The notes below the pieces were generated by a model. That model made no database searches, was not told the origin of the DNA, and saw only the letters and a list, made by a program, of their open reading frames with translations. The translations under genes and the position numbers were made by a program. From a virus, in the IMG/VR virus record IMGVR_UViG_3300021520_000006, positions 1 through 43,304 of that record: DNA of 43,304 nucleotides; one strand, 5' to 3'. Positions 1 to 43,304 of this stretch are shown one piece after another (positions within the stretch are counted from its first letter, which is position 1; each line of letters begins with the position of its first letter).

Positions 1-139
1 CGTCTGAGTTTAGGGGGGCTAGCGAGGGACCGGCGCTGGTGGTTGTGGATCGGGATGGTCCCATCGGAGCGGAGGTGTGGGGTCTTCTTCGCGTGTACGT
101 GATCTCGCACGATGACGCGGGGGGGGGCGCACCTTTCGA
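1..139. repeat. Terminal overlap, left copy (matches 43167-43304)
   Basis: Bases 1-139 match 43167-43304 except for one G in a homopolymer (nine here, eight there). The overlap lies inside the terminase gene and in the same frame. This is what a closed circular assembly of a circularly permuted or circularised phage genome gives, so it should be collapsed rather than read as a true terminal repeat. Confidence 0.9.
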
Positions 140-524
140 GGTGGTTCCTGTTCGAGCGAGCGATCGGGCTGAACGTGAGGCGTTGGTTTACGACCGACAG
201 CGAGATCTCCTGTGGGGGAATATGGCGCGATGGCTGTTGGAGGGGGGGGCGATTCCGTGCGACGCGAAGCTATCGCGGGAGTTGTCCGAGCCACGGTGGA
301 CCGGGTCAGTGGTGGGGCGATTGAAAGCGACGGGGAAACGCGAGCTACGGAAGACGCTGGGACGGTCTCCCGATCGCGCTGATGCGGTTGCGCTCGCGGT
401 TTGGAACTGTGGTGGGCAGTGGGGTGGCGACAGGGGGACTTCGCATCTGAACCCATACGCACGGGACGGGGGGCCTTCTTTGGGTGGTTCCGTGTCCAGG
501 TCTTCGTGGGATTCTGACGACTGA
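1..524 (+). CDS. Terminase large subunit, C-terminal part (continues from 42155-43304)
   Basis: This is the 3' third of the packaging motor gene. Its 5' part lies at the other end of the window, and joining the two gives one open frame of 511 codons across the circle junction. The fragment carries the later part of the RNase H-like nuclease domain that cuts concatemers at headful: VVVDRDGPIG near position 39 and a downstream Asp in SPDRADAVALAVW near 365. The frame reads correctly only with the nine-G run at 119-127; the copy at the window end has eight G. The portal gene follows after 40 bases. Family assignment is from motifs and gene order. Confidence 0.88.
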   Translation, partial: SEFRGASEGPALVVVDRDGPIGAEVWGLLRVYVISHDDAGGGAPFEVVPVRASDRAEREALVYDRQRDLLWGNMARWLLEGGAIPCDAKLSRELSEPRWTGSVVGRLKATGKRELRKTLGRSPDRADAVALAVWNCGGQWGGDRGTSHLNPYARDGGPSLGGSVSRSSWDSDD

Positions 525-564
525 TGTTACTTGTTTTTTTTTGGTTCTCATGTAGGGTTGGGGG

Positions 565-1833
565 GTGGCGCTCTTTTCCTCGTTGTTAACGCGGGTTAGG
601 AACTACGCGGGACCGCGCGAATTACCGGTTGGCGAGGATCTCGAATCGGGGTGGCGTCGGCAAATCTCGCCTGTTGTCCTGTCGCAAACTCGATGGGCTC
701 TTGAGGATCTTGAGGGTGCGATCGTCGCAGCTGACAACGGGGTGTTGCGGTCTGCGGGTCGTCTTTGGCGTGCGACGCGCCGTGATGGGGTTTGCGTGGG
801 GGTTTTGTCCACGCGAACCCTTGGGCTCGTTCAATTGCCTGTAACGTTTGCAAGCTCTGACGAGGGCCTGATCTCAGCTATCAGCGGCGAGTTTCGTCGT
901 GTGTTCCCCACTGGTGAGCTGGCATTACTTGCCGCCGATGGGCGGGGGCTGGGGATTGGCGTCGCTGAATTTGTTGAGCTGCCAGGGTCTAGGCTTGTGC
1001 TCCGTCGTCTTGAGCCGGAGTTCTTGACCTATCGCCGTTCTGAGGATCGGTGGTATTATCAGTCGATCCGAGGTCTTGAGGCGGTTAATCCAGGGGATGG
1101 GCGCTGGATTTTGCATTGTCCGGGGGGGGCGGCGGAGCCGTGGTCCCAGGGGCTGTGGACTGCGCTTGGTCGCGCGTTTATTGCCAAAGAGCATGCTTTT
1201 TATCTTCGGGAAAACTACGGCAGCAAGTTGGCGAACGCGGCAAGAATCGCGGAAGCGCCAGCCGGAGCAAACGATATTCAACGAAAAGGTTGGTTTTCCA
1301 GGGTTGCCTCGTGGGGTGTGAACACGGTTTTTGATGTCCCGCCTGGGTACAGCGTGAAACTTCTCGAGAGCAACGGACGGGGCTACGACGTTTTTCAGCA
1401 GACGATCGCCACGTCAAATCAGGAGATCATCGTTTGCCTCGCAGGTCAAGAGGTAACGACGACCGGCGGAACTGGGTTCGCAAATGCTGGCGTTCACGCG
1501 ACGATCCGTAGTGATTTGATCCAGTCTGATGCGGATGCGCTAGCTGAGACACTGAACGAACAGGCCTTGCCTGTTTGGGCGAATGAACGTTTCGGTGCAG
1601 GTGCTGTCGATGATGCACCTCGTGTGGTGTGGGATACAACGCCGCCCAAGGACCTCAATTTGGAAGCGCTGGCGACAAATCAAGCGGCTATTGCCATCGC
1701 TGCGATGAATTCGGTTTTGGCAGGGTCTGGGTTACAGGTTGACGCCGTAGCGGTTGCTCGTCGGTTTGGGGTTCCGTTGATCGAAACGACACCAATGCCA
1801 CCGCTACCAACGGAAGGGGGATCGGGTGTCTAG
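565..1833 (+). CDS. Portal protein, DUF935 / Mu gp29-like
   Basis: 422 aa. The portal forms the dodecameric ring at one capsid vertex through which DNA enters and to which the neck attaches. The pattern fits the DUF935 portals of Mu-like phages: a WYYQSIRGLEAVNPGDGRW-type strand region, a central stretch with alternating Trp and charged residues (W..LGRAFIAKEHAF), TSNQEIIVCLAGQEVTT, and a C-terminal block that runs into ..LPVWANERFG. It sits directly after the terminase and before the protease, as in Mu. The start is GTG at 565; no ATG lies nearby in frame. It overlaps the protease gene by 8 bases, suggesting translational coupling. Confidence 0.82.
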   Translation: MALFSSLLTRVRNYAGPRELPVGEDLESGWRRQISPVVLSQTRWALEDLEGAIVAADNGVLRSAGRLWRATRRDGVCVGVLSTRTLGLVQLPVTFASSDEGLISAISGEFRRVFPTGELALLAADGRGLGIGVAEFVELPGSRLVLRRLEPEFLTYRRSEDRWYYQSIRGLEAVNPGDGRWILHCPGGAAEPWSQGLWTALGRAFIAKEHAFYLRENYGSKLANAARIAEAPAGANDIQRKGWFSRVASWGVNTVFDVPPGYSVKLLESNGRGYDVFQQTIATSNQEIIVCLAGQEVTTTGGTGFANAGVHATIRSDLIQSDADALAETLNEQALPVWANERFGAGAVDDAPRVVWDTTPPKDLNLEALATNQAAIAIAAMNSVLAGSGLQVDAVAVARRFGVPLIETTPMPPLPTEGGSGV

Positions 1834-2908
1834 ACGGCGGTTGTTTGCTGGCGTGATGGCGCAGGGGGTGGGCTCGGATACTGTCGAGCGTCCATCGAAG
1901 GGCGAAGCTCCGACAGCCTGGAGGATCTGGACCTCTGGTGAGAACTTCTCAGACAAAGGCTCGATCTTTTTTACTAATGAATCCGCACGTTTGCTGTTAT
2001 CGGAGCAAGAGGCCAGACAGCGTCGCTATGTGGTCGATTTCGACCATTTGAGTTTGACGACTGATCGACCAGCGGAGGCGGGTCGCGCAGCGGGATGGCA
2101 TTCTCTCGCTGTCAGAAATGGGGAGTTGTGGGCTGTCGATGTCGAGTGGTGCGCGGATGCTAAAGCGGGCCTAGAGGAAAAGCCTCCGCGTTGGAAGTAT
2201 TTTTCACCTGCATTCCACGTCGACAAGTCGGATCAAGTTGTTTCATATGTCAACTGTGCGTTATGCGTTAACCCACTTTCCAGGGGAATCCCTGAGTTAG
2301 CGGCGTTCACGAGGGGTAAGACCATGGATCTAAAAAAGGTGCTGGCGTTGTTGGCTGCGATGGCAGAAGGCGAGGGGGTCAGCGACGAACAGAAACAGGC
2401 GGTCGCTGCTGCGTTGTCGTTTCTTTCTCCTGAAGAGAAGAAAGACAATCCGGAAGAGAAACCGGAAGAGAAGAAAGACGCGGAAAAGTCGGAAGACACT
2501 CCTCCTCCTCCTTCTCCTGCTTCTCCGCCTGCGGCAAAGGAAGACGAGAAAGAAAAGGCATCAGCGGTAGGCGTCGGGTCGCTCGCTGCGCTGGCGGCAC
2601 GTCTCGAGGTGTTCGAGGTGCGCGAGGCGCTGACGGGTCGGGTCGACATTCCCGAGGGCCAGCGACGGTGGCTACGGGGCCAACCGCTCGCTGTGGTGCG
2701 ATCGTACCTGGCAGAAGTCCCAAGAGGAACAGCGGAGCGGCACGCGTCGGCAACGCTTGGTGATGGCGCGCCTATGGGTCTCCAGGGCGAAGAATTGGAA
2801 ATGTTGAATCGGGCGATGGGCATTCGAAGTAAAGAAAAATCTGGACCGGAACGTGACGAGTTTGGGCGCCTTGTGTTGCGCGCTCGTGGTGCGGGAGGTG
2901 TAAAATGA
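1826..2908 (+). CDS. Head maturation protease with C-terminal scaffold (Mu I-like)
   Basis: 360 aa, GTG start overlapping the portal stop. Residues 1 to about 155 resemble the Mu gpI protease family: VDFDHLS, AAGWHSLAVRNGELWAVDVEW and FSPAFHVD followed by a CALCVNP strand. After about residue 165 the protein becomes helical and charged: a Glu/Lys/Pro-rich run (EEKKDNPEEKPEEKKDAEK) and Pro/Ser linker, then a helical tail. This is the expected layout of a protease fused to a scaffold, which shapes the procapsid and is then degraded. An internal ATG at 2324 could give scaffold alone. Decoration and capsid genes follow with 4-base overlaps. Confidence 0.8.
   Translation: MSRRRLFAGVMAQGVGSDTVERPSKGEAPTAWRIWTSGENFSDKGSIFFTNESARLLLSEQEARQRRYVVDFDHLSLTTDRPAEAGRAAGWHSLAVRNGELWAVDVEWCADAKAGLEEKPPRWKYFSPAFHVDKSDQVVSYVNCALCVNPLSRGIPELAAFTRGKTMDLKKVLALLAAMAEGEGVSDEQKQAVAAALSFLSPEEKKDNPEEKPEEKKDAEKSEDTPPPPSPASPPAAKEDEKEKASAVGVGSLAALAARLEVFEVREALTGRVDIPEGQRRWLRGQPLAVVRSYLAEVPRGTAERHASATLGDGAPMGLQGEELEMLNRAMGIRSKEKSGPERDEFGRLVLRARGAGGVK
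2324..2908 (+). CDS. Possible separate scaffold from internal start (Mu Z-like)
   Basis: Within the protease gene an in-frame ATG (MDLKKVLALLAAMAEGEG) lies about 8 bases after GAGGGG, a good ribosome binding site, exactly where the protease fold ends and the scaffold begins. In Mu, gene Z is made from an internal start in gene I. By analogy a 194-aa scaffold could be made in excess over the protease. The ATG and its binding site are visible; use of the start is inferred. Confidence 0.5.
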   Translation: MDLKKVLALLAAMAEGEGVSDEQKQAVAAALSFLSPEEKKDNPEEKPEEKKDAEKSEDTPPPPSPASPPAAKEDEKEKASAVGVGSLAALAARLEVFEVREALTGRVDIPEGQRRWLRGQPLAVVRSYLAEVPRGTAERHASATLGDGAPMGLQGEELEMLNRAMGIRSKEKSGPERDEFGRLVLRARGAGGVK

Positions 2909-3585
2909 GTTTTTTGACGAAGGAACGGCCAAGCTCGGTTCGCGTGGTCAATAGGGATCGTCGTCCGATTGTGGGGGACGCGATCAAGGGCGCGCTGGCT
3001 GCGTCGGTGGTGACTGGGCCATCGCGTGGCAAGTACATGCGGGCGGGGCAAAAGGTGGGGACGCTGGTCGTTGGGGGTTCGGCGGTTGGCAGGTTTACTG
3101 AGGCGGCGCCGTTGGGAACGGAAGCCGAGATCCAATTTTTCTCGGAGCGTACGCTTTTCCTTCTGAAAAATGATCCGGTGGTTCCGGTGGTTGCGGCTGA
3201 CATTGAATCGCCGTGTTGGGTCCTCGACGACCAAACGGTGACAGGTGCGCAGGGCGCACAGTGCGCTGGAATTGTGTACGAAGTAACGTCGGAAGGGGTA
3301 TGGATCGAAGTTGCGGATTCTGGGCTTTTCCCAACACGTTCCGGCGTTACAACGTTGGTTGCTGGGGTTGCATCGGTGCTGAATGTGCCACTGAGCGCTA
3401 ATAGTAGGATCCATCTTCAAATACGCGACATTGGAACGGGTGCAATGACGGGGTTTGTTGCTCTTATTGCTCCGGTGTCGTCACGTAACATTACGCTGGG
3501 GTCATTCGTGATCCAAGCGATCGACGGCGCGAAAGCCGTCATCACTACGGCTGTCTGTGTCGTGGAGTGGGAGGTCGTAGCGTGA
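2905..3585 (+). CDS. Capsid decoration / cement protein candidate
   Basis: 226 aa, ATG at 2905 overlapping the protease stop. It sits between scaffold and major capsid genes, where Mu-like and related phages often encode a capsid decoration protein. The block ending in CWVLDDQTVT..AGIVYEVTSEGVWIEV is the strand pattern common in such proteins. The first roughly 140 residues are clearly homologous to the N-terminus of the fibre protein at 17308: shared RPS.VRVV.RD.RPIVG, RGKY.RAG and DDQTV. The C-terminal 85 residues are beta-rich (NITLGSFVIQAIDGAKAVIT) and not shared. Role is inferred from position and pattern. Confidence 0.65.
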   Translation: MSFLTKERPSSVRVVNRDRRPIVGDAIKGALAASVVTGPSRGKYMRAGQKVGTLVVGGSAVGRFTEAAPLGTEAEIQFFSERTLFLLKNDPVVPVVAADIESPCWVLDDQTVTGAQGAQCAGIVYEVTSEGVWIEVADSGLFPTRSGVTTLVAGVASVLNVPLSANSRIHLQIRDIGTGAMTGFVALIAPVSSRNITLGSFVIQAIDGAKAVITTAVCVVEWEVVA

Positions 3586-4592
3586 AAATTACACCTGATT
3601 TTTTCGTGTCGTTTGAAACCAATGTTTCGCTTTTGGTCGTGGATGCCTGGTCGCGTATGGAGGAACGCCTTGTCTGGGATAAATTCGTAGAAAAGAGAAC
3701 CAGCGGGACGTTGCGCGAGCTGTTCGTCTGGCTCGTTGAAGCCGCAAGGATTTACCCTGAAGGACTCGGGGGAAATCAGCGCTTCGATGATCTTGCGTCG
3801 GCATTCTTTGAAATCACCAACACGAACAGCGGCGCGTCTCTCCGGTTGACTCGGAACGAGCTCGAAGACAACCAAAAAGACGTTGGCAACGGTCGCGTGA
3901 TGCCTGTCTTCGACTACGCGGGGAATTGGGCGTCGCAGGTTGGCGGGTCCGCGGCTTATTGGCCGCAAGAAAAATTTTTCCAGCTGGTTGGTTCCGGAAA
4001 AACGAAGTCCTCTTACGACGGCGTGCCTTTTTTCTCTGCTTCGCATCCGGTGAATCCATCCATGGATGTGAGTCCGACTTATTCGAATTTGTTGACCGCC
4101 AAACCGATCGGCGGAACGACTCCTCTTGATACTGCTGCGAACAACCTTGCGGCTGTCTTTGCTGCGATTCGAGGTCTTCGCCAGCCAAACGGCGTCCCTC
4201 GTAATCTGAAACCACGGTTCATTCTGGCTGGGGAGGATCTGCGCAAGCGCGTCTACGAATTGACGGACAGTAAATCGATCATCGCCTCAGGCGGCACTGG
4301 GGGAGCGGGTGTCGGTGCGGTCGAAAACGTAATTTCGGCACGTTACGGACTCGAACCTGTAATCGCGGCGGAGTTGTCCGAAGCTGGTGTTTATTACATC
4401 GGCGTCGAGAAATCGCCGGGTGAGGGTGGGCCTTTCATTTATCTGGAGCGCGAGGGGTACCGCCTAGACACCTACGTCCCTTCGACCCAAGTGGAGCTTG
4501 CTCGTCGCGCTGAATTCGAGTGGAAATTCACTGGGCGCAACGGTGCTTCCTACGGGCATCCGTATTTGTTCTTTCGAGTTGAGCCTGTGTGA
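3582..4592 (+). CDS. Major capsid protein, Mu gpT-like
   Basis: 336 aa. It assembles the icosahedral shell and fits the Mu-like gpT family: an N-terminal F...F.....W....E......TSGT..E...WL......W-type region, FDDLASAFFEITNTNSGASLRL, the mid-protein PQEKFFQLVGSG..SYDGVPFFSASHPVN, and a C-terminal region ending in GRNGASYGHPYLFFRV. The start is taken at GTG 3582, which overlaps the previous stop (GTGA) and has GGGAGG 7 bases upstream, rather than the GTG at 3567. It is followed by the DUF1320 gene with a 1-base overlap. Confidence 0.87.
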   Translation: MKITPDFFVSFETNVSLLVVDAWSRMEERLVWDKFVEKRTSGTLRELFVWLVEAARIYPEGLGGNQRFDDLASAFFEITNTNSGASLRLTRNELEDNQKDVGNGRVMPVFDYAGNWASQVGGSAAYWPQEKFFQLVGSGKTKSSYDGVPFFSASHPVNPSMDVSPTYSNLLTAKPIGGTTPLDTAANNLAAVFAAIRGLRQPNGVPRNLKPRFILAGEDLRKRVYELTDSKSIIASGGTGGAGVGAVENVISARYGLEPVIAAELSEAGVYYIGVEKSPGEGGPFIYLEREGYRLDTYVPSTQVELARRAEFEWKFTGRNGASYGHPYLFFRVEPV

Positions 4593-5035
4593 TGGCAACT
4601 GCGTATTTGACAGCGGAAGAATTCAAGCTTCGATCCGTGATGCCACCGGAAGAAGTAGACCTCCTGGAGCAGAGTTACCCCGGGTTCCTGCGCGCGCGTC
4701 TCGCTGAAGTATCGGGACGCATTGATGCTCGTCTGTCGAAACGCTATCTGGTGCCTTTTGCGTCTCCTCCAGCGGAAATCGTTTGCGCGTGGGTAGAGCG
4801 GCTCGTTACGCGGGATCTCTACCTGCGGCGGGGGTTCACTCCAGGATCCAAACAGGATGATGAGATTCTTCTTCGTGCAGTAGCAGCTGAAACGGAGATC
4901 CGGGAAGCTGCTGACGCACGGGAGGGGCTCTTTGATCTTCCGGTCCGGGACTCGGAAAAAAAAGGCGAGTTCTGGGGGTACTCGGAGGATAACCCGTACG
5001 CCTGGACGGATCGGGGGGGGAGGCGCAATGGCTGA
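4592..5035 (+). CDS. Head-tail connector, DUF1320 / Mu gp36-like
   Basis: 147 aa, ATG at 4592 overlapping the capsid stop by one base. The profile matches small alpha-helical neck proteins of the DUF1320 type: YLTAEEFKLRSVMPPEEVD, then a helix with RIDARLSKRYLVPFASPPAEI and an R-rich helix (TRDLYLRRGF) with a charged C-terminus. It likely forms an adaptor ring under the portal. It is in the same position as in Mu. Confidence 0.72.
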   Translation: MATAYLTAEEFKLRSVMPPEEVDLLEQSYPGFLRARLAEVSGRIDARLSKRYLVPFASPPAEIVCAWVERLVTRDLYLRRGFTPGSKQDDEILLRAVAAETEIREAADAREGLFDLPVRDSEKKGEFWGYSEDNPYAWTDRGGRRNG

Positions 5036-5390
5036 TCCTCTCGGCCCGCTGGTGGCGTTGCTCGCGCGCGTGCGGGGGCTCCCTGGGGTCGTAGCGGCTC
5101 GAGCTCGTGGAGAGCTCCTCGAGGTGGCTCGAGAAACGGCGCAGGCTGGACGCGGGCCTGAGGGGCGCGCGTGGGCGCCTCGTCGTGAGGGAGGCCAGGC
5201 GCTTGCGAGGGCAGCCGATCATTTGTCCGTTAGGGGTTCGGGGTTGGCCCTGGTTTTTCGACTTGTTGGTCCTGAGGCGTTTCACGGCGCAAAGCGGCCA
5301 GTTTTGCCGACGGCACTTCCGGCTCGTTGGGGGGAGGTTTTGCAGCGGCTAGCTGTCGCAGAATGGGAAAGACTATGCGGTCCGCGCTGA
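5028..5390 (+). CDS. Virion morphogenesis / neck protein candidate (Mu gp37 or G position)
   Basis: 120 aa, starting at ATG 5028 after a G-rich stretch (ATCGGGGGGGGAGGCGC), overlapping the previous gene by 8 bases. The pattern W.PRREGGQALARAADHLSVRGS followed by a hydrophobic strand and AKRPVLPTA resembles the closing part of phage virion-morphogenesis / tail-completion proteins, where RP..LP is common. No catalytic motif is seen. Very high GC and Arg/Ala content sets it apart slightly from its neighbours. Assignment rests on the RPVLP pattern and gene order. Confidence 0.55.
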   Translation: MADPLGPLVALLARVRGLPGVVAARARGELLEVARETAQAGRGPEGRAWAPRREGGQALARAADHLSVRGSGLALVFRLVGPEAFHGAKRPVLPTALPARWGEVLQRLAVAEWERLCGPR

Positions 5391-5899
5391 TTTATTTGGT
5401 TGACAGCGTTCGCTCGCAGTTCGTCGCACGTGGCATTGTCGCGAGCGTGGCAGTCGGGTGGAGGGCGCACGCCAAAACGGCTGCGGGCGCTGCACGGGTG
5501 GTTTTCGAGCCTTCCGAGGATGGGCGTGGCGGTCGGTTGTTACAACCGGGGCAAGCTGGGAAACGTGATCTAGGTTCGGGGCTTCGGGCGCGTGCGCTCG
5601 CTGATTGGGAACGTGCGGTCACTGTGTATTGCTGGGCTATAGACGTAGCGTGTCCGAACGACCAACGCGCTCAAATTGAGACCGTAGAAACGCTTCTGGA
5701 AAATGTCGTGCGAGCGGTCCAAACGTGTCAAGCGGCAAATGTCAAATGGGGTGCGGTGTCATGGCCTGTTTCCCCAGTGGAGCGGGTTGCAGGGGCGGAA
5801 GTCAGTGCAGCTTTTGTGCTGACGTCGCCTTTGTACGATTGGGAAATTGAGACTGGGTTCCCAGAAACAGTCGCAGTAGAAAAGGGGTTCAAACGATGA
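5375..5899 (+). CDS. Tail terminator / completion protein candidate
   Basis: 174 aa from ATG 5375; an in-frame ATG at 5363 is possible but lacks a clear ribosome binding site. The sequence AALIYLVDS-like N-terminal helix, VVFEPSEDGRGG, then LADWERAVTVYCWAID and a helix QRAQIETVETLLENVVRAV, with a beta-rich C-terminus, is the usual build of tail-end proteins that cap the tube and join it to the neck. It lies directly before the sheath gene, overlapping by 4 bases (ATGA). Function is inferred from position and fold pattern. Confidence 0.58.
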   Translation: MRSALIYLVDSVRSQFVARGIVASVAVGWRAHAKTAAGAARVVFEPSEDGRGGRLLQPGQAGKRDLGSGLRARALADWERAVTVYCWAIDVACPNDQRAQIETVETLLENVVRAVQTCQAANVKWGAVSWPVSPVERVAGAEVSAAFVLTSPLYDWEIETGFPETVAVEKGFKR

Positions 5900-7392
5900 T
5901 TCCAAGCGTCATAATTGAAAAAAGAGATCGGCAAACTGGCGTAGTCCGTCCGTCTTCAACCGGGGTTCTTGCGATCGTTGGGCCGTGTTCCCGGGGGCCG
6001 TTGAATTTGGCTGGAGGTTTTACTGACGCACGTTTGGCGTTGGAGGAATACGGACCGGGGCCGCTGGTTTCGTACGCGACGACTTTTTTACAACTGGCTC
6101 GGCTGCCTGTGGTGCTGGTGCGGTCAGAAACTACGGACCCTGGATCAATCGACGCTGTCGTGATCGAGGGAGGTGGAACAGCGACAGCGACGACGACAGG
6201 GGAGCCCTATGCGGATTATGGTGTAGTTGTCCGTTTTGTGTCCGATGGCATTATTGGAGAAGCTGATCCCCCGCTAAAATATCAGGTGAGCCTAGACGGG
6301 GGGCAAAACTTCGGTTCCAGGTTCGCCTTGGGCGTTGGGAAAGAGATTTACATTGCGGCTGTGGGGCTCCGGTTCGTTTTCACTGATGGGACGATCCTAG
6401 GGGGGGAAACTGTTTCTGCTCGCACGTGGGGCCCAGACTCCGAATCGGCAGCGATCGATGCCGCGCTAGAGGGCCTGCGCGTTTCGTCTTCAGTATGGGA
6501 ATCTCTTTTGATTTGCGTTAGCGTCGAGACTCCGATTACTGATCGCCCTAGTAAGAATGTGGGGGTAACTGTCGAGCAGGTTTCCACGTGGCTTTTGGGC
6601 TTGGCAGCAAAAGGTCGATACCGCACTGCACTGATGAGTCTTCGCATGAAGGCGCCATTTGAACCTGAATCCGTCTACCGCGAAGCGGCGAGGATGGCAA
6701 CGTGGCGATCAGTCTCTAATGACATCGTAGTGGGGGCTGACGGCGGCATTATCTGGGATCCGTTGGTGGGCGCGATGGTCGTTAGGCCAACGGCGCTATT
6801 CGTAGCGGCTCGTGGAATGTCCAACGGCGATCCATCCGAAGATGTGGCCTATGTCGGCCGTGGTCCGATTGTTGGGGTGCAGATCGCGGACACTCGTGGG
6901 AACGCACTATTCCACGATGAAGCTCTTTTCCCAGGGCTCGACGATTTGCGGCTCGCAACGCTCCGCAGTTTCAACGGCAAAGATGGCGTATTTATCAATA
7001 ACGCTCCGATCCTGAGCGCGAATGGTTCTGATTTTGTCTACTGGCAGCATGCGCGCATATGCAATATCGCCTGCGAGGTCGCCTATGCGCTGTTAACAGA
7101 GCAGCTGTCGAAGGGCGTCGAAAAGTCTACAAAGAAGGGTCCGAATGGGGAGCGATACATTTCCGAGGAATCGGCGCAGCTAATCGAGGGCCTGGTGGAC
7201 GCAGGCCTAAAATCGCAACTGCGCGGGCGCACGTCTGACGTGCAATGCGTCCTTTCCAGAACAGACGACATTTCGTCGAATGCCGGCGCGGTGATCCATG
7301 CAAAAGTGGAAATAGTTTCTTTGGCATACATCAAAGAGTTTGCCGTTAGTGTCGGTTATGTTGTTTCGCTGTCTGGTGGGGTGCAATCATGA
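5896..7392 (+). CDS. Contractile tail sheath protein (Mu gpL-like)
   Basis: 498 aa. The N-terminus (PSVIIEKRDRQTGVVRPSSTGVLAIVGPCSRGP.N) followed by FTDARLALEEYGPGPLVSYATTFL is the standard opening of contractile sheath subunits. The C-terminal half has ADTRGNALF, DDLRLATLRSFNGKDGVFINNAPILSA and RICNIACEVAY, the conserved sheath core that packs on the tube. Its presence shows a contractile tail, so the phage has myovirus morphology. ATG start overlaps the preceding stop. The tube gene follows with a 4-base overlap. Confidence 0.9.
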   Translation: MIPSVIIEKRDRQTGVVRPSSTGVLAIVGPCSRGPLNLAGGFTDARLALEEYGPGPLVSYATTFLQLARLPVVLVRSETTDPGSIDAVVIEGGGTATATTTGEPYADYGVVVRFVSDGIIGEADPPLKYQVSLDGGQNFGSRFALGVGKEIYIAAVGLRFVFTDGTILGGETVSARTWGPDSESAAIDAALEGLRVSSSVWESLLICVSVETPITDRPSKNVGVTVEQVSTWLLGLAAKGRYRTALMSLRMKAPFEPESVYREAARMATWRSVSNDIVVGADGGIIWDPLVGAMVVRPTALFVAARGMSNGDPSEDVAYVGRGPIVGVQIADTRGNALFHDEALFPGLDDLRLATLRSFNGKDGVFINNAPILSANGSDFVYWQHARICNIACEVAYALLTEQLSKGVEKSTKKGPNGERYISEESAQLIEGLVDAGLKSQLRGRTSDVQCVLSRTDDISSNAGAVIHAKVEIVSLAYIKEFAVSVGYVVSLSGGVQS

Positions 7393-7880
7393 TGGATCCT
7401 ATGGTCATCAACCCTCGCGTAAACGGGGTGATCTATTCTGGCAATAGCTGCTCCTTTACCGTAAACGGTGCGCCAATGGTCGGCGTTTTGGAATTGAGCT
7501 ACGAGCAGAAACGCACCAGGAAGGCAGTTTATGGCGCAAAACGCTCGGGTACTGTGCTAGGCAAGACGTCGGGAAAGTATGAGGTCAGTTGCACGCTCAA
7601 GTTGCTCCGGTCTACTGAAGACTGGTTGACGACATTTTTAACCCCTTTCGGTTTGGGTTCGTATGGGGACGCTCAGTTTTTGCTGACGGTGTCTACTTTT
7701 GAGCCGGCAATTACTCCTGCGGTTCCGCTGGTATCGGTTCTCTTGGGGTGCACGATCGATGGCAAGAAGAACTCGCACGCCGAAGGTATCGATGAGCTTG
7801 TTTCTGAATTGGAAATCGGCGTGATGACGGTTACAGAAAACGGTAAAATTCTTTGGTCATTGGTCCGAGATGTCCCGTGA
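7389..7880 (+). CDS. Tail tube protein (Mu gpM-like)
   Basis: 163 aa, beta-rich. It starts with NPRVNGVIYSGNSCSFTVNG, then GVLELSYEQKRTRKAVYGAKRSG and KYEVSCTLKLLRS. These are the alternating strands of a tail tube subunit that stacks as hexamers inside the sheath. The gene follows the sheath directly, as in all contractile-tail modules. ATG at 7389 (a second ATG at 7392) overlaps the sheath stop. Confidence 0.82.
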   Translation: MMDPMVINPRVNGVIYSGNSCSFTVNGAPMVGVLELSYEQKRTRKAVYGAKRSGTVLGKTSGKYEVSCTLKLLRSTEDWLTTFLTPFGLGSYGDAQFLLTVSTFEPAITPAVPLVSVLLGCTIDGKKNSHAEGIDELVSELEIGVMTVTENGKILWSLVRDVP

Positions 7881-7894
7881 AAGGTGGTTCTACA

Positions 7895-8302
7895 ATGGAA
7901 GATGTTTTGTATTTGCTGGCGCAAGCACAAGAGAAACGAGCGGAACGCGAGGACAGGCGGCTCCAGGAGAAGGCAGCCAGTGAACTGGAAATGCTGCGTT
8001 TGGAGGACCGCCTAGAGGACGAGCTAGGGCCGCGTGGCGTTCAATTCGAAATCGTCGACTGTCGCGACGTGGGGGGAGGGTTCGTTGCAGTGAAGCTGGG
8101 GCCGTCAATCGTTCACACTAGATTCGCCAATTCAAAGCAAACATCGTCCGATTTGGATTCATACGTGACACCGTGTCTGGTACACCCAACAGTCGAAGCT
8201 TACCGTGCGCTCGTGTTCGAGCGGCCTGCGCTCGTTGGTCGCTGTGCGTTGGCGTTAGCGTATCTGTACGGAGTGCAGAGGGAAGGTGATCAAAAAAAAT
8301 AG
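7895..8302 (+). CDS. Tail assembly chaperone, short form (G-like)
   Basis: 135 aa from ATG 7895 with AAGGTGG just upstream. Residues 1-45 form a charged helix (LAQAQEKRAEREDRRLQEK), followed by a mixed fold (RGVQFEIVDCRDVGGGFVAVKLG). It lies between tube and tape measure, the usual place for chaperones that coat the tape measure during tail assembly. The reading frame ends in CAA AAA AAA TAG, a slippery site, so a longer form is also expected. Confidence 0.72.
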   Translation: MEDVLYLLAQAQEKRAEREDRRLQEKAASELEMLRLEDRLEDELGPRGVQFEIVDCRDVGGGFVAVKLGPSIVHTRFANSKQTSSDLDSYVTPCLVHPTVEAYRALVFERPALVGRCALALAYLYGVQREGDQKK

Positions 8303-8460
8303 ATGATGGCTTTGCACGCTGCGCGAGGAATCCGGCATTTGCTGCGGAGTGTCTAGTCGAGTTGTTCGGGGGCGACCGGGAAAACATACAGGCGCACGTA
8401 GGCGCTTTACTGCTAGTAGAGGCACTAATGATTTTCAGGACGTCACATGGCATCGGGTGA
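7895..8460 (+). CDS. Tail assembly chaperone, long form by -1 frameshift (GT-like)
   Basis: A -1 slip on the A run at 8292-8299 bypasses the TAG at 8300 and opens a further 52 codons (starting DDGFARCARNPAFAAECL) that end at TGA 8458-8460, inside the start of the tape measure gene. The extension has no start codon or ribosome binding site of its own, and fills an otherwise unexplained gap of about 145 bases. Frameshifted chaperone pairs are well known in lambda (G/GT) and Mu (gp41). The expected product is about 188 aa. Confidence 0.75.
8292..8299 (+). promoter_or_regulatory. Slippery A8 sequence for programmed -1 frameshift
   Basis: Eight A follow GATC; in the zero frame this reads CAA AAA AAA TAG. 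The heptamer A AAA AAA at 8293-8299 is a classic -1 slippery site, with the zero-frame stop directly after it and an open -1 frame of 52 codons beyond. Confidence 0.75.
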
Positions 8461-10468
8461 GTCTGAATTCAAACTAACGCTGGTCGAAGGGATTTCCGGT
8501 CCGTCGGCTAAGGCGGGAAGTGCGCTCGATGAGCTACGTGCGAAAATCGGTGCGACACAAGCAGCGCTGAAAAACATTGGGGCAGATATGGATCGCCTAA
8601 AAGGAGCTACTGAAAAGGTCAAGACGTCAAAAGGTGATTTGTCGAGGAAGATGATAGGCGAGCAAAAAGAGACGGTCAAGACTACAGGGGCAACGCATAA
8701 GAGCGGCCTGGCGTTAAGGGATCTGTCCAAGGGGGCGAAAGAGGGTGAGAAACCGATCAAGGGGATCGGTGATCTCTTCTCTAGGGTAGGGAAAATCTTC
8801 GAAGGTGGCGGCGCTAAAGCTGCCGCAGGTGGCGAGGGTATGGGCGCGATGGCGGGAAAAATGGGCAAAGCAGGGGGCGCAGCGGGTGTGGTCGCTGCTG
8901 CTGTGGCCGCTGCTGCTGTCGCGTTCGTTGCCATCACTGTGAAAGTTGCGGAAGCAACCGTGGCGGTCGCGAAGTGGGTTCTAATCTCGGCTGATGCGTC
9001 GCGTACTGCGGGCCTTTGGCGCGAGTCCGTACTTGGGGGCGCAGCGAATAGTGCAGCGTTGACTTTTCAAATCGACCAGTTGGCTCGCGTGCTCCCCACG
9101 TCACGCGCGAAGCTTCAAGAAATGGCCCTTTCTCTTTGGAAGACTGGGATCGATGGGCAAATCCTGGTCGACTCGATGGCAGCGCTCGGCCATGTTTCGG
9201 AAGCGATGGGCGAAGACGTTGCGGGGTCTTTCCGTCGCATTCTTGAGGCAAACAAGCTGCTTGGTCGTTTCCAATTGCCAGATCCTAGGGAAATGAGGGG
9301 GTGGGGCGTGTCCTTCGACGACATTGCAAAGCAACTGTCTACGAAGCTTGGAATTGGCCTTGGGGACGCTAGGGCTCGCCTTCGTGCCGGTGGGGTCAAG
9401 TTAGCGGATGGGGCCGCAGCGCTGCGGGCGGCAGTGGAAAAGAATTTCGGGGCTATCAATCTTCGAAAGGCGTTGACGATTGACGCGATAACTGGGAGAT
9501 TTCACGAAAACATCGCACGGCTATTTTCTGGGATCAATATTGAGCCGGTGCTTGTTGGTTTGTCAAATCTAGCTAATTTACTGTCAAAAAACAGTGTGCT
9601 CGGGTATGGTTTGGAAAAGGTATTTAAGCTAATCGGTGATTCAGTAGTTCAGGGGCTGATCAGGCATGGGCCATTACTTGAGGATGTCCTATATGGAGTT
9701 GGAACTGTGCTGCTTCAGCTCGTCGCAATTGCCTACCGGCTCAAGATCGCGCTTGTCGCGGCGTTCGATAACCCAGAGCTAAAGGCGAAAATTGCTGAAA
9801 TGCGGTTCATTACCGCTCCGTTCGTCGCTGCGTCAGGGTTCGCTTTGGACGCTGCGTCAGGGCAAGGTGCGACACCGCAGGGGGTAATGCCTGCAAAGGT
9901 ACCTGTTGGGCCAACGGGCAGCGGTGGGACGGCGGGTGTGCCTGGTGCGGTTCCGGTGCCTGAGGTACGGGCTGCGGCTGTCGACGCGGGGAAACAGATC
10001 CCTGCGGGCATGGCTATTGGCGTGAAGTCAAACGAGGGTTTTGCTAGCGTCGCGATCGGTTCGATGGGCGCGCTGATGATCGCGGACCTCAAAAAGGCGC
10101 TGGGAATCAAGTCGCCATCGCGGGTTTTTGCTGGGCTCGGGGCAAACACCGCGCTCGGTTTTGCGGCGGGTATCGAAACTGGCACTCCTGCGGCTGTAGC
10201 GGCTGTAGGCGCGCTCGGTGACGCAGTGGCGGCTCGTGGGTCAGGGGACGGAGCCGACGCAGGTGGTGGGGGCGTACGTGCTCGGGTTGGGGGGGTTCGG
10301 GATAGGAACGGCGGCTATGGGGCCGCGCCCGCAGCTCGCGACGTCACGGTGAACGTGACGATCAACGCAGCGGGAGGGATCGACCCTTCCAAAAATCCCA
10401 GTTTCTTGGCAGAATTGACGCGAGCGATTGAAAACGCGTTGCTTGCGCAAGGGCTGGGTGCTTCGTAA
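8447..10468 (+). CDS. Tail tape measure protein
   Basis: 673 aa, the longest gene of the tail module. It has a helical charged N-terminus, an Ala/Gly-rich stretch leading into a hydrophobic segment at about residues 140-175 (VVAAAVAAAAVAFVAITVKV), further helices, and a Gly/Pro-rich C-terminus with GMAIGVKSNEGF and LKKALGIKSPSRVFAGLG, which is common near the ends of tape measures. Length implies a tail of roughly 100 nm by the usual 0.15 nm per residue. ATG 8447 lies inside the frameshifted end of the chaperone gene. Confidence 0.85.
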   Translation: MASGESEFKLTLVEGISGPSAKAGSALDELRAKIGATQAALKNIGADMDRLKGATEKVKTSKGDLSRKMIGEQKETVKTTGATHKSGLALRDLSKGAKEGEKPIKGIGDLFSRVGKIFEGGGAKAAAGGEGMGAMAGKMGKAGGAAGVVAAAVAAAAVAFVAITVKVAEATVAVAKWVLISADASRTAGLWRESVLGGAANSAALTFQIDQLARVLPTSRAKLQEMALSLWKTGIDGQILVDSMAALGHVSEAMGEDVAGSFRRILEANKLLGRFQLPDPREMRGWGVSFDDIAKQLSTKLGIGLGDARARLRAGGVKLADGAAALRAAVEKNFGAINLRKALTIDAITGRFHENIARLFSGINIEPVLVGLSNLANLLSKNSVLGYGLEKVFKLIGDSVVQGLIRHGPLLEDVLYGVGTVLLQLVAIAYRLKIALVAAFDNPELKAKIAEMRFITAPFVAASGFALDAASGQGATPQGVMPAKVPVGPTGSGGTAGVPGAVPVPEVRAAAVDAGKQIPAGMAIGVKSNEGFASVAIGSMGALMIADLKKALGIKSPSRVFAGLGANTALGFAAGIETGTPAAVAAVGALGDAVAARGSGDGADAGGGGVRARVGGVRDRNGGYGAAPAARDVTVNVTINAAGGIDPSKNPSFLAELTRAIENALLAQGLGAS

Positions 10469-11034
10469 TGATGCCTTGTGACCTTCTAGATTCTGCGATC
10501 CCGCGCGCTGATTGTATCCTCCTCGGCCCTATGCGTTCTCCTGGCCGAGCGACAGTTAAGGGCGCTGGAGATCCTAGGAAATGGGATGTTCGCGCTGGGG
10601 TCGGATTCGATGGTGGCTCCACTGTTTGCGTGGGAAAGGAACCAGCGAAATTCGAGGTAGAGTTTGCGCTTTGGTTGGGCTCGCAGTTTTTAGAATGGCA
10701 GGTTTTCGCAAGGTTACTTCTCGATGCACGCGTCATGCGGGTTGCGTTGGGGATCTCTCACCCTGCGCTGTCGTTTCCTCCCTTGTCGATTTCCGCGGTA
10801 ATTGTGGAAGACGTGTCGCAGTTTTCCCAGTCTGACGATGGTCTTTGGACGTGCACGGTAAAATTCATCCAGTGGAAACGGGCGCTCCCGATCTTTGCTC
10901 GTCCCATGGCTGCGGTACCGGGGGGGAGCACGCCTGTTCCTACGGCGCAAACGGAGGCCCAAAAGGGATTTTTGAAGGCTCTTGAGAATGTGGGGCGCTT
11001 AGCTGCGCAGTCCGATGCGCAGGGGGCATTGTGA
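10468..11034 (+). CDS. Baseplate / tail hub-associated protein
   Basis: 188 aa. It begins one base before the tape measure stop ends. The pattern LGPMRSPGRATVKGAGDPRKWDVRAG..DG, KFEVEFALWL, HPALSFPPLSISAVIVEDVSQFSQSDDGLWTCTVKFIQW is a recurrent beta-rich protein placed just after tape measures in Mu-like and similar myoviruses, where Mu has gene N. It probably forms part of the upper baseplate. No enzymatic motif is visible. Confidence 0.6.
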   Translation: MMPCDLLDSAIPRADCILLGPMRSPGRATVKGAGDPRKWDVRAGVGFDGGSTVCVGKEPAKFEVEFALWLGSQFLEWQVFARLLLDARVMRVALGISHPALSFPPLSISAVIVEDVSQFSQSDDGLWTCTVKFIQWKRALPIFARPMAAVPGGSTPVPTAQTEAQKGFLKALENVGRLAAQSDAQGAL

Positions 11035-12227
11035 TCACGCTCAATGGGTTCGTTGTTCGTAGTTGTTGGCTGATGCAGCCTACGACCGGAGTATGGACGG
11101 CTGAGATTGAAGCTGAATGCGACATCATTCCAAGCGTCCCGATCGGACCTGCAGTGTTGTTCGTCGAAGCAACTCCGTTGCGCTGTTGGGTAGTCGAGAC
11201 GTTCAGCGGGCTATGGGTCGATCGTCTGCGGGTCCGGGTGATCGGTGGCATTTCCGGCGGGTGGCTGCGCGATGTTTTGCCGCTTCATTTTCACAATGAC
11301 GTGGGGGTTTTGTCGTCTGCAGTAGTGGCGGCGACAGGATCCGAAATTGGCGAGGCAATCTCGGATCCTCTGCCTGTACGGTACGGGGTCGATTATGTGC
11401 GCGCGGGGGGGCCTGCGGCGCGTGTGTTCGGCGATCGTCCGTGGCACGTCGATCCGATTTCTGGTGTGACCACCGTGGGTGCCAGAATACCAGCGCTGGT
11501 GGATTGGTTGACGTTCGACCTTTTGGATTGGGATCCTGTTACGCGATGCGCAACGTTCGCGGGCGATGGCGTGCTTTCCCCTGGTAGCCTGATTGCGGAT
11601 CCACGGCTGGGCGCATCGGTTTGGAAGTTGGGGGACGTATGTCAAAGTTGGGGAGAAGGGCCCGCGCGCTCGCAAAGTTGGCTTGTACCCGTGGCGTCTG
11701 AGACACCCGGCGGGATGTCGTTATTATTCCGCAGGTTGATTCGTGAAAATGTTGGGGTGTTGTTCCTGCAAAGTTACCGTTATCGAGTGGTTTTGCAGGG
11801 GGTGGACGGTCGGTTGGTTCTTCAACCGGTAGATCTCGCGGGGCCTATGCCTCCTACCCTGCCAGTTTCGATTTGGTACGGGATCCCTGGGTTTGCTGCC
11901 AAATTGTTGCCTGGCGTGATTGTGGAATTGCACTTCCAAGGTGGAAATCCCGCGCTGCCCGTGGTGTCTGGGTTCGATGGCTCGGGTCTTCCTCTCGATG
12001 TTTCTCTGACCGCGACGAAAATCGCGGTGGGCAGTGGGGGCTGTGTGTCGGCGAGTATCGAGGCGCTGCGCGTGTCGTTGGGGGATGCGATGGCACTAAA
12101 GCCCATAGTGCTAGCTCCTGAGCTGATAACGTGGGCCGCGGCGGTTGTTGAGGTGCTAAAAACATCGGGGATCGTTGTTCCTCCTTTGCCTCCGTCTGTT
12201 GCGTCTCTAAAGGTTTTTGGGGTGTAG
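11031..12227 (+). CDS. Baseplate hub/spike protein
   Basis: 398 aa, overlapping the previous gene by 4 bases (GTGA; GTG start). The first 290 residues are mixed beta; the last 110 resemble the oligosaccharide-binding and beta-helix end of baseplate spike proteins: GVIVELHFQGGNPALPVVSGFDGSG and then the short regular strands of SLTATKIAVGSGGCVSASI. The place between the gene N-like protein and the gp25-like wedge fits the Mu P/gp45 slot; here the two functions may be combined in one chain, which is an inference. Confidence 0.62.
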   Translation: MITLNGFVVRSCWLMQPTTGVWTAEIEAECDIIPSVPIGPAVLFVEATPLRCWVVETFSGLWVDRLRVRVIGGISGGWLRDVLPLHFHNDVGVLSSAVVAATGSEIGEAISDPLPVRYGVDYVRAGGPAARVFGDRPWHVDPISGVTTVGARIPALVDWLTFDLLDWDPVTRCATFAGDGVLSPGSLIADPRLGASVWKLGDVCQSWGEGPARSQSWLVPVASETPGGMSLLFRRLIRENVGVLFLQSYRYRVVLQGVDGRLVLQPVDLAGPMPPTLPVSIWYGIPGFAAKLLPGVIVELHFQGGNPALPVVSGFDGSGLPLDVSLTATKIAVGSGGCVSASIEALRVSLGDAMALKPIVLAPELITWAAAVVEVLKTSGIVVPPLPPSVASLKVFGV

Positions 12228-12228
12228 A

Positions 12229-12576
12229 ATGGCTGATATCGTTTGCGAATATGACCTGGATCCATATGGTCGCGAATTGAGCAACGCAGATCAAGAGCTG
12301 TGGCAAGACCTCTTGCACCGTCTTATCGAGGACCCAGGATCTAACCTGGACGATGGGGACCGCGGTGTTGGGGTCTTTTCGCTACTGTCGAGCTCTACGT
12401 CGTTGCAACATATCGCGCATGCGATCGAAAGTGATTTCAGGAAAGATGCGCGTGTTCAGGTGGTAAAGGCGACAGTTGGTACAGCAAAAGCTGCTAGGAT
12501 TACTGTCGAGGTGGTTACGATGTCGAATTCGACGTTGAGTTTTGATGTCTCATCTGGGTCTGGGGTGATCCGATGA
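12229..12576 (+). CDS. Baseplate wedge, GPW/gp25-like
   Basis: 115 aa from ATG 12229. The small alpha/beta protein opens with DIVCEYDLDPYGRELSNADQELWQDLLHRLIEDPG and closes with RITVEVVTMSNSTLSFDV. It sits directly before a baseplate J gene, the invariant neighbour of gp25-like wedges. The gp25 lysozyme-like fold is structural, not a peptidoglycan hydrolase, in most such phages. Confidence 0.7.
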   Translation: MADIVCEYDLDPYGRELSNADQELWQDLLHRLIEDPGSNLDDGDRGVGVFSLLSSSTSLQHIAHAIESDFRKDARVQVVKATVGTAKAARITVEVVTMSNSTLSFDVSSGSGVIR

Positions 12577-13715
12577 TCGGGATCTCGGACCTGCTGTCAG
12601 AAGTGACAGCGAAAGAGACTTACGAACGCTATTTGTCGAACTTGGAAAGGCTAGGGGTCCCCGCAAGGTCGTGGCGAATTGGGGGAAGTTTGCGCACGAT
12701 CTTGCAGGTTATAGCAACAAATTATGCTGAGTTATCCGCTGTAGTCGTCGCGTTATCTCGTGCTGGTTTTTTGGAAACCGCAGAAAAAAGCTGGCTGACG
12801 TTGTTGGCGCGCTCTGTATTCGGCGAGCAAAGACAGGGTGCAACTCAAGCCACGGGGCTCTTGCGGCTTACAAATTCCGGTGGTGGTCTGTACAGTTGGC
12901 AACCAGGACAGCTTATTGCGCTGCACTCGATCAACGGGAAAAGCTACCTGAATACGACGCAAGTCGACCTTATGCCTGGGCAGACACGCGACGCACCGAT
13001 CGCGTCGCGCGAATTTGGGTCCGGGTCTAACGCGGGTCCGGGTGAAATTGTGGATTTGGAAACCAAAATGCTCGGCGTTTCGGTGAGTAATCCTGCGGCT
13101 GTTGTTGGCGTCGACGAGGAAACGGATCCTATGCTGCGCGCGCGGTGTCGCGACAAATTGGGGACGCTGTCCAATGGGGGACCACGGCGGGCCTTTTCGT
13201 ATGCAGCCAAAACAGCAAAAAAAAGCGACGGTCGGCCAACGGATGTCAATCGCGTTTTTGTCTCGCGCAGTTCTTCGACGGGCGAAGTGCACGTACTTGT
13301 CGCGTCAAAATCTGGAGCTGTGAGTGCGGAAGATTTAATTGCTGTGCGAGCCAGTGTGGAGGCGCTGGCTCGTCCTGATTGTGTCACCGTGTTTGTCGCG
13401 TCTGCGGCAATTGCCAATATTGGGCGCGATGTCGTCGTCTGGCTCCAAGGGACTCAAATCGATGTAGTTGCTGTCGAGGTCGCGCTGCGAGTTGCTGCCC
13501 AGGCGTGGGTCTCTGCCTATCCGATCGGCGGGTTTACGAAACCACCTGCCACGCAAGGGTGGTGGTTTGCGGCGGGGCTCGCAGGGACGCTCAAGGCAGC
13601 GCATGCGTCGGTTTATGACGTCGACGGTACGGGTGCAGATGTCGCGCTAAACGGAGGCGAGGTTCCGTCTTTAAAACTGGGTGTTACCCTACGGGTCGTT
13701 TCCGAGGTGACGTGA
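12573..13715 (+). CDS. Baseplate J-like wedge protein
   Basis: 380 aa. Typical baseplate J features are seen: SWRIGGSLRTILQVIATNYAE near the start, a middle GLLRLTNSGGGLYSWQPGQLIA, GSGSNAGPGEIVDLETKMLGVSVSNPAAVVGVDEETDPMLRAR and a C-terminal AVSAEDLIAVRASVEALARPDCVTVFVASA..NI. It forms the ring that triggers sheath contraction. Start ATG 12573 overlaps the gp25-like stop. Confidence 0.85.
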   Translation: MIGISDLLSEVTAKETYERYLSNLERLGVPARSWRIGGSLRTILQVIATNYAELSAVVVALSRAGFLETAEKSWLTLLARSVFGEQRQGATQATGLLRLTNSGGGLYSWQPGQLIALHSINGKSYLNTTQVDLMPGQTRDAPIASREFGSGSNAGPGEIVDLETKMLGVSVSNPAAVVGVDEETDPMLRARCRDKLGTLSNGGPRRAFSYAAKTAKKSDGRPTDVNRVFVSRSSSTGEVHVLVASKSGAVSAEDLIAVRASVEALARPDCVTVFVASAAIANIGRDVVVWLQGTQIDVVAVEVALRVAAQAWVSAYPIGGFTKPPATQGWWFAAGLAGTLKAAHASVYDVDGTGADVALNGGEVPSLKLGVTLRVVSEVT

Positions 13716-13716
13716 A

Positions 13717-14508
13717 ATGGGAGACACGGTTTCCACTAGGTTCCGCGACAGTCTGCGGAAATATGTTCCGGTGTGGCTGTCTGACCGCCTAGGTCAGTCT
13801 GTAGGGTTCCGCCTCCTGTGGGCGGTCGTCGCGACGCATGACGTTCTCGCTGACGTCGCACTAGAGGGGCTGCAAGCTGCTTGGCCTGGGATGGGTACTC
13901 CGGATGCTTTGGGTTTGATCGGACGAACCAGGGGCCTCGTCAGGTGGCAGGACGAGCCCGATTCGAGCTATCAGCTCCGCTTGCGTGGTTGGCTGGAATG
14001 TTGGGCCAGGGCTAGAACCCGTGAAATTGCGCAGCAAGTGCACGGGTACCTACGGAGCAAGCCTATGGTGCGTTTGATTTCACGTGCTGGGGTTTGGGTC
14101 TCGGTGGATCGTGATGGCGTTCTGACAGAATGTGAGGCCCCGTGGAATTGGGATAGCATCTCGCATCCAGAGCGATCGGGTTGGTGGTCTGATTTGTGGA
14201 TGGTGGTTTTTACGGATCAATATCCAAAGCGGCCTGGTACGCTGGGATCGTTGCCAGCGCATGATGACGGGCTCGGGTTGGGGCACATGGTGCCGCGCGT
14301 AGAATGCGACATTTTGCGCGCGTGGATCGGCGAGCTAAAGGGCGCACATTCCCTGATTCGAGCGGTGATATGGTGCGACGACCCGACCATGTTTGACCCC
14401 AAGAATCCAGTCAACGTTCCAGATGGCACGTGGGGCGCGTGGGGCTACGGAGATCCTTCAGATTGTACGCGTGATTTGCAACACTGTAGATATTGGGAGA
14501 TCGAATAA
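13717..14508 (+). CDS. Baseplate wedge / tail protein after gpJ (Mu gp48 position)
   Basis: 263 aa. It has the helical N-terminus found in the protein after baseplate J (FRDSLRKYVPVWLSDRLGQSVGFRLLWAV, DEPDSSYQLRLRGWLECWARARTREI) and then a Trp-rich beta part ending in WGAWGYGDPSDC. By position it links the wedge to the fibre network. No precise family is recognised. Confidence 0.6.
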   Translation: MGDTVSTRFRDSLRKYVPVWLSDRLGQSVGFRLLWAVVATHDVLADVALEGLQAAWPGMGTPDALGLIGRTRGLVRWQDEPDSSYQLRLRGWLECWARARTREIAQQVHGYLRSKPMVRLISRAGVWVSVDRDGVLTECEAPWNWDSISHPERSGWWSDLWMVVFTDQYPKRPGTLGSLPAHDDGLGLGHMVPRVECDILRAWIGELKGAHSLIRAVIWCDDPTMFDPKNPVNVPDGTWGAWGYGDPSDCTRDLQHCRYWEIE

Positions 14509-15483
14509 ATGGGCCGTCCTATTCCGGGCGATGACAAATGGCGCGATCAATTCGTCATTCCTGACGACGGGGATCCGCCCACAGCGGCAGCTTGTAACAT
14601 TGGGCTTTCTGCACTGGCAGATCGCACGCGTTATTTGTGGGTCCGGCGAAACGAGTTGCTCGAGTTACTGAAATCTGAGGAAGGGTCTAAGCTGATTGGC
14701 TCCGCAATAATCCCGAGACGTTACGGGGACATTGCAGCGGGAACGGTTTACGAACAGCTAGGGTTTGTCTATGAGAAGTTGTTCGAATACCAGCTGCTTT
14801 TGAACCATGAAGGGACAGACCACGTAGGGGGACGTGCGCTCGTTTATAAGGACCACACGTTGCATGCTGGTCTTGTAGCGGAGCAATTGCTTGAACTGCT
14901 CGAATATGCGGACTTCATCCAAGAACTCGTGTCTGCACTCGAAAAGAAACAGGGCGGCGACATAACAGCGCTCACGGGTCGCGTGTCAGCTCTTGAGACC
15001 TGGCGCGCAACTATCGGCGACAGGGACCGTCCCAACGGCGTAGCTCCGGTAGATGCTAACGCTTCGCTTCCGTTTCGAAATAACTCCATTTGCGAGGTAG
15101 GTTTCGTAAGCGAAGAAGGCGATCATCTCCGGACAAATGCGGCGCATGCTGTGCTGGTCAGTTTGATGCTTATCGATGGGATGAATGTCAAGCCTTTACG
15201 AATAACGGATGGGCAACATGTTCCATTGCTGGTTACTCGCTACGCGATCAACATGGCCACGCCAGGTGGCATGAACAGAGATCAAATGGTGTTGTTGTAC
15301 ACATACAGCGGGGCGATATATGCGCAATATGAGATAATAATGGCCCATGATGTTGATTCTGAATTCACAGCGGTTCCTGTTGGTCGGCCGTTGAGTGCTT
15401 GGCGCATCGTCTCGTCCAAGAATTGCTCGATACGTGCTCTCCCGGGGGGAGCAATCGGGGAAGGGGTCGGTTATGGCTGTTGA
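14509..15483 (+). CDS. Tail fibre or baseplate fibre-like protein with coiled coil
   Basis: 324 aa, ATG directly after the previous stop. The N-terminal third begins MGRPIPGDDKWRDQFVIPDDG and reads as a baseplate-attached segment. A helix at about 120-170 (YADFIQELVSALEKK, LTGRVSALETWRATIG) looks like a trimeric coiled coil, and the C-terminal 150 residues are beta-rich. It is the first gene of the fibre cluster. The next gene starts inside its last 11 bases. Confidence 0.5.
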   Translation: MGRPIPGDDKWRDQFVIPDDGDPPTAAACNIGLSALADRTRYLWVRRNELLELLKSEEGSKLIGSAIIPRRYGDIAAGTVYEQLGFVYEKLFEYQLLLNHEGTDHVGGRALVYKDHTLHAGLVAEQLLELLEYADFIQELVSALEKKQGGDITALTGRVSALETWRATIGDRDRPNGVAPVDANASLPFRNNSICEVGFVSEEGDHLRTNAAHAVLVSLMLIDGMNVKPLRITDGQHVPLLVTRYAINMATPGGMNRDQMVLLYTYSGAIYAQYEIIMAHDVDSEFTAVPVGRPLSAWRIVSSKNCSIRALPGGAIGEGVGYGC

Positions 15484-16111
15484 ATCTCTCAATTGGTTGG
15501 ACCGATATTTCACGCCTCCGCTGTGGGCTGGCGAGGATAGTAAGCCGTTGCCAATGCGCCCTATGATCCGCATCACCGGGAAAGGCGCTAAGCTGACGGA
15601 TGATCCTATCGAGGGGCGCACCGAATTGGTGATCGACGGCGGTGGTGCGGGGTTACCATGGGGCATTTTCGCAGTAGGCAGGGGATCGACGGGATCAGAT
15701 GTGCTGGCGGGTAGGAAACGAGTCCTTGGGTTTTGGCCCAGCCTGACGTTGCTTTCGCCTGTTGTTCCTGCGGCTTATGGGTTGATTGTCACTGCAGCGT
15801 TTCGACAGGTTGTTACTGCCGACGCGGCAGTGCGGACAGCGCAATGGGGTGGTTTTGTCGAGGCATTTTGTGCGAGCGCAGGGGGTGTGGCATGCTCTGA
15901 AACGATTGTTGTTAAGGATCTCGAATTGAATGTTCAGGGGGTTCTGTTTTCATCCTCGGAAGTTGAGGGGCAGGAGCTTTTAGGGGCTCGTTGTTGGGCT
16001 GAGTACGGGTATTTGGCTGTCGTCAATAGTTGGGTTGTTCCTTTTGCTGAACTGCCAAAAAAAGACGAATTCGCAGCAGCGCTGCGACGCATGGGCAAGG
16101 GGGTGGTGTGA
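15473..16111 (+). CDS. Tail fibre-associated protein, unrecognised
   Basis: 212 aa from ATG 15473, preceded by AAGGGG with 6-base spacing. It begins AVESLNWLDRYFTPPLWAG and has a middle of hydrophobic strands (TLLSPVVPAAYGLIVTAAF) and GVACSETIVVKDLELNVQGV. No known domain is recognised. Its place between fibre genes suggests a role in fibre structure or attachment. Confidence 0.5.
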   Translation: MAVESLNWLDRYFTPPLWAGEDSKPLPMRPMIRITGKGAKLTDDPIEGRTELVIDGGGAGLPWGIFAVGRGSTGSDVLAGRKRVLGFWPSLTLLSPVVPAAYGLIVTAAFRQVVTADAAVRTAQWGGFVEAFCASAGGVACSETIVVKDLELNVQGVLFSSSEVEGQELLGARCWAEYGYLAVVNSWVVPFAELPKKDEFAAALRRMGKGVV

Positions 16112-17259
16112 TGTCGGGTGCTTTTTATTTGCGTGGGTGGGATCGAGATTTGACACAATGGGAAATGTGGGTCAGCGACGACGTGGATTCTCCCCCCCCC
16201 AGTGGCAAAGAAAACTTGCAAAACATCCAGTGGATGCCCTTTGAAAAGGGCGGGGGGGCTGCGGGACCTTTTTGGGTCAATACAGCATGGCCATTGAGTG
16301 GCGGTGAGCTGCTGGACCACGACATCCTGCTCTCAATCGAGCCTGGCGAAGAAGGTTACTCTCTCCAAACATATGAAGGGCAAGTGGTGTGGAGGCCTTC
16401 TGGGGGAGGTACGACGCACACGTTGGGGACGTCGTTCCCTATATCGGGTGGCGGACTGTTCGACAAAGACTTGACTCTGTCGATCTCGCCAGCGTCCACA
16501 ACGGGTCACGTCTTGACGACGATTGCACCTGGCACTGTTGGTTGGGCGCCTGGGCAGGGTGGGGGCACGGCGCACACTCTCGGGACCACCTATCCCATAG
16601 TAGGGGGGGGCCTGTTCGACAAAGACTTGACTCTGTCAATCTCGCCGGGCGTAGAAGGGCAAGTCTTGACAGGTCATGACAGCGCGCCGCCTGATTGGGC
16701 ACCGGTGGTAGTTTGGGAAATCAAGGGGAAAGACGGCGGGTTTTCTCGAAAAGACGCCTACGTGCGATCTGGCGCGGTGGTGAAGACCGAGGGATACTTC
16801 GCCGAGGGGTACAATTTACGGGCGGTCGCGATTCGGGTATGGGGGGACGCTAGGGGGACACCTTCATTTGTGGATGCGCCGGAACAATTTTATGTGAAAC
16901 CCGGGATGTCAATGCACGTCACGGCGCACGCTGTCGCGCATTGCCGGGACGAAGGCTACGCGTCGTCCCCCCATTCTGGTTCATGCACCGTGCACGCTCT
17001 GATCACATGGGGAGCAACAGCTCCCGAACCTCCGAGTGTCTTTTTTGCGGTAATTGGAACAGACATAAATATGGCGGGCGCGCTCCTTAACCCTGGTATT
17101 CGTGTAGGTAGGATCAACAGCACGATGTACCAGGTAGAATTCCACGCGAGTCGCGCAGCACCGCCTCCTAAAGATGGCGAGGGGGCCCCCCCCACGGCAA
17201 CCACGGGGCTGTTGGTTGCGGTAACTTTCGACGCAACGGTCTCGTTAGGAACTGCATAG
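16111..17259 (+). CDS. Fibre protein with GGG-L..D repeats
   Basis: 382 aa from ATG 16111. Three to four repeats of about 38 residues run through residues 50-190, each with a core like HTLGTSFPISGGG followed by LFDKDLTLSIS. Such LxGGG(D)L...LsI motifs are frequent in phage tail fibre shafts. The C-terminal 190 residues are beta-rich (DAPEQFYVKPGMSMHVTAHA) and may be the receptor-contacting head. The two central repeats share nearly identical DNA around 16460 and 16618. Repeats of the same kind occur in the next gene, suggesting common origin. Confidence 0.68.
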   Translation: MSGAFYLRGWDRDLTQWEMWVSDDVDSPPPSGKENLQNIQWMPFEKGGGAAGPFWVNTAWPLSGGELLDHDILLSIEPGEEGYSLQTYEGQVVWRPSGGGTTHTLGTSFPISGGGLFDKDLTLSISPASTTGHVLTTIAPGTVGWAPGQGGGTAHTLGTTYPIVGGGLFDKDLTLSISPGVEGQVLTGHDSAPPDWAPVVVWEIKGKDGGFSRKDAYVRSGAVVKTEGYFAEGYNLRAVAIRVWGDARGTPSFVDAPEQFYVKPGMSMHVTAHAVAHCRDEGYASSPHSGSCTVHALITWGATAPEPPSVFFAVIGTDINMAGALLNPGIRVGRINSTMYQVEFHASRAAPPPKDGEGAPPTATTGLLVAVTFDATVSLGTA

Positions 17260-17307
17260 TCATGGCGCAGGCATCAACGGTCTGGTAGTTGGGTGACAGG
17301 AATTTAG

Positions 17308-19095
17308 ATGTTTTTAACTCGTGCGCGTCCGTCATTTGTAAGGGTAGTCCATCGCGACGATCGGCCGATCGTGGGGTCAGTGGAAAAGGGGGGGCTCGCT
17401 GCAATTGTGCAACAGGGGGAAAATCGGGGCAAATATTGCCGAGCGGGCGTTTCGGGGGGAAGTTTCGTTGTGGGTCGCTTCTCAGAAACAACGGACCGTG
17501 ATCATGCTGAAATCGAATATTTCCCAGACAGGACCATCATTTTACTTCAAAACAGCGACTCCTGGCCTGTCACCAATGAGGATCGAGAGGGCCTCTGTTG
17601 GGCGGTCGACGACCAAACGGTGTCGAGTGCGGCTAGCGTGGGCGCTGTTGCCGGGGTCGTTTACGAGGTCGTCGACGGGGGGGTTTGGGTTGAATTAGCT
17701 GCGGGTAATCGAGCTTCGGGTGGCGACGTCCCAGCGACGCGAAAAATTGGGACGAAGGTCCCGTTGACCGGCGGCGGGGACCTCTCGGTTGACCGGGCGC
17801 TGGCAATCGCCCCGGGCCAAGATCGCCAACTGCTGGGGTCTAATGCGGGCGCAGTCGCGTGGGTCGACCCACCGGCACCTGGCGTTCCCGTGGAGCGCGT
17901 CGTCGCGACTGCGGGCCCGTTGACCGGCGGCGGGGACCTCTCGGTTGACCGGGCGCTGGCAATCGCGCCTGGTGGCGCGGGGCAGTTTTTGGGCACGGCG
18001 GAAGGTGCACGCGTGGCGTGGCAATCGCTCCCTGCGGCGGTTCCGGTGGAGCGCAAGGTCGAGGGTGTGGGTGTTCTCATCGGCGGAGGCGATCTGAGTG
18101 TAGACCGCAAGATCACGGTCGGCGCGGGGCCGACTGGATACGTGCTCGGGACCGATGGGATCGGTGCGAAGTGGGTCCCCCCTCCGATGGGGCTACCTCA
18201 CACTTTGAGGACCAAGGCGCCGTTGGCTGGTGGGGGGCTGTTCGACCAGGACCTGGAGATCAGTCTGCCCGCTGGCACGAAGGGGCAGGTTCTGGCGACC
18301 GACGCTGCCGGTCAGGTGGGATGGGTGTCGCCTGCGCCTCCAGTTGCGATCAATCCAGTGTTGCCGCTCTGCGGCGGGGGGACCCTCGATAAGGACGTGG
18401 GGCTGTATATATCGCCAGGTGGGAAAGCGGGGCTGGTCCTGTCGACGACAGGCCGCGGTGAGACGGTGGGATGGGCGAATCCTGCGGTCCCCGCAGAACG
18501 AAAAATTGACACCTACGGAGTGCTCGATGGGGGGGGCTCACTCGCTGATGACCGGCGCCTATACATCATGTCTGGGAAGCCCGGGCAGGTGCTGGGGACC
18601 AACGACAGCCACCTGGTGGAATGGCGCGATGGGCTGGCGCTTCGGACCATTGAGAACCCGGAGTGGACTCTGGAGGTGAAGGCAACGAGCGTTCACACCT
18701 ACACGCCACGAGTGAGCTTCCCCTGGCGTCAAAAGTGGCTAGACAGAGTCCGCGCAGAAGCGGGGCTCTATGTGTCGTCTCCGTTCGAAATGCTCCCTGG
18801 TCAGTGCGCTACGGTGACGTGGGAGTACCTCATCATCGGGACCTACAATGTGGACCCCAAATCTGTATCGGGGAAATACCGCGCGTCGATCGAATTCGGA
18901 ACGATATGCAAGGCGCAAGAAATTAAGGTATTGGATACGTACGGGTGGGTCCCGCCGGGTCCGGCGATTAAGTTGGTAGAGGTTTATAAGGACCGCGCGG
19001 TCATGGCGATCGCCATGGACCTAAAAGAACTCGGCATGGCGTGCGATGTGTTGTGTGAGGTCACCATAATGCGGTGGAAAGAAGGGCTCGCGTGA
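17308..19095 (+). CDS. Fibre with capsid-decoration-like N-terminus (possible head fibre)
   Basis: 595 aa, ATG 17308. Residues 1-130 are homologous to the protein at 2905 in the capsid module (RPSFVRVVHRDDRPIVG, NRGKYCRAG, WAVDDQTVS, GVVYEV..GGVWVEL). Residues about 140-440 hold about seven repeats of roughly 40 residues with PLTGGGDLSVDRALAIAPG cores and VPVERxV linkers; the DNA of the first two includes an exact 50-bp repeat. The last 155 residues are beta-rich and carry TLEVKATSVHTYTPRVSFPW. An N-terminal domain shared with a head protein suggests attachment to the capsid instead of, or as well as, the baseplate. It lies among tail fibre genes, so a tail fibre is the alternative. Confidence 0.65.
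   Translation: MFLTRARPSFVRVVHRDDRPIVGSVEKGGLAAIVQQGENRGKYCRAGVSGGSFVVGRFSETTDRDHAEIEYFPDRTIILLQNSDSWPVTNEDREGLCWAVDDQTVSSAASVGAVAGVVYEVVDGGVWVELAAGNRASGGDVPATRKIGTKVPLTGGGDLSVDRALAIAPGQDRQLLGSNAGAVAWVDPPAPGVPVERVVATAGPLTGGGDLSVDRALAIAPGGAGQFLGTAEGARVAWQSLPAAVPVERKVEGVGVLIGGGDLSVDRKITVGAGPTGYVLGTDGIGAKWVPPPMGLPHTLRTKAPLAGGGLFDQDLEISLPAGTKGQVLATDAAGQVGWVSPAPPVAINPVLPLCGGGTLDKDVGLYISPGGKAGLVLSTTGRGETVGWANPAVPAERKIDTYGVLDGGGSLADDRRLYIMSGKPGQVLGTNDSHLVEWRDGLALRTIENPEWTLEVKATSVHTYTPRVSFPWRQKWLDRVRAEAGLYVSSPFEMLPGQCATVTWEYLIIGTYNVDPKSVSGKYRASIEFGTICKAQEIKVLDTYGWVPPGPAIKLVEVYKDRAVMAIAMDLKELGMACDVLCEVTIMRWKEGLA
17761..17966. repeat. 50-bp exact direct repeat in the fibre gene
   Basis: Bases 17761-17810 and 17917-17966 are identical over 50 positions and encode the PLTGGGDLSVDRALAIA core of the first two repeats. 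Identity at the DNA level in a gene whose other repeats have diverged suggests a recent duplication, and makes the repeat number open to change by recombination. Confidence 0.85.
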
Positions 19096-19742
19096 CGATA
19101 ATCTGGATCGGGTCTGAGATCGAGTGTCTGTCTGATCCGCATGCAAAGGCGGAGGACATTGAGTACGATAATTTCACATGGGTCGGGGGAGAGACGCCTC
19201 GAGCGAGGCTGGTTCGGTGCTGCTTCGAAGCGTTGGCGAAAGGTGCGATGGGGTGGAGGGAACGACCTGCGGACTACGCCAGGTTCATCAATTGCGGGCT
19301 TCATCCCGCCGGATACGTCGGCTCCGTTGGGATGAGCAGCATCGCCAGTTGGAAAACGTCGTGCGCGTTGTTCGTACGAGCCGCGCTGCACTGGTCGGGA
19401 AGAACAGCGTCAGTAGCGCGGTGCGGGAGCGGGATCTTCGCCTACCTGGGGGGGGTCTCGTATGCGAGCCGCGCATGGTGCCCGTGGCCGCTGCACATAA
19501 CTCCGCTCCCAGGGGACGTGTTTTACGTTGCATCCACGCCGTCATCGAATGACGGGCACGTGGGGGTGTTCCTAGAACAGCCGAACGGGATGATTCCGGA
19601 CCGCTGGGTGACGGCGGAGGGCGGAGGCGGGGACGGGACGCGGTGCGTGCTGTCGAGCAGGCAGATTGGAAAGAAATTCGATCCGTACGGACGCACGCTG
19701 CAAGGCTGGTTCGATGCGGGGCGGATGCTGCCGCAGTCGTGA
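19092..19742 (+). CDS. Endolysin candidate, CHAP / NlpC-P60-like Cys peptidase
   Basis: 216 aa from GTG 19092, overlapping the previous stop (GTGA). A Cys at the start of a helix (WKTSCALFVRAALHW), a proline-glycine turn PLPGDVFYVAS, then His in NDGHVGVFLEQP and a polar third position in TAEGGGGDGT make the Cys-His order of CHAP/NlpC-P60 peptidases, which cut peptidoglycan peptides. There is no signal peptide, so it would need a holin or similar for export; none is recognised next to it. It lies at the end of the structural genes and before small lipoprotein-like genes, as in a lysis cassette. Confidence 0.65.
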   Translation: MTIIWIGSEIECLSDPHAKAEDIEYDNFTWVGGETPRARLVRCCFEALAKGAMGWRERPADYARFINCGLHPAGYVGSVGMSSIASWKTSCALFVRAALHWSGRTASVARCGSGIFAYLGGVSYASRAWCPWPLHITPLPGDVFYVASTPSSNDGHVGVFLEQPNGMIPDRWVTAEGGGGDGTRCVLSSRQIGKKFDPYGRTLQGWFDAGRMLPQS

Positions 19743-19873
19743 CACGTTTACTACCGCTTCTGGTGTGCGTGCTGTTGGTGTGGCTCGCGAGTTGCTGGCC
19801 CCACATTAGGCTTCGACTCCGACACGAGGACTGCCCTGCGTGTGGGAACTCGGATGGAGGCGTCCATGGTTAG
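19739..19873 (+). CDS. Small lipoprotein, possible spanin component
   Basis: 44 aa, GTG 19739 overlapping the endolysin stop (GTGA). A hydrophobic leader RLLPLLVCVLLVWLASC ends in the lipobox L-A-S-C, after which about 25 polar residues with two more Cys remain. Small lipoproteins straight after endolysins are often outer-membrane spanins (Rz1-like), but no inner-membrane partner is recognised and the mature part is not Pro-rich. This gene is too short to be found by many gene callers. Confidence 0.55.
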   Translation: MTRLLPLLVCVLLVWLASCWPHIRLRLRHEDCPACGNSDGGVHG

Positions 19874-20033
19874 GTCTGTTTTGGTGGTTGGGTGCGCTGC
19901 GGCGGTGTTCCTCCTGTTACGCTGTGGCGGGGCGACGACAGCGGAGCTCACGATCGACACGTCGTGCATCGACGCTGGGCCCGATGTGGATGACCTGTGC
20001 CCGTGGCTGCACGAAGACGCGTCCAGTGAATAG
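19866..20033 (+). CDS. Small secreted or membrane protein
   Basis: 55 aa from ATG 19866, with GGAGG 6 bases upstream. A hydrophobic N-terminus VRSVLVVGCAAAVFLLLRC is followed by an acidic tail with three Cys (SCIDAGPDVDDLCPW). It may be a lipoprotein, but neither Cys in the leader sits in a good lipobox. It overlaps both neighbours by 8 bases, so the four genes from the endolysin to the repeat protein appear to be translated together. Confidence 0.5.
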   Translation: MVRSVLVVGCAAAVFLLLRCGGATTAELTIDTSCIDAGPDVDDLCPWLHEDASSE

Positions 20034-21810
20034 CCGCTGGGCGCTGGCGTGTATCGGTTGTTTTTTGTGGGGGTGTGCTGTCGAGCGCGTTGAGCTAGTC
20101 GAGCGAGTCGAGCGAGTCGAGCAGCGCAGCGGGGGGGGGCCTGAGCTTTTCGAATGGGCCCAGGGGATCGGACAGGTCGCATCGTCTACCCGTGCGCTCT
20201 CAGTTGGCGTCGCGTCCAGTAGCTCGACGATCGGAATCCAAGCGACCGCCTACGGCGGCGGGATCGCAGGAGCCCCGGTGACAATCGCGGTTATTGGCGG
20301 GGGGGCGATCGTCACTCCTACGACAAGCACTACAGACGCAACGGGGGTTGCATGGGGTTTTCGTGTCGAGCCCGTTAGCGGCGGCGATTACGTGGTCCGC
20401 GCGTCGGTCGGTGCGCTGACCTATGATTTCGATTTCTCGAACGATTGCGATGGGTGCAGCATCTCGGTTGCTCCGATATCTTTCTCGCGCGTAGCAGAGG
20501 TCAATTCGCCGTTCGCTGATGATGTAGACGCCCTTGTGTCCTGTTCGTCCACGCCAACCGCGGGGTGTTGGGTTCGATGCAACGCTCCTCCCACGGGGGC
20601 AAGCGGGGTGCTGTCGGGGACCGGCGCAACGGGAGTTGCCAGGACAACGGACGCAACGGGAGTCGCATCTTTTTCGGTTTTAGCGAATGGGATCGCGGGG
20701 CCTTGGGATGTGCGAGTTTCTATGTATTCTGGGCCGTCGTTTGCGGATGTCGCGATGCAAAACACTGCGGGGGCCGATGGCGGAGACGCTGGAGATGATA
20801 GCGGAGATGCTGGGGATAGTGACGGCGGAGACGATAGCGGCAGCGGAGACGCTGGTGTTCCTAGTGGAGACGCTGGGAGCGGTGATAGTGGAGACGCTAG
20901 CGGAGTGGATGACGCTAGCCTTGACGCTGATTTGGATGGTGGCGTCGTTGCGGATGCCGTGGCAGATGCGTCTGCTGATGCAATTGAAGCGTCGCTTGTC
21001 ACGGATGCGTCAGAAGACGTGACGGTGCCTGATGCTGCACCAATTGTCCCGCCGCCGGGATATTGTCTTAGTGCTAGCGATTGTAGCGCTGGGCAGGAAT
21101 GCGTATTCCAAGGCGCGGGTTACGCATGGTGGGCATGTGTCGACCCGCCCCCCCCGCCACCGTGGGTGTGTTATTCGGATCAGGACTGCGCGCCATTGGT
21201 CTGCCGTGCAGATGGGGCATGCGTTGAAGCGCCGCCTGCTCCTGTTGTCGATGCGGGAACGATAGACGCGACGGTTGCCATCGATGCAACCATCGATGCA
21301 ACCATCGACGCAACCATCGATGCAACCGTCGATGCAACCATCGATGCAACCGTCGATGCAACCATCGATGCAACCATCGACGCGACCATCGATGCGGCCG
21401 TCGATGCAACCATCGACGCGACCATCGATGCGGCCGTCGATGCAACCATCGATGCAACCATCGATGCAACCGTCGATGCAACCATCGATGGAACCATCGA
21501 CGCGACCATCGATGCGGCCGTCGATGCAACCATCGATGCAACCATCGACGCGACCATCGATGCGACCGTCGAAGCGGGAATCGACGCTGCCATCGAAGCG
21601 GGGGTCGAAGCGGGAATCGAAGCCGGGGTCGAAGCGGGCATCGACGCGACCGTCGCTGCTGATGCCTCGCTGGGCGAGGACGCGTCAGTACCTGTCGTCG
21701 TGTCAGGAGACAGCGGGTGCGCTGTCGGCGCTTCCAGACAGGGACAGGGACACGTTACGTTATGGGTAGCGGCTCTCGCGGCAGCCGTACTACGACGACG
21801 CCGACCCTAG
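20026..21810 (+). CDS. Giant Asp-repeat surface protein with MYXO-CTERM-like tail
   Basis: 594 aa from GTG 20026; this start gives a lipoprotein-like leader NSRWALACIGCFLWGC. An Ig-like region (residues about 55-245: GAPVTIAVIGGGAIVTPTTS, GVARTTDATGVASFSVLANG) is followed by a Gly/Asp/Ser-rich linker, a Cys-rich pair of units (YCLSASDCSAGQECV, CYSDQDCAPLVC), and about 25 tetrapeptides of [IV]-D-A-[TA]. The C-terminus has SGDSGCAVGAS, a hydrophobic segment HVTLWVAALAAAVL and RRRR, the layout of the MYXO-CTERM sorting signal of myxobacteria. It could be a host-derived surface protein used in lysogens or virions, or, with lipid at one end and a membrane helix at the other, a spanin. Function unknown. 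Confidence 0.75.
   Translation: MNSRWALACIGCFLWGCAVERVELVERVERVEQRSGGGPELFEWAQGIGQVASSTRALSVGVASSSSTIGIQATAYGGGIAGAPVTIAVIGGGAIVTPTTSTTDATGVAWGFRVEPVSGGDYVVRASVGALTYDFDFSNDCDGCSISVAPISFSRVAEVNSPFADDVDALVSCSSTPTAGCWVRCNAPPTGASGVLSGTGATGVARTTDATGVASFSVLANGIAGPWDVRVSMYSGPSFADVAMQNTAGADGGDAGDDSGDAGDSDGGDDSGSGDAGVPSGDAGSGDSGDASGVDDASLDADLDGGVVADAVADASADAIEASLVTDASEDVTVPDAAPIVPPPGYCLSASDCSAGQECVFQGAGYAWWACVDPPPPPPWVCYSDQDCAPLVCRADGACVEAPPAPVVDAGTIDATVAIDATIDATIDATIDATVDATIDATVDATIDATIDATIDAAVDATIDATIDAAVDATIDATIDATVDATIDGTIDATIDAAVDATIDATIDATIDATVEAGIDAAIEAGVEAGIEAGVEAGIDATVAADASLGEDASVPVVVSGDSGCAVGASRQGQGHVTLWVAALAAAVLRRRRP
21264..21600. repeat. 12-bp tandem repeat array (Ile/Val-Asp-Ala-Thr)
   Basis: About 25 near-copies of a 12-bp unit like ATCGATGCAACC, each coding for [IV]DA[TA]. 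Variants ATCGACGCGACC and GTCGATGCAACC alternate without a fixed order, and the array decays into GAAGCGGGxxTC units at its end (EAG repeats). The unit is a multiple of three, so copy-number change keeps the frame. Many units contain the palindrome ATCGAT. Confidence 0.9.
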
Positions 21811-21818
21811 CATTGCGT

Positions 21819-21870
21819 AAAAAAAACGACGCCTCGCGATCTCCCGGTATTGGGCGACGCGAGGCGTCGT
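21819..21870 (-). terminator. Rho-independent terminator at the late/leftward convergence
   Basis: A perfect 13-bp stem (ACGACGCCTCGCG at 21826-21838 with its complement at 21858-21870) has a 19-base loop. Eight A precede it on the + strand, so a leftward transcript reads hairpin then U8. It ends the leftward operon. It could also slow rightward transcripts from the late genes, although there is no T run on that side. Confidence 0.85.
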
Positions 21871-21916
21871 AGCGGCGGGCGGGACTAGCGCTCGCTCTTT
21901 GGTGCGCGGTGATAAT

Positions 21917-22534
21917 CTAGCATAACCCACCTTGCACCGCAAAATTGAAAACCTCCGCCCATGCGCTGGGTTCCCCAGCGAATGGGACCGGCAATTCGTG
22001 AAGGTGCGCGGGGTCCGACCCCGTCGCGCGGCGCAGCCCCTCGGCTGCTAAAGACCGCAACCACCGTGGGTCGATGGTTGCGAGATCTACCGCCCATGGC
22101 ATATTCGCCCCCTCCAGGGTGAGCTGGAGGCCCTGCGCGGTGGCGATCAGGGTGAAGGGCGCAGAGTCGAAGCCCGGCTCCTCTTTGCGGAGCTCCGCCA
22201 TCAACTCATAGATGGCGGATGCGATGGCCGCATCCCATGCCCCTCCGTCACGTGCATGCTTGCGTCCTGTTCCCAGGCTGTCGAGCCCTGGGTGCCGCGC
22301 TGTACCGGCACCTGACAGGCCGAGAGGCCCCCCGACTCCGATGATCTCGGCCACGCCGACGACGATTGCGTCGGCGTACATGCTGTCCACTCCCAATAAT
22401 GCAGCACGGGCTGCTGCCACTCGTGCGAGATGTCTCGCATGGGCGCCGTCGGCAAGGAGCAGCTCCGCTGCTGCTCCAGTGACACCCAAGGCGGAGAGAG
22501 CTTCGCTCTCCGCCTTCCTCGTTGCTATTATCAT
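21917..22534 (-). CDS. Unrecognised protein at the end of the leftward operon
   Basis: 205 aa, ATG at 22534. The Ala-rich first half (ARHLARVAAARAALLGVD, GVAEIIGVGGPLGLSG) is followed by a mixed region (FTLIATAQGLQLTLEGANMPWAVDLATIDPRWLRSLA). No known motif is recognised. It is the last gene before the terminator and belongs to the block lying beyond attP, which moves to the opposite prophage end from the integrase. Confidence 0.6.
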   Translation of the reverse strand: MIIATRKAESEALSALGVTGAAAELLLADGAHARHLARVAAARAALLGVDSMYADAIVVGVAEIIGVGGPLGLSGAGTARHPGLDSLGTGRKHARDGGAWDAAIASAIYELMAELRKEEPGFDSAPFTLIATAQGLQLTLEGANMPWAVDLATIDPRWLRSLAAEGLRRATGSDPAHLHELPVPFAGEPSAWAEVFNFAVQGGLC

Positions 22535-22543
22535 CGGTTCCTT

Positions 22544-22816
22544 TCAGTATAGAACGGTCCAGCTAACTGCTGCTTCAGCGGCATCGGCGCGTGCCGCCTC
22601 GTAGCCATTTACGAGGAGGTCTCGCGCGCGCGAACGCGCGCACTCGTCTAGCCTGGATAGATTCCACTCGTAGTGGTTCCATAGTAGGCCTTCGACCTCC
22701 TCTGGGGGTGCGGCGCCGTATCGCGACACAGCGTCGCGGACGTACGCCGCCATCCCCTCAGCGAAGAAATCAGGCACGCCGTTGACCTGGCATATCTCGT
22801 ATCCTCGGAAGCTCAT
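22544..22816 (-). CDS. Small unrecognised protein
   Basis: 90 aa from ATG 22816, with GGAAG about 8 bases upstream; the longer frame to 23074 overlaps other genes and is unlikely. It starts SFRGYEICQVNGVPDFFAEGM and has a helical second half (NLSRLDECARSRARDLLVNGY). It overlaps the upstream gene by 4 bases. No family is recognised. Confidence 0.55.
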   Translation of the reverse strand: MSFRGYEICQVNGVPDFFAEGMAAYVRDAVSRYGAAPPEEVEGLLWNHYEWNLSRLDECARSRARDLLVNGYEAARADAAEAAVSWTVLY

Positions 22817-23031
22817 TTCAGTTTCTTCCTTGCTCTGTACGCGCGGACTGACGCCGCGTCGATTAACCATCCCGACCATCCCGCTGTACCCCGGGTCGCC
22901 TTCAATTCTCCTTTTTCGATCAGCGACCGGATGGAGCGTTCCGGTTTTTCCGTGAAAGCCGCAGCCTCGGGGGGCGACATCGGCTCCCCGCGCTCCATTT
23001 TGGCCCGTGCCGTTGCAGCACGAACGAACAT
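22813..23031 (-). CDS. Small helix-turn-helix protein, excisionase-like
   Basis: 72 aa from ATG 23031. SPPEAAAFTEKPERSIRSLI followed by EKGELKATRG and a W.IDAASVRAYR strand-helix is the pattern of MerR/excisionase-type small DNA binders. The in-frame codons just upstream of the ATG read DPEDWRDQLA, which looks coding, so a rare start nearer 23067 is possible. It may act as a second excisionase or a regulator. Confidence 0.55.
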   Translation of the reverse strand: MFVRAATARAKMERGEPMSPPEAAAFTEKPERSIRSLIEKGELKATRGTAGWSGWLIDAASVRAYRARKKLK

Positions 23032-23070
23032 GGCAAGCTGATCTCGCCAATCTTCGGGGTCGATCGTAGG

Positions 23071-23406
23071 TCATGCGTAGTCGAGCATGTAAATCCGCGG
23101 TACGGCGGGCTCGGCTCCGACGTTCCAGACCGCGTTGCGGTTGTAGGCACGCTTGGCGCGCTTGAGCCGTCGCAAGATCGCGGCGACCTGCATGCGTGAA
23201 AGACCCGTCGTCGCCATGATATCCATCGGGGAGGACGGCCGTTCGGCGAGCAGCGCCAGCACGTCTCCTTCCTGCTCGGCTTTGGTCGCCGCCTTAGTCG
23301 GCGTGCCTTTTATAGACTCCCTCAAAATGGCCGCTAGGTCGCAGCGGTCCTCGGGCGACAGTAAAAGCGCCGCTCGAAGGAGCGTCCCCGGCGTCATTCG
23401 CGCCAC
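23071..23406 (-). CDS. Putative winged-helix DNA-binding protein
   Basis: 111 aa. A helical N-terminus (LLRAALLLSPEDRCDLAAILRE) leads to VLALLAERPSSPMDIMATTGLS followed by RMQVAAILRRLKRAKRA and a short beta wing, a normal winged-helix layout. The ATG at 23406 overlaps the upstream stop region. It probably regulates transcription, but no operator is identified. Confidence 0.55.
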   Translation of the reverse strand: MARMTPGTLLRAALLLSPEDRCDLAAILRESIKGTPTKAATKAEQEGDVLALLAERPSSPMDIMATTGLSRMQVAAILRRLKRAKRAYNRNAVWNVGAEPAVPRIYMLDYA

Positions 23407-23531
23407 CCCAAGACCCGAGCCAGCGGGATCGCGTGCTCCCAGTATCGCCCATCGTCACCTGCCAGTGCCGCTTCGACCAGGATTCGAAACTCTTCGTCGA
23501 TGCCCGCATCGACCATGGCTCGTTCGGTCAC
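23394..23531 (-). CDS. Small protein beside attP, unrecognised
   Basis: About 45 aa if GTG 23531 is used, with RVTERAMVDAGIDEEF and EAALAGDDGRYWEHAIPLARVLGW. The frame stays open to 23663, reaching the att core, but the extra part looks non-coding. ATG 23516 is a shorter choice. It overlaps the next gene by 13 bases. Coding is supported mainly by this tight overlap. Confidence 0.4.
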   Translation of the reverse strand: MTERAMVDAGIDEEFRILVEAALAGDDGRYWEHAIPLARVLGWRE

Positions 23532-23643
23532 CCGCCTCGCGAAGTGACGTGGTCCCGACCCTGCGTCCCCCCGCGTCGTGCTGCTCTCGCCCTCGGGTCG
23601 CATTTGTTCTGGAACCTCGAAAAAACAAGCTCGCGCGCTCCCT

Positions 23644-23696
23644 TCAGGTTCCAGTGGCCGCAAGGCTGTAGGGGTTCAATTCCCCTCCTTCGCACC
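23644..23696 (+). other. attP: 3' half of a tRNA-Leu(CAG) gene
   Basis: On the + strand the sequence reads as an anticodon loop TTCAGGT, TCCAG stem half, long variable arm (GGCC GCAA GGCT), T arm AGGGG TTCAATT CCCCT, acceptor half CCTTCGC, discriminator A and CC. The T loop obeys TTCRANY and the variable arm marks a class II tRNA, with CAG as the anticodon. No matching 5' half is present, so it is not a complete tRNA gene. It overlaps the integrase 3' end, the usual place of attP. Integration would rebuild the host tRNA with phage sequence. Confidence 0.82.
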
Positions 23697-24788
23697 CTCC
23701 GGTAGACCCGGTAGACCCAAGGGAGACCCAACGCCCCCCAGGCGCCCCACGGCATCCTCCGCGGCCCCTTTCGTTGGGTGAGCATAGATCGCCGTCGTGT
23801 TCACGTCGCGATGCCCCAGCATGAATGCCACTCCGCCAAGACTCGCACCGGCGTCCAATGAATGCGTCGCGCACGAGTGCCGAAAATCGTACGCCGCCAA
23901 TCCCTCAGCATCGAGCCCCAATGCTCCCGCCTCTTTGGCCGCTTTTTCGAGCGCGGCTCGATAATCCCGCGGCGCGAACACGAGCCCCTCCTTCTCTTTT
24001 GACTCGCGCCACAGCCATTCGAACCATTCAAGTGCCCGCTTGCTCAGCGGCAAAACTCGACCAAAACGCATCTTGTCGGTCTCGTCCCGAATGACGAGCT
24101 CCCCGCGTTTCAAATCGAGGTCTGGCCACTCGAGCCGGTCGAGTGTCGACGGTCTCAAGCCGGTCTCGTACGAGATCGTGAACCGTGCCTTCGCGGGCAG
24201 CTTCCCCCTGGGCGTCCTTTCTGGGAGCGCCTCGAGCACGGCTTCGATCGTCTCGGGGGAGAAATCCGGAGCCTTCGCCCGCTGCGGACCTACGCGCACC
24301 CCGATCGCTGTTTTTGGGAGCTTGAATCTGTCCGGTATCCCCCCCTTGGCCAAGTAGCCCTTTTCAACCGCGAACCTGAAAATCCCGTACAACCCGCTCA
24401 GTTCGTGTTGCAACGCGCTCCTGGTGACCTTCCGGATCCTGTCCCGTGAGTAGTCCGCAACCGCTGCGTTTGTTGCCGCTTCCGTCAACGTCTTCCACCG
24501 TGGGCAAAAATGTTTCCTGGCGTACAGCTCGTACGCATCGATGGTCGTGTCCGCGAGGATCCCAGTGATCGACGCGAGATACCCTGCTGCAACGACGTCG
24601 AACGCTACTTCGCTGGTGGCGACTTCTCTTTTTCCTGCAACGTGGTCCGCGTAGATCCTGGCTGCTTTTCTCTTAGCCTCGCCAGAATCTGTTTCTCCTG
24701 TGGTGATAGAGACCCGCACGCCTTCGTGGCGGAAACGGACCTGCCAGGTCTGCTTTCCCTTGTCCCGCTTGATCGACCATCCAGCCAT
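23676..24788 (-). CDS. int: Tyrosine site-specific integrase
   Basis: 370 aa from ATG 24788 (GAGG 7 bases upstream). It catalyses recombination between attP and attB. It has an N-terminal arm-binding part (WSIKRDKGKQTWQVRF), a SAM-like core-binding domain (YLASITGILADTTIDAYELY), and the catalytic domain with Arg in ETGLRPSTLDRL, H-x-x-R in YDFRHSCATH, His in MLGHRDVNTT and nucleophile Tyr in AIYAHPTKG. The last codons are encoded by the tRNA-derived core of attP. The excisionase candidate overlaps its start by about 185 bases. GC and codon use match its neighbours. Confidence 0.93.
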   Translation of the reverse strand: MAGWSIKRDKGKQTWQVRFRHEGVRVSITTGETDSGEAKRKAARIYADHVAGKREVATSEVAFDVVAAGYLASITGILADTTIDAYELYARKHFCPRWKTLTEAATNAAVADYSRDRIRKVTRSALQHELSGLYGIFRFAVEKGYLAKGGIPDRFKLPKTAIGVRVGPQRAKAPDFSPETIEAVLEALPERTPRGKLPAKARFTISYETGLRPSTLDRLEWPDLDLKRGELVIRDETDKMRFGRVLPLSKRALEWFEWLWRESKEKEGLVFAPRDYRAALEKAAKEAGALGLDAEGLAAYDFRHSCATHSLDAGASLGGVAFMLGHRDVNTTAIYAHPTKGAAEDAVGRLGGVGSPLGLPGLPEGAKEGN

Positions 24789-24934
24789 GCTTTCACCTCT
24801 TCTACGCGAAAAAATGTCTTGCTCCCGATGCACACGGGCGTCAGATGGCGCCGAACATGTCGGTTGAACGTGTCCTTCGATACCGCGCAGAACGCCGCGG
24901 CTTGCAACGTCGAGAACAGGTAGGGCTCCACCAT
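24605..24934 (-). CDS. Excisionase candidate overlapping int
   Basis: 109 aa from ATG 24934 (TAATG junction with the upstream gene). Residues 5-57 form a HTH of the MerR/Xis kind: FSTLQAAAFCAVSKDTFNRHV, then LTPVCIGSKTFFRVEEVKAWLDG. After this domain the frame runs on for 54 codons inside the integrase gene in another frame, giving a 184-base overlap. The tail is polar and Lys/Arg-rich (QEKQILARLREKQPG). An Xis role is inferred from the fold and from being next to int. Confidence 0.6.
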   Translation of the reverse strand: MVEPYLFSTLQAAAFCAVSKDTFNRHVRRHLTPVCIGSKTFFRVEEVKAWLDGRSSGTRESRPGRSVSATKACGSLSPQEKQILARLREKQPGSTRTTLQEKEKSPPAK

Positions 24935-25548
24935 TATCGCAGCCCCTGGGCTATCGACGAAAAACGCGCGAGCGCACTGTCTGACAGTTGGCGCACCCTC
25001 TCTCGACTCACGCATAGGAATTGTGCGATCTGTTCCAGGGTTTGCCCCCCTCGTTCTGCAACGTCCAGAACGCACGACTCCTGCATAAACTCCAGCCCAT
25101 CGCGGGTGGCGATATGCAGGCTCCCGTTTCGATTGACATCTAACAGCAAATTATACCTGCACCCCGCCCACGGGCAGGGTCTTTCCGACGATTCGCAATC
25201 TTTGCGAATCTTTGGGCGTGGCACGTCCAAAGGTTTTTCTTTGACCGTATGCGCCTCCTGTTTCATTTGGCGTATAGAGATCGTGCAGCGCTTCTGTCGG
25301 TGATGTGTCCGCGCCTTTCGTATGGCTTCTTTCTGTTCGTCCGATATGGGACGCGCGCGTGGCGCGCGCAACTTGCGCAGCTCTTCGACCTGGTCTGCAA
25401 AGGGGGGGGGCGTCGATCCGTGCCCCCTGACCCATATGAGGACACATGCCTCGGTCACGTTGGCCTCCTTCGCGAGCTTACTAAGCTTCGGGTAATACTC
25501 GTCGCAAAAGAGCCGTCGGGTGCTTTGCCTGCTGCTTACAGTGCTCAT
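24934..25548 (-). CDS. Sigma-70 region-4-like HTH protein
   Basis: 204 aa. The middle has CPWAGCRYNLLLDVNRNGSLHI and the C-terminus ESCVLDVAERGGQTLEQIAQ plus FLCVSRERVRQLSDSALARF, the helix-turn-helix of sigma region 4. This C-P-x-x-x-C..LDV plus region 4 layout is seen in phage and island proteins that act as small transcription regulators. The N-terminus has its own HTH-like segment (LAKEANVTEACVLIWVRG). Possible target: a late or excision promoter, but none is shown. ATGA overlap upstream. Confidence 0.65.
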   Translation of the reverse strand: MSTVSSRQSTRRLFCDEYYPKLSKLAKEANVTEACVLIWVRGHGSTPPPFADQVEELRKLRAPRARPISDEQKEAIRKARTHHRQKRCTISIRQMKQEAHTVKEKPLDVPRPKIRKDCESSERPCPWAGCRYNLLLDVNRNGSLHIATRDGLEFMQESCVLDVAERGGQTLEQIAQFLCVSRERVRQLSDSALARFSSIAQGLR

Positions 25549-25733
25549 GTTGTCCTAGCTGGCATGGTTGGCATGTCTTCGCTGTAAGGCCGAGCAGTCA
25601 CCTGCACCGCGCGCCTGCATGTGTCGCACTCGAGCCCGCCGCGCTCGGCTCGTAGGTCAGCGTCGCATCGGCATGCTCGCGACAGGCCCACTTCGTGGGT
25701 TCGCGAGAGCTCAATCAGTTGGGTGGGGCTCAT
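25545..25733 (-). CDS. Small zinc-ribbon-like protein
   Basis: 62 aa from ATG 25733 with AGGAGG 6 bases upstream. Four metal-ligand-like residues occur as CRCDADLRAERGGLECDTCRR. It overlaps the next gene (ATGA). No wider family is recognised. Confidence 0.55.
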   Translation of the reverse strand: MSPTQLIELSRTHEVGLSRACRCDADLRAERGGLECDTCRRAVQVTARPYSEDMPTMPARTT

Positions 25734-25743
25734 GTTGTACCTC

Positions 25744-26241
25744 CTACGCAGACCTGGCCATGTCCGACAGCTCCTCTGCACGGTCGATCGCGTCGTGTAA
25801 CATCGCTAACTCCGACAGCTCGGCGTACCTGCGGCGCCAGGCTCGCAGCTGCAACCATGCCTGACGAATCATGTACGCCCTGCCCTCTGGATCGTCGAGT
25901 GTGGCTGTCACCGTGACGTACGCCCGCTGCCCCTTCGAGTCCGGAGACTTGATCGACACGAACGCTCGTGTGACGATCTCCTTCCGCTCTGGCGTGATGA
26001 TGGCAACTCGAATCGACCGTACCAGACGCGCAGCAATAGACTCGCGGCCGATTTGCGCGGCAACAGAGTCGTCCCACGGGAATGCATTGTGCAGGGGGTG
26101 TTTCGGGTCTCTCGCTACCTCGACGATGTGCTCGGACTTCAGGTCCCCATACTGGATGCGCACCTTTTCAAGCGAACGATGGGCCACGCCCGGGTCGATC
26201 TTCGAAAACTCATGATTCTTCCAACTGAACTCTGATCCCAT
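25744..26241 (-). CDS. Conserved phage-type protein of unknown function
   Basis: 165 aa, ATG 26241 with AAAGGAG upstream. The motif HPLHNAFPWDDSVAAQIGRE followed by a strand-rich middle (VRSIRVAIITPERKEIVTRAFVSI) and a C-terminal helix pair (YMIRQAWLQLRAWRRRYAEL) matches a pattern often seen next to recombination genes in temperate phages, with no known function. It is separated from the SSB gene by a pentamer repeat array. Confidence 0.6.
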   Translation of the reverse strand: MGSEFSWKNHEFSKIDPGVAHRSLEKVRIQYGDLKSEHIVEVARDPKHPLHNAFPWDDSVAAQIGRESIAARLVRSIRVAIITPERKEIVTRAFVSIKSPDSKGQRAYVTVTATLDDPEGRAYMIRQAWLQLRAWRRRYAELSELAMLHDAIDRAEELSDMARSA

Positions 26242-26284
26242 TGTGTGTCTCCTTTGTTCGTTACGCAGACGCTTTGCTTTGAAT

Positions 26285-26469
26285 TGCCTGCTTTGCCTCG
26301 CCCGGCCGCGCCCGGCCTTGCCTGGCCCTGCCCTGCCTGCCTCGCCCGGCCGCGCCCGGCCTTGCCCGGCCCTGCCCGGCCCTGCCCTGCCTGCCTCGCC
26401 CAGCCATGCCCGGCCGCGCCCGGCCCCGCCATGCCGCGCCTGCTTTGCCTTGCCTCGCCTGCTTTGCCG
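26285..26469. repeat. Pentanucleotide NNGCC array in a non-coding gap
   Basis: About 185 bases where GCC (GGC on the leftward transcript) returns every five bases with variable intervening dinucleotides (CG, TT, CT, TG, CA). It occupies the gap between the SSB-like gene and the next gene of the leftward operon, and no gene is credible here; apparent frames are long only because stop codons are absent. The leader for the downstream gene would be a 290-base GC-rich RNA. Confidence 0.85.
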
Positions 26470-26533
26470 CGATTACATCCGACGAAACTTCATGACGACA
26501 GGCGTTTCGCCAATTCGGATGACCATCGCAGAC

Positions 26534-27028
26534 TCAGAATGGAACGTCGTCCGCCCCGGGGTCAAAGGCGTTCGCTGCAGGGGGCGTCGGGGCCTTGCCA
26601 CCTCTAGGCGCCGCCGCTACCGCTACCGGGGCCTTGTTCCTCAGAGCCCGTGACATTTCAATGAGCCTGGCGCTGTACTTGGCAGCGAATTGCTCTTTGG
26701 TGAGGCGTCGCGCAGGAGTCGGTGCATTAACAAATGCAATCTTGACTTCCGTCGTCCCCTGGAAGGTCTCCTCGCGCGTGGTGACCGATACCGCCTTGCC
26801 ATGGAGTTCCGAAACGTCACTAGCATCGACGCCCTTCCATCCCAGCTCTCGCAGCGTAGCATCTGTCCGGGCTGCGTTCTCTTCGGTGGACAGCCATAGT
26901 TTACACATGTGTTCGCCATCGCACCCATCCACCTCGATGATGAGGAAAACGTAAGGCTTTCCGTAATAGGTTTCGTCTCCCCCAGAATCTACAATTTTTC
27001 CTGCAAAATGTCCGACCGGAAGTGTCAT
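26534..27028 (-). CDS. Single-strand DNA-binding-like protein (DUF669-like)
   Basis: 164 aa from ATG 27028, with GAGGAG upstream and an ATGA overlap with the exonuclease gene. The core (FAGKIVDSGGDETYYGKPYVFLII, LSTEENAARTDATLRELGWKG) resembles the DUF669 proteins of phage recombination modules. A linker then ends in DDVPF, the acidic tip by which bacterial SSB recruits partners. It most likely coats ssDNA during annealing by the Bet-type protein. Confidence 0.7.
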   Translation of the reverse strand: MTLPVGHFAGKIVDSGGDETYYGKPYVFLIIEVDGCDGEHMCKLWLSTEENAARTDATLRELGWKGVDASDVSELHGKAVSVTTREETFQGTTEVKIAFVNAPTPARRLTKEQFAAKYSARLIEMSRALRNKAPVAVAAAPRGGKAPTPPAANAFDPGADDVPF

Positions 27029-28233
27029 GACCGCTCCTCTGATTTCATAGTGCGCCACACTGTACGAATCTCCTGTCCTACGGCGCCTAGGGCTCGGAGG
27101 TCCTGCAGAAGCTCTTCGAACGCCACGCCCGAAGCTTGGGCCGCCCGTTTCAAACTGGCCTTCGTCACCGCCGCACTGACCGCCGTCGGAAAGTGCTCCC
27201 CCAGCCTGGAGCCCAAGAACTCCAGCGCGTCATTGTTCGGCTCGATCTTCTCGACCGTCTGCTCTGTCGACTGGTACACGTCGCCGTTCGGGAGTCGCAC
27301 GCCCCCGTGCGTCTCTGCCCATGCTTTCAAGGTGCGGACATAGGCCTTGTGAGCCTCGACTACGGCGTCCCACATCTCGAACCGATAGACCGCGTCCTCG
27401 GGCGTCTCGATGGGCCCTCCGAGCGTCTTCGCCGGCGGCGTGGGCGTGAGCTGCCCCAGAATCTCCCCCATCGCTGGGCAGGCCGTAGACGCGGGGCAGT
27501 AGCGGCAGTGGCTCCCAGGGACAGGCTCCGGAGGCTCGTGCGCGGTCATCCGCGCGTCGAGATCGGCGAGCTCGGTGGCTACGAGCTCAAAATCGAACCC
27601 GTCCATGTTCGCGAGCTCCAGAAACACCGGCTGGTCTTCGCGAACGCGGACGTAACCGATGATGGCCCGCTTCGCCCCTGCCTCGAGAGCCGCAGCGAAT
27701 GCGAGAAACCTGAGCTGCGATGACTCGCGCAGCGGTTCTAGGCTCCTCCCCGTGCCGGTCTTATAGTCCAGAACGACTACCAGGTCACTTTTCGGCGCGC
27801 ACCACACGAGGTCCGCCGTCCCCGTCATCTCACCAGGGCGGGCCTCGTCGTAATCTCTGGACTCCGCCGCGAGGAGAATCCTCGCGGTGGTGCTCTGAGG
27901 GTCGTAGGCGAACTTGATTTCGGGGCGCCACCCCTGCGCCTTCGTTATCGGGATCGGGAGCCAAGTGTCCGGCGTGATCGTCGGCTCTTCGAGCCAGGAG
28001 GCCAAAGCCTCCCAGTACGACAGCGCGTCCTCGTACTCCGAGGAGGACAGCTCCTCCCAGTCCTGGACGCAGCGTTGCCCTGTCAGGACGAACAGTTCGG
28101 CCAGCTTGTGAACCGCGGTTCCTACCCGAGCCGCGCTCCCCGGTTCGTCGACCCACGCGTAATCGGTTCGTAAGAATCCCAAGCACTTCTTCGCGCGGGG
28201 CTGTTTGCTCGCCGTAAGCTGACGCATCTGCAT
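27025..28233 (-). CDS. PD-(D/E)XK exonuclease, RecB/Cas4-like
   Basis: 402 aa from ATG 28233. The N-terminal helix AARVGTAVHKLAELF gives the His of the nuclease, GTADLVW the Asp and VVVLDYKTG the D-x-K core. The C-terminal half has HCRYCPASTACPAMGE, and with an earlier Cys it could bind an Fe-S cluster as in Cas4/AddB-type nucleases. It would resect DNA ends for the Bet-like annealer encoded just upstream, a lambda Exo-Bet-like pair with a different nuclease family. It overlaps both neighbours by a few bases. Confidence 0.8.
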   Translation of the reverse strand: MQMRQLTASKQPRAKKCLGFLRTDYAWVDEPGSAARVGTAVHKLAELFVLTGQRCVQDWEELSSSEYEDALSYWEALASWLEEPTITPDTWLPIPITKAQGWRPEIKFAYDPQSTTARILLAAESRDYDEARPGEMTGTADLVWCAPKSDLVVVLDYKTGTGRSLEPLRESSQLRFLAFAAALEAGAKRAIIGYVRVREDQPVFLELANMDGFDFELVATELADLDARMTAHEPPEPVPGSHCRYCPASTACPAMGEILGQLTPTPPAKTLGGPIETPEDAVYRFEMWDAVVEAHKAYVRTLKAWAETHGGVRLPNGDVYQSTEQTVEKIEPNNDALEFLGSRLGEHFPTAVSAAVTKASLKRAAQASGVAFEELLQDLRALGAVGQEIRTVWRTMKSEERS

Positions 28234-29111
28234 CACGAAGCCTCGGCCTGGATGGGGGCGATCCTGTCCAGGGCGGCCGACAACTCATCGTCGGCGCCCT
28301 TGAGCCTGGCACGTGCCGCGTAGTAGGGCTTCTCGAGTGTAGCACGCCCCTTCGGGGGCAGTCCGGCGCCGCCGATCTCCTGACCTACCTTCACCAGCGC
28401 CGCGAGGGTCGGTGCTGCTTCGATCCTCTGCTGCCAGTATAGGAGCGTCTCATCTACGGGCGTCGCATCTACGGACGAGTCACGCGCCTGCTTCAAGGGT
28501 GCTGAGCTAGGGGGCGGGGGCTGTATCGGGACGTTCTCCGCCTGCCCCATCTCGTCGACCGTGTATAGACCCGAGAGCTCCTCGGGGAATGCCTTCCGAA
28601 GGGCGAGGGCTTCGGCGCACTTCCCGAGCATTACGCGTGGCATGTCGCGCCACATGCGCGACAGCCCTTGGGGGCCCTGCTGACGGTACTCGTCCCAGTA
28701 CGCAGACGCTTCGGTCGCCCTGGTGACGCCCTTGCGCCACACGCAGACCTTCGCGCTGACGAGTCCCACGGGGTTGCTTGGCCCCTTTGCGGGGGCGTCG
28801 TAGGTGTAGACCACGTCATCGATGGCTTCGCACCCCGCTCGGACTGCCACGAGGCGGAAGCCATCGATGCCCGTCTGGATGGACATCTTCTCTTCATACT
28901 GGCCCGCGCTGTTCTTCGCCTTGCGCTTGATAGCGTAGATCTGTTTCGCGAACGGATCCAGCCCCCGCTTCTGCGCGACGTGGACGAAGAGCGACAGTTC
29001 GTCGTCCGTACAGCCCGCTGCGATCTGCGTCTTGAGCAGATGGATCTGTTCGGGTGTGAACGTTTGTCGCGCTATGTCCAGTGTGTGCGTGGTCGTTGCA
29101 AGGTTGTTCAT
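28233..29111 (-). CDS. bet: Recombination annealing protein, Bet/RecT superfamily
   Basis: 292 aa, ATG 29111 with GAGGAG upstream. Typical Bet features: a cysteine-helix start (GCTDDELSLFVHVAQKRGL), DPFAKQIYAIKRK, MSIQTGIDGFRLVAVRAG and MLGKCAEALALRKAFPEELSGLYT. It anneals complementary single strands during phage recombination. The last 85 residues are a separate helical tail (LLYWQQRIEAAPTLAALVKV), common in phage Bet proteins. The nuclease and SSB-like genes follow. Confidence 0.9.
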   Translation of the reverse strand: MNNLATTTHTLDIARQTFTPEQIHLLKTQIAAGCTDDELSLFVHVAQKRGLDPFAKQIYAIKRKAKNSAGQYEEKMSIQTGIDGFRLVAVRAGCEAIDDVVYTYDAPAKGPSNPVGLVSAKVCVWRKGVTRATEASAYWDEYRQQGPQGLSRMWRDMPRVMLGKCAEALALRKAFPEELSGLYTVDEMGQAENVPIQPPPPSSAPLKQARDSSVDATPVDETLLYWQQRIEAAPTLAALVKVGQEIGGAGLPPKGRATLEKPYYAARARLKGADDELSAALDRIAPIQAEAS

Positions 29112-29123
29112 GACCTGGTCTCC

Positions 29124-29357
29124 TCAGTACTCGTCATCATCATCGTCGGCCTCTTCCTCTTCCTCTTCCCACTCCTGTTTCTCAGCCCACCAGCCCAGCA
29201 CGACCAACGTTCCTTCATCGCCCTTGTAGCAGACCATCGAGTCTTCGTGGATGACACTATTCGGTACCCACACCTCCTCGCCGTCCCCCAGTCGTACGAG
29301 TAGCGAATCCGCCGTGTCTCGTATCGCAATCACGCCCCCTCGGCTTACAATGCTCAT
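29124..29357 (-). CDS. Small acidic-tailed protein
   Basis: 77 aa from ATG 29357 (GGAAGG 7 bases upstream). A small beta domain (SIVSRGGVIAIRDTADSLLVRL, WVPNSVIHEDSMVCYKGDEG) ends in a run of Glu and Asp. The acidic tail could mimic DNA or bind a basic partner, but no family is recognised. Confidence 0.6.
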   Translation of the reverse strand: MSIVSRGGVIAIRDTADSLLVRLGDGEEVWVPNSVIHEDSMVCYKGDEGTLVVLGWWAEKQEWEEEEEEADDDDDEY

Positions 29358-29446
29358 CGCGTCACCTTCCAGATCCAATATGTTTCATATGCGCAACAGA
29401 CCGTTTCAAGTAACAGTCCGCCAACCCACTTGGCGACTCGCGTCAT
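29354..29446 (-). CDS. 30-aa overlapping small gene
   Basis: A frame too short for most callers: starts ATG 29446 overlapping the upstream stop (ATGA), ends TGA 29354-29356 overlapping the ATG of the next gene. Sequence TRVAKWVGGLLLETVCCAYE and TYWIWKVTR, amphipathic with a hydrophobic centre. Back-to-back ATGA overlaps at both ends are the main support; function is unknown. Confidence 0.45.
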   Translation of the reverse strand: MTRVAKWVGGLLLETVCCAYETYWIWKVTR

Positions 29447-29892
29447 GGCAGGCTCTTCAGGACCTGGCGCGCCGTCTCCGCGAGCTCCGCCAACGCCGAG
29501 TGGCGTGTCACCACGTAGCCAACCATGGCCGCGGCAGCACGAGCGTCTGATACGACCTGAATTGCGGCGTCGTGGCGCAGTCTGTCCGCGTCGTACGACT
29601 CCCGCTCGTCGAACACACTCGGTCGCAGGGCATCGAGCCACGCCCCCGCGGTGTCTGCGCTAGAGCTACGTAACGCGTCGCAGAGACAGTGCAGCGCCTT
29701 CGCAGCGTCGAACCTGAGTGCCCGCCCTAACTGCACGTGCACGCCGTGCGAGTCTACGTTTTGTGTCGCCCAGTAGGCTTCCAGCGCCACCCTTGAAGCC
29801 TCCCGCTGCGCGTCGCGCTCCCTCACGTAGACCGAGTGGTCGTCGCAATAGGCTGTCGTGTCCATCACTTTAGCAGCACTTACTAGTTGCAT
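29443..29892 (-). CDS. Unrecognised helical protein
   Basis: 149 aa from ATG 29892 with GGAGG 6 bases upstream; a TTG at 29898 is an alternative. It is mostly helical and charged (DAQREASRVALEAYWATQ, HDAAIQVVSDARAAAAMVGY). Early leftward gene just before the recombination set. No motif recognised. Confidence 0.55.
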   Translation of the reverse strand: MQLVSAAKVMDTTAYCDDHSVYVRERDAQREASRVALEAYWATQNVDSHGVHVQLGRALRFDAAKALHCLCDALRSSSADTAGAWLDALRPSVFDERESYDADRLRHDAAIQVVSDARAAAAMVGYVVTRHSALAELAETARQVLKSLP

Positions 29893-30026
29893 CTCCAACC
29901 TCCAACTCTACTGTCGAGCGGTCCTATGGGGACCAAAAAAGTGCCAGCTCATCGCAGGACCCCGCTGGCGAGGGCTCGGAGTGCCAGTGGGGGAAGGAAA
30001 CAGACCCCCACCGTACCCCGCGAGTT

Positions 30027-30602
30027 CTAGGCCGCGGCCTCGTCCTCGTCGTCGTCGTCGGACTCTTCGTCGTCTTCGACGGGATCGGGCTCGTAGGTGG
30101 CGGGGGCTGCAATGTAGTCGAGGTCAGGCCCCGCCTCTGACCAGGTCTCAGGCGTGTTGTCCTCGTTTTCGAGGCACACCGCCAAGGACGAGGCTTCCCC
30201 CATTGTTTCCAACGCCTCCACGGACTTTTGCAGTCGCGCCAAGCGCTTCGAGCCGAAGAGCACCCCCTCGTCCCATTGCGAGGGCCAGTCCTCAGGCTTC
30301 GCGAGCTTCTTGGCCGCGGCAAACAGCGGGGACGCTGCCACCTTGGCTGCGATCCCGAGCTCCAAGCTCGGAGCCGCTTTCCACGCCAGCAGCGCAGCGA
30401 GCACCGGCCCCATGCAGGCTGCGAAGGCGGTCAGCGTCTTCGCGTACTTCACCAGGTCGCGGCTCTCGATCGCCTCGCCGAAGGCGAGGATGTCCGCGGC
30501 CACCTTGGACCATGCCTTTGGGGCCTTGCGCAACCAATTGATGTCCGCCTCTACGTACTCCCGCACGTCTTCCACTGCTGATGTCGTCGTCGTCGTCGTC
30601 AT
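30027..30602 (-). CDS. First gene of the leftward operon, unrecognised
   Basis: 191 aa. ATG 30602 has GGTGGAG 6 bases upstream and lies about 37 bases after the predicted PL start point; ATG 30608 is too close to the binding site. A Thr-rich beginning, an Ala-rich helix pair (TLTAFAACMGPVLAALLAWK) and an acidic end (PVEDDEESDDDDEDE). The first gene of PL in other phages often blocks host functions; here that is only a guess. Confidence 0.55.
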   Translation of the reverse strand: MTTTTTTSAVEDVREYVEADINWLRKAPKAWSKVAADILAFGEAIESRDLVKYAKTLTAFAACMGPVLAALLAWKAAPSLELGIAAKVAASPLFAAAKKLAKPEDWPSQWDEGVLFGSKRLARLQKSVEALETMGEASSLAVCLENEDNTPETWSEAGPDLDYIAAPATYEPDPVEDDEESDDDDEDEAAA

Positions 30603-30645
30603 GGTCATCTCCACCGCGGCTCCGTGCCGCGTTCTTGATGAGTGC

Positions 30646-30674
30646 AGTATGATGGCGTTTGCCAAGCTTGTCAA
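30646..30674 (-). promoter_or_regulatory. PL promoter
   Basis: On the - strand: -35 TTGACA (30674-30669), 17-base spacer, -10 CATACT (30651-30646). The -35 matches consensus exactly; the -10 has 4 of 6. It precedes the leftward gene string and overlaps two operators. Confidence 0.75.
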
Positions 30675-30682
30675 CTGCCATC
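30651..30682. promoter_or_regulatory. OL: two adjacent 16-bp operators
   Basis: Site 1, 30651-30666: GATGGC GTTT GCCAAG. Site 2, 30667-30682, reads on the - strand GATGGC AGTT GACAAG. Both follow the pattern GNTGGC-N4-G(C/A)CANN seen in OR. Site 2 contains the -35 box TTGACA and site 1 fills the spacer up to the -10, so binding would block PL. Confidence 0.72.
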
Positions 30683-30840
30683 GCAAGAAAAAGACGTGAC
30701 ACACAAAAAAAGATTTGGCTCTAGCGTAGATGGGGGAGAGGGAGGGGGGAGAGCGACGAGCGCCCACGGCGACGTGGCCCAGAAATGATCCCCCGCTCCA
30801 GGCTGTCGAGAGCGGATCGGACCGAGCTACACCCGCAGCA

Positions 30841-31410
30841 CTAGCGTAGCGAGATCACCCGCGCCCTACCCACCGGGAGCACGCGCACCTCCGTCGATGG
30901 CGAACGCGCACACTCTCGCAACGTCGATTCATGCACGCCCACAAAATCACCACGAGCCCAGACCATGCTCGGCCCCACGACAGCCAACGATTCCCCAAAC
31001 ACTTCGGCGAAGCGGAGATGAGCCCAGATCTCGGTAGCCCCCACGTATGCCGCGAGCGCTTCGGGATCCCGCCCACAACTCCGAGCAAACGCGCGCACCG
31101 CGGCACGAGGCGCGAGCGCGCACGCGGCGAAGTAGTCTGCGCAGGTTTCCTCTTCTAGCTCGGTCGCGAACGTGACGCGATGCTCGCGAAACAGGATATG
31201 TGCGTGTTCATGAAGTGCGACAAACCCCGCGTGTTCTGGCCGTATGCGGGCGCGTTGCGCGATCTTGTCCGTGAAACTGACGGCGCGGCCGCGGCCCCGA
31301 TGACGTACCAAAGCGGGCACGAAACGCCGCCACGACACCGGCACCTCAGGGTCTACCCCGTGATGTTGATACAGCAAAACGGCCAGCCCTTCGGCGTCAG
31401 GGAAGTCCAC
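30841..31410 (-). CDS. immA: ImmA/IrrE-type metallopeptidase
   Basis: 189 aa, GTG 31410. HEHAH at residues 67-71 (in VALHEHAHILF) is the HExxH zinc motif, with a downstream Glu in EEETCADYFAACALAPR as likely third ligand, as in ImmA/IrrE. In ICEBs1 and many phages such enzymes cleave the neighbouring XRE repressor to induce the element. It lies 14 bases after the repressor gene and is probably co-transcribed. An inducing signal is not evident. Confidence 0.78.
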   Translation of the reverse strand: MDFPDAEGLAVLLYQHHGVDPEVPVSWRRFVPALVRHRGRGRAVSFTDKIAQRARIRPEHAGFVALHEHAHILFREHRVTFATELEEETCADYFAACALAPRAAVRAFARSCGRDPEALAAYVGATEIWAHLRFAEVFGESLAVVGPSMVWARGDFVGVHESTLRECARSPSTEVRVLPVGRARVISLR

Positions 31411-31424
31411 GGTGCGATGCTACG

Positions 31425-31955
31425 TCACTCTTTGGCCTCGCGTCGCCTTTGGAGTGCCGCCATGCGCTCCGCGCGCTCGAGCGCCTCCTCTTCCTCGGAT
31501 GGCACGTGGCTCGGAGACGGTGGGAGCTTCGGTGGGCGGCGCGCCGTCAGTTCGAGCTCGTTCAGGAAACTGCGCCAGTCCTCATGGGACATGCGCTCGC
31601 CCTGATAGTGCCGGATAGTTAGCGCCGCATCGATGATGTCGCGCGGCCATTCTCGCCCTCGGGCGCGCTCCGCCGTGAGGAGCTCCGCCAGCTCCTCGGG
31701 CATCTCCGCCCGTTCCACAACCGGCTCGGCACGGGGAGCGGGCGGCGTGGTGGGATGGACCAGCGCGTCGACGGATACTCCTAACGCACCGGCGAGCGCG
31801 CGGACGGTCTTCATCTCCACTCGCGGACGCTTCTGGTTTTCGATGCGCGACGTAACACCGATCGAAAGCCCAGCACTTCTGTCGAGGTCATGGGTGGACA
31901 GATCCCTGGCCAATCGGAGCGCACGAACGTTACTCGCCAAACGTGACACGTCCAT
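31425..31955 (-). CDS. Lysogeny repressor, XRE family
   Basis: 176 aa from ATG 31955 with AGAGG 8 bases upstream; longer starts at 31982 and 31991 would place coding sequence in the operator. N-terminal XRE HTH: NVRALRLARDLSTHDLDRSA, GLSIGVTSRIENQKRPRVEM, KTVRALAGALGVSVDALV. A Pro-rich linker follows, then a helical C-terminus (MPEELAELLTAERARG). No LexA-type self-cleavage Ser/Lys pair is seen, in line with removal by the adjacent ImmA. It probably binds the TGGC-N4-GCCA sites at both promoters. Confidence 0.8.
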   Translation of the reverse strand: MDVSRLASNVRALRLARDLSTHDLDRSAGLSIGVTSRIENQKRPRVEMKTVRALAGALGVSVDALVHPTTPPAPRAEPVVERAEMPEELAELLTAERARGREWPRDIIDAALTIRHYQGERMSHEDWRSFLNELELTARRPPKLPPSPSHVPSEEEEALERAERMAALQRRREAKE

Positions 31956-31991
31956 AGCGGCATCCTCTCCCTGTTTTGCCATGCGCGACAT

Positions 31992-32051
31992 GTTGGCGCT
32001 TGCCAACTGGGCTGGCAATGTTGGCGCTTGACATCGATGGCAATCGCCACT
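31992..32051. promoter_or_regulatory. OR: three 16-bp operators
   Basis: Site A, 31992-32007: GTTGGC GCTT GCCAAC, a perfect 6-bp palindrome. Site B, 32020-32035: GTTGGC GCTT GACATC. Site C, 32036-32051: GATGGC AATC GCCACT. B and C abut. B contains the -35 box of PR and C covers its spacer, the same geometry as at PL. Site A lies closer to the repressor gene and could control repressor transcription. Confidence 0.75.
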
Positions 32052-32056
32052 ACCTT
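32028..32056 (+). promoter_or_regulatory. PR promoter
   Basis: -35 TTGACA at 32028-32033, 17-base spacer, -10 TACCTT at 32051-32056. The next gene's ATG is at 32063, where transcription would be expected to start, so its mRNA is probably leaderless. Confidence 0.65.
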
Positions 32057-32062
32057 GGGCGC

Positions 32063-32398
32063 ATGCTTCAAAGCAACGGCGTGCCGAACGAAGGCGCGCG
32101 GCAGTTACTAGCGTTGATGGCCGATAAAGGGTGGAGCCGGGAGGTCGTCCGACGCGAATTGGGATTGGCTCGTGGTGTAGTGAATCGATGGATCGATGGG
32201 AGTCGGGGCCCTGATCTTGAATCTGCTGCGCTGGTCCAGAGGACGTTTGGGATTGATGCTGTTGCATGGGTCACCGATCCCTCCCCACCATCGCCAGCAG
32301 ACGCTGGCGCACCAGATCCCGAACCTGCGGAGGAGCGGCCAGTAGAGCGCCCACCACGACCCGCACGGCGTCGAGGTCCTCGTCCCGCAGCAGAATAA
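32063..32398 (+). CDS. Cro-like HTH regulator
   Basis: 111 aa from ATG 32063; ATG 32018 lies inside the promoter and is rejected. The HTH reads GARQLLALMADKGWSREVVRRE with GLARGVVNRWIDGSRG and PDLESAALVQRTFGI, a Cro/YdaS-like fold. The C-terminus is Pro/Arg/Glu-rich and disordered (EPAEERPVERPPRPARRRG). First gene of PR and divergent from the repressor, so it is a Cro counterpart by position. Probably translated from a leaderless message. Confidence 0.7.
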   Translation: MLQSNGVPNEGARQLLALMADKGWSREVVRRELGLARGVVNRWIDGSRGPDLESAALVQRTFGIDAVAWVTDPSPPSPADAGAPDPEPAEERPVERPPRPARRRGPRPAAE

Positions 32399-32429
32399 CA
32401 GACTCTCGTAGCGTCTCTCGTAGGAGGTT

Positions 32430-32933
32430 GTGTTGGCTGTGCATGCGAAGAATTGTTGCGCTGACAATGGCGCTACGACAGGCCGGATTTCGTCGAAAGT
32501 CCGGCCTGTATCCGACTTGCGCCATAAGTCGCGACGCGCCGCCTCCAAGTTCTTTGGGCTGGTCGTCGCGTCATCTGGCTCTGTGGCCTCCGCTGCTCGC
32601 CACCTTGGCGTCTCCGAGCGGCAGGTAACGCGGTGGATGGATCCTGACCACGAAGCAGCACTCACCCTCGGCGACGTGCTCGCTCTCCCAGTCGCCCAGT
32701 GCAACCAGCTCCTCGACATGGCCCGGGCGCACCGCGAGCGTGACGTCCCCAGCGCCCACGAGGACCCCATCCGTAGCGCTGCGGCCATCCTCGCCGCCGC
32801 CGCTGCTGCTGCCCAGGCGCTCGCTGCCCACGATCCCAAGGCGACTGCGCGAGCCTACCGCACCCTGCAGGCCGCCGTCGCCCGAGCATCCGCGGACCTC
32901 GTACCTGACTCGACTCTACCACCGAAGGAATGA
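32430..32933 (+). CDS. HTH protein with shared C-terminal tail
   Basis: 167 aa if GTG 32430 is used; AGGAGG at 32422-32427 fits TTG 32433 better, so the exact start is open. A HTH (SGSVASAARHLGVSERQVTRW) is followed by a hydrophobic Ala-rich helix. The last 20 residues (ARASADLVPDSTLPPKE) recur at the end of the RhuM-like protein and partly in the 47-codon gene at 35563, because of a DNA repeat. A regulator by fold; target unknown. Confidence 0.6.
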   Translation: MLAVHAKNCCADNGATTGRISSKVRPVSDLRHKSRRAASKFFGLVVASSGSVASAARHLGVSERQVTRWMDPDHEAALTLGDVLALPVAQCNQLLDMARAHRERDVPSAHEDPIRSAAAILAAAAAAAQALAAHDPKATARAYRTLQAAVARASADLVPDSTLPPKE

Positions 32934-32938
32934 ACATG
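32871..32938 (+). repeat. Cassette boundary repeat, copy 1
   Basis: A roughly 65-bp block coding for ..ADLVPDSTLPPKE, a stop, the ribosome binding site CGAAGGAATGAA and the next ATG. Copies 2 and 3 are at 33728-33791 and 35668-35709. Identity with copy 2 is nearly complete. Confidence 0.85.
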
Positions 32939-33790
32939 CAACCAGAGAACACACAGATCGAGATCTACAAGACCGAGACCGTCGCTATCCCCGTCCGCTT
33001 CGAAGCCGAAGAGGCTTGGACTACCCAGGCGCAGATGGCTGCGCTGTTTGGCCGTTCGGTGTCTGTCGTTAGCCGGTATATCAGCGACATCTACTCCGAA
33101 GGCGAATTGAGCCGCGAGGCAACGTTTGCAGAATTTGCAATAGTTGCCGAAGATGGGAAAAACAGGGGCGTGGCTCACTTCGCGCTCGATGTAGTCATCG
33201 CCGTCGGCTTCCGGGTCAAGAGCTCCGAGGGAACCAAGTTTCGCCAGTGGGCGATCAAAAAGCTCAAGGCTCCCACCACGCAGGCCCCGACACTGACGGG
33301 CGAGGCCTTCGCCGCCTTCTGCGTTCCCATGATGGAACGCATGTTCGACTCCTTCGAAGCACGCATCAACGCCTCCTTCGAGACTCGCCTCCTCGAAGCC
33401 AAGGCCAAGGACCCACGCGTCGCTGTCGTCGACTACGAAGGCTCCCTCGAAGTCTGCGACGCTGAACACATCCCATCGAAAGGGCGTGGTGGGTTCCTCC
33501 GAAGCCTCAGCGCCATTCTGATGCGTGCAACCCTGGAAAAAGGTGCGGCGCCGCGTATCCTTGCGTTCGGCAAGAGTAGGATCCTACAGTTCCCCGTTGA
33601 GATCACACAAGCCTGGCGCTGCAGTGACGAGGGCAAGGCCTGGATCGCCAGGGTCAAACGCACACTGGCACTGCGTCAGAACGGACAGACGGTGCTGCCC
33701 TTCCCGGTGGAGCGTGTGCGCAGGGCCGCCGCCGTCGCCCGCGCATCCGCTGATCTTGTACCTGACTCGACTCTACCACCGAAGGAATGA
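32936..33790 (+). CDS. RhuM-like protein, putative antirepressor
   Basis: 284 aa from ATG 32936, with GAAGGA 6 bases upstream; ATG 32930 is too close to it. Residues 1-105 match the RhuM pattern: IEIYKTETVAIPVRFEAEEAW, TTQAQMAALFGRSVSVVSRYI, EGELSREA, EDGKNRGVAHFALDVVIAVGFRVKS and GTKFRQWAI. The C-terminal part has a helical region and a basic, mixed domain (RILQFPVEITQAWRC). RhuM-like domains in temperate phages often act like Bro/KilA-N antirepressors. A second N-terminal copy lies at 35709. Confidence 0.7.
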   Translation: MQPENTQIEIYKTETVAIPVRFEAEEAWTTQAQMAALFGRSVSVVSRYISDIYSEGELSREATFAEFAIVAEDGKNRGVAHFALDVVIAVGFRVKSSEGTKFRQWAIKKLKAPTTQAPTLTGEAFAAFCVPMMERMFDSFEARINASFETRLLEAKAKDPRVAVVDYEGSLEVCDAEHIPSKGRGGFLRSLSAILMRATLEKGAAPRILAFGKSRILQFPVEITQAWRCSDEGKAWIARVKRTLALRQNGQTVLPFPVERVRRAAAVARASADLVPDSTLPPKE

Positions 33791-33791
33791 A
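33728..33791 (+). repeat. Cassette boundary repeat, copy 2
   Basis: Same block as at 32871, again at the end of one gene and providing the ribosome binding site for the next (ParB-like, ATG 33795). Confidence 0.85.
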
Positions 33792-33794
33792 ACC

Positions 33795-34814
33795 ATGACT
33801 GACTACTCTATCCATCCCGCTTGCGTCTTGTTCCCCATGATGCCCGAAGACGAGCTCCACCAGCTCGCAGCCAGCATCAAGGCCCTTGGACTCCTCGAGC
33901 CCATCACTGTCTATGAGGGGCAGATCATCGATGGGCGTAACCGCCTTGCGGCATGCAAGCTCGCAGGGGTGTCCCCAACGTTTACGACCCTCACATACCT
34001 AGCCTCCGTCGTGGACTGGGTGGTGGGCAAGAACATCGAGCGCCGCCACCTCGACGCGAGCCAGCGCGCCATGCTGGGCGCAGAGTTGAAGCCGTTCTAT
34101 ACATCCGAAGCCAAGAAACGACAGCAGGCTTCGGGCGGGGACCACGGTAACCAACACACCGGGGGGAAGCCTACGGAGGCGGTTGGGGCAAATTTGCCCC
34201 AAGCGGCAGATCCCGAACGTGCACCGCGAGCTCGCGACCTTGCAGCGTCACGCGTCAACGTCTCCCCGCGACTCGTAGAGCAGGCGTCTACAGTTACGAG
34301 CCGGGGGGTTCCGGAGCTTGTCGATGCGGTCAAGATTGGGGACGTAGCAGTATCCGCTGCCGCCACGCTCACACGCCTTCCCCCAGAGCAGCAGCGGGCA
34401 GTTGTTGCTCAGGGCCCGGCCGCTGTCGCACAGAAGGCAAAAGAGATCCGACAGTCGCCACCGCCTACCACGGCACCGGAGGTACAGTGGAGCGTCGAAG
34501 AGATCAGCCGTCGCAACCTGGTCGAGAAGGGGGCGACAGTACTGGCAAACCTCCGCGGCGATGAGGCGCTCATCGCGTGGGCTCAAGAGAAGGGACTCTT
34601 CCTTCGCATCGACCGCCGCTCCGACTGGGGCAACCCATTCCTCCTCGACGCGGACGGGACTCGCGACGAGGTTTGCGATGCGTATGAGCGCTACCTGACG
34701 GACAAGCGGAGCCTCCACCCTCGGGCCGAGGAGCTCCGCGGAAAGGTGCTTGGGTGCTGGTGCTACCCGGCACGCTGCCATGGGCTCACTCTCATCAACT
34801 GGGCGAAGCGATGA
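33795..34814 (+). CDS. ParB-like domain fused to DUF4326-like domain
   Basis: 339 aa from ATG 33795. Residues 5-90 match ParB/Srx N-terminal domains: HPACVLFPMMPEDELHQLAA, SIKALGLLEPITVYEGQIIDG, RNRLAACKLAGV. A disordered stretch with HTGGKPTEAVGANLPQ, and a HTH-like helical part (AASRVNVSPRLVEQASTV) follow. The last 75 residues (IDRRSDWGNPFLLDADGT, DEVCDAYERYLTDK, LGCWCYPARCHGLTLI) fit DUF4326, with a CWC..C metal-like cluster. The fused pair could read a nucleotide or a DNA site; the true role is unknown. Confidence 0.72.
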   Translation: MTDYSIHPACVLFPMMPEDELHQLAASIKALGLLEPITVYEGQIIDGRNRLAACKLAGVSPTFTTLTYLASVVDWVVGKNIERRHLDASQRAMLGAELKPFYTSEAKKRQQASGGDHGNQHTGGKPTEAVGANLPQAADPERAPRARDLAASRVNVSPRLVEQASTVTSRGVPELVDAVKIGDVAVSAAATLTRLPPEQQRAVVAQGPAAVAQKAKEIRQSPPPTTAPEVQWSVEEISRRNLVEKGATVLANLRGDEALIAWAQEKGLFLRIDRRSDWGNPFLLDADGTRDEVCDAYERYLTDKRSLHPRAEELRGKVLGCWCYPARCHGLTLINWAKR

Positions 34815-35566
34815 CCCTCGATGACTTCGTCTTCCTCGGCAAGACTGTCCCCGAGCCGAACAGTGACGGGCGCGTATTTGTCTGCTCGGCGGGGTGGTCT
34901 CGAGAACTTCGGTCTTTGGTGCGCATCTACCCTCTGTCGCGTTTCTTAGCGCCGAAGACCTGGTCTGTATGTACAGTGCGACTCCAGCGGAACCCGAGAG
35001 ACTCTCGTAACGAGTCCTTCCAACTGTTCGGGGACCGCCACGACGGTCACGCGGAGATCAACCACGAGTGCATTACTGCACATAGCGATGTGAAGCCGGC
35101 GTCGCTGGCAGACGAGTTGCGTAAGCGCATGTGTCCCAGCATCCGGCAGGCCAATGACCGCCGGCTGTCGCTGGCGCTAGTGCGGCCCAAGAACCCAGAG
35201 GTCCATTTCGAGTACAACCCGGATAGCCCAGCGTCACCGCAACTCGCACTGTTCGACGCTCCGCAAAACATGCCGGAGTTCGGGTCGAAGCGGTTCGCTT
35301 ACATCCCGCGGATTCACTTCTGGGACGAGGACGGGGAGCACGACCTGCAGCTTCGCGAGTGGGGCTGTTATGAGTTCCTACGCAAGCAAGGGGAGGAGAA
35401 CCGGCACAAGCTCAACCCGCACTTGAGTGCGGACAGCACATTGCTCGTCGGCAATCTCAACAACCATCGCACGGCATGGGTCGTGATCAGCGTGCTCAAC
35501 GGGTTAGCGCCGACGAAGCAGAGAGCGCTGTTCGGTGATTTCGAACTAACACAGGAGACAACGTGA
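34811..35566 (+). CDS. Unrecognised protein coupled to the ParB/DUF4326 gene
   Basis: 251 aa, ATG 34811 overlapping the upstream stop (ATGA). The start DDFVFLGKTVPEPNSDGRVF then VCSAGWSRELRSLVRIYPLS looks like a beta-rich nucleic-acid or protein-binding fold, followed by TVRLQRNPRDSRNESFQLFG and a C-terminal part with HDLQLREWGCYEFLRKQGEE. No known catalytic motif is recognised. Coupling suggests a joint function with the ParB/DUF4326 protein. Confidence 0.6.
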   Translation: MTLDDFVFLGKTVPEPNSDGRVFVCSAGWSRELRSLVRIYPLSRFLAPKTWSVCTVRLQRNPRDSRNESFQLFGDRHDGHAEINHECITAHSDVKPASLADELRKRMCPSIRQANDRRLSLALVRPKNPEVHFEYNPDSPASPQLALFDAPQNMPEFGSKRFAYIPRIHFWDEDGEHDLQLREWGCYEFLRKQGEENRHKLNPHLSADSTLLVGNLNNHRTAWVVISVLNGLAPTKQRALFGDFELTQETT

Positions 35567-35706
35567 GCACCGAGTGCCTGTCCTACCCAGGAGACTCGAG
35601 CGTCTGCGCCAATATCCCTGGGCGCCTGAGGACACACGCGTGGCCCCCGAAGCTCTCCATTGCACTCGACCTCGTACCTGACTCTTCCCGCACACCGAAG
35701 GAATGA
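35563..35706 (+). CDS. 47-codon gene ending in the shared tail
   Basis: GTG 35563 overlaps the previous stop (GTGA). The frame reads STECLSYPGDSSVCANIPG and ends in LDLVPDSSRTPKE, the same tail as the genes ending at 32933 and 33790. It may be a remnant of a larger gene whose middle was lost when cassettes recombined, or a real small gene. No function is suggested. Confidence 0.4.
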   Translation: MSTECLSYPGDSSVCANIPGRLRTHAWPPKLSIALDLVPDSSRTPKE

Positions 35707-35709
35707 ACA
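35668..35709 (+). repeat. Cassette boundary repeat, copy 3
   Basis: The shorter third copy: GACCTCGTACCTGACTC, variant middle, then CACCGAAGGAATGAACATG, followed by a RhuM start almost identical to the one after copy 1. Repeat plus gene start match over roughly 70 bases here. Confidence 0.8.
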
Positions 35710-36059
35710 TGCAACCAGAGAACACACAGATCGAGATCTACAAGACCGAGTTCTACAAGACCGAGACCGTATACATCCCCGTCCGCTTCGAAGCCGAAGA
35801 GGCTTGGACTACCCAGGCGGGGATGGCCGCGCTCTTTGGGCATGACCGCTCAGTTATCGGCAAACACATAGCGAACGTCTTCGAAGAGGGGGAATTATCG
35901 AAGGAAGCAGTACGTGTATTTTTTCCCCTAGCTGCGGATGACGGTAAAAACTACGAAGTAGCGCATTTCGCGCTTGCCATGGTTATTGCCGTCGGCTTCC
36001 GGGTCAAGAGCTCCGAGGGAACCCAGTTCCGCCAGTGGGCGATCGCTGCGACATGGTAA
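35709..36059 (+). pseudogene. Second RhuM N-terminal copy, truncated
   Basis: 116 aa from ATG 35709. It repeats the RhuM domain of 32936 but with a 15-bp tandem duplication near its start (YKTEFYKTET), a changed centre (HDRSVIGKHIANVFEEGELS) between conserved flanks, and no C-terminal domain: after FRQWAI the frame reads AATW and stops at 36057. The helicase ATG lies 4 bases before the stop codon. It may still make a short DNA-binding protein competing with the full one, but the lost C-terminus suggests decay. Confidence 0.6.
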
Positions 36060-37519
36060 ACTTGCGCCCCTATCAGGGCGACGCCGTCGCCAGGGTCCGT
36101 AGTGAAATCATCGCCAGACGCAGACGCGTCCTGATCGTTGCGCCAACAGGATCTGGCAAGACCGTCCTGGGGGCCCACGTGATTTTGGGTGCCCACGCCA
36201 AGGGCAAGCGCGCCGTCTTCGTGGCGCATCGACGCGAACTCATCAATCAAACCGTCCGAAAACTCCTCGAAGCCGGTATCCCTTCGCGGGACCTAGGTGT
36301 CGCCATGGGCGACGACGCCCGCTGGTCTCCCGCAGCTCCCATCCAAGTCGCCTCCATCGACACCTTGCGGGCCCGCGCTTGGCATCCACCCGCTGACTTG
36401 ATCATAGTGGACGAATGCCACCGTGCGCTTTCTCGCAGCTATCTAGACCTGGTCGCGCACTACCCTGAGGGCGTCATCCTCGGATTGACCGCGACACCAG
36501 TTCGCGCCGATGGCAAAGGCCTGGGCACATTGTTTGAAACCATGGTCCAAGTTTCGACAGTAAAAGAGCTCATCGCCCTAGGTTTTCTCGCTAACCCCGT
36601 CTGTTACTCCACGCCCCAAAGCCCACAACTGGACGGGGTCAAGGTCCGTAGGGGCGACTACGATGTCAGCGCCCTCGGCGCTGCATGCGACCGCACCGAA
36701 CTGGTCGGTGACATCGTCGACCACTGGATCCGTCTCGCCGATGCCCGCAGGACCGTCGTTTTCGCCGTCACCGTGGAGCACGCAAAGCACATTGCCGCGC
36801 GCTTCAAAGACGCTGGCGTCGCCGCCGAAGAACTCGATGGTGAAACCCCCAAGGCAGAACGCGACGGCATCCTAGGTCGCCTCGAACGCGGCCAAACGCA
36901 GGTAGTCTCCAGCGTAGGCGTGCTCTGCGAAGGCTGGGACCAACCCCCTGTCAAGTGCTGCATCCTCGCCAGGCCTACCAAGTCCACTGGGCTCTATCTT
37001 CAGATGGTAGGGCGAATCCTGCGGCCATGGGAGGGAATCCGCCCTCTGGTCCTCGACCACGCTGGCTCGGTCCGCGAGCACGGACTCCCGCAAGAAGACC
37101 GTGAGTGGTCCCTCCAGGACGCAAAGAAAAAGCGTCCTGGACTGGCCCCAACGAAGTGCTGTCCTGAGTGCCTGGCAGAAGTTGCCTCCAGCGCGCGAGT
37201 GTGTCCCGAGTGCGAGTATGTGTTCGGTGACCCCGAAGAGGCCGACCCCATCGGCGAGAACGCCGCCGAACTCGAACTGGTGGACGCCGAGGAGATCGAC
37301 ACCCACCGCGAAGTCTGGGTGCACCTCGTGCGGTACGCACGAACCAAGTCCTACCACTGGCGTTGGGTCGACCATGCATTCCGCGGTAAGTTCGGCTTTG
37401 ATCCCCCGCGTCACTGGAAGCAGGGCGACGTGAAGCCCCCTGCTTCTACGCAGTTCAATATGTCCGAAATCATCAGGTCCGCATTGCAGGGGACGGGGAC
37501 GGGGACGGGAACGGTGTGA
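36053..37519 (+). CDS. SF2 DNA helicase with zinc ribbon
   Basis: 488 aa from ATG 36053. Motif I APTGSGKT, Ia VFVAHRRELI, II DECH, III TATPVR, motif V-VI region SSVGVLCEGWDQPPVK and LQMVGRILRP are those of DEAH-type SF2 helicases in phages (SSL2/UvsW-like). After motif VI a CCPECLAEVASSARVCPECEY ribbon probably binds zinc. It is likely used in replication or recombination next to RusA and the primase-helicase. The start overlaps the end of the truncated RhuM. Confidence 0.87.
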   Translation: MVNLRPYQGDAVARVRSEIIARRRRVLIVAPTGSGKTVLGAHVILGAHAKGKRAVFVAHRRELINQTVRKLLEAGIPSRDLGVAMGDDARWSPAAPIQVASIDTLRARAWHPPADLIIVDECHRALSRSYLDLVAHYPEGVILGLTATPVRADGKGLGTLFETMVQVSTVKELIALGFLANPVCYSTPQSPQLDGVKVRRGDYDVSALGAACDRTELVGDIVDHWIRLADARRTVVFAVTVEHAKHIAARFKDAGVAAEELDGETPKAERDGILGRLERGQTQVVSSVGVLCEGWDQPPVKCCILARPTKSTGLYLQMVGRILRPWEGIRPLVLDHAGSVREHGLPQEDREWSLQDAKKKRPGLAPTKCCPECLAEVASSARVCPECEYVFGDPEEADPIGENAAELELVDAEEIDTHREVWVHLVRYARTKSYHWRWVDHAFRGKFGFDPPRHWKQGDVKPPASTQFNMSEIIRSALQGTGTGTGTV

Positions 37520-37884
37520 TGCTGAACGTCACCGTCGCAGGGGCTCCAGTACCGTTGCAACGTGTCCGATGGGCCCACGGCCGCCCCGTCTCCGATGCCC
37601 GCTCCATGGCCTGGGAGCGCACCGTGGCCATTGCAGTCCGCGCTGCCGCCGCAAAGGCGGGATGGAACAGCTCGAAAACCCACACCTTCCAAGTGTGCAT
37701 GCTCATCCGCCGCGCTCGAAAGGCCGGCGATGGGGACAACTTCGAAAAGGGCATATTGGATGGGATAACGAAAAGCCAGGCGGTTTGGTTCGACGACCGT
37801 CAGGTGTCCGCTGTATCGTGGGAGTTGATCGACGGGGAAATCCCCGGCCTCGTGCTCACCATACAGCGGGCCACCCCGTGCTAG
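37519..37884 (+). CDS. rusA: RusA-type Holliday junction resolvase
   Basis: 121 aa, ATG 37519 overlapping the helicase stop. The motif GDGDNFEKGILDGITKSQAV plus WFDDRQVSAV contains the RusA Asp triad positions (D-D-N-x-x-K and DD). It cuts branched DNA before packaging. Length and position in the early replication operon are standard. Confidence 0.88.
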   Translation: MLNVTVAGAPVPLQRVRWAHGRPVSDARSMAWERTVAIAVRAAAAKAGWNSSKTHTFQVCMLIRRARKAGDGDNFEKGILDGITKSQAVWFDDRQVSAVSWELIDGEIPGLVLTIQRATPC

Positions 37885-40667
37885 TAAGCAGTGCGAACGT
37901 AGGACTCACCTTCACCGGAAGATTCGCTAAAGCCTGGGGCAAACCTGGTGCCCCAAGCACCACTTTCTCTACCGTCACCCTCGAGCACGCCTTGTCACTC
38001 GAATGCCGCGCTGGCGAGGCCATGCTCACCCAATACGCCGTGATCGGCGGCCCCGCAAAATACCCCAGGCTCGCCAAGAACGAACACACCTGGCGCTACC
38101 TGACAGATCACAAGGCATTCCTCCACTTCGGAATCATTCTCGCCGACGTCGACTGCGCCGAGCATGCCGTTTGGTCCGACACGAACAGTGCCGACGTCCC
38201 ACGTATCCTCGCCACTGTCTGCCCCGCCGACTTCTATTACTCGACACGAAACGGCCTGCGCGTCGGGCAGGTGCTCTCCGAGCCCTTCGCTGTCCGTGGC
38301 CCGAAGGGCGCCGAAGAGTACGAGCTCCGCAGGCTCGAACGCATCTTCGCCCTCGAGCGCCTGTTCGAGCCCTACGACCTCAAGGTCGACCATACCCGGC
38401 AATGGAACATCTCGTTCTTTACCCCTCACACGCGCTCCAAGGGCCGCCCCTTCGCTCGTGCCACCCACCTGCGCCTCGAATGCGACGGCGCCCCCTTGCC
38501 CCCGCTGCCAGACACTGGACCGGGCGCCCCAATGGCCAGGCGTGCACCACCAGAGCGCGTTCACGTTCGAAGGGCACCAGAGCAGATTTACACTGGGCAG
38601 TCACTGCCCTACGTGTGGACCGAACGGGCCCGCAGGATCGGCGAAAGCCTCCGAACCATCGGCGGCACCTGGCACGAACTCTTCCTTGGCCTGGCTGGGC
38701 TACTCGTGCAGTCGGGCGCACCGTGGAACCCACCCGAGCTCCTCGGCGAGCTCCTCGCCCTGGTGTCCGATGCCTCCGGCGTAGACTCGCGCCGCGAAGA
38801 CCGCCGCGCAATCGGAGTCTCAACGGCGCAACGGTGGGCCGCTGGGTTACCAATTCAAACTCTCCTCACCGGGAAGTCCGACGAAGCTGCGCGGCTCCTC
38901 GTTGCCCTCGCCGTCGAAGCGGCCATGTCCTGGGTGCCCCCTGCCCCGAAGGCAACCTTGGACGCCGCGCGCACTGCCACCGAAGTGGCACTCCGTGACG
39001 CTCAGCGAGGTCTTACACTGCTCCAAGTCCCCTGCGGCGTGGGAAAAACGTTCGCCGCCGAGAAAGATGCCGCATCACGAGAAACCAAAACAGGCTTCGC
39101 CGTCATGTCCCATCGGCTCGCGAAAGAGTCGTTCGCTAGGCTCGTTTCTCGAGGAGTGCCTACCCAGAGGCGCTGGACCATCAGCGGTGACAACCGCTGC
39201 CTGTTTCAAGAACACGCGCAAGCCATCGCCGGCGCTGGACTCCCAGCATCGGAGATCCTGTGCGATGGGCGCAGCTCGACGATGGGCCCCCACGATACGT
39301 CCGTCCGCTGCGTCCACTACACCGACTGCCTCGCCAGGCCCGAACGCGAAGGACCCGATGACGCGCGGGTCCTCGTGTCCACACACGCTGCCATGGACGT
39401 CACAGCCGACCACGCCGGACGAAAAGGAAAGCTCCTCGTCGACGAGCCCCCTGAACTCGTCACCATCCAGATCTTCAATGCGACACGCCTCCGCGAGGTG
39501 CTCGCCGGATTGGTCGAATTCGGGACGCCACACTACGTCACCACATGGCGGCCAATCCTCGAAGAGCTCATCGCCTGGGCTGAAACCGAACCCTGCGAGT
39601 GGAGTGCCCTCGAATCAGCGCGACAAACCATCGCTCACGACTGCGAGCGGTCCACTGCCCCAAAGTTCTTCCACTCGGTTCTCCAAAGGTGCCGCTCGGA
39701 CATCGCCTTCGCGCGCAGAGTCGAACGCGTCGGAAACCCCCTCCGGTTCCTCGGTGAAGTGCTCCGAGACCCCGACGGCGTCATCGAACACGCCGGCGGT
39801 CATCGCGAAGGGGCCGGCTTCGTCGGCAGCATCCGCTGTGCCGCGCGCAACGCTCGAATCCTAGAGGCCTTGCGCATCGCATCCAAAGGTACCGCCGTCG
39901 TCATGGGCGCCGACGCCAATTCGCTCGCCGACGACTTCGAACGCATGGCCATGCGCCCGTGGGTCCCCATCATCCCCGTCCCCGCCGACGCCGCCACCGT
40001 CACCCGCATCCACGTCGCCTCGGGTGGATGCACCAGGTCCGTCTGGGAACCGATCGAAGGCGAAGTCGTGGCGCCATCGTTTGCCGCCGCTCTAAGGGCC
40101 GTAGGAGAGCTCTCCACGGGCAAGACGCTAGTCTACGTCTTCCTGAAGGTCGAGGCCCAGGCTAGGGCGTTCATCACCGACCTCGCGCTGTCACGCCCCA
40201 TCGTCGTCGAGCACTACGGCAGGGAGCGCGGCACCAACGACTACCGCGCCTTCGATACCGTCGCCACCGTCGGTGACCCCAGGCTCAACGGTACCGCGCT
40301 GGAGGTCATTGCCGCCGCTCTGGGGCGTCCTGGAGAGCCCAGGACTCACGAGTGCGCCCTGGAGGTCCTCGCCCAATGCCACGGCCGCCTACGGGCCGTC
40401 AATCGCCCAGGCGAGGCACTCACCATGATCCACGTCGGCTTCATCCCCCCACGGGATTGGGATGACGCGCACCGCGTCGAGCTCGGCCCCATCGCCTACC
40501 CCCCCTCGACCATGGCTGCGATGGTCGAGGACCTCGGCGGCGTAAATTCAGCGGCTCGCGCCATCGGGGTTGCCAGGTCCGCCGTTTCAAACTGGTGCTC
40601 GGGGAAGAAGTCCCCTTCAGAAGCTAACTTCGTCAAACTTTGGAACGCGAGCGAGGCCAGAAAGTGA
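37878..40667 (+). CDS. Primase-helicase with C-terminal HTH
   Basis: 929 aa from GTG 37878, overlapping rusA. The first third looks like an archaeo-eukaryotic-type primase: ILADVDC gives the D-x-D of the active site, later STRNGLRVGQVL. The centre has a helicase core with LLQVPCGVGKT (Walker A) and KLLVDEPPE (Walker B), and a cysteine group (CLFQEHAQ..CDGRSS..CVHYTDCL) between them. The last 45 residues form a HTH (GGVNSAARAIGVARSAVSNW). It probably starts and drives phage replication; the HTH may bind the inverted repeat that begins 9 bases past the stop. Confidence 0.72.
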   Translation: MLVSSANVGLTFTGRFAKAWGKPGAPSTTFSTVTLEHALSLECRAGEAMLTQYAVIGGPAKYPRLAKNEHTWRYLTDHKAFLHFGIILADVDCAEHAVWSDTNSADVPRILATVCPADFYYSTRNGLRVGQVLSEPFAVRGPKGAEEYELRRLERIFALERLFEPYDLKVDHTRQWNISFFTPHTRSKGRPFARATHLRLECDGAPLPPLPDTGPGAPMARRAPPERVHVRRAPEQIYTGQSLPYVWTERARRIGESLRTIGGTWHELFLGLAGLLVQSGAPWNPPELLGELLALVSDASGVDSRREDRRAIGVSTAQRWAAGLPIQTLLTGKSDEAARLLVALAVEAAMSWVPPAPKATLDAARTATEVALRDAQRGLTLLQVPCGVGKTFAAEKDAASRETKTGFAVMSHRLAKESFARLVSRGVPTQRRWTISGDNRCLFQEHAQAIAGAGLPASEILCDGRSSTMGPHDTSVRCVHYTDCLARPEREGPDDARVLVSTHAAMDVTADHAGRKGKLLVDEPPELVTIQIFNATRLREVLAGLVEFGTPHYVTTWRPILEELIAWAETEPCEWSALESARQTIAHDCERSTAPKFFHSVLQRCRSDIAFARRVERVGNPLRFLGEVLRDPDGVIEHAGGHREGAGFVGSIRCAARNARILEALRIASKGTAVVMGADANSLADDFERMAMRPWVPIIPVPADAATVTRIHVASGGCTRSVWEPIEGEVVAPSFAAALRAVGELSTGKTLVYVFLKVEAQARAFITDLALSRPIVVEHYGRERGTNDYRAFDTVATVGDPRLNGTALEVIAAALGRPGEPRTHECALEVLAQCHGRLRAVNRPGEALTMIHVGFIPPRDWDDAHRVELGPIAYPPSTMAAMVEDLGGVNSAARAIGVARSAVSNWCSGKKSPSEANFVKLWNASEARK

Positions 40668-40671
40668 GGTT

Positions 40672-40777
40672 TTTGCTCAGCCGTTCTCCGGCGCTTAAAG
40701 AGAATATAGATACTGAGGGGGGTCCCTTAAGCGCCGGAGAACGGCTGAGTAACCAAAAAAAGATAAGGCTGAGCAAA
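40672..40777. repeat. 23-bp perfect inverted repeat with a third nested arm
   Basis: Left arm 40676-40698 and right arm 40727-40749 are perfect complements over 23 bp, with a 28-base loop. The outer end of the left arm (TTTGCTCAGCC, 40672-40682) can also pair with a further arm GGCTGAGCAAA at 40767-40777. The T run is before the left arm and the A run after the right, the wrong order for a terminator on either strand. It lies directly after the primase-helicase gene where the base skew changes sign: candidate replication origin. Confidence 0.8.
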
Positions 40778-41044
40778 GCGTACGACGCTCGTATGCCTTC
40801 ATTGAACGATGGCAACCAGCACCTCGGCCCCGTCGCTCCCCGTCTCGCCGCACCCCTTCGTCGTCGTCGTCAAAAAGACGCGTGGATTCAACGCCTTGCG
40901 CGTGGCGTGCAGTCGTCGTCGAAAACCTAGGAGGGGGGGGGCTACAGTAAAACATGTCTGGTTTCAACGAGTTGTCGTGCGTGAGCGCGAGCTCAACTCA
41001 AAAACCTTTTCCGGTCGCAGGTTATGTCTAAGCGACGTAAGTCG
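40778..41044. other. Non-coding stretch beside the inverted repeat
   Basis: No convincing gene. It holds GTCGTC microsatellite-like runs (CGTCGTCGTCGTC at about 40859 and again near 40912), a nine-G run at about 40933 and several short frames without ribosome binding sites. With the 23-bp inverted repeat beside it, this is the largest gene-free region outside the operator and pentamer regions. Confidence 0.6.
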
Positions 41045-41494
41045 TCATAACGGCTTTCCGCGCAGCGCGTCACGTATACGAGGGATCATCCCCGCGAATC
41101 TCACAAGCCAGCCCATGCGCGAGGTGGGGTCGCGGTGTTCGAACCGCTCGAATACGATCAGGGCATCGTCACCCGCGAGAGGGACCACGTTGTCGAGCAT
41201 CGCTAGGGCATCCAAGAAGGCGACAGGCCCGTGTACCATCCGATGGTAGGAGCACGGGCCCTTGTCGTCGGCGTCCCCTTCGCACGCCCCTTCTTGGCAG
41301 TCATGCGCTGCGAGGGTCCCAAATATCCCAGGCGCGAATTCCCCGCGCTTCAGTTCCTCGCATTCACTGCACACGCGGCCGCAATAGATCCCACGGCTAT
41401 CGATCAATTCCCAGGAAGTGCCTCGCGCGTCATAGTGTGCGCGATGGTGCTCGCGCCTGAAACAGAAGTCTGCCCATTGCTTGCGTGTAATCAT
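41045..41494 (-). CDS. Small Cys-containing protein, unrecognised
   Basis: 149 aa from ATG 41494, with GAGGAG 5 bases upstream. Cys pairs in GIYCGRVCSECEELKRGEFAP and another cluster in AAHDCQEGACEGDADDKGPC could bind metal. The only - strand gene in the right part, divergent from the terminase operon. No family is recognised. Confidence 0.6.
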   Translation of the reverse strand: MITRKQWADFCFRREHHRAHYDARGTSWELIDSRGIYCGRVCSECEELKRGEFAPGIFGTLAAHDCQEGACEGDADDKGPCSYHRMVHGPVAFLDALAMLDNVVPLAGDDALIVFERFEHRDPTSRMGWLVRFAGMIPRIRDALRGKPL

Positions 41495-41511
41495 TGTTCT
41501 CCTCGAGGTAG

Positions 41512-41549
41512 GCGCAACAGTCGTTTACCGAACGGTGAATTAGTTGCGC
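41512..41549. promoter_or_regulatory. Nested inverted repeat between divergent genes
   Basis: Outer arms GCGCAAC (41512-41518) and GTTGCGC (41543-41549) enclose ACCGAACGGT (41527-41536), with centres one base apart. It sits between the divergent genes and just ahead of the late promoter, a likely regulator binding site. The regulator is unknown. Confidence 0.5.
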
Positions 41550-41553
41550 TGGG

Positions 41554-41582
41554 TTGTAAAAAGGTTCGCTGGGTATTATACG
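41554..41582 (+). promoter_or_regulatory. Late promoter candidate ahead of terminase
   Basis: -35 TTGTAA at 41554-41559, 17-base spacer, -10 TATACG at 41577-41582. The -10 ends six bases before ATG 41589, so the message is probably leaderless. It would start the packaging and structural operon. Confidence 0.45.
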
Positions 41583-41588
41583 TGAAGC

Positions 41589-42158
41589 ATGGTGAATGAT
41601 AGAATTGGTACTAGTCGAGCGGTCCAATTGTTCCGTGAAATGGGAATAACTCAAGCTGAACTGGCGAGACAATTAAATGTCTCGACGGTGGCGGTATGTG
41701 GCTGGTTTCAAGGCAAGTCGATTCCAAGGGCAGAAACGCAGCAAAAGTGTTTTGAGCTGTTCGAAGTGCCATTCGCGGCGTGGCATGAAGCGGCGTACGG
41801 TGTAAAGTTGCCAAGCGAGCCTGTGGAGGAGCCTTTGCGGGGGAGTGTGTTTGCGCTCGCGAAGGAGTTGCAAACCAAGGTCCGGCTACTTCTCGACGGT
41901 CTAGAGGATAGCGCAGAGCTGACAGTGGGTGGGCGAGCTAGAGTGCTGCACACATGCGCTCAAGCGTTGGCGCAATCGGCGAAACTAACCGGGGATTACG
42001 AGTTGGGGGCAAGAATAGTTCAATTGCCGGTATGGCGTGAGGTCGTCGCGTGCTTTGAACGGTCGATGGTTGGTTTTCCCGAAGTGGCTGCAAGGTTCGG
42101 TGCGGAATGCCGCAAGATGCGACTACAAGAGCGGTGCGGGGGGGTGGTCGCATCGTGA
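41589..42158 (+). CDS. Small terminase subunit candidate (HTH)
   Basis: 189 aa. N-terminal HTH: GITQAELARQLNVSTVAVCG then WFQGKSIPRAETQQKCFELF. A long helical middle (VFALAKELQTKVRLLLDG) and an end segment (QLPVWREVVACFERSMVGFP) fit an oligomer-forming body. The HTH, the helical oligomer domain and its place just before the large terminase (GTGA overlap) mark it as TerS, which selects the pac or cos site. No ribosome binding site; probably leaderless. Confidence 0.65.
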   Translation: MVNDRIGTSRAVQLFREMGITQAELARQLNVSTVAVCGWFQGKSIPRAETQQKCFELFEVPFAAWHEAAYGVKLPSEPVEEPLRGSVFALAKELQTKVRLLLDGLEDSAELTVGGRARVLHTCAQALAQSAKLTGDYELGARIVQLPVWREVVACFERSMVGFPEVAARFGAECRKMRLQERCGGVVAS

Positions 42159-43304
42159 GGGTGCTGTGGGAAAGCTTGGCCGAGTGCGCCTCGCGCGCGG
42201 GGCAAGTCGGCGAGGCGTGGCCTCGTCACAAATGGCAGCGCGATCCTGTTGGGTTCGCGCGAAAGGTGCTGGGAGTTGAGCCATGGGAAAAGCAAAGGGT
42301 GATTCTGGAGCTGGTGGCAAACAATCCGCGAGTTGCGGTAGCATCGGGCCATAAGATAGGTAAATCGAATTGTGCGGCAATTTTGGCACTTTGGTTCTAT
42401 TGTTCGTTCCCTGATGCGCGCGTGGTTCTCTCGTCAACTACGGCGCGACAAGTTACACAAATCCTATGGCGTGAGGTTCGAAAACTACATGCGAGGGCGA
42501 AAGTTCCTATCAGCGGAGAGATGCACGACTCAGCGGCTGCTGGGATAAAATCCGATGATTTCCGTGAGATTGTAGGATTCACTGCTAAAGAAGCGGAAGC
42601 GGTGGCAGGCATATCTGGGGAAAACCTTCTATACATAATAGATGAGGCATCGGGCGTACCGGATGTCATTTTCGAGGCCATCGAGGGAAACCGGGCTGGG
42701 GGGGCGAAGGTCGTCCTGTTTTCGAATCCGACGAGGACGGAGGGGGAATTCTACGAGGCGTTTTTTTCAAAAGCAGCTTTTTACAAGACCTTGCGCGTGT
42801 CGTCGGAGGAAACACCTACGGCAACGGGAAAGGCAACCATACCGGGGCTTGCTACTCGCGAATGGATCGAAGAAAAGCGGCTTGAGTGGGGGGAGTCGTC
42901 GCCGCTTTATAAGATCCGCATCAAGGGGGAGCATGTCCGGCAAGAAGAGGGGTACATTTTAAGCGTCGAAGATATCATGCAGTCCGAAAACAGGTGGGAC
43001 TCAACGGAGGGGGTTGGGCGGCTGCAAATTGGGCTGGACCCTGCGGGTCCAGGCGATGGTGGCGACGAATCTGTTTTCGCAGTCCGGAGAGGGCAAAAGA
43101 TTCTGGCGCTACGTGCGTACCGTGGGGCGTCTGGGGGTGACCTCGTGGCGCATGCTGTGGGGCTGGCGTCTGAGTTTAGGGGGGCTAGCGAGGGACCGGC
43201 GCTGGTGGTTGTGGATCGGGATGGTCCCATCGGAGCGGAGGTGTGGGGTCTTCTTCGCGTGTACGTGATCTCGCACGATGACGCGGGGGGGGCGCACCTT
43301 TCGA
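42155..43304 (+). CDS. Terminase large subunit, N-terminal part (continues at 1-524)
   Basis: GTG 42155 overlaps the TerS stop. ATPase domain: VAVASGHKIGKS is Walker A, YIIDEAS is Walker B, with the coupling segment VVLFSNPT(RT). The nuclease begins with LDPAGPGDGGDESVF around 43033. At the window end the frame would be broken by one missing G in the run at 43285-43292; the copy at 1-139 keeps the frame. Joined length is 511 aa. Confidence 0.9.
   Translation, partial: MRVLWESLAECASRAGQVGEAWPRHKWQRDPVGFARKVLGVEPWEKQRVILELVANNPRVAVASGHKIGKSNCAAILALWFYCSFPDARVVLSSTTARQVTQILWREVRKLHARAKVPISGEMHDSAAAGIKSDDFREIVGFTAKEAEAVAGISGENLLYIIDEASGVPDVIFEAIEGNRAGGAKVVLFSNPTRTEGEFYEAFFSKAAFYKTLRVSSEETPTATGKATIPGLATREWIEEKRLEWGESSPLYKIRIKGEHVRQEEGYILSVEDIMQSENRWDSTEGVGRLQIGLDPAGPGDGGDESVFAVRRGQKILALRAYRGASGGDLVAHAVGLASEFRGASEGPALVVVDRDGPIGAEVWGLLRVYVISHDDAGGAHLS
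43167..43304. repeat. Terminal overlap, right copy (matches 1-139)
   Basis: 138 bases identical to 1-139 apart from one fewer G in a run (eight against nine). It shows the contig is circular with a unit of about 43,166 bp. Confidence 0.9.

Follow-up and report, generated by a model that had tools for sequence, protein, structure and literature searches.

A gene at the end of the lysis region of a phage genome encodes a protein built like a surface protein of myxobacteria, which raises the question of how such a protein would reach the cell surface and what the phage would gain from it. The gene lies at positions 20026 to 21810 of the window, the whole stretch of viral DNA that was analysed (43,304 nucleotides, IMG/VR record IMGVR_UViG_3300021520_000006). 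The best explanation makes it an accessory gene carried by a temperate Myxococcota phage and its product a chimera of host-type parts, as follows.

20026..21810, + strand: host-type surface protein gene; GTG start, 594 amino acids, open frame; Ig region related to Myxococcota proteins
20026..20076, + strand: signal sequence MNSRWALACIGCFLWGC; lipobox-like LWGC, or a signal peptidase I site after GCA
20218..20445 (approximate), + strand: Ig-like domain 1, Big_1/invasin type; Pfam Big_1, E 1.1e-4; Foldseek match of the model to intimin/invasin
20452..20775 (approximate), + strand: Ig-like domain 2; 40% identity over 97 amino acids to a Myxococcota Ig-repeat protein (locus L183)
20776..21051, + strand: Asp/Gly/Ser-rich acidic linker, from sequence
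21061..21225, + strand: two Cys-rich units, CxxxxDC...C, from sequence and TIGR04201
21262..21651, + strand: [IV]DA[TA] repeats grading into VEAG/IEAG repeats, from sequence
21709..21807, + strand: MYXO-CTERM-like tail SGCAVGASRQGQGHVTLWVAALAAAVLRRRRP; GC, about 13 hydrophobic residues, RRRRP
23676..24833, - strand: tyrosine integrase; Pfam Phage_integrase, E 5.5e-24

The original prediction described this frame as a giant surface protein with an Ig-like region, an Asp/Gly-rich region, a Cys-rich pair and a tail of Cys, hydrophobic segment and RRRR. All of these parts are present, although "giant" overstates 594 amino acids. The leader (residues 1 to 17) is hydrophobic by eye and contains LWGC, and signals of type I and type II both fit: the lipobox-like motif would suit the predicted lipoprotein-like character, and cleavage by signal peptidase I after GCA is also possible. 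AWAC, a lipobox shown to work, likewise has Trp at position -2 (PMC6139136).

The Ig-like pair spans residues of about 65 to 250. Domain 1 alone scored 22.7 bits against Pfam Big_1, under the gathering cut-off of 34.9, and domain 2 alone gave no Pfam match. A two-domain AlphaFold2 model was all-beta at moderate confidence (mean pLDDT, 71), and its top PDB matches in Foldseek were the tandem Ig domains of intimin and invasin (E 1.7e-7). No ORF in the window, in 22 phage records or in one host prophage has an Asp window denser than that of the acidic linker. The Cys-rich units reached 13.7 bits against TIGR04201 (Myxo_Cys_RPT; cut-off, 25), and 13 Cys residues in all lie between leader and tail. 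About 25 [IV]DA[TA] repeats had been predicted; we counted 26, including 22 of the form [IV]DAT, whereas shuffled sequences averaged 0.6 and never exceeded 5. The underlying DNA is a 12-base tandem array (21278 to 21572, 24.6 copies). Matches of the protein to SdrC, FliH and a tail lysozyme were rejected as low-complexity artefacts of the DAT repeats. No fitting family was found in Pfam, PHROG or PADLOC, and no known exclusion protein proved to be related in sequence.

The genome around this gene is that of a phage. Bases 1 to 138 recur exactly at 43167 to 43304, and this terminal direct repeat indicates that the genome is complete, at about 43.2 kb, and either closes into a circle or is terminally redundant; the TerL gene is split across the record ends. 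The record encodes a Mu-type portal, a protease, a major head protein, a contractile tail sheath, a tape measure and baseplate proteins, along with RecT, an exonuclease and the tyrosine integrase, and the structural genes together with the integrase identify a temperate, contractile-tailed myovirus. Another IMG/VR contig matches the window at 99.99% identity across 224 to 17389 but stops short of the surface-protein gene. Elsewhere in the window, 44/54-base units rich in GCCCGGCC are arrayed in tandem at 26294 to 26440, and an ORF of 1,032 amino acids at 37569 to 40667 has a C-terminal HTH (carph-isopro/YdaS-like) as its sole recognised part.

Relatives of TerL and of the portal, and related prophages, support the reading, implicit in the original prediction, that this is a Myxococcota phage. 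Portal relatives in a collection of annotated phages include Myxococcus phage Mx4. TerL relatives, which numbered at least 80 in an alignment search of IMG/VR, were found in 10 of 379 Myxococcota genomes; around several of these, portal, head and tail genes follow in order, in one case within a single 10.33-Mb contig. MYXO-CTERM proteins over the cut-off occur in eight of nine TerL-bearing host genomes, most of which hold many. The 379-genome group is taken as Myxococcota, a reading from locus L085 (Deltaproteobacteria) with 17 MYXO-CTERM proteins, and the tag is reported to be specific to this phylum (PMC11980579). A host within Myxococcota is supported by these sequence relationships at the level of phylum and by way of relatives, with the systematic search covering Myxococcota genomes only.

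The C-terminal tail had been predicted to be MYXO-CTERM-like. A TIGR03901 search of the window gave no match at an E value of 0.001; scored directly, the tail reached 10.5 bits against this curated model (cut-off, 20), and a genome-wide search at a looser limit gave 9.6 bits. Because the tail fell below the TIGR03901 cut-off, we built a profile from 47 tails of Myxococcota proteins that pass it. On this host-tail profile the phage tail scored 25.8 bits. Left-out host tails scored 18.4 to 52.4 bits (leave-one-out, n = 47), and four of them scored lower than the phage tail. Of about 12,450 other ORF ends from related phages, the highest scorer reached 15.1 bits, and none of 40,000 shuffles (20,000 full and 20,000 with the RRRRP end kept) attained the score of the phage tail. 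The profile cross-reacts with PEP-CTERM tails at up to 17.6 bits.

Individual elements of the tail contribute to this score. The invariant Cys of the signature motif is present as C565, and its replacement by Ser lowered the score from 25.8 to 15.9 bits; the Arg-rich C terminus (RRRRP) is likewise present, and its deletion lowered the score to 16.2. Single-Cys host tails over the cut-off also exist (L360, L362, L363 and L371), and that of L371, GCAVGGAPSG...RRRR, resembles the phage form and has GCAVG in common with it. The hydrophobic stretch is short (about 13 residues), and a 19-residue hydropathy window calls no helix. The resemblance to MYXO-CTERM exceeds chance. The refuting outcome named in the original prediction was seen only in part: the curated model gave no match above its cut-off, but matches to myxobacterial proteins were found. 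A search of IMG/VR with the canonical GCGC...RRRR pattern returned chance matches; among the matches listed, the only tails above 12 bits were PEP-CTERM-like ones on L252. On that viral contig, the ORFs at 1375 to 2046 (+ strand) and 2099 to 2305 (- strand) end in PEP-CTERM-like tails and may represent host flank or another phage-borne sorting tag.

The repeats and the Cys-rich architecture are those of host surface proteins, as the predicted host-type design would have it. In 18 of the 379 Myxococcota genomes, the Ig region repeatedly, though weakly, matched long proteins with Ig repeats. Searched as a DNA pattern, DAT[IV]DAT[IV]DA occurred in 5 of the 379 and the reversed-pattern control in none; three of these DAT-repeat proteins are lipoprotein-like (L204, L205 and L206). 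In the protein at L203, DAT/DAA repeats lead directly into GDGGCGCRSG...RRRRR, a layout as in the phage protein, and several other host tails are preceded by IDAG or DAG repeats. The DAT-repeat DNA pattern had a single match in IMG/VR, an unrelated low-complexity ORF. A search with the whole protein gave no homologue among 40 related phage records (42 records gave only the protein itself), and the N-terminal half had none in IMG/VR (pattern search) or in the phage collection. A gpI-based scan for closer relatives likewise yielded no record with a counterpart. Since the 40 related records hold no orthologue, there is no conservation to show selection.

Several related phages carry other host-type lipoproteins. 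Lipoproteins with long Gly/Ala linkers (G009 C1:5458-6177, G023 C1:20941-21627 and G024 C1:15838-16578; loci L019, L045 and L048) have a Cys-containing C-terminal domain in common and are a possible phage envelope protein family; the G023 gene shares its strand with the integrase, and the late genes are on the other. Others, with Asp/Ala linkers and ends rich in Cys, were seen in G008 (C1:7242-7790, - strand), in G006 (C1:20479-21444) and in a prophage of G219 (L186 and L187, 23086-23718, - strand). Because host-type lipoproteins recur in several relatives, host-type envelope proteins look like recurrent cargo of this phage group. The closest complete relative, G005, encodes a 796-amino-acid protein with many ANAALAVTLGAATVAS-type tandem repeats (C1:510-2900, - strand, locus L092), which lies near a lysozyme-like ORF and the integrase.

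When the protein is made bears on what it could do. Its gene is the last in an overlapping lysis-region block (19074 to 21810) that comprises or adjoins the following features.

19074..19742, + strand: probable endolysin, CHAP/NlpC-like; weak Pfam CHAP match, E 0.077
19739..19873, + strand: small lipoprotein ORF, 44 amino acids, lipobox LASC, o-spanin candidate; GTGA overlap with the endolysin stop
19866..20033, + strand: small membrane protein ORF, 55 amino acids, from sequence; overlaps the surface-protein gene by 8 bases
21826..21870, no strand: strong stem-loop at the end of the late block, with convergent genes on either side; -40 kcal/mol, z -3.35

The surface-protein gene starts inside the final codons of the 55-amino-acid ORF, which in turn overlaps the 44-amino-acid ORF, and its stop is followed by the stem-loop, the convergent genes and the integrase. 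A run of eight A residues to the left of the stem-loop provides the U-tract for minus-strand transcripts. An endolysin homologue in a related phage record (G027, 37%) has a longer C terminus that by eye looks peptidoglycan-binding-like. The two tiny overlapping ORFs between endolysin and surface protein are possible spanin or holin parts; the 55-amino-acid ORF had no family match. A simple scan found no separate promoter for the surface-protein gene, and its start codon, overlapping the upstream stop, suggests cotranscription with the lysis genes. Because the gene is last in this tightly overlapping block, late lytic expression is likelier than the placement on the lysogen surface originally proposed. 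Judged from gene order, the gene is most likely expressed late and not only in lysogens, and a lysogen promoter would also be compatible.

The steps of MYXO-CTERM sorting are known for the host protein TraA. In the published route, the protein is exported by Sec, its Cys is proposed to be lipidated, MrtX cleaves it, and type II secretion brings it to the surface (PMC11980579). For the phage protein, Sec would carry out export, the C-terminal helix would hold the protein in the inner membrane, the tail Cys would be lipidated, host myxosortase would cut the helix off, and type II secretion would deliver the protein to the outside of the outer membrane, where the repeats would keep the Ig domains away from the cell surface. 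Like TraA and other MYXO-CTERM proteins processed by the myxosortase MrtX, the phage protein has a putative signal, predicted extracellular domains, a disordered acidic linker, a Cys motif, a hydrophobic segment and an Arg cluster; it differs in being phage encoded, in scoring below the curated cut-off and in its lipobox-like leader. A lipobox there would add a second anchor at the end opposite the tail; by eye, no host MYXO-CTERM protein whose N terminus could be read looked lipoprotein-like. Surface anchoring of the phage protein via the host tag is, in our judgment, probable.

Because the gene closes the lysis block, it would be expressed mainly late in infection, perhaps in lysogens too, and the protein would most plausibly cover or obstruct receptors on infected cells and their debris, in the manner of T5 Llp. 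T5 Llp is also made during lytic infection, and masking of receptors fits because the phage protein, too, would be made late. Phage-encoded surface proteins and exclusion lipoproteins are already known: T5 Llp and TP-J34 Ltp are likewise encoded by phages and predicted to lie in or on the host envelope, but they are small lipoproteins that lack a C-terminal sorting tag, and no sequence relation to them was found. If the protein is anchored, a role in receptor masking or exclusion is about an even prospect, masking being the most likely benefit; superinfection exclusion and use of host sorting for release, both raised in the original prediction, may likewise follow. The reading as a whole, a captured host-type surface protein sorted by a host tail, made mainly late and masking receptors, may be right or wrong with similar probability.

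Structurally, the chief rival is an oversized unimolecular spanin, with an N-terminal lipid in the outer membrane, a C-terminal helix in the inner membrane and a beta-rich middle, which would fuse the membranes after endolysin has acted. The gene ends a lysis-like block containing a probable endolysin, and a lipobox-like leader, a C-terminal hydrophobic stretch and a basic end are what such a protein would have; T1 gp11, a unimolecular spanin, has a similar start and end and is also encoded by the last gene of its lysis block. Trp at -2 is found in a valid u-spanin lipobox, but all 58 known u-spanins lack Cys in their periplasmic part (PMC6139136), whereas the phage protein has 13 before its tail. 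Unlike T1 gp11, it also has Ig domains and a sorting-tag motif; its tail matches host sorting tails with the Cys motif included, its Ig and DAT parts are host-like, and an o-spanin is better sought in the upstream ORF that has lipobox LASC. We regard a spanin as improbable. Poorer still is the case for a virion-attached adhesin whose Ig domains would bind host or matrix from the particle, and we consider it highly improbable: Ig-like domains occur on virions and the gene comes after the tail-fibre genes, but an N-terminal signal and a sorting tail point to export rather than cytoplasmic assembly.

Lysogenic conversion is the likeliest functional rival, in which a moron expressed from the prophage would give the lysogen a new surface property, such as adhesion, kin or prey contact or phage exclusion. 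SasX, an LPXTG surface protein encoded on a staphylococcal prophage, is such a lysogen trait; it too is phage borne and uses a host C-terminal sorting tag, but it belongs to a Gram-positive sortase system and the two proteins are unrelated. The position between late block and integrase is common for morons, and accessory regions of relatives carry host-type lipoproteins, some opposite the late-gene strand. Set against this are the missing promoter in the simple scan and the start overlapping the upstream stop, and we find this reading possible but somewhat unlikely. SitA toxins, carried by myxobacterial mobile elements, are likewise lipoproteins that occur on prophages (PMC12288465), but no toxin domain or immunity gene was recognised in the phage protein or its locus. 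Passive capture of a host gene or mosaic, currently serving no phage function, would accord with a protein that has no homologue in the 40 related records, the phage collection or IMG/VR (pattern search) and with a 12-base repeat array prone to slippage. All 594 codons are open, however, overlaps couple the gene to its neighbours, and signal and tail are intact, which makes such capture quite improbable.

A captured surface protein bearing a host tag, the reading that we prefer, would to our knowledge be the first phage protein found carrying a myxobacterial surface-sorting tag. As originally proposed, no described phage protein with a MYXO-CTERM tag came to light in a limited search of the literature on the tag or in the passages found in PMC12288465. 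The tagged gene sits in the lysis block and not among classic lysogeny genes. More broadly, Myxococcota phages may put a protein of their own on the cell surface via myxosortase and type II secretion late in infection, there capping the receptors of the dying cell and of its debris and perhaps passing to neighbouring kin by outer-membrane exchange, and related phages may do likewise with other host-type lipoproteins; this generalisation is tentative, and we think it rather unlikely. The surface of the infected cell is probably altered by the phage protein, which would offer a means of testing receptors and superinfection in a phylum whose phages have seldom been studied, and the recurrent lipoprotein cargo of its relatives bears on the movement of myxobacterial surface and kin-recognition genes.
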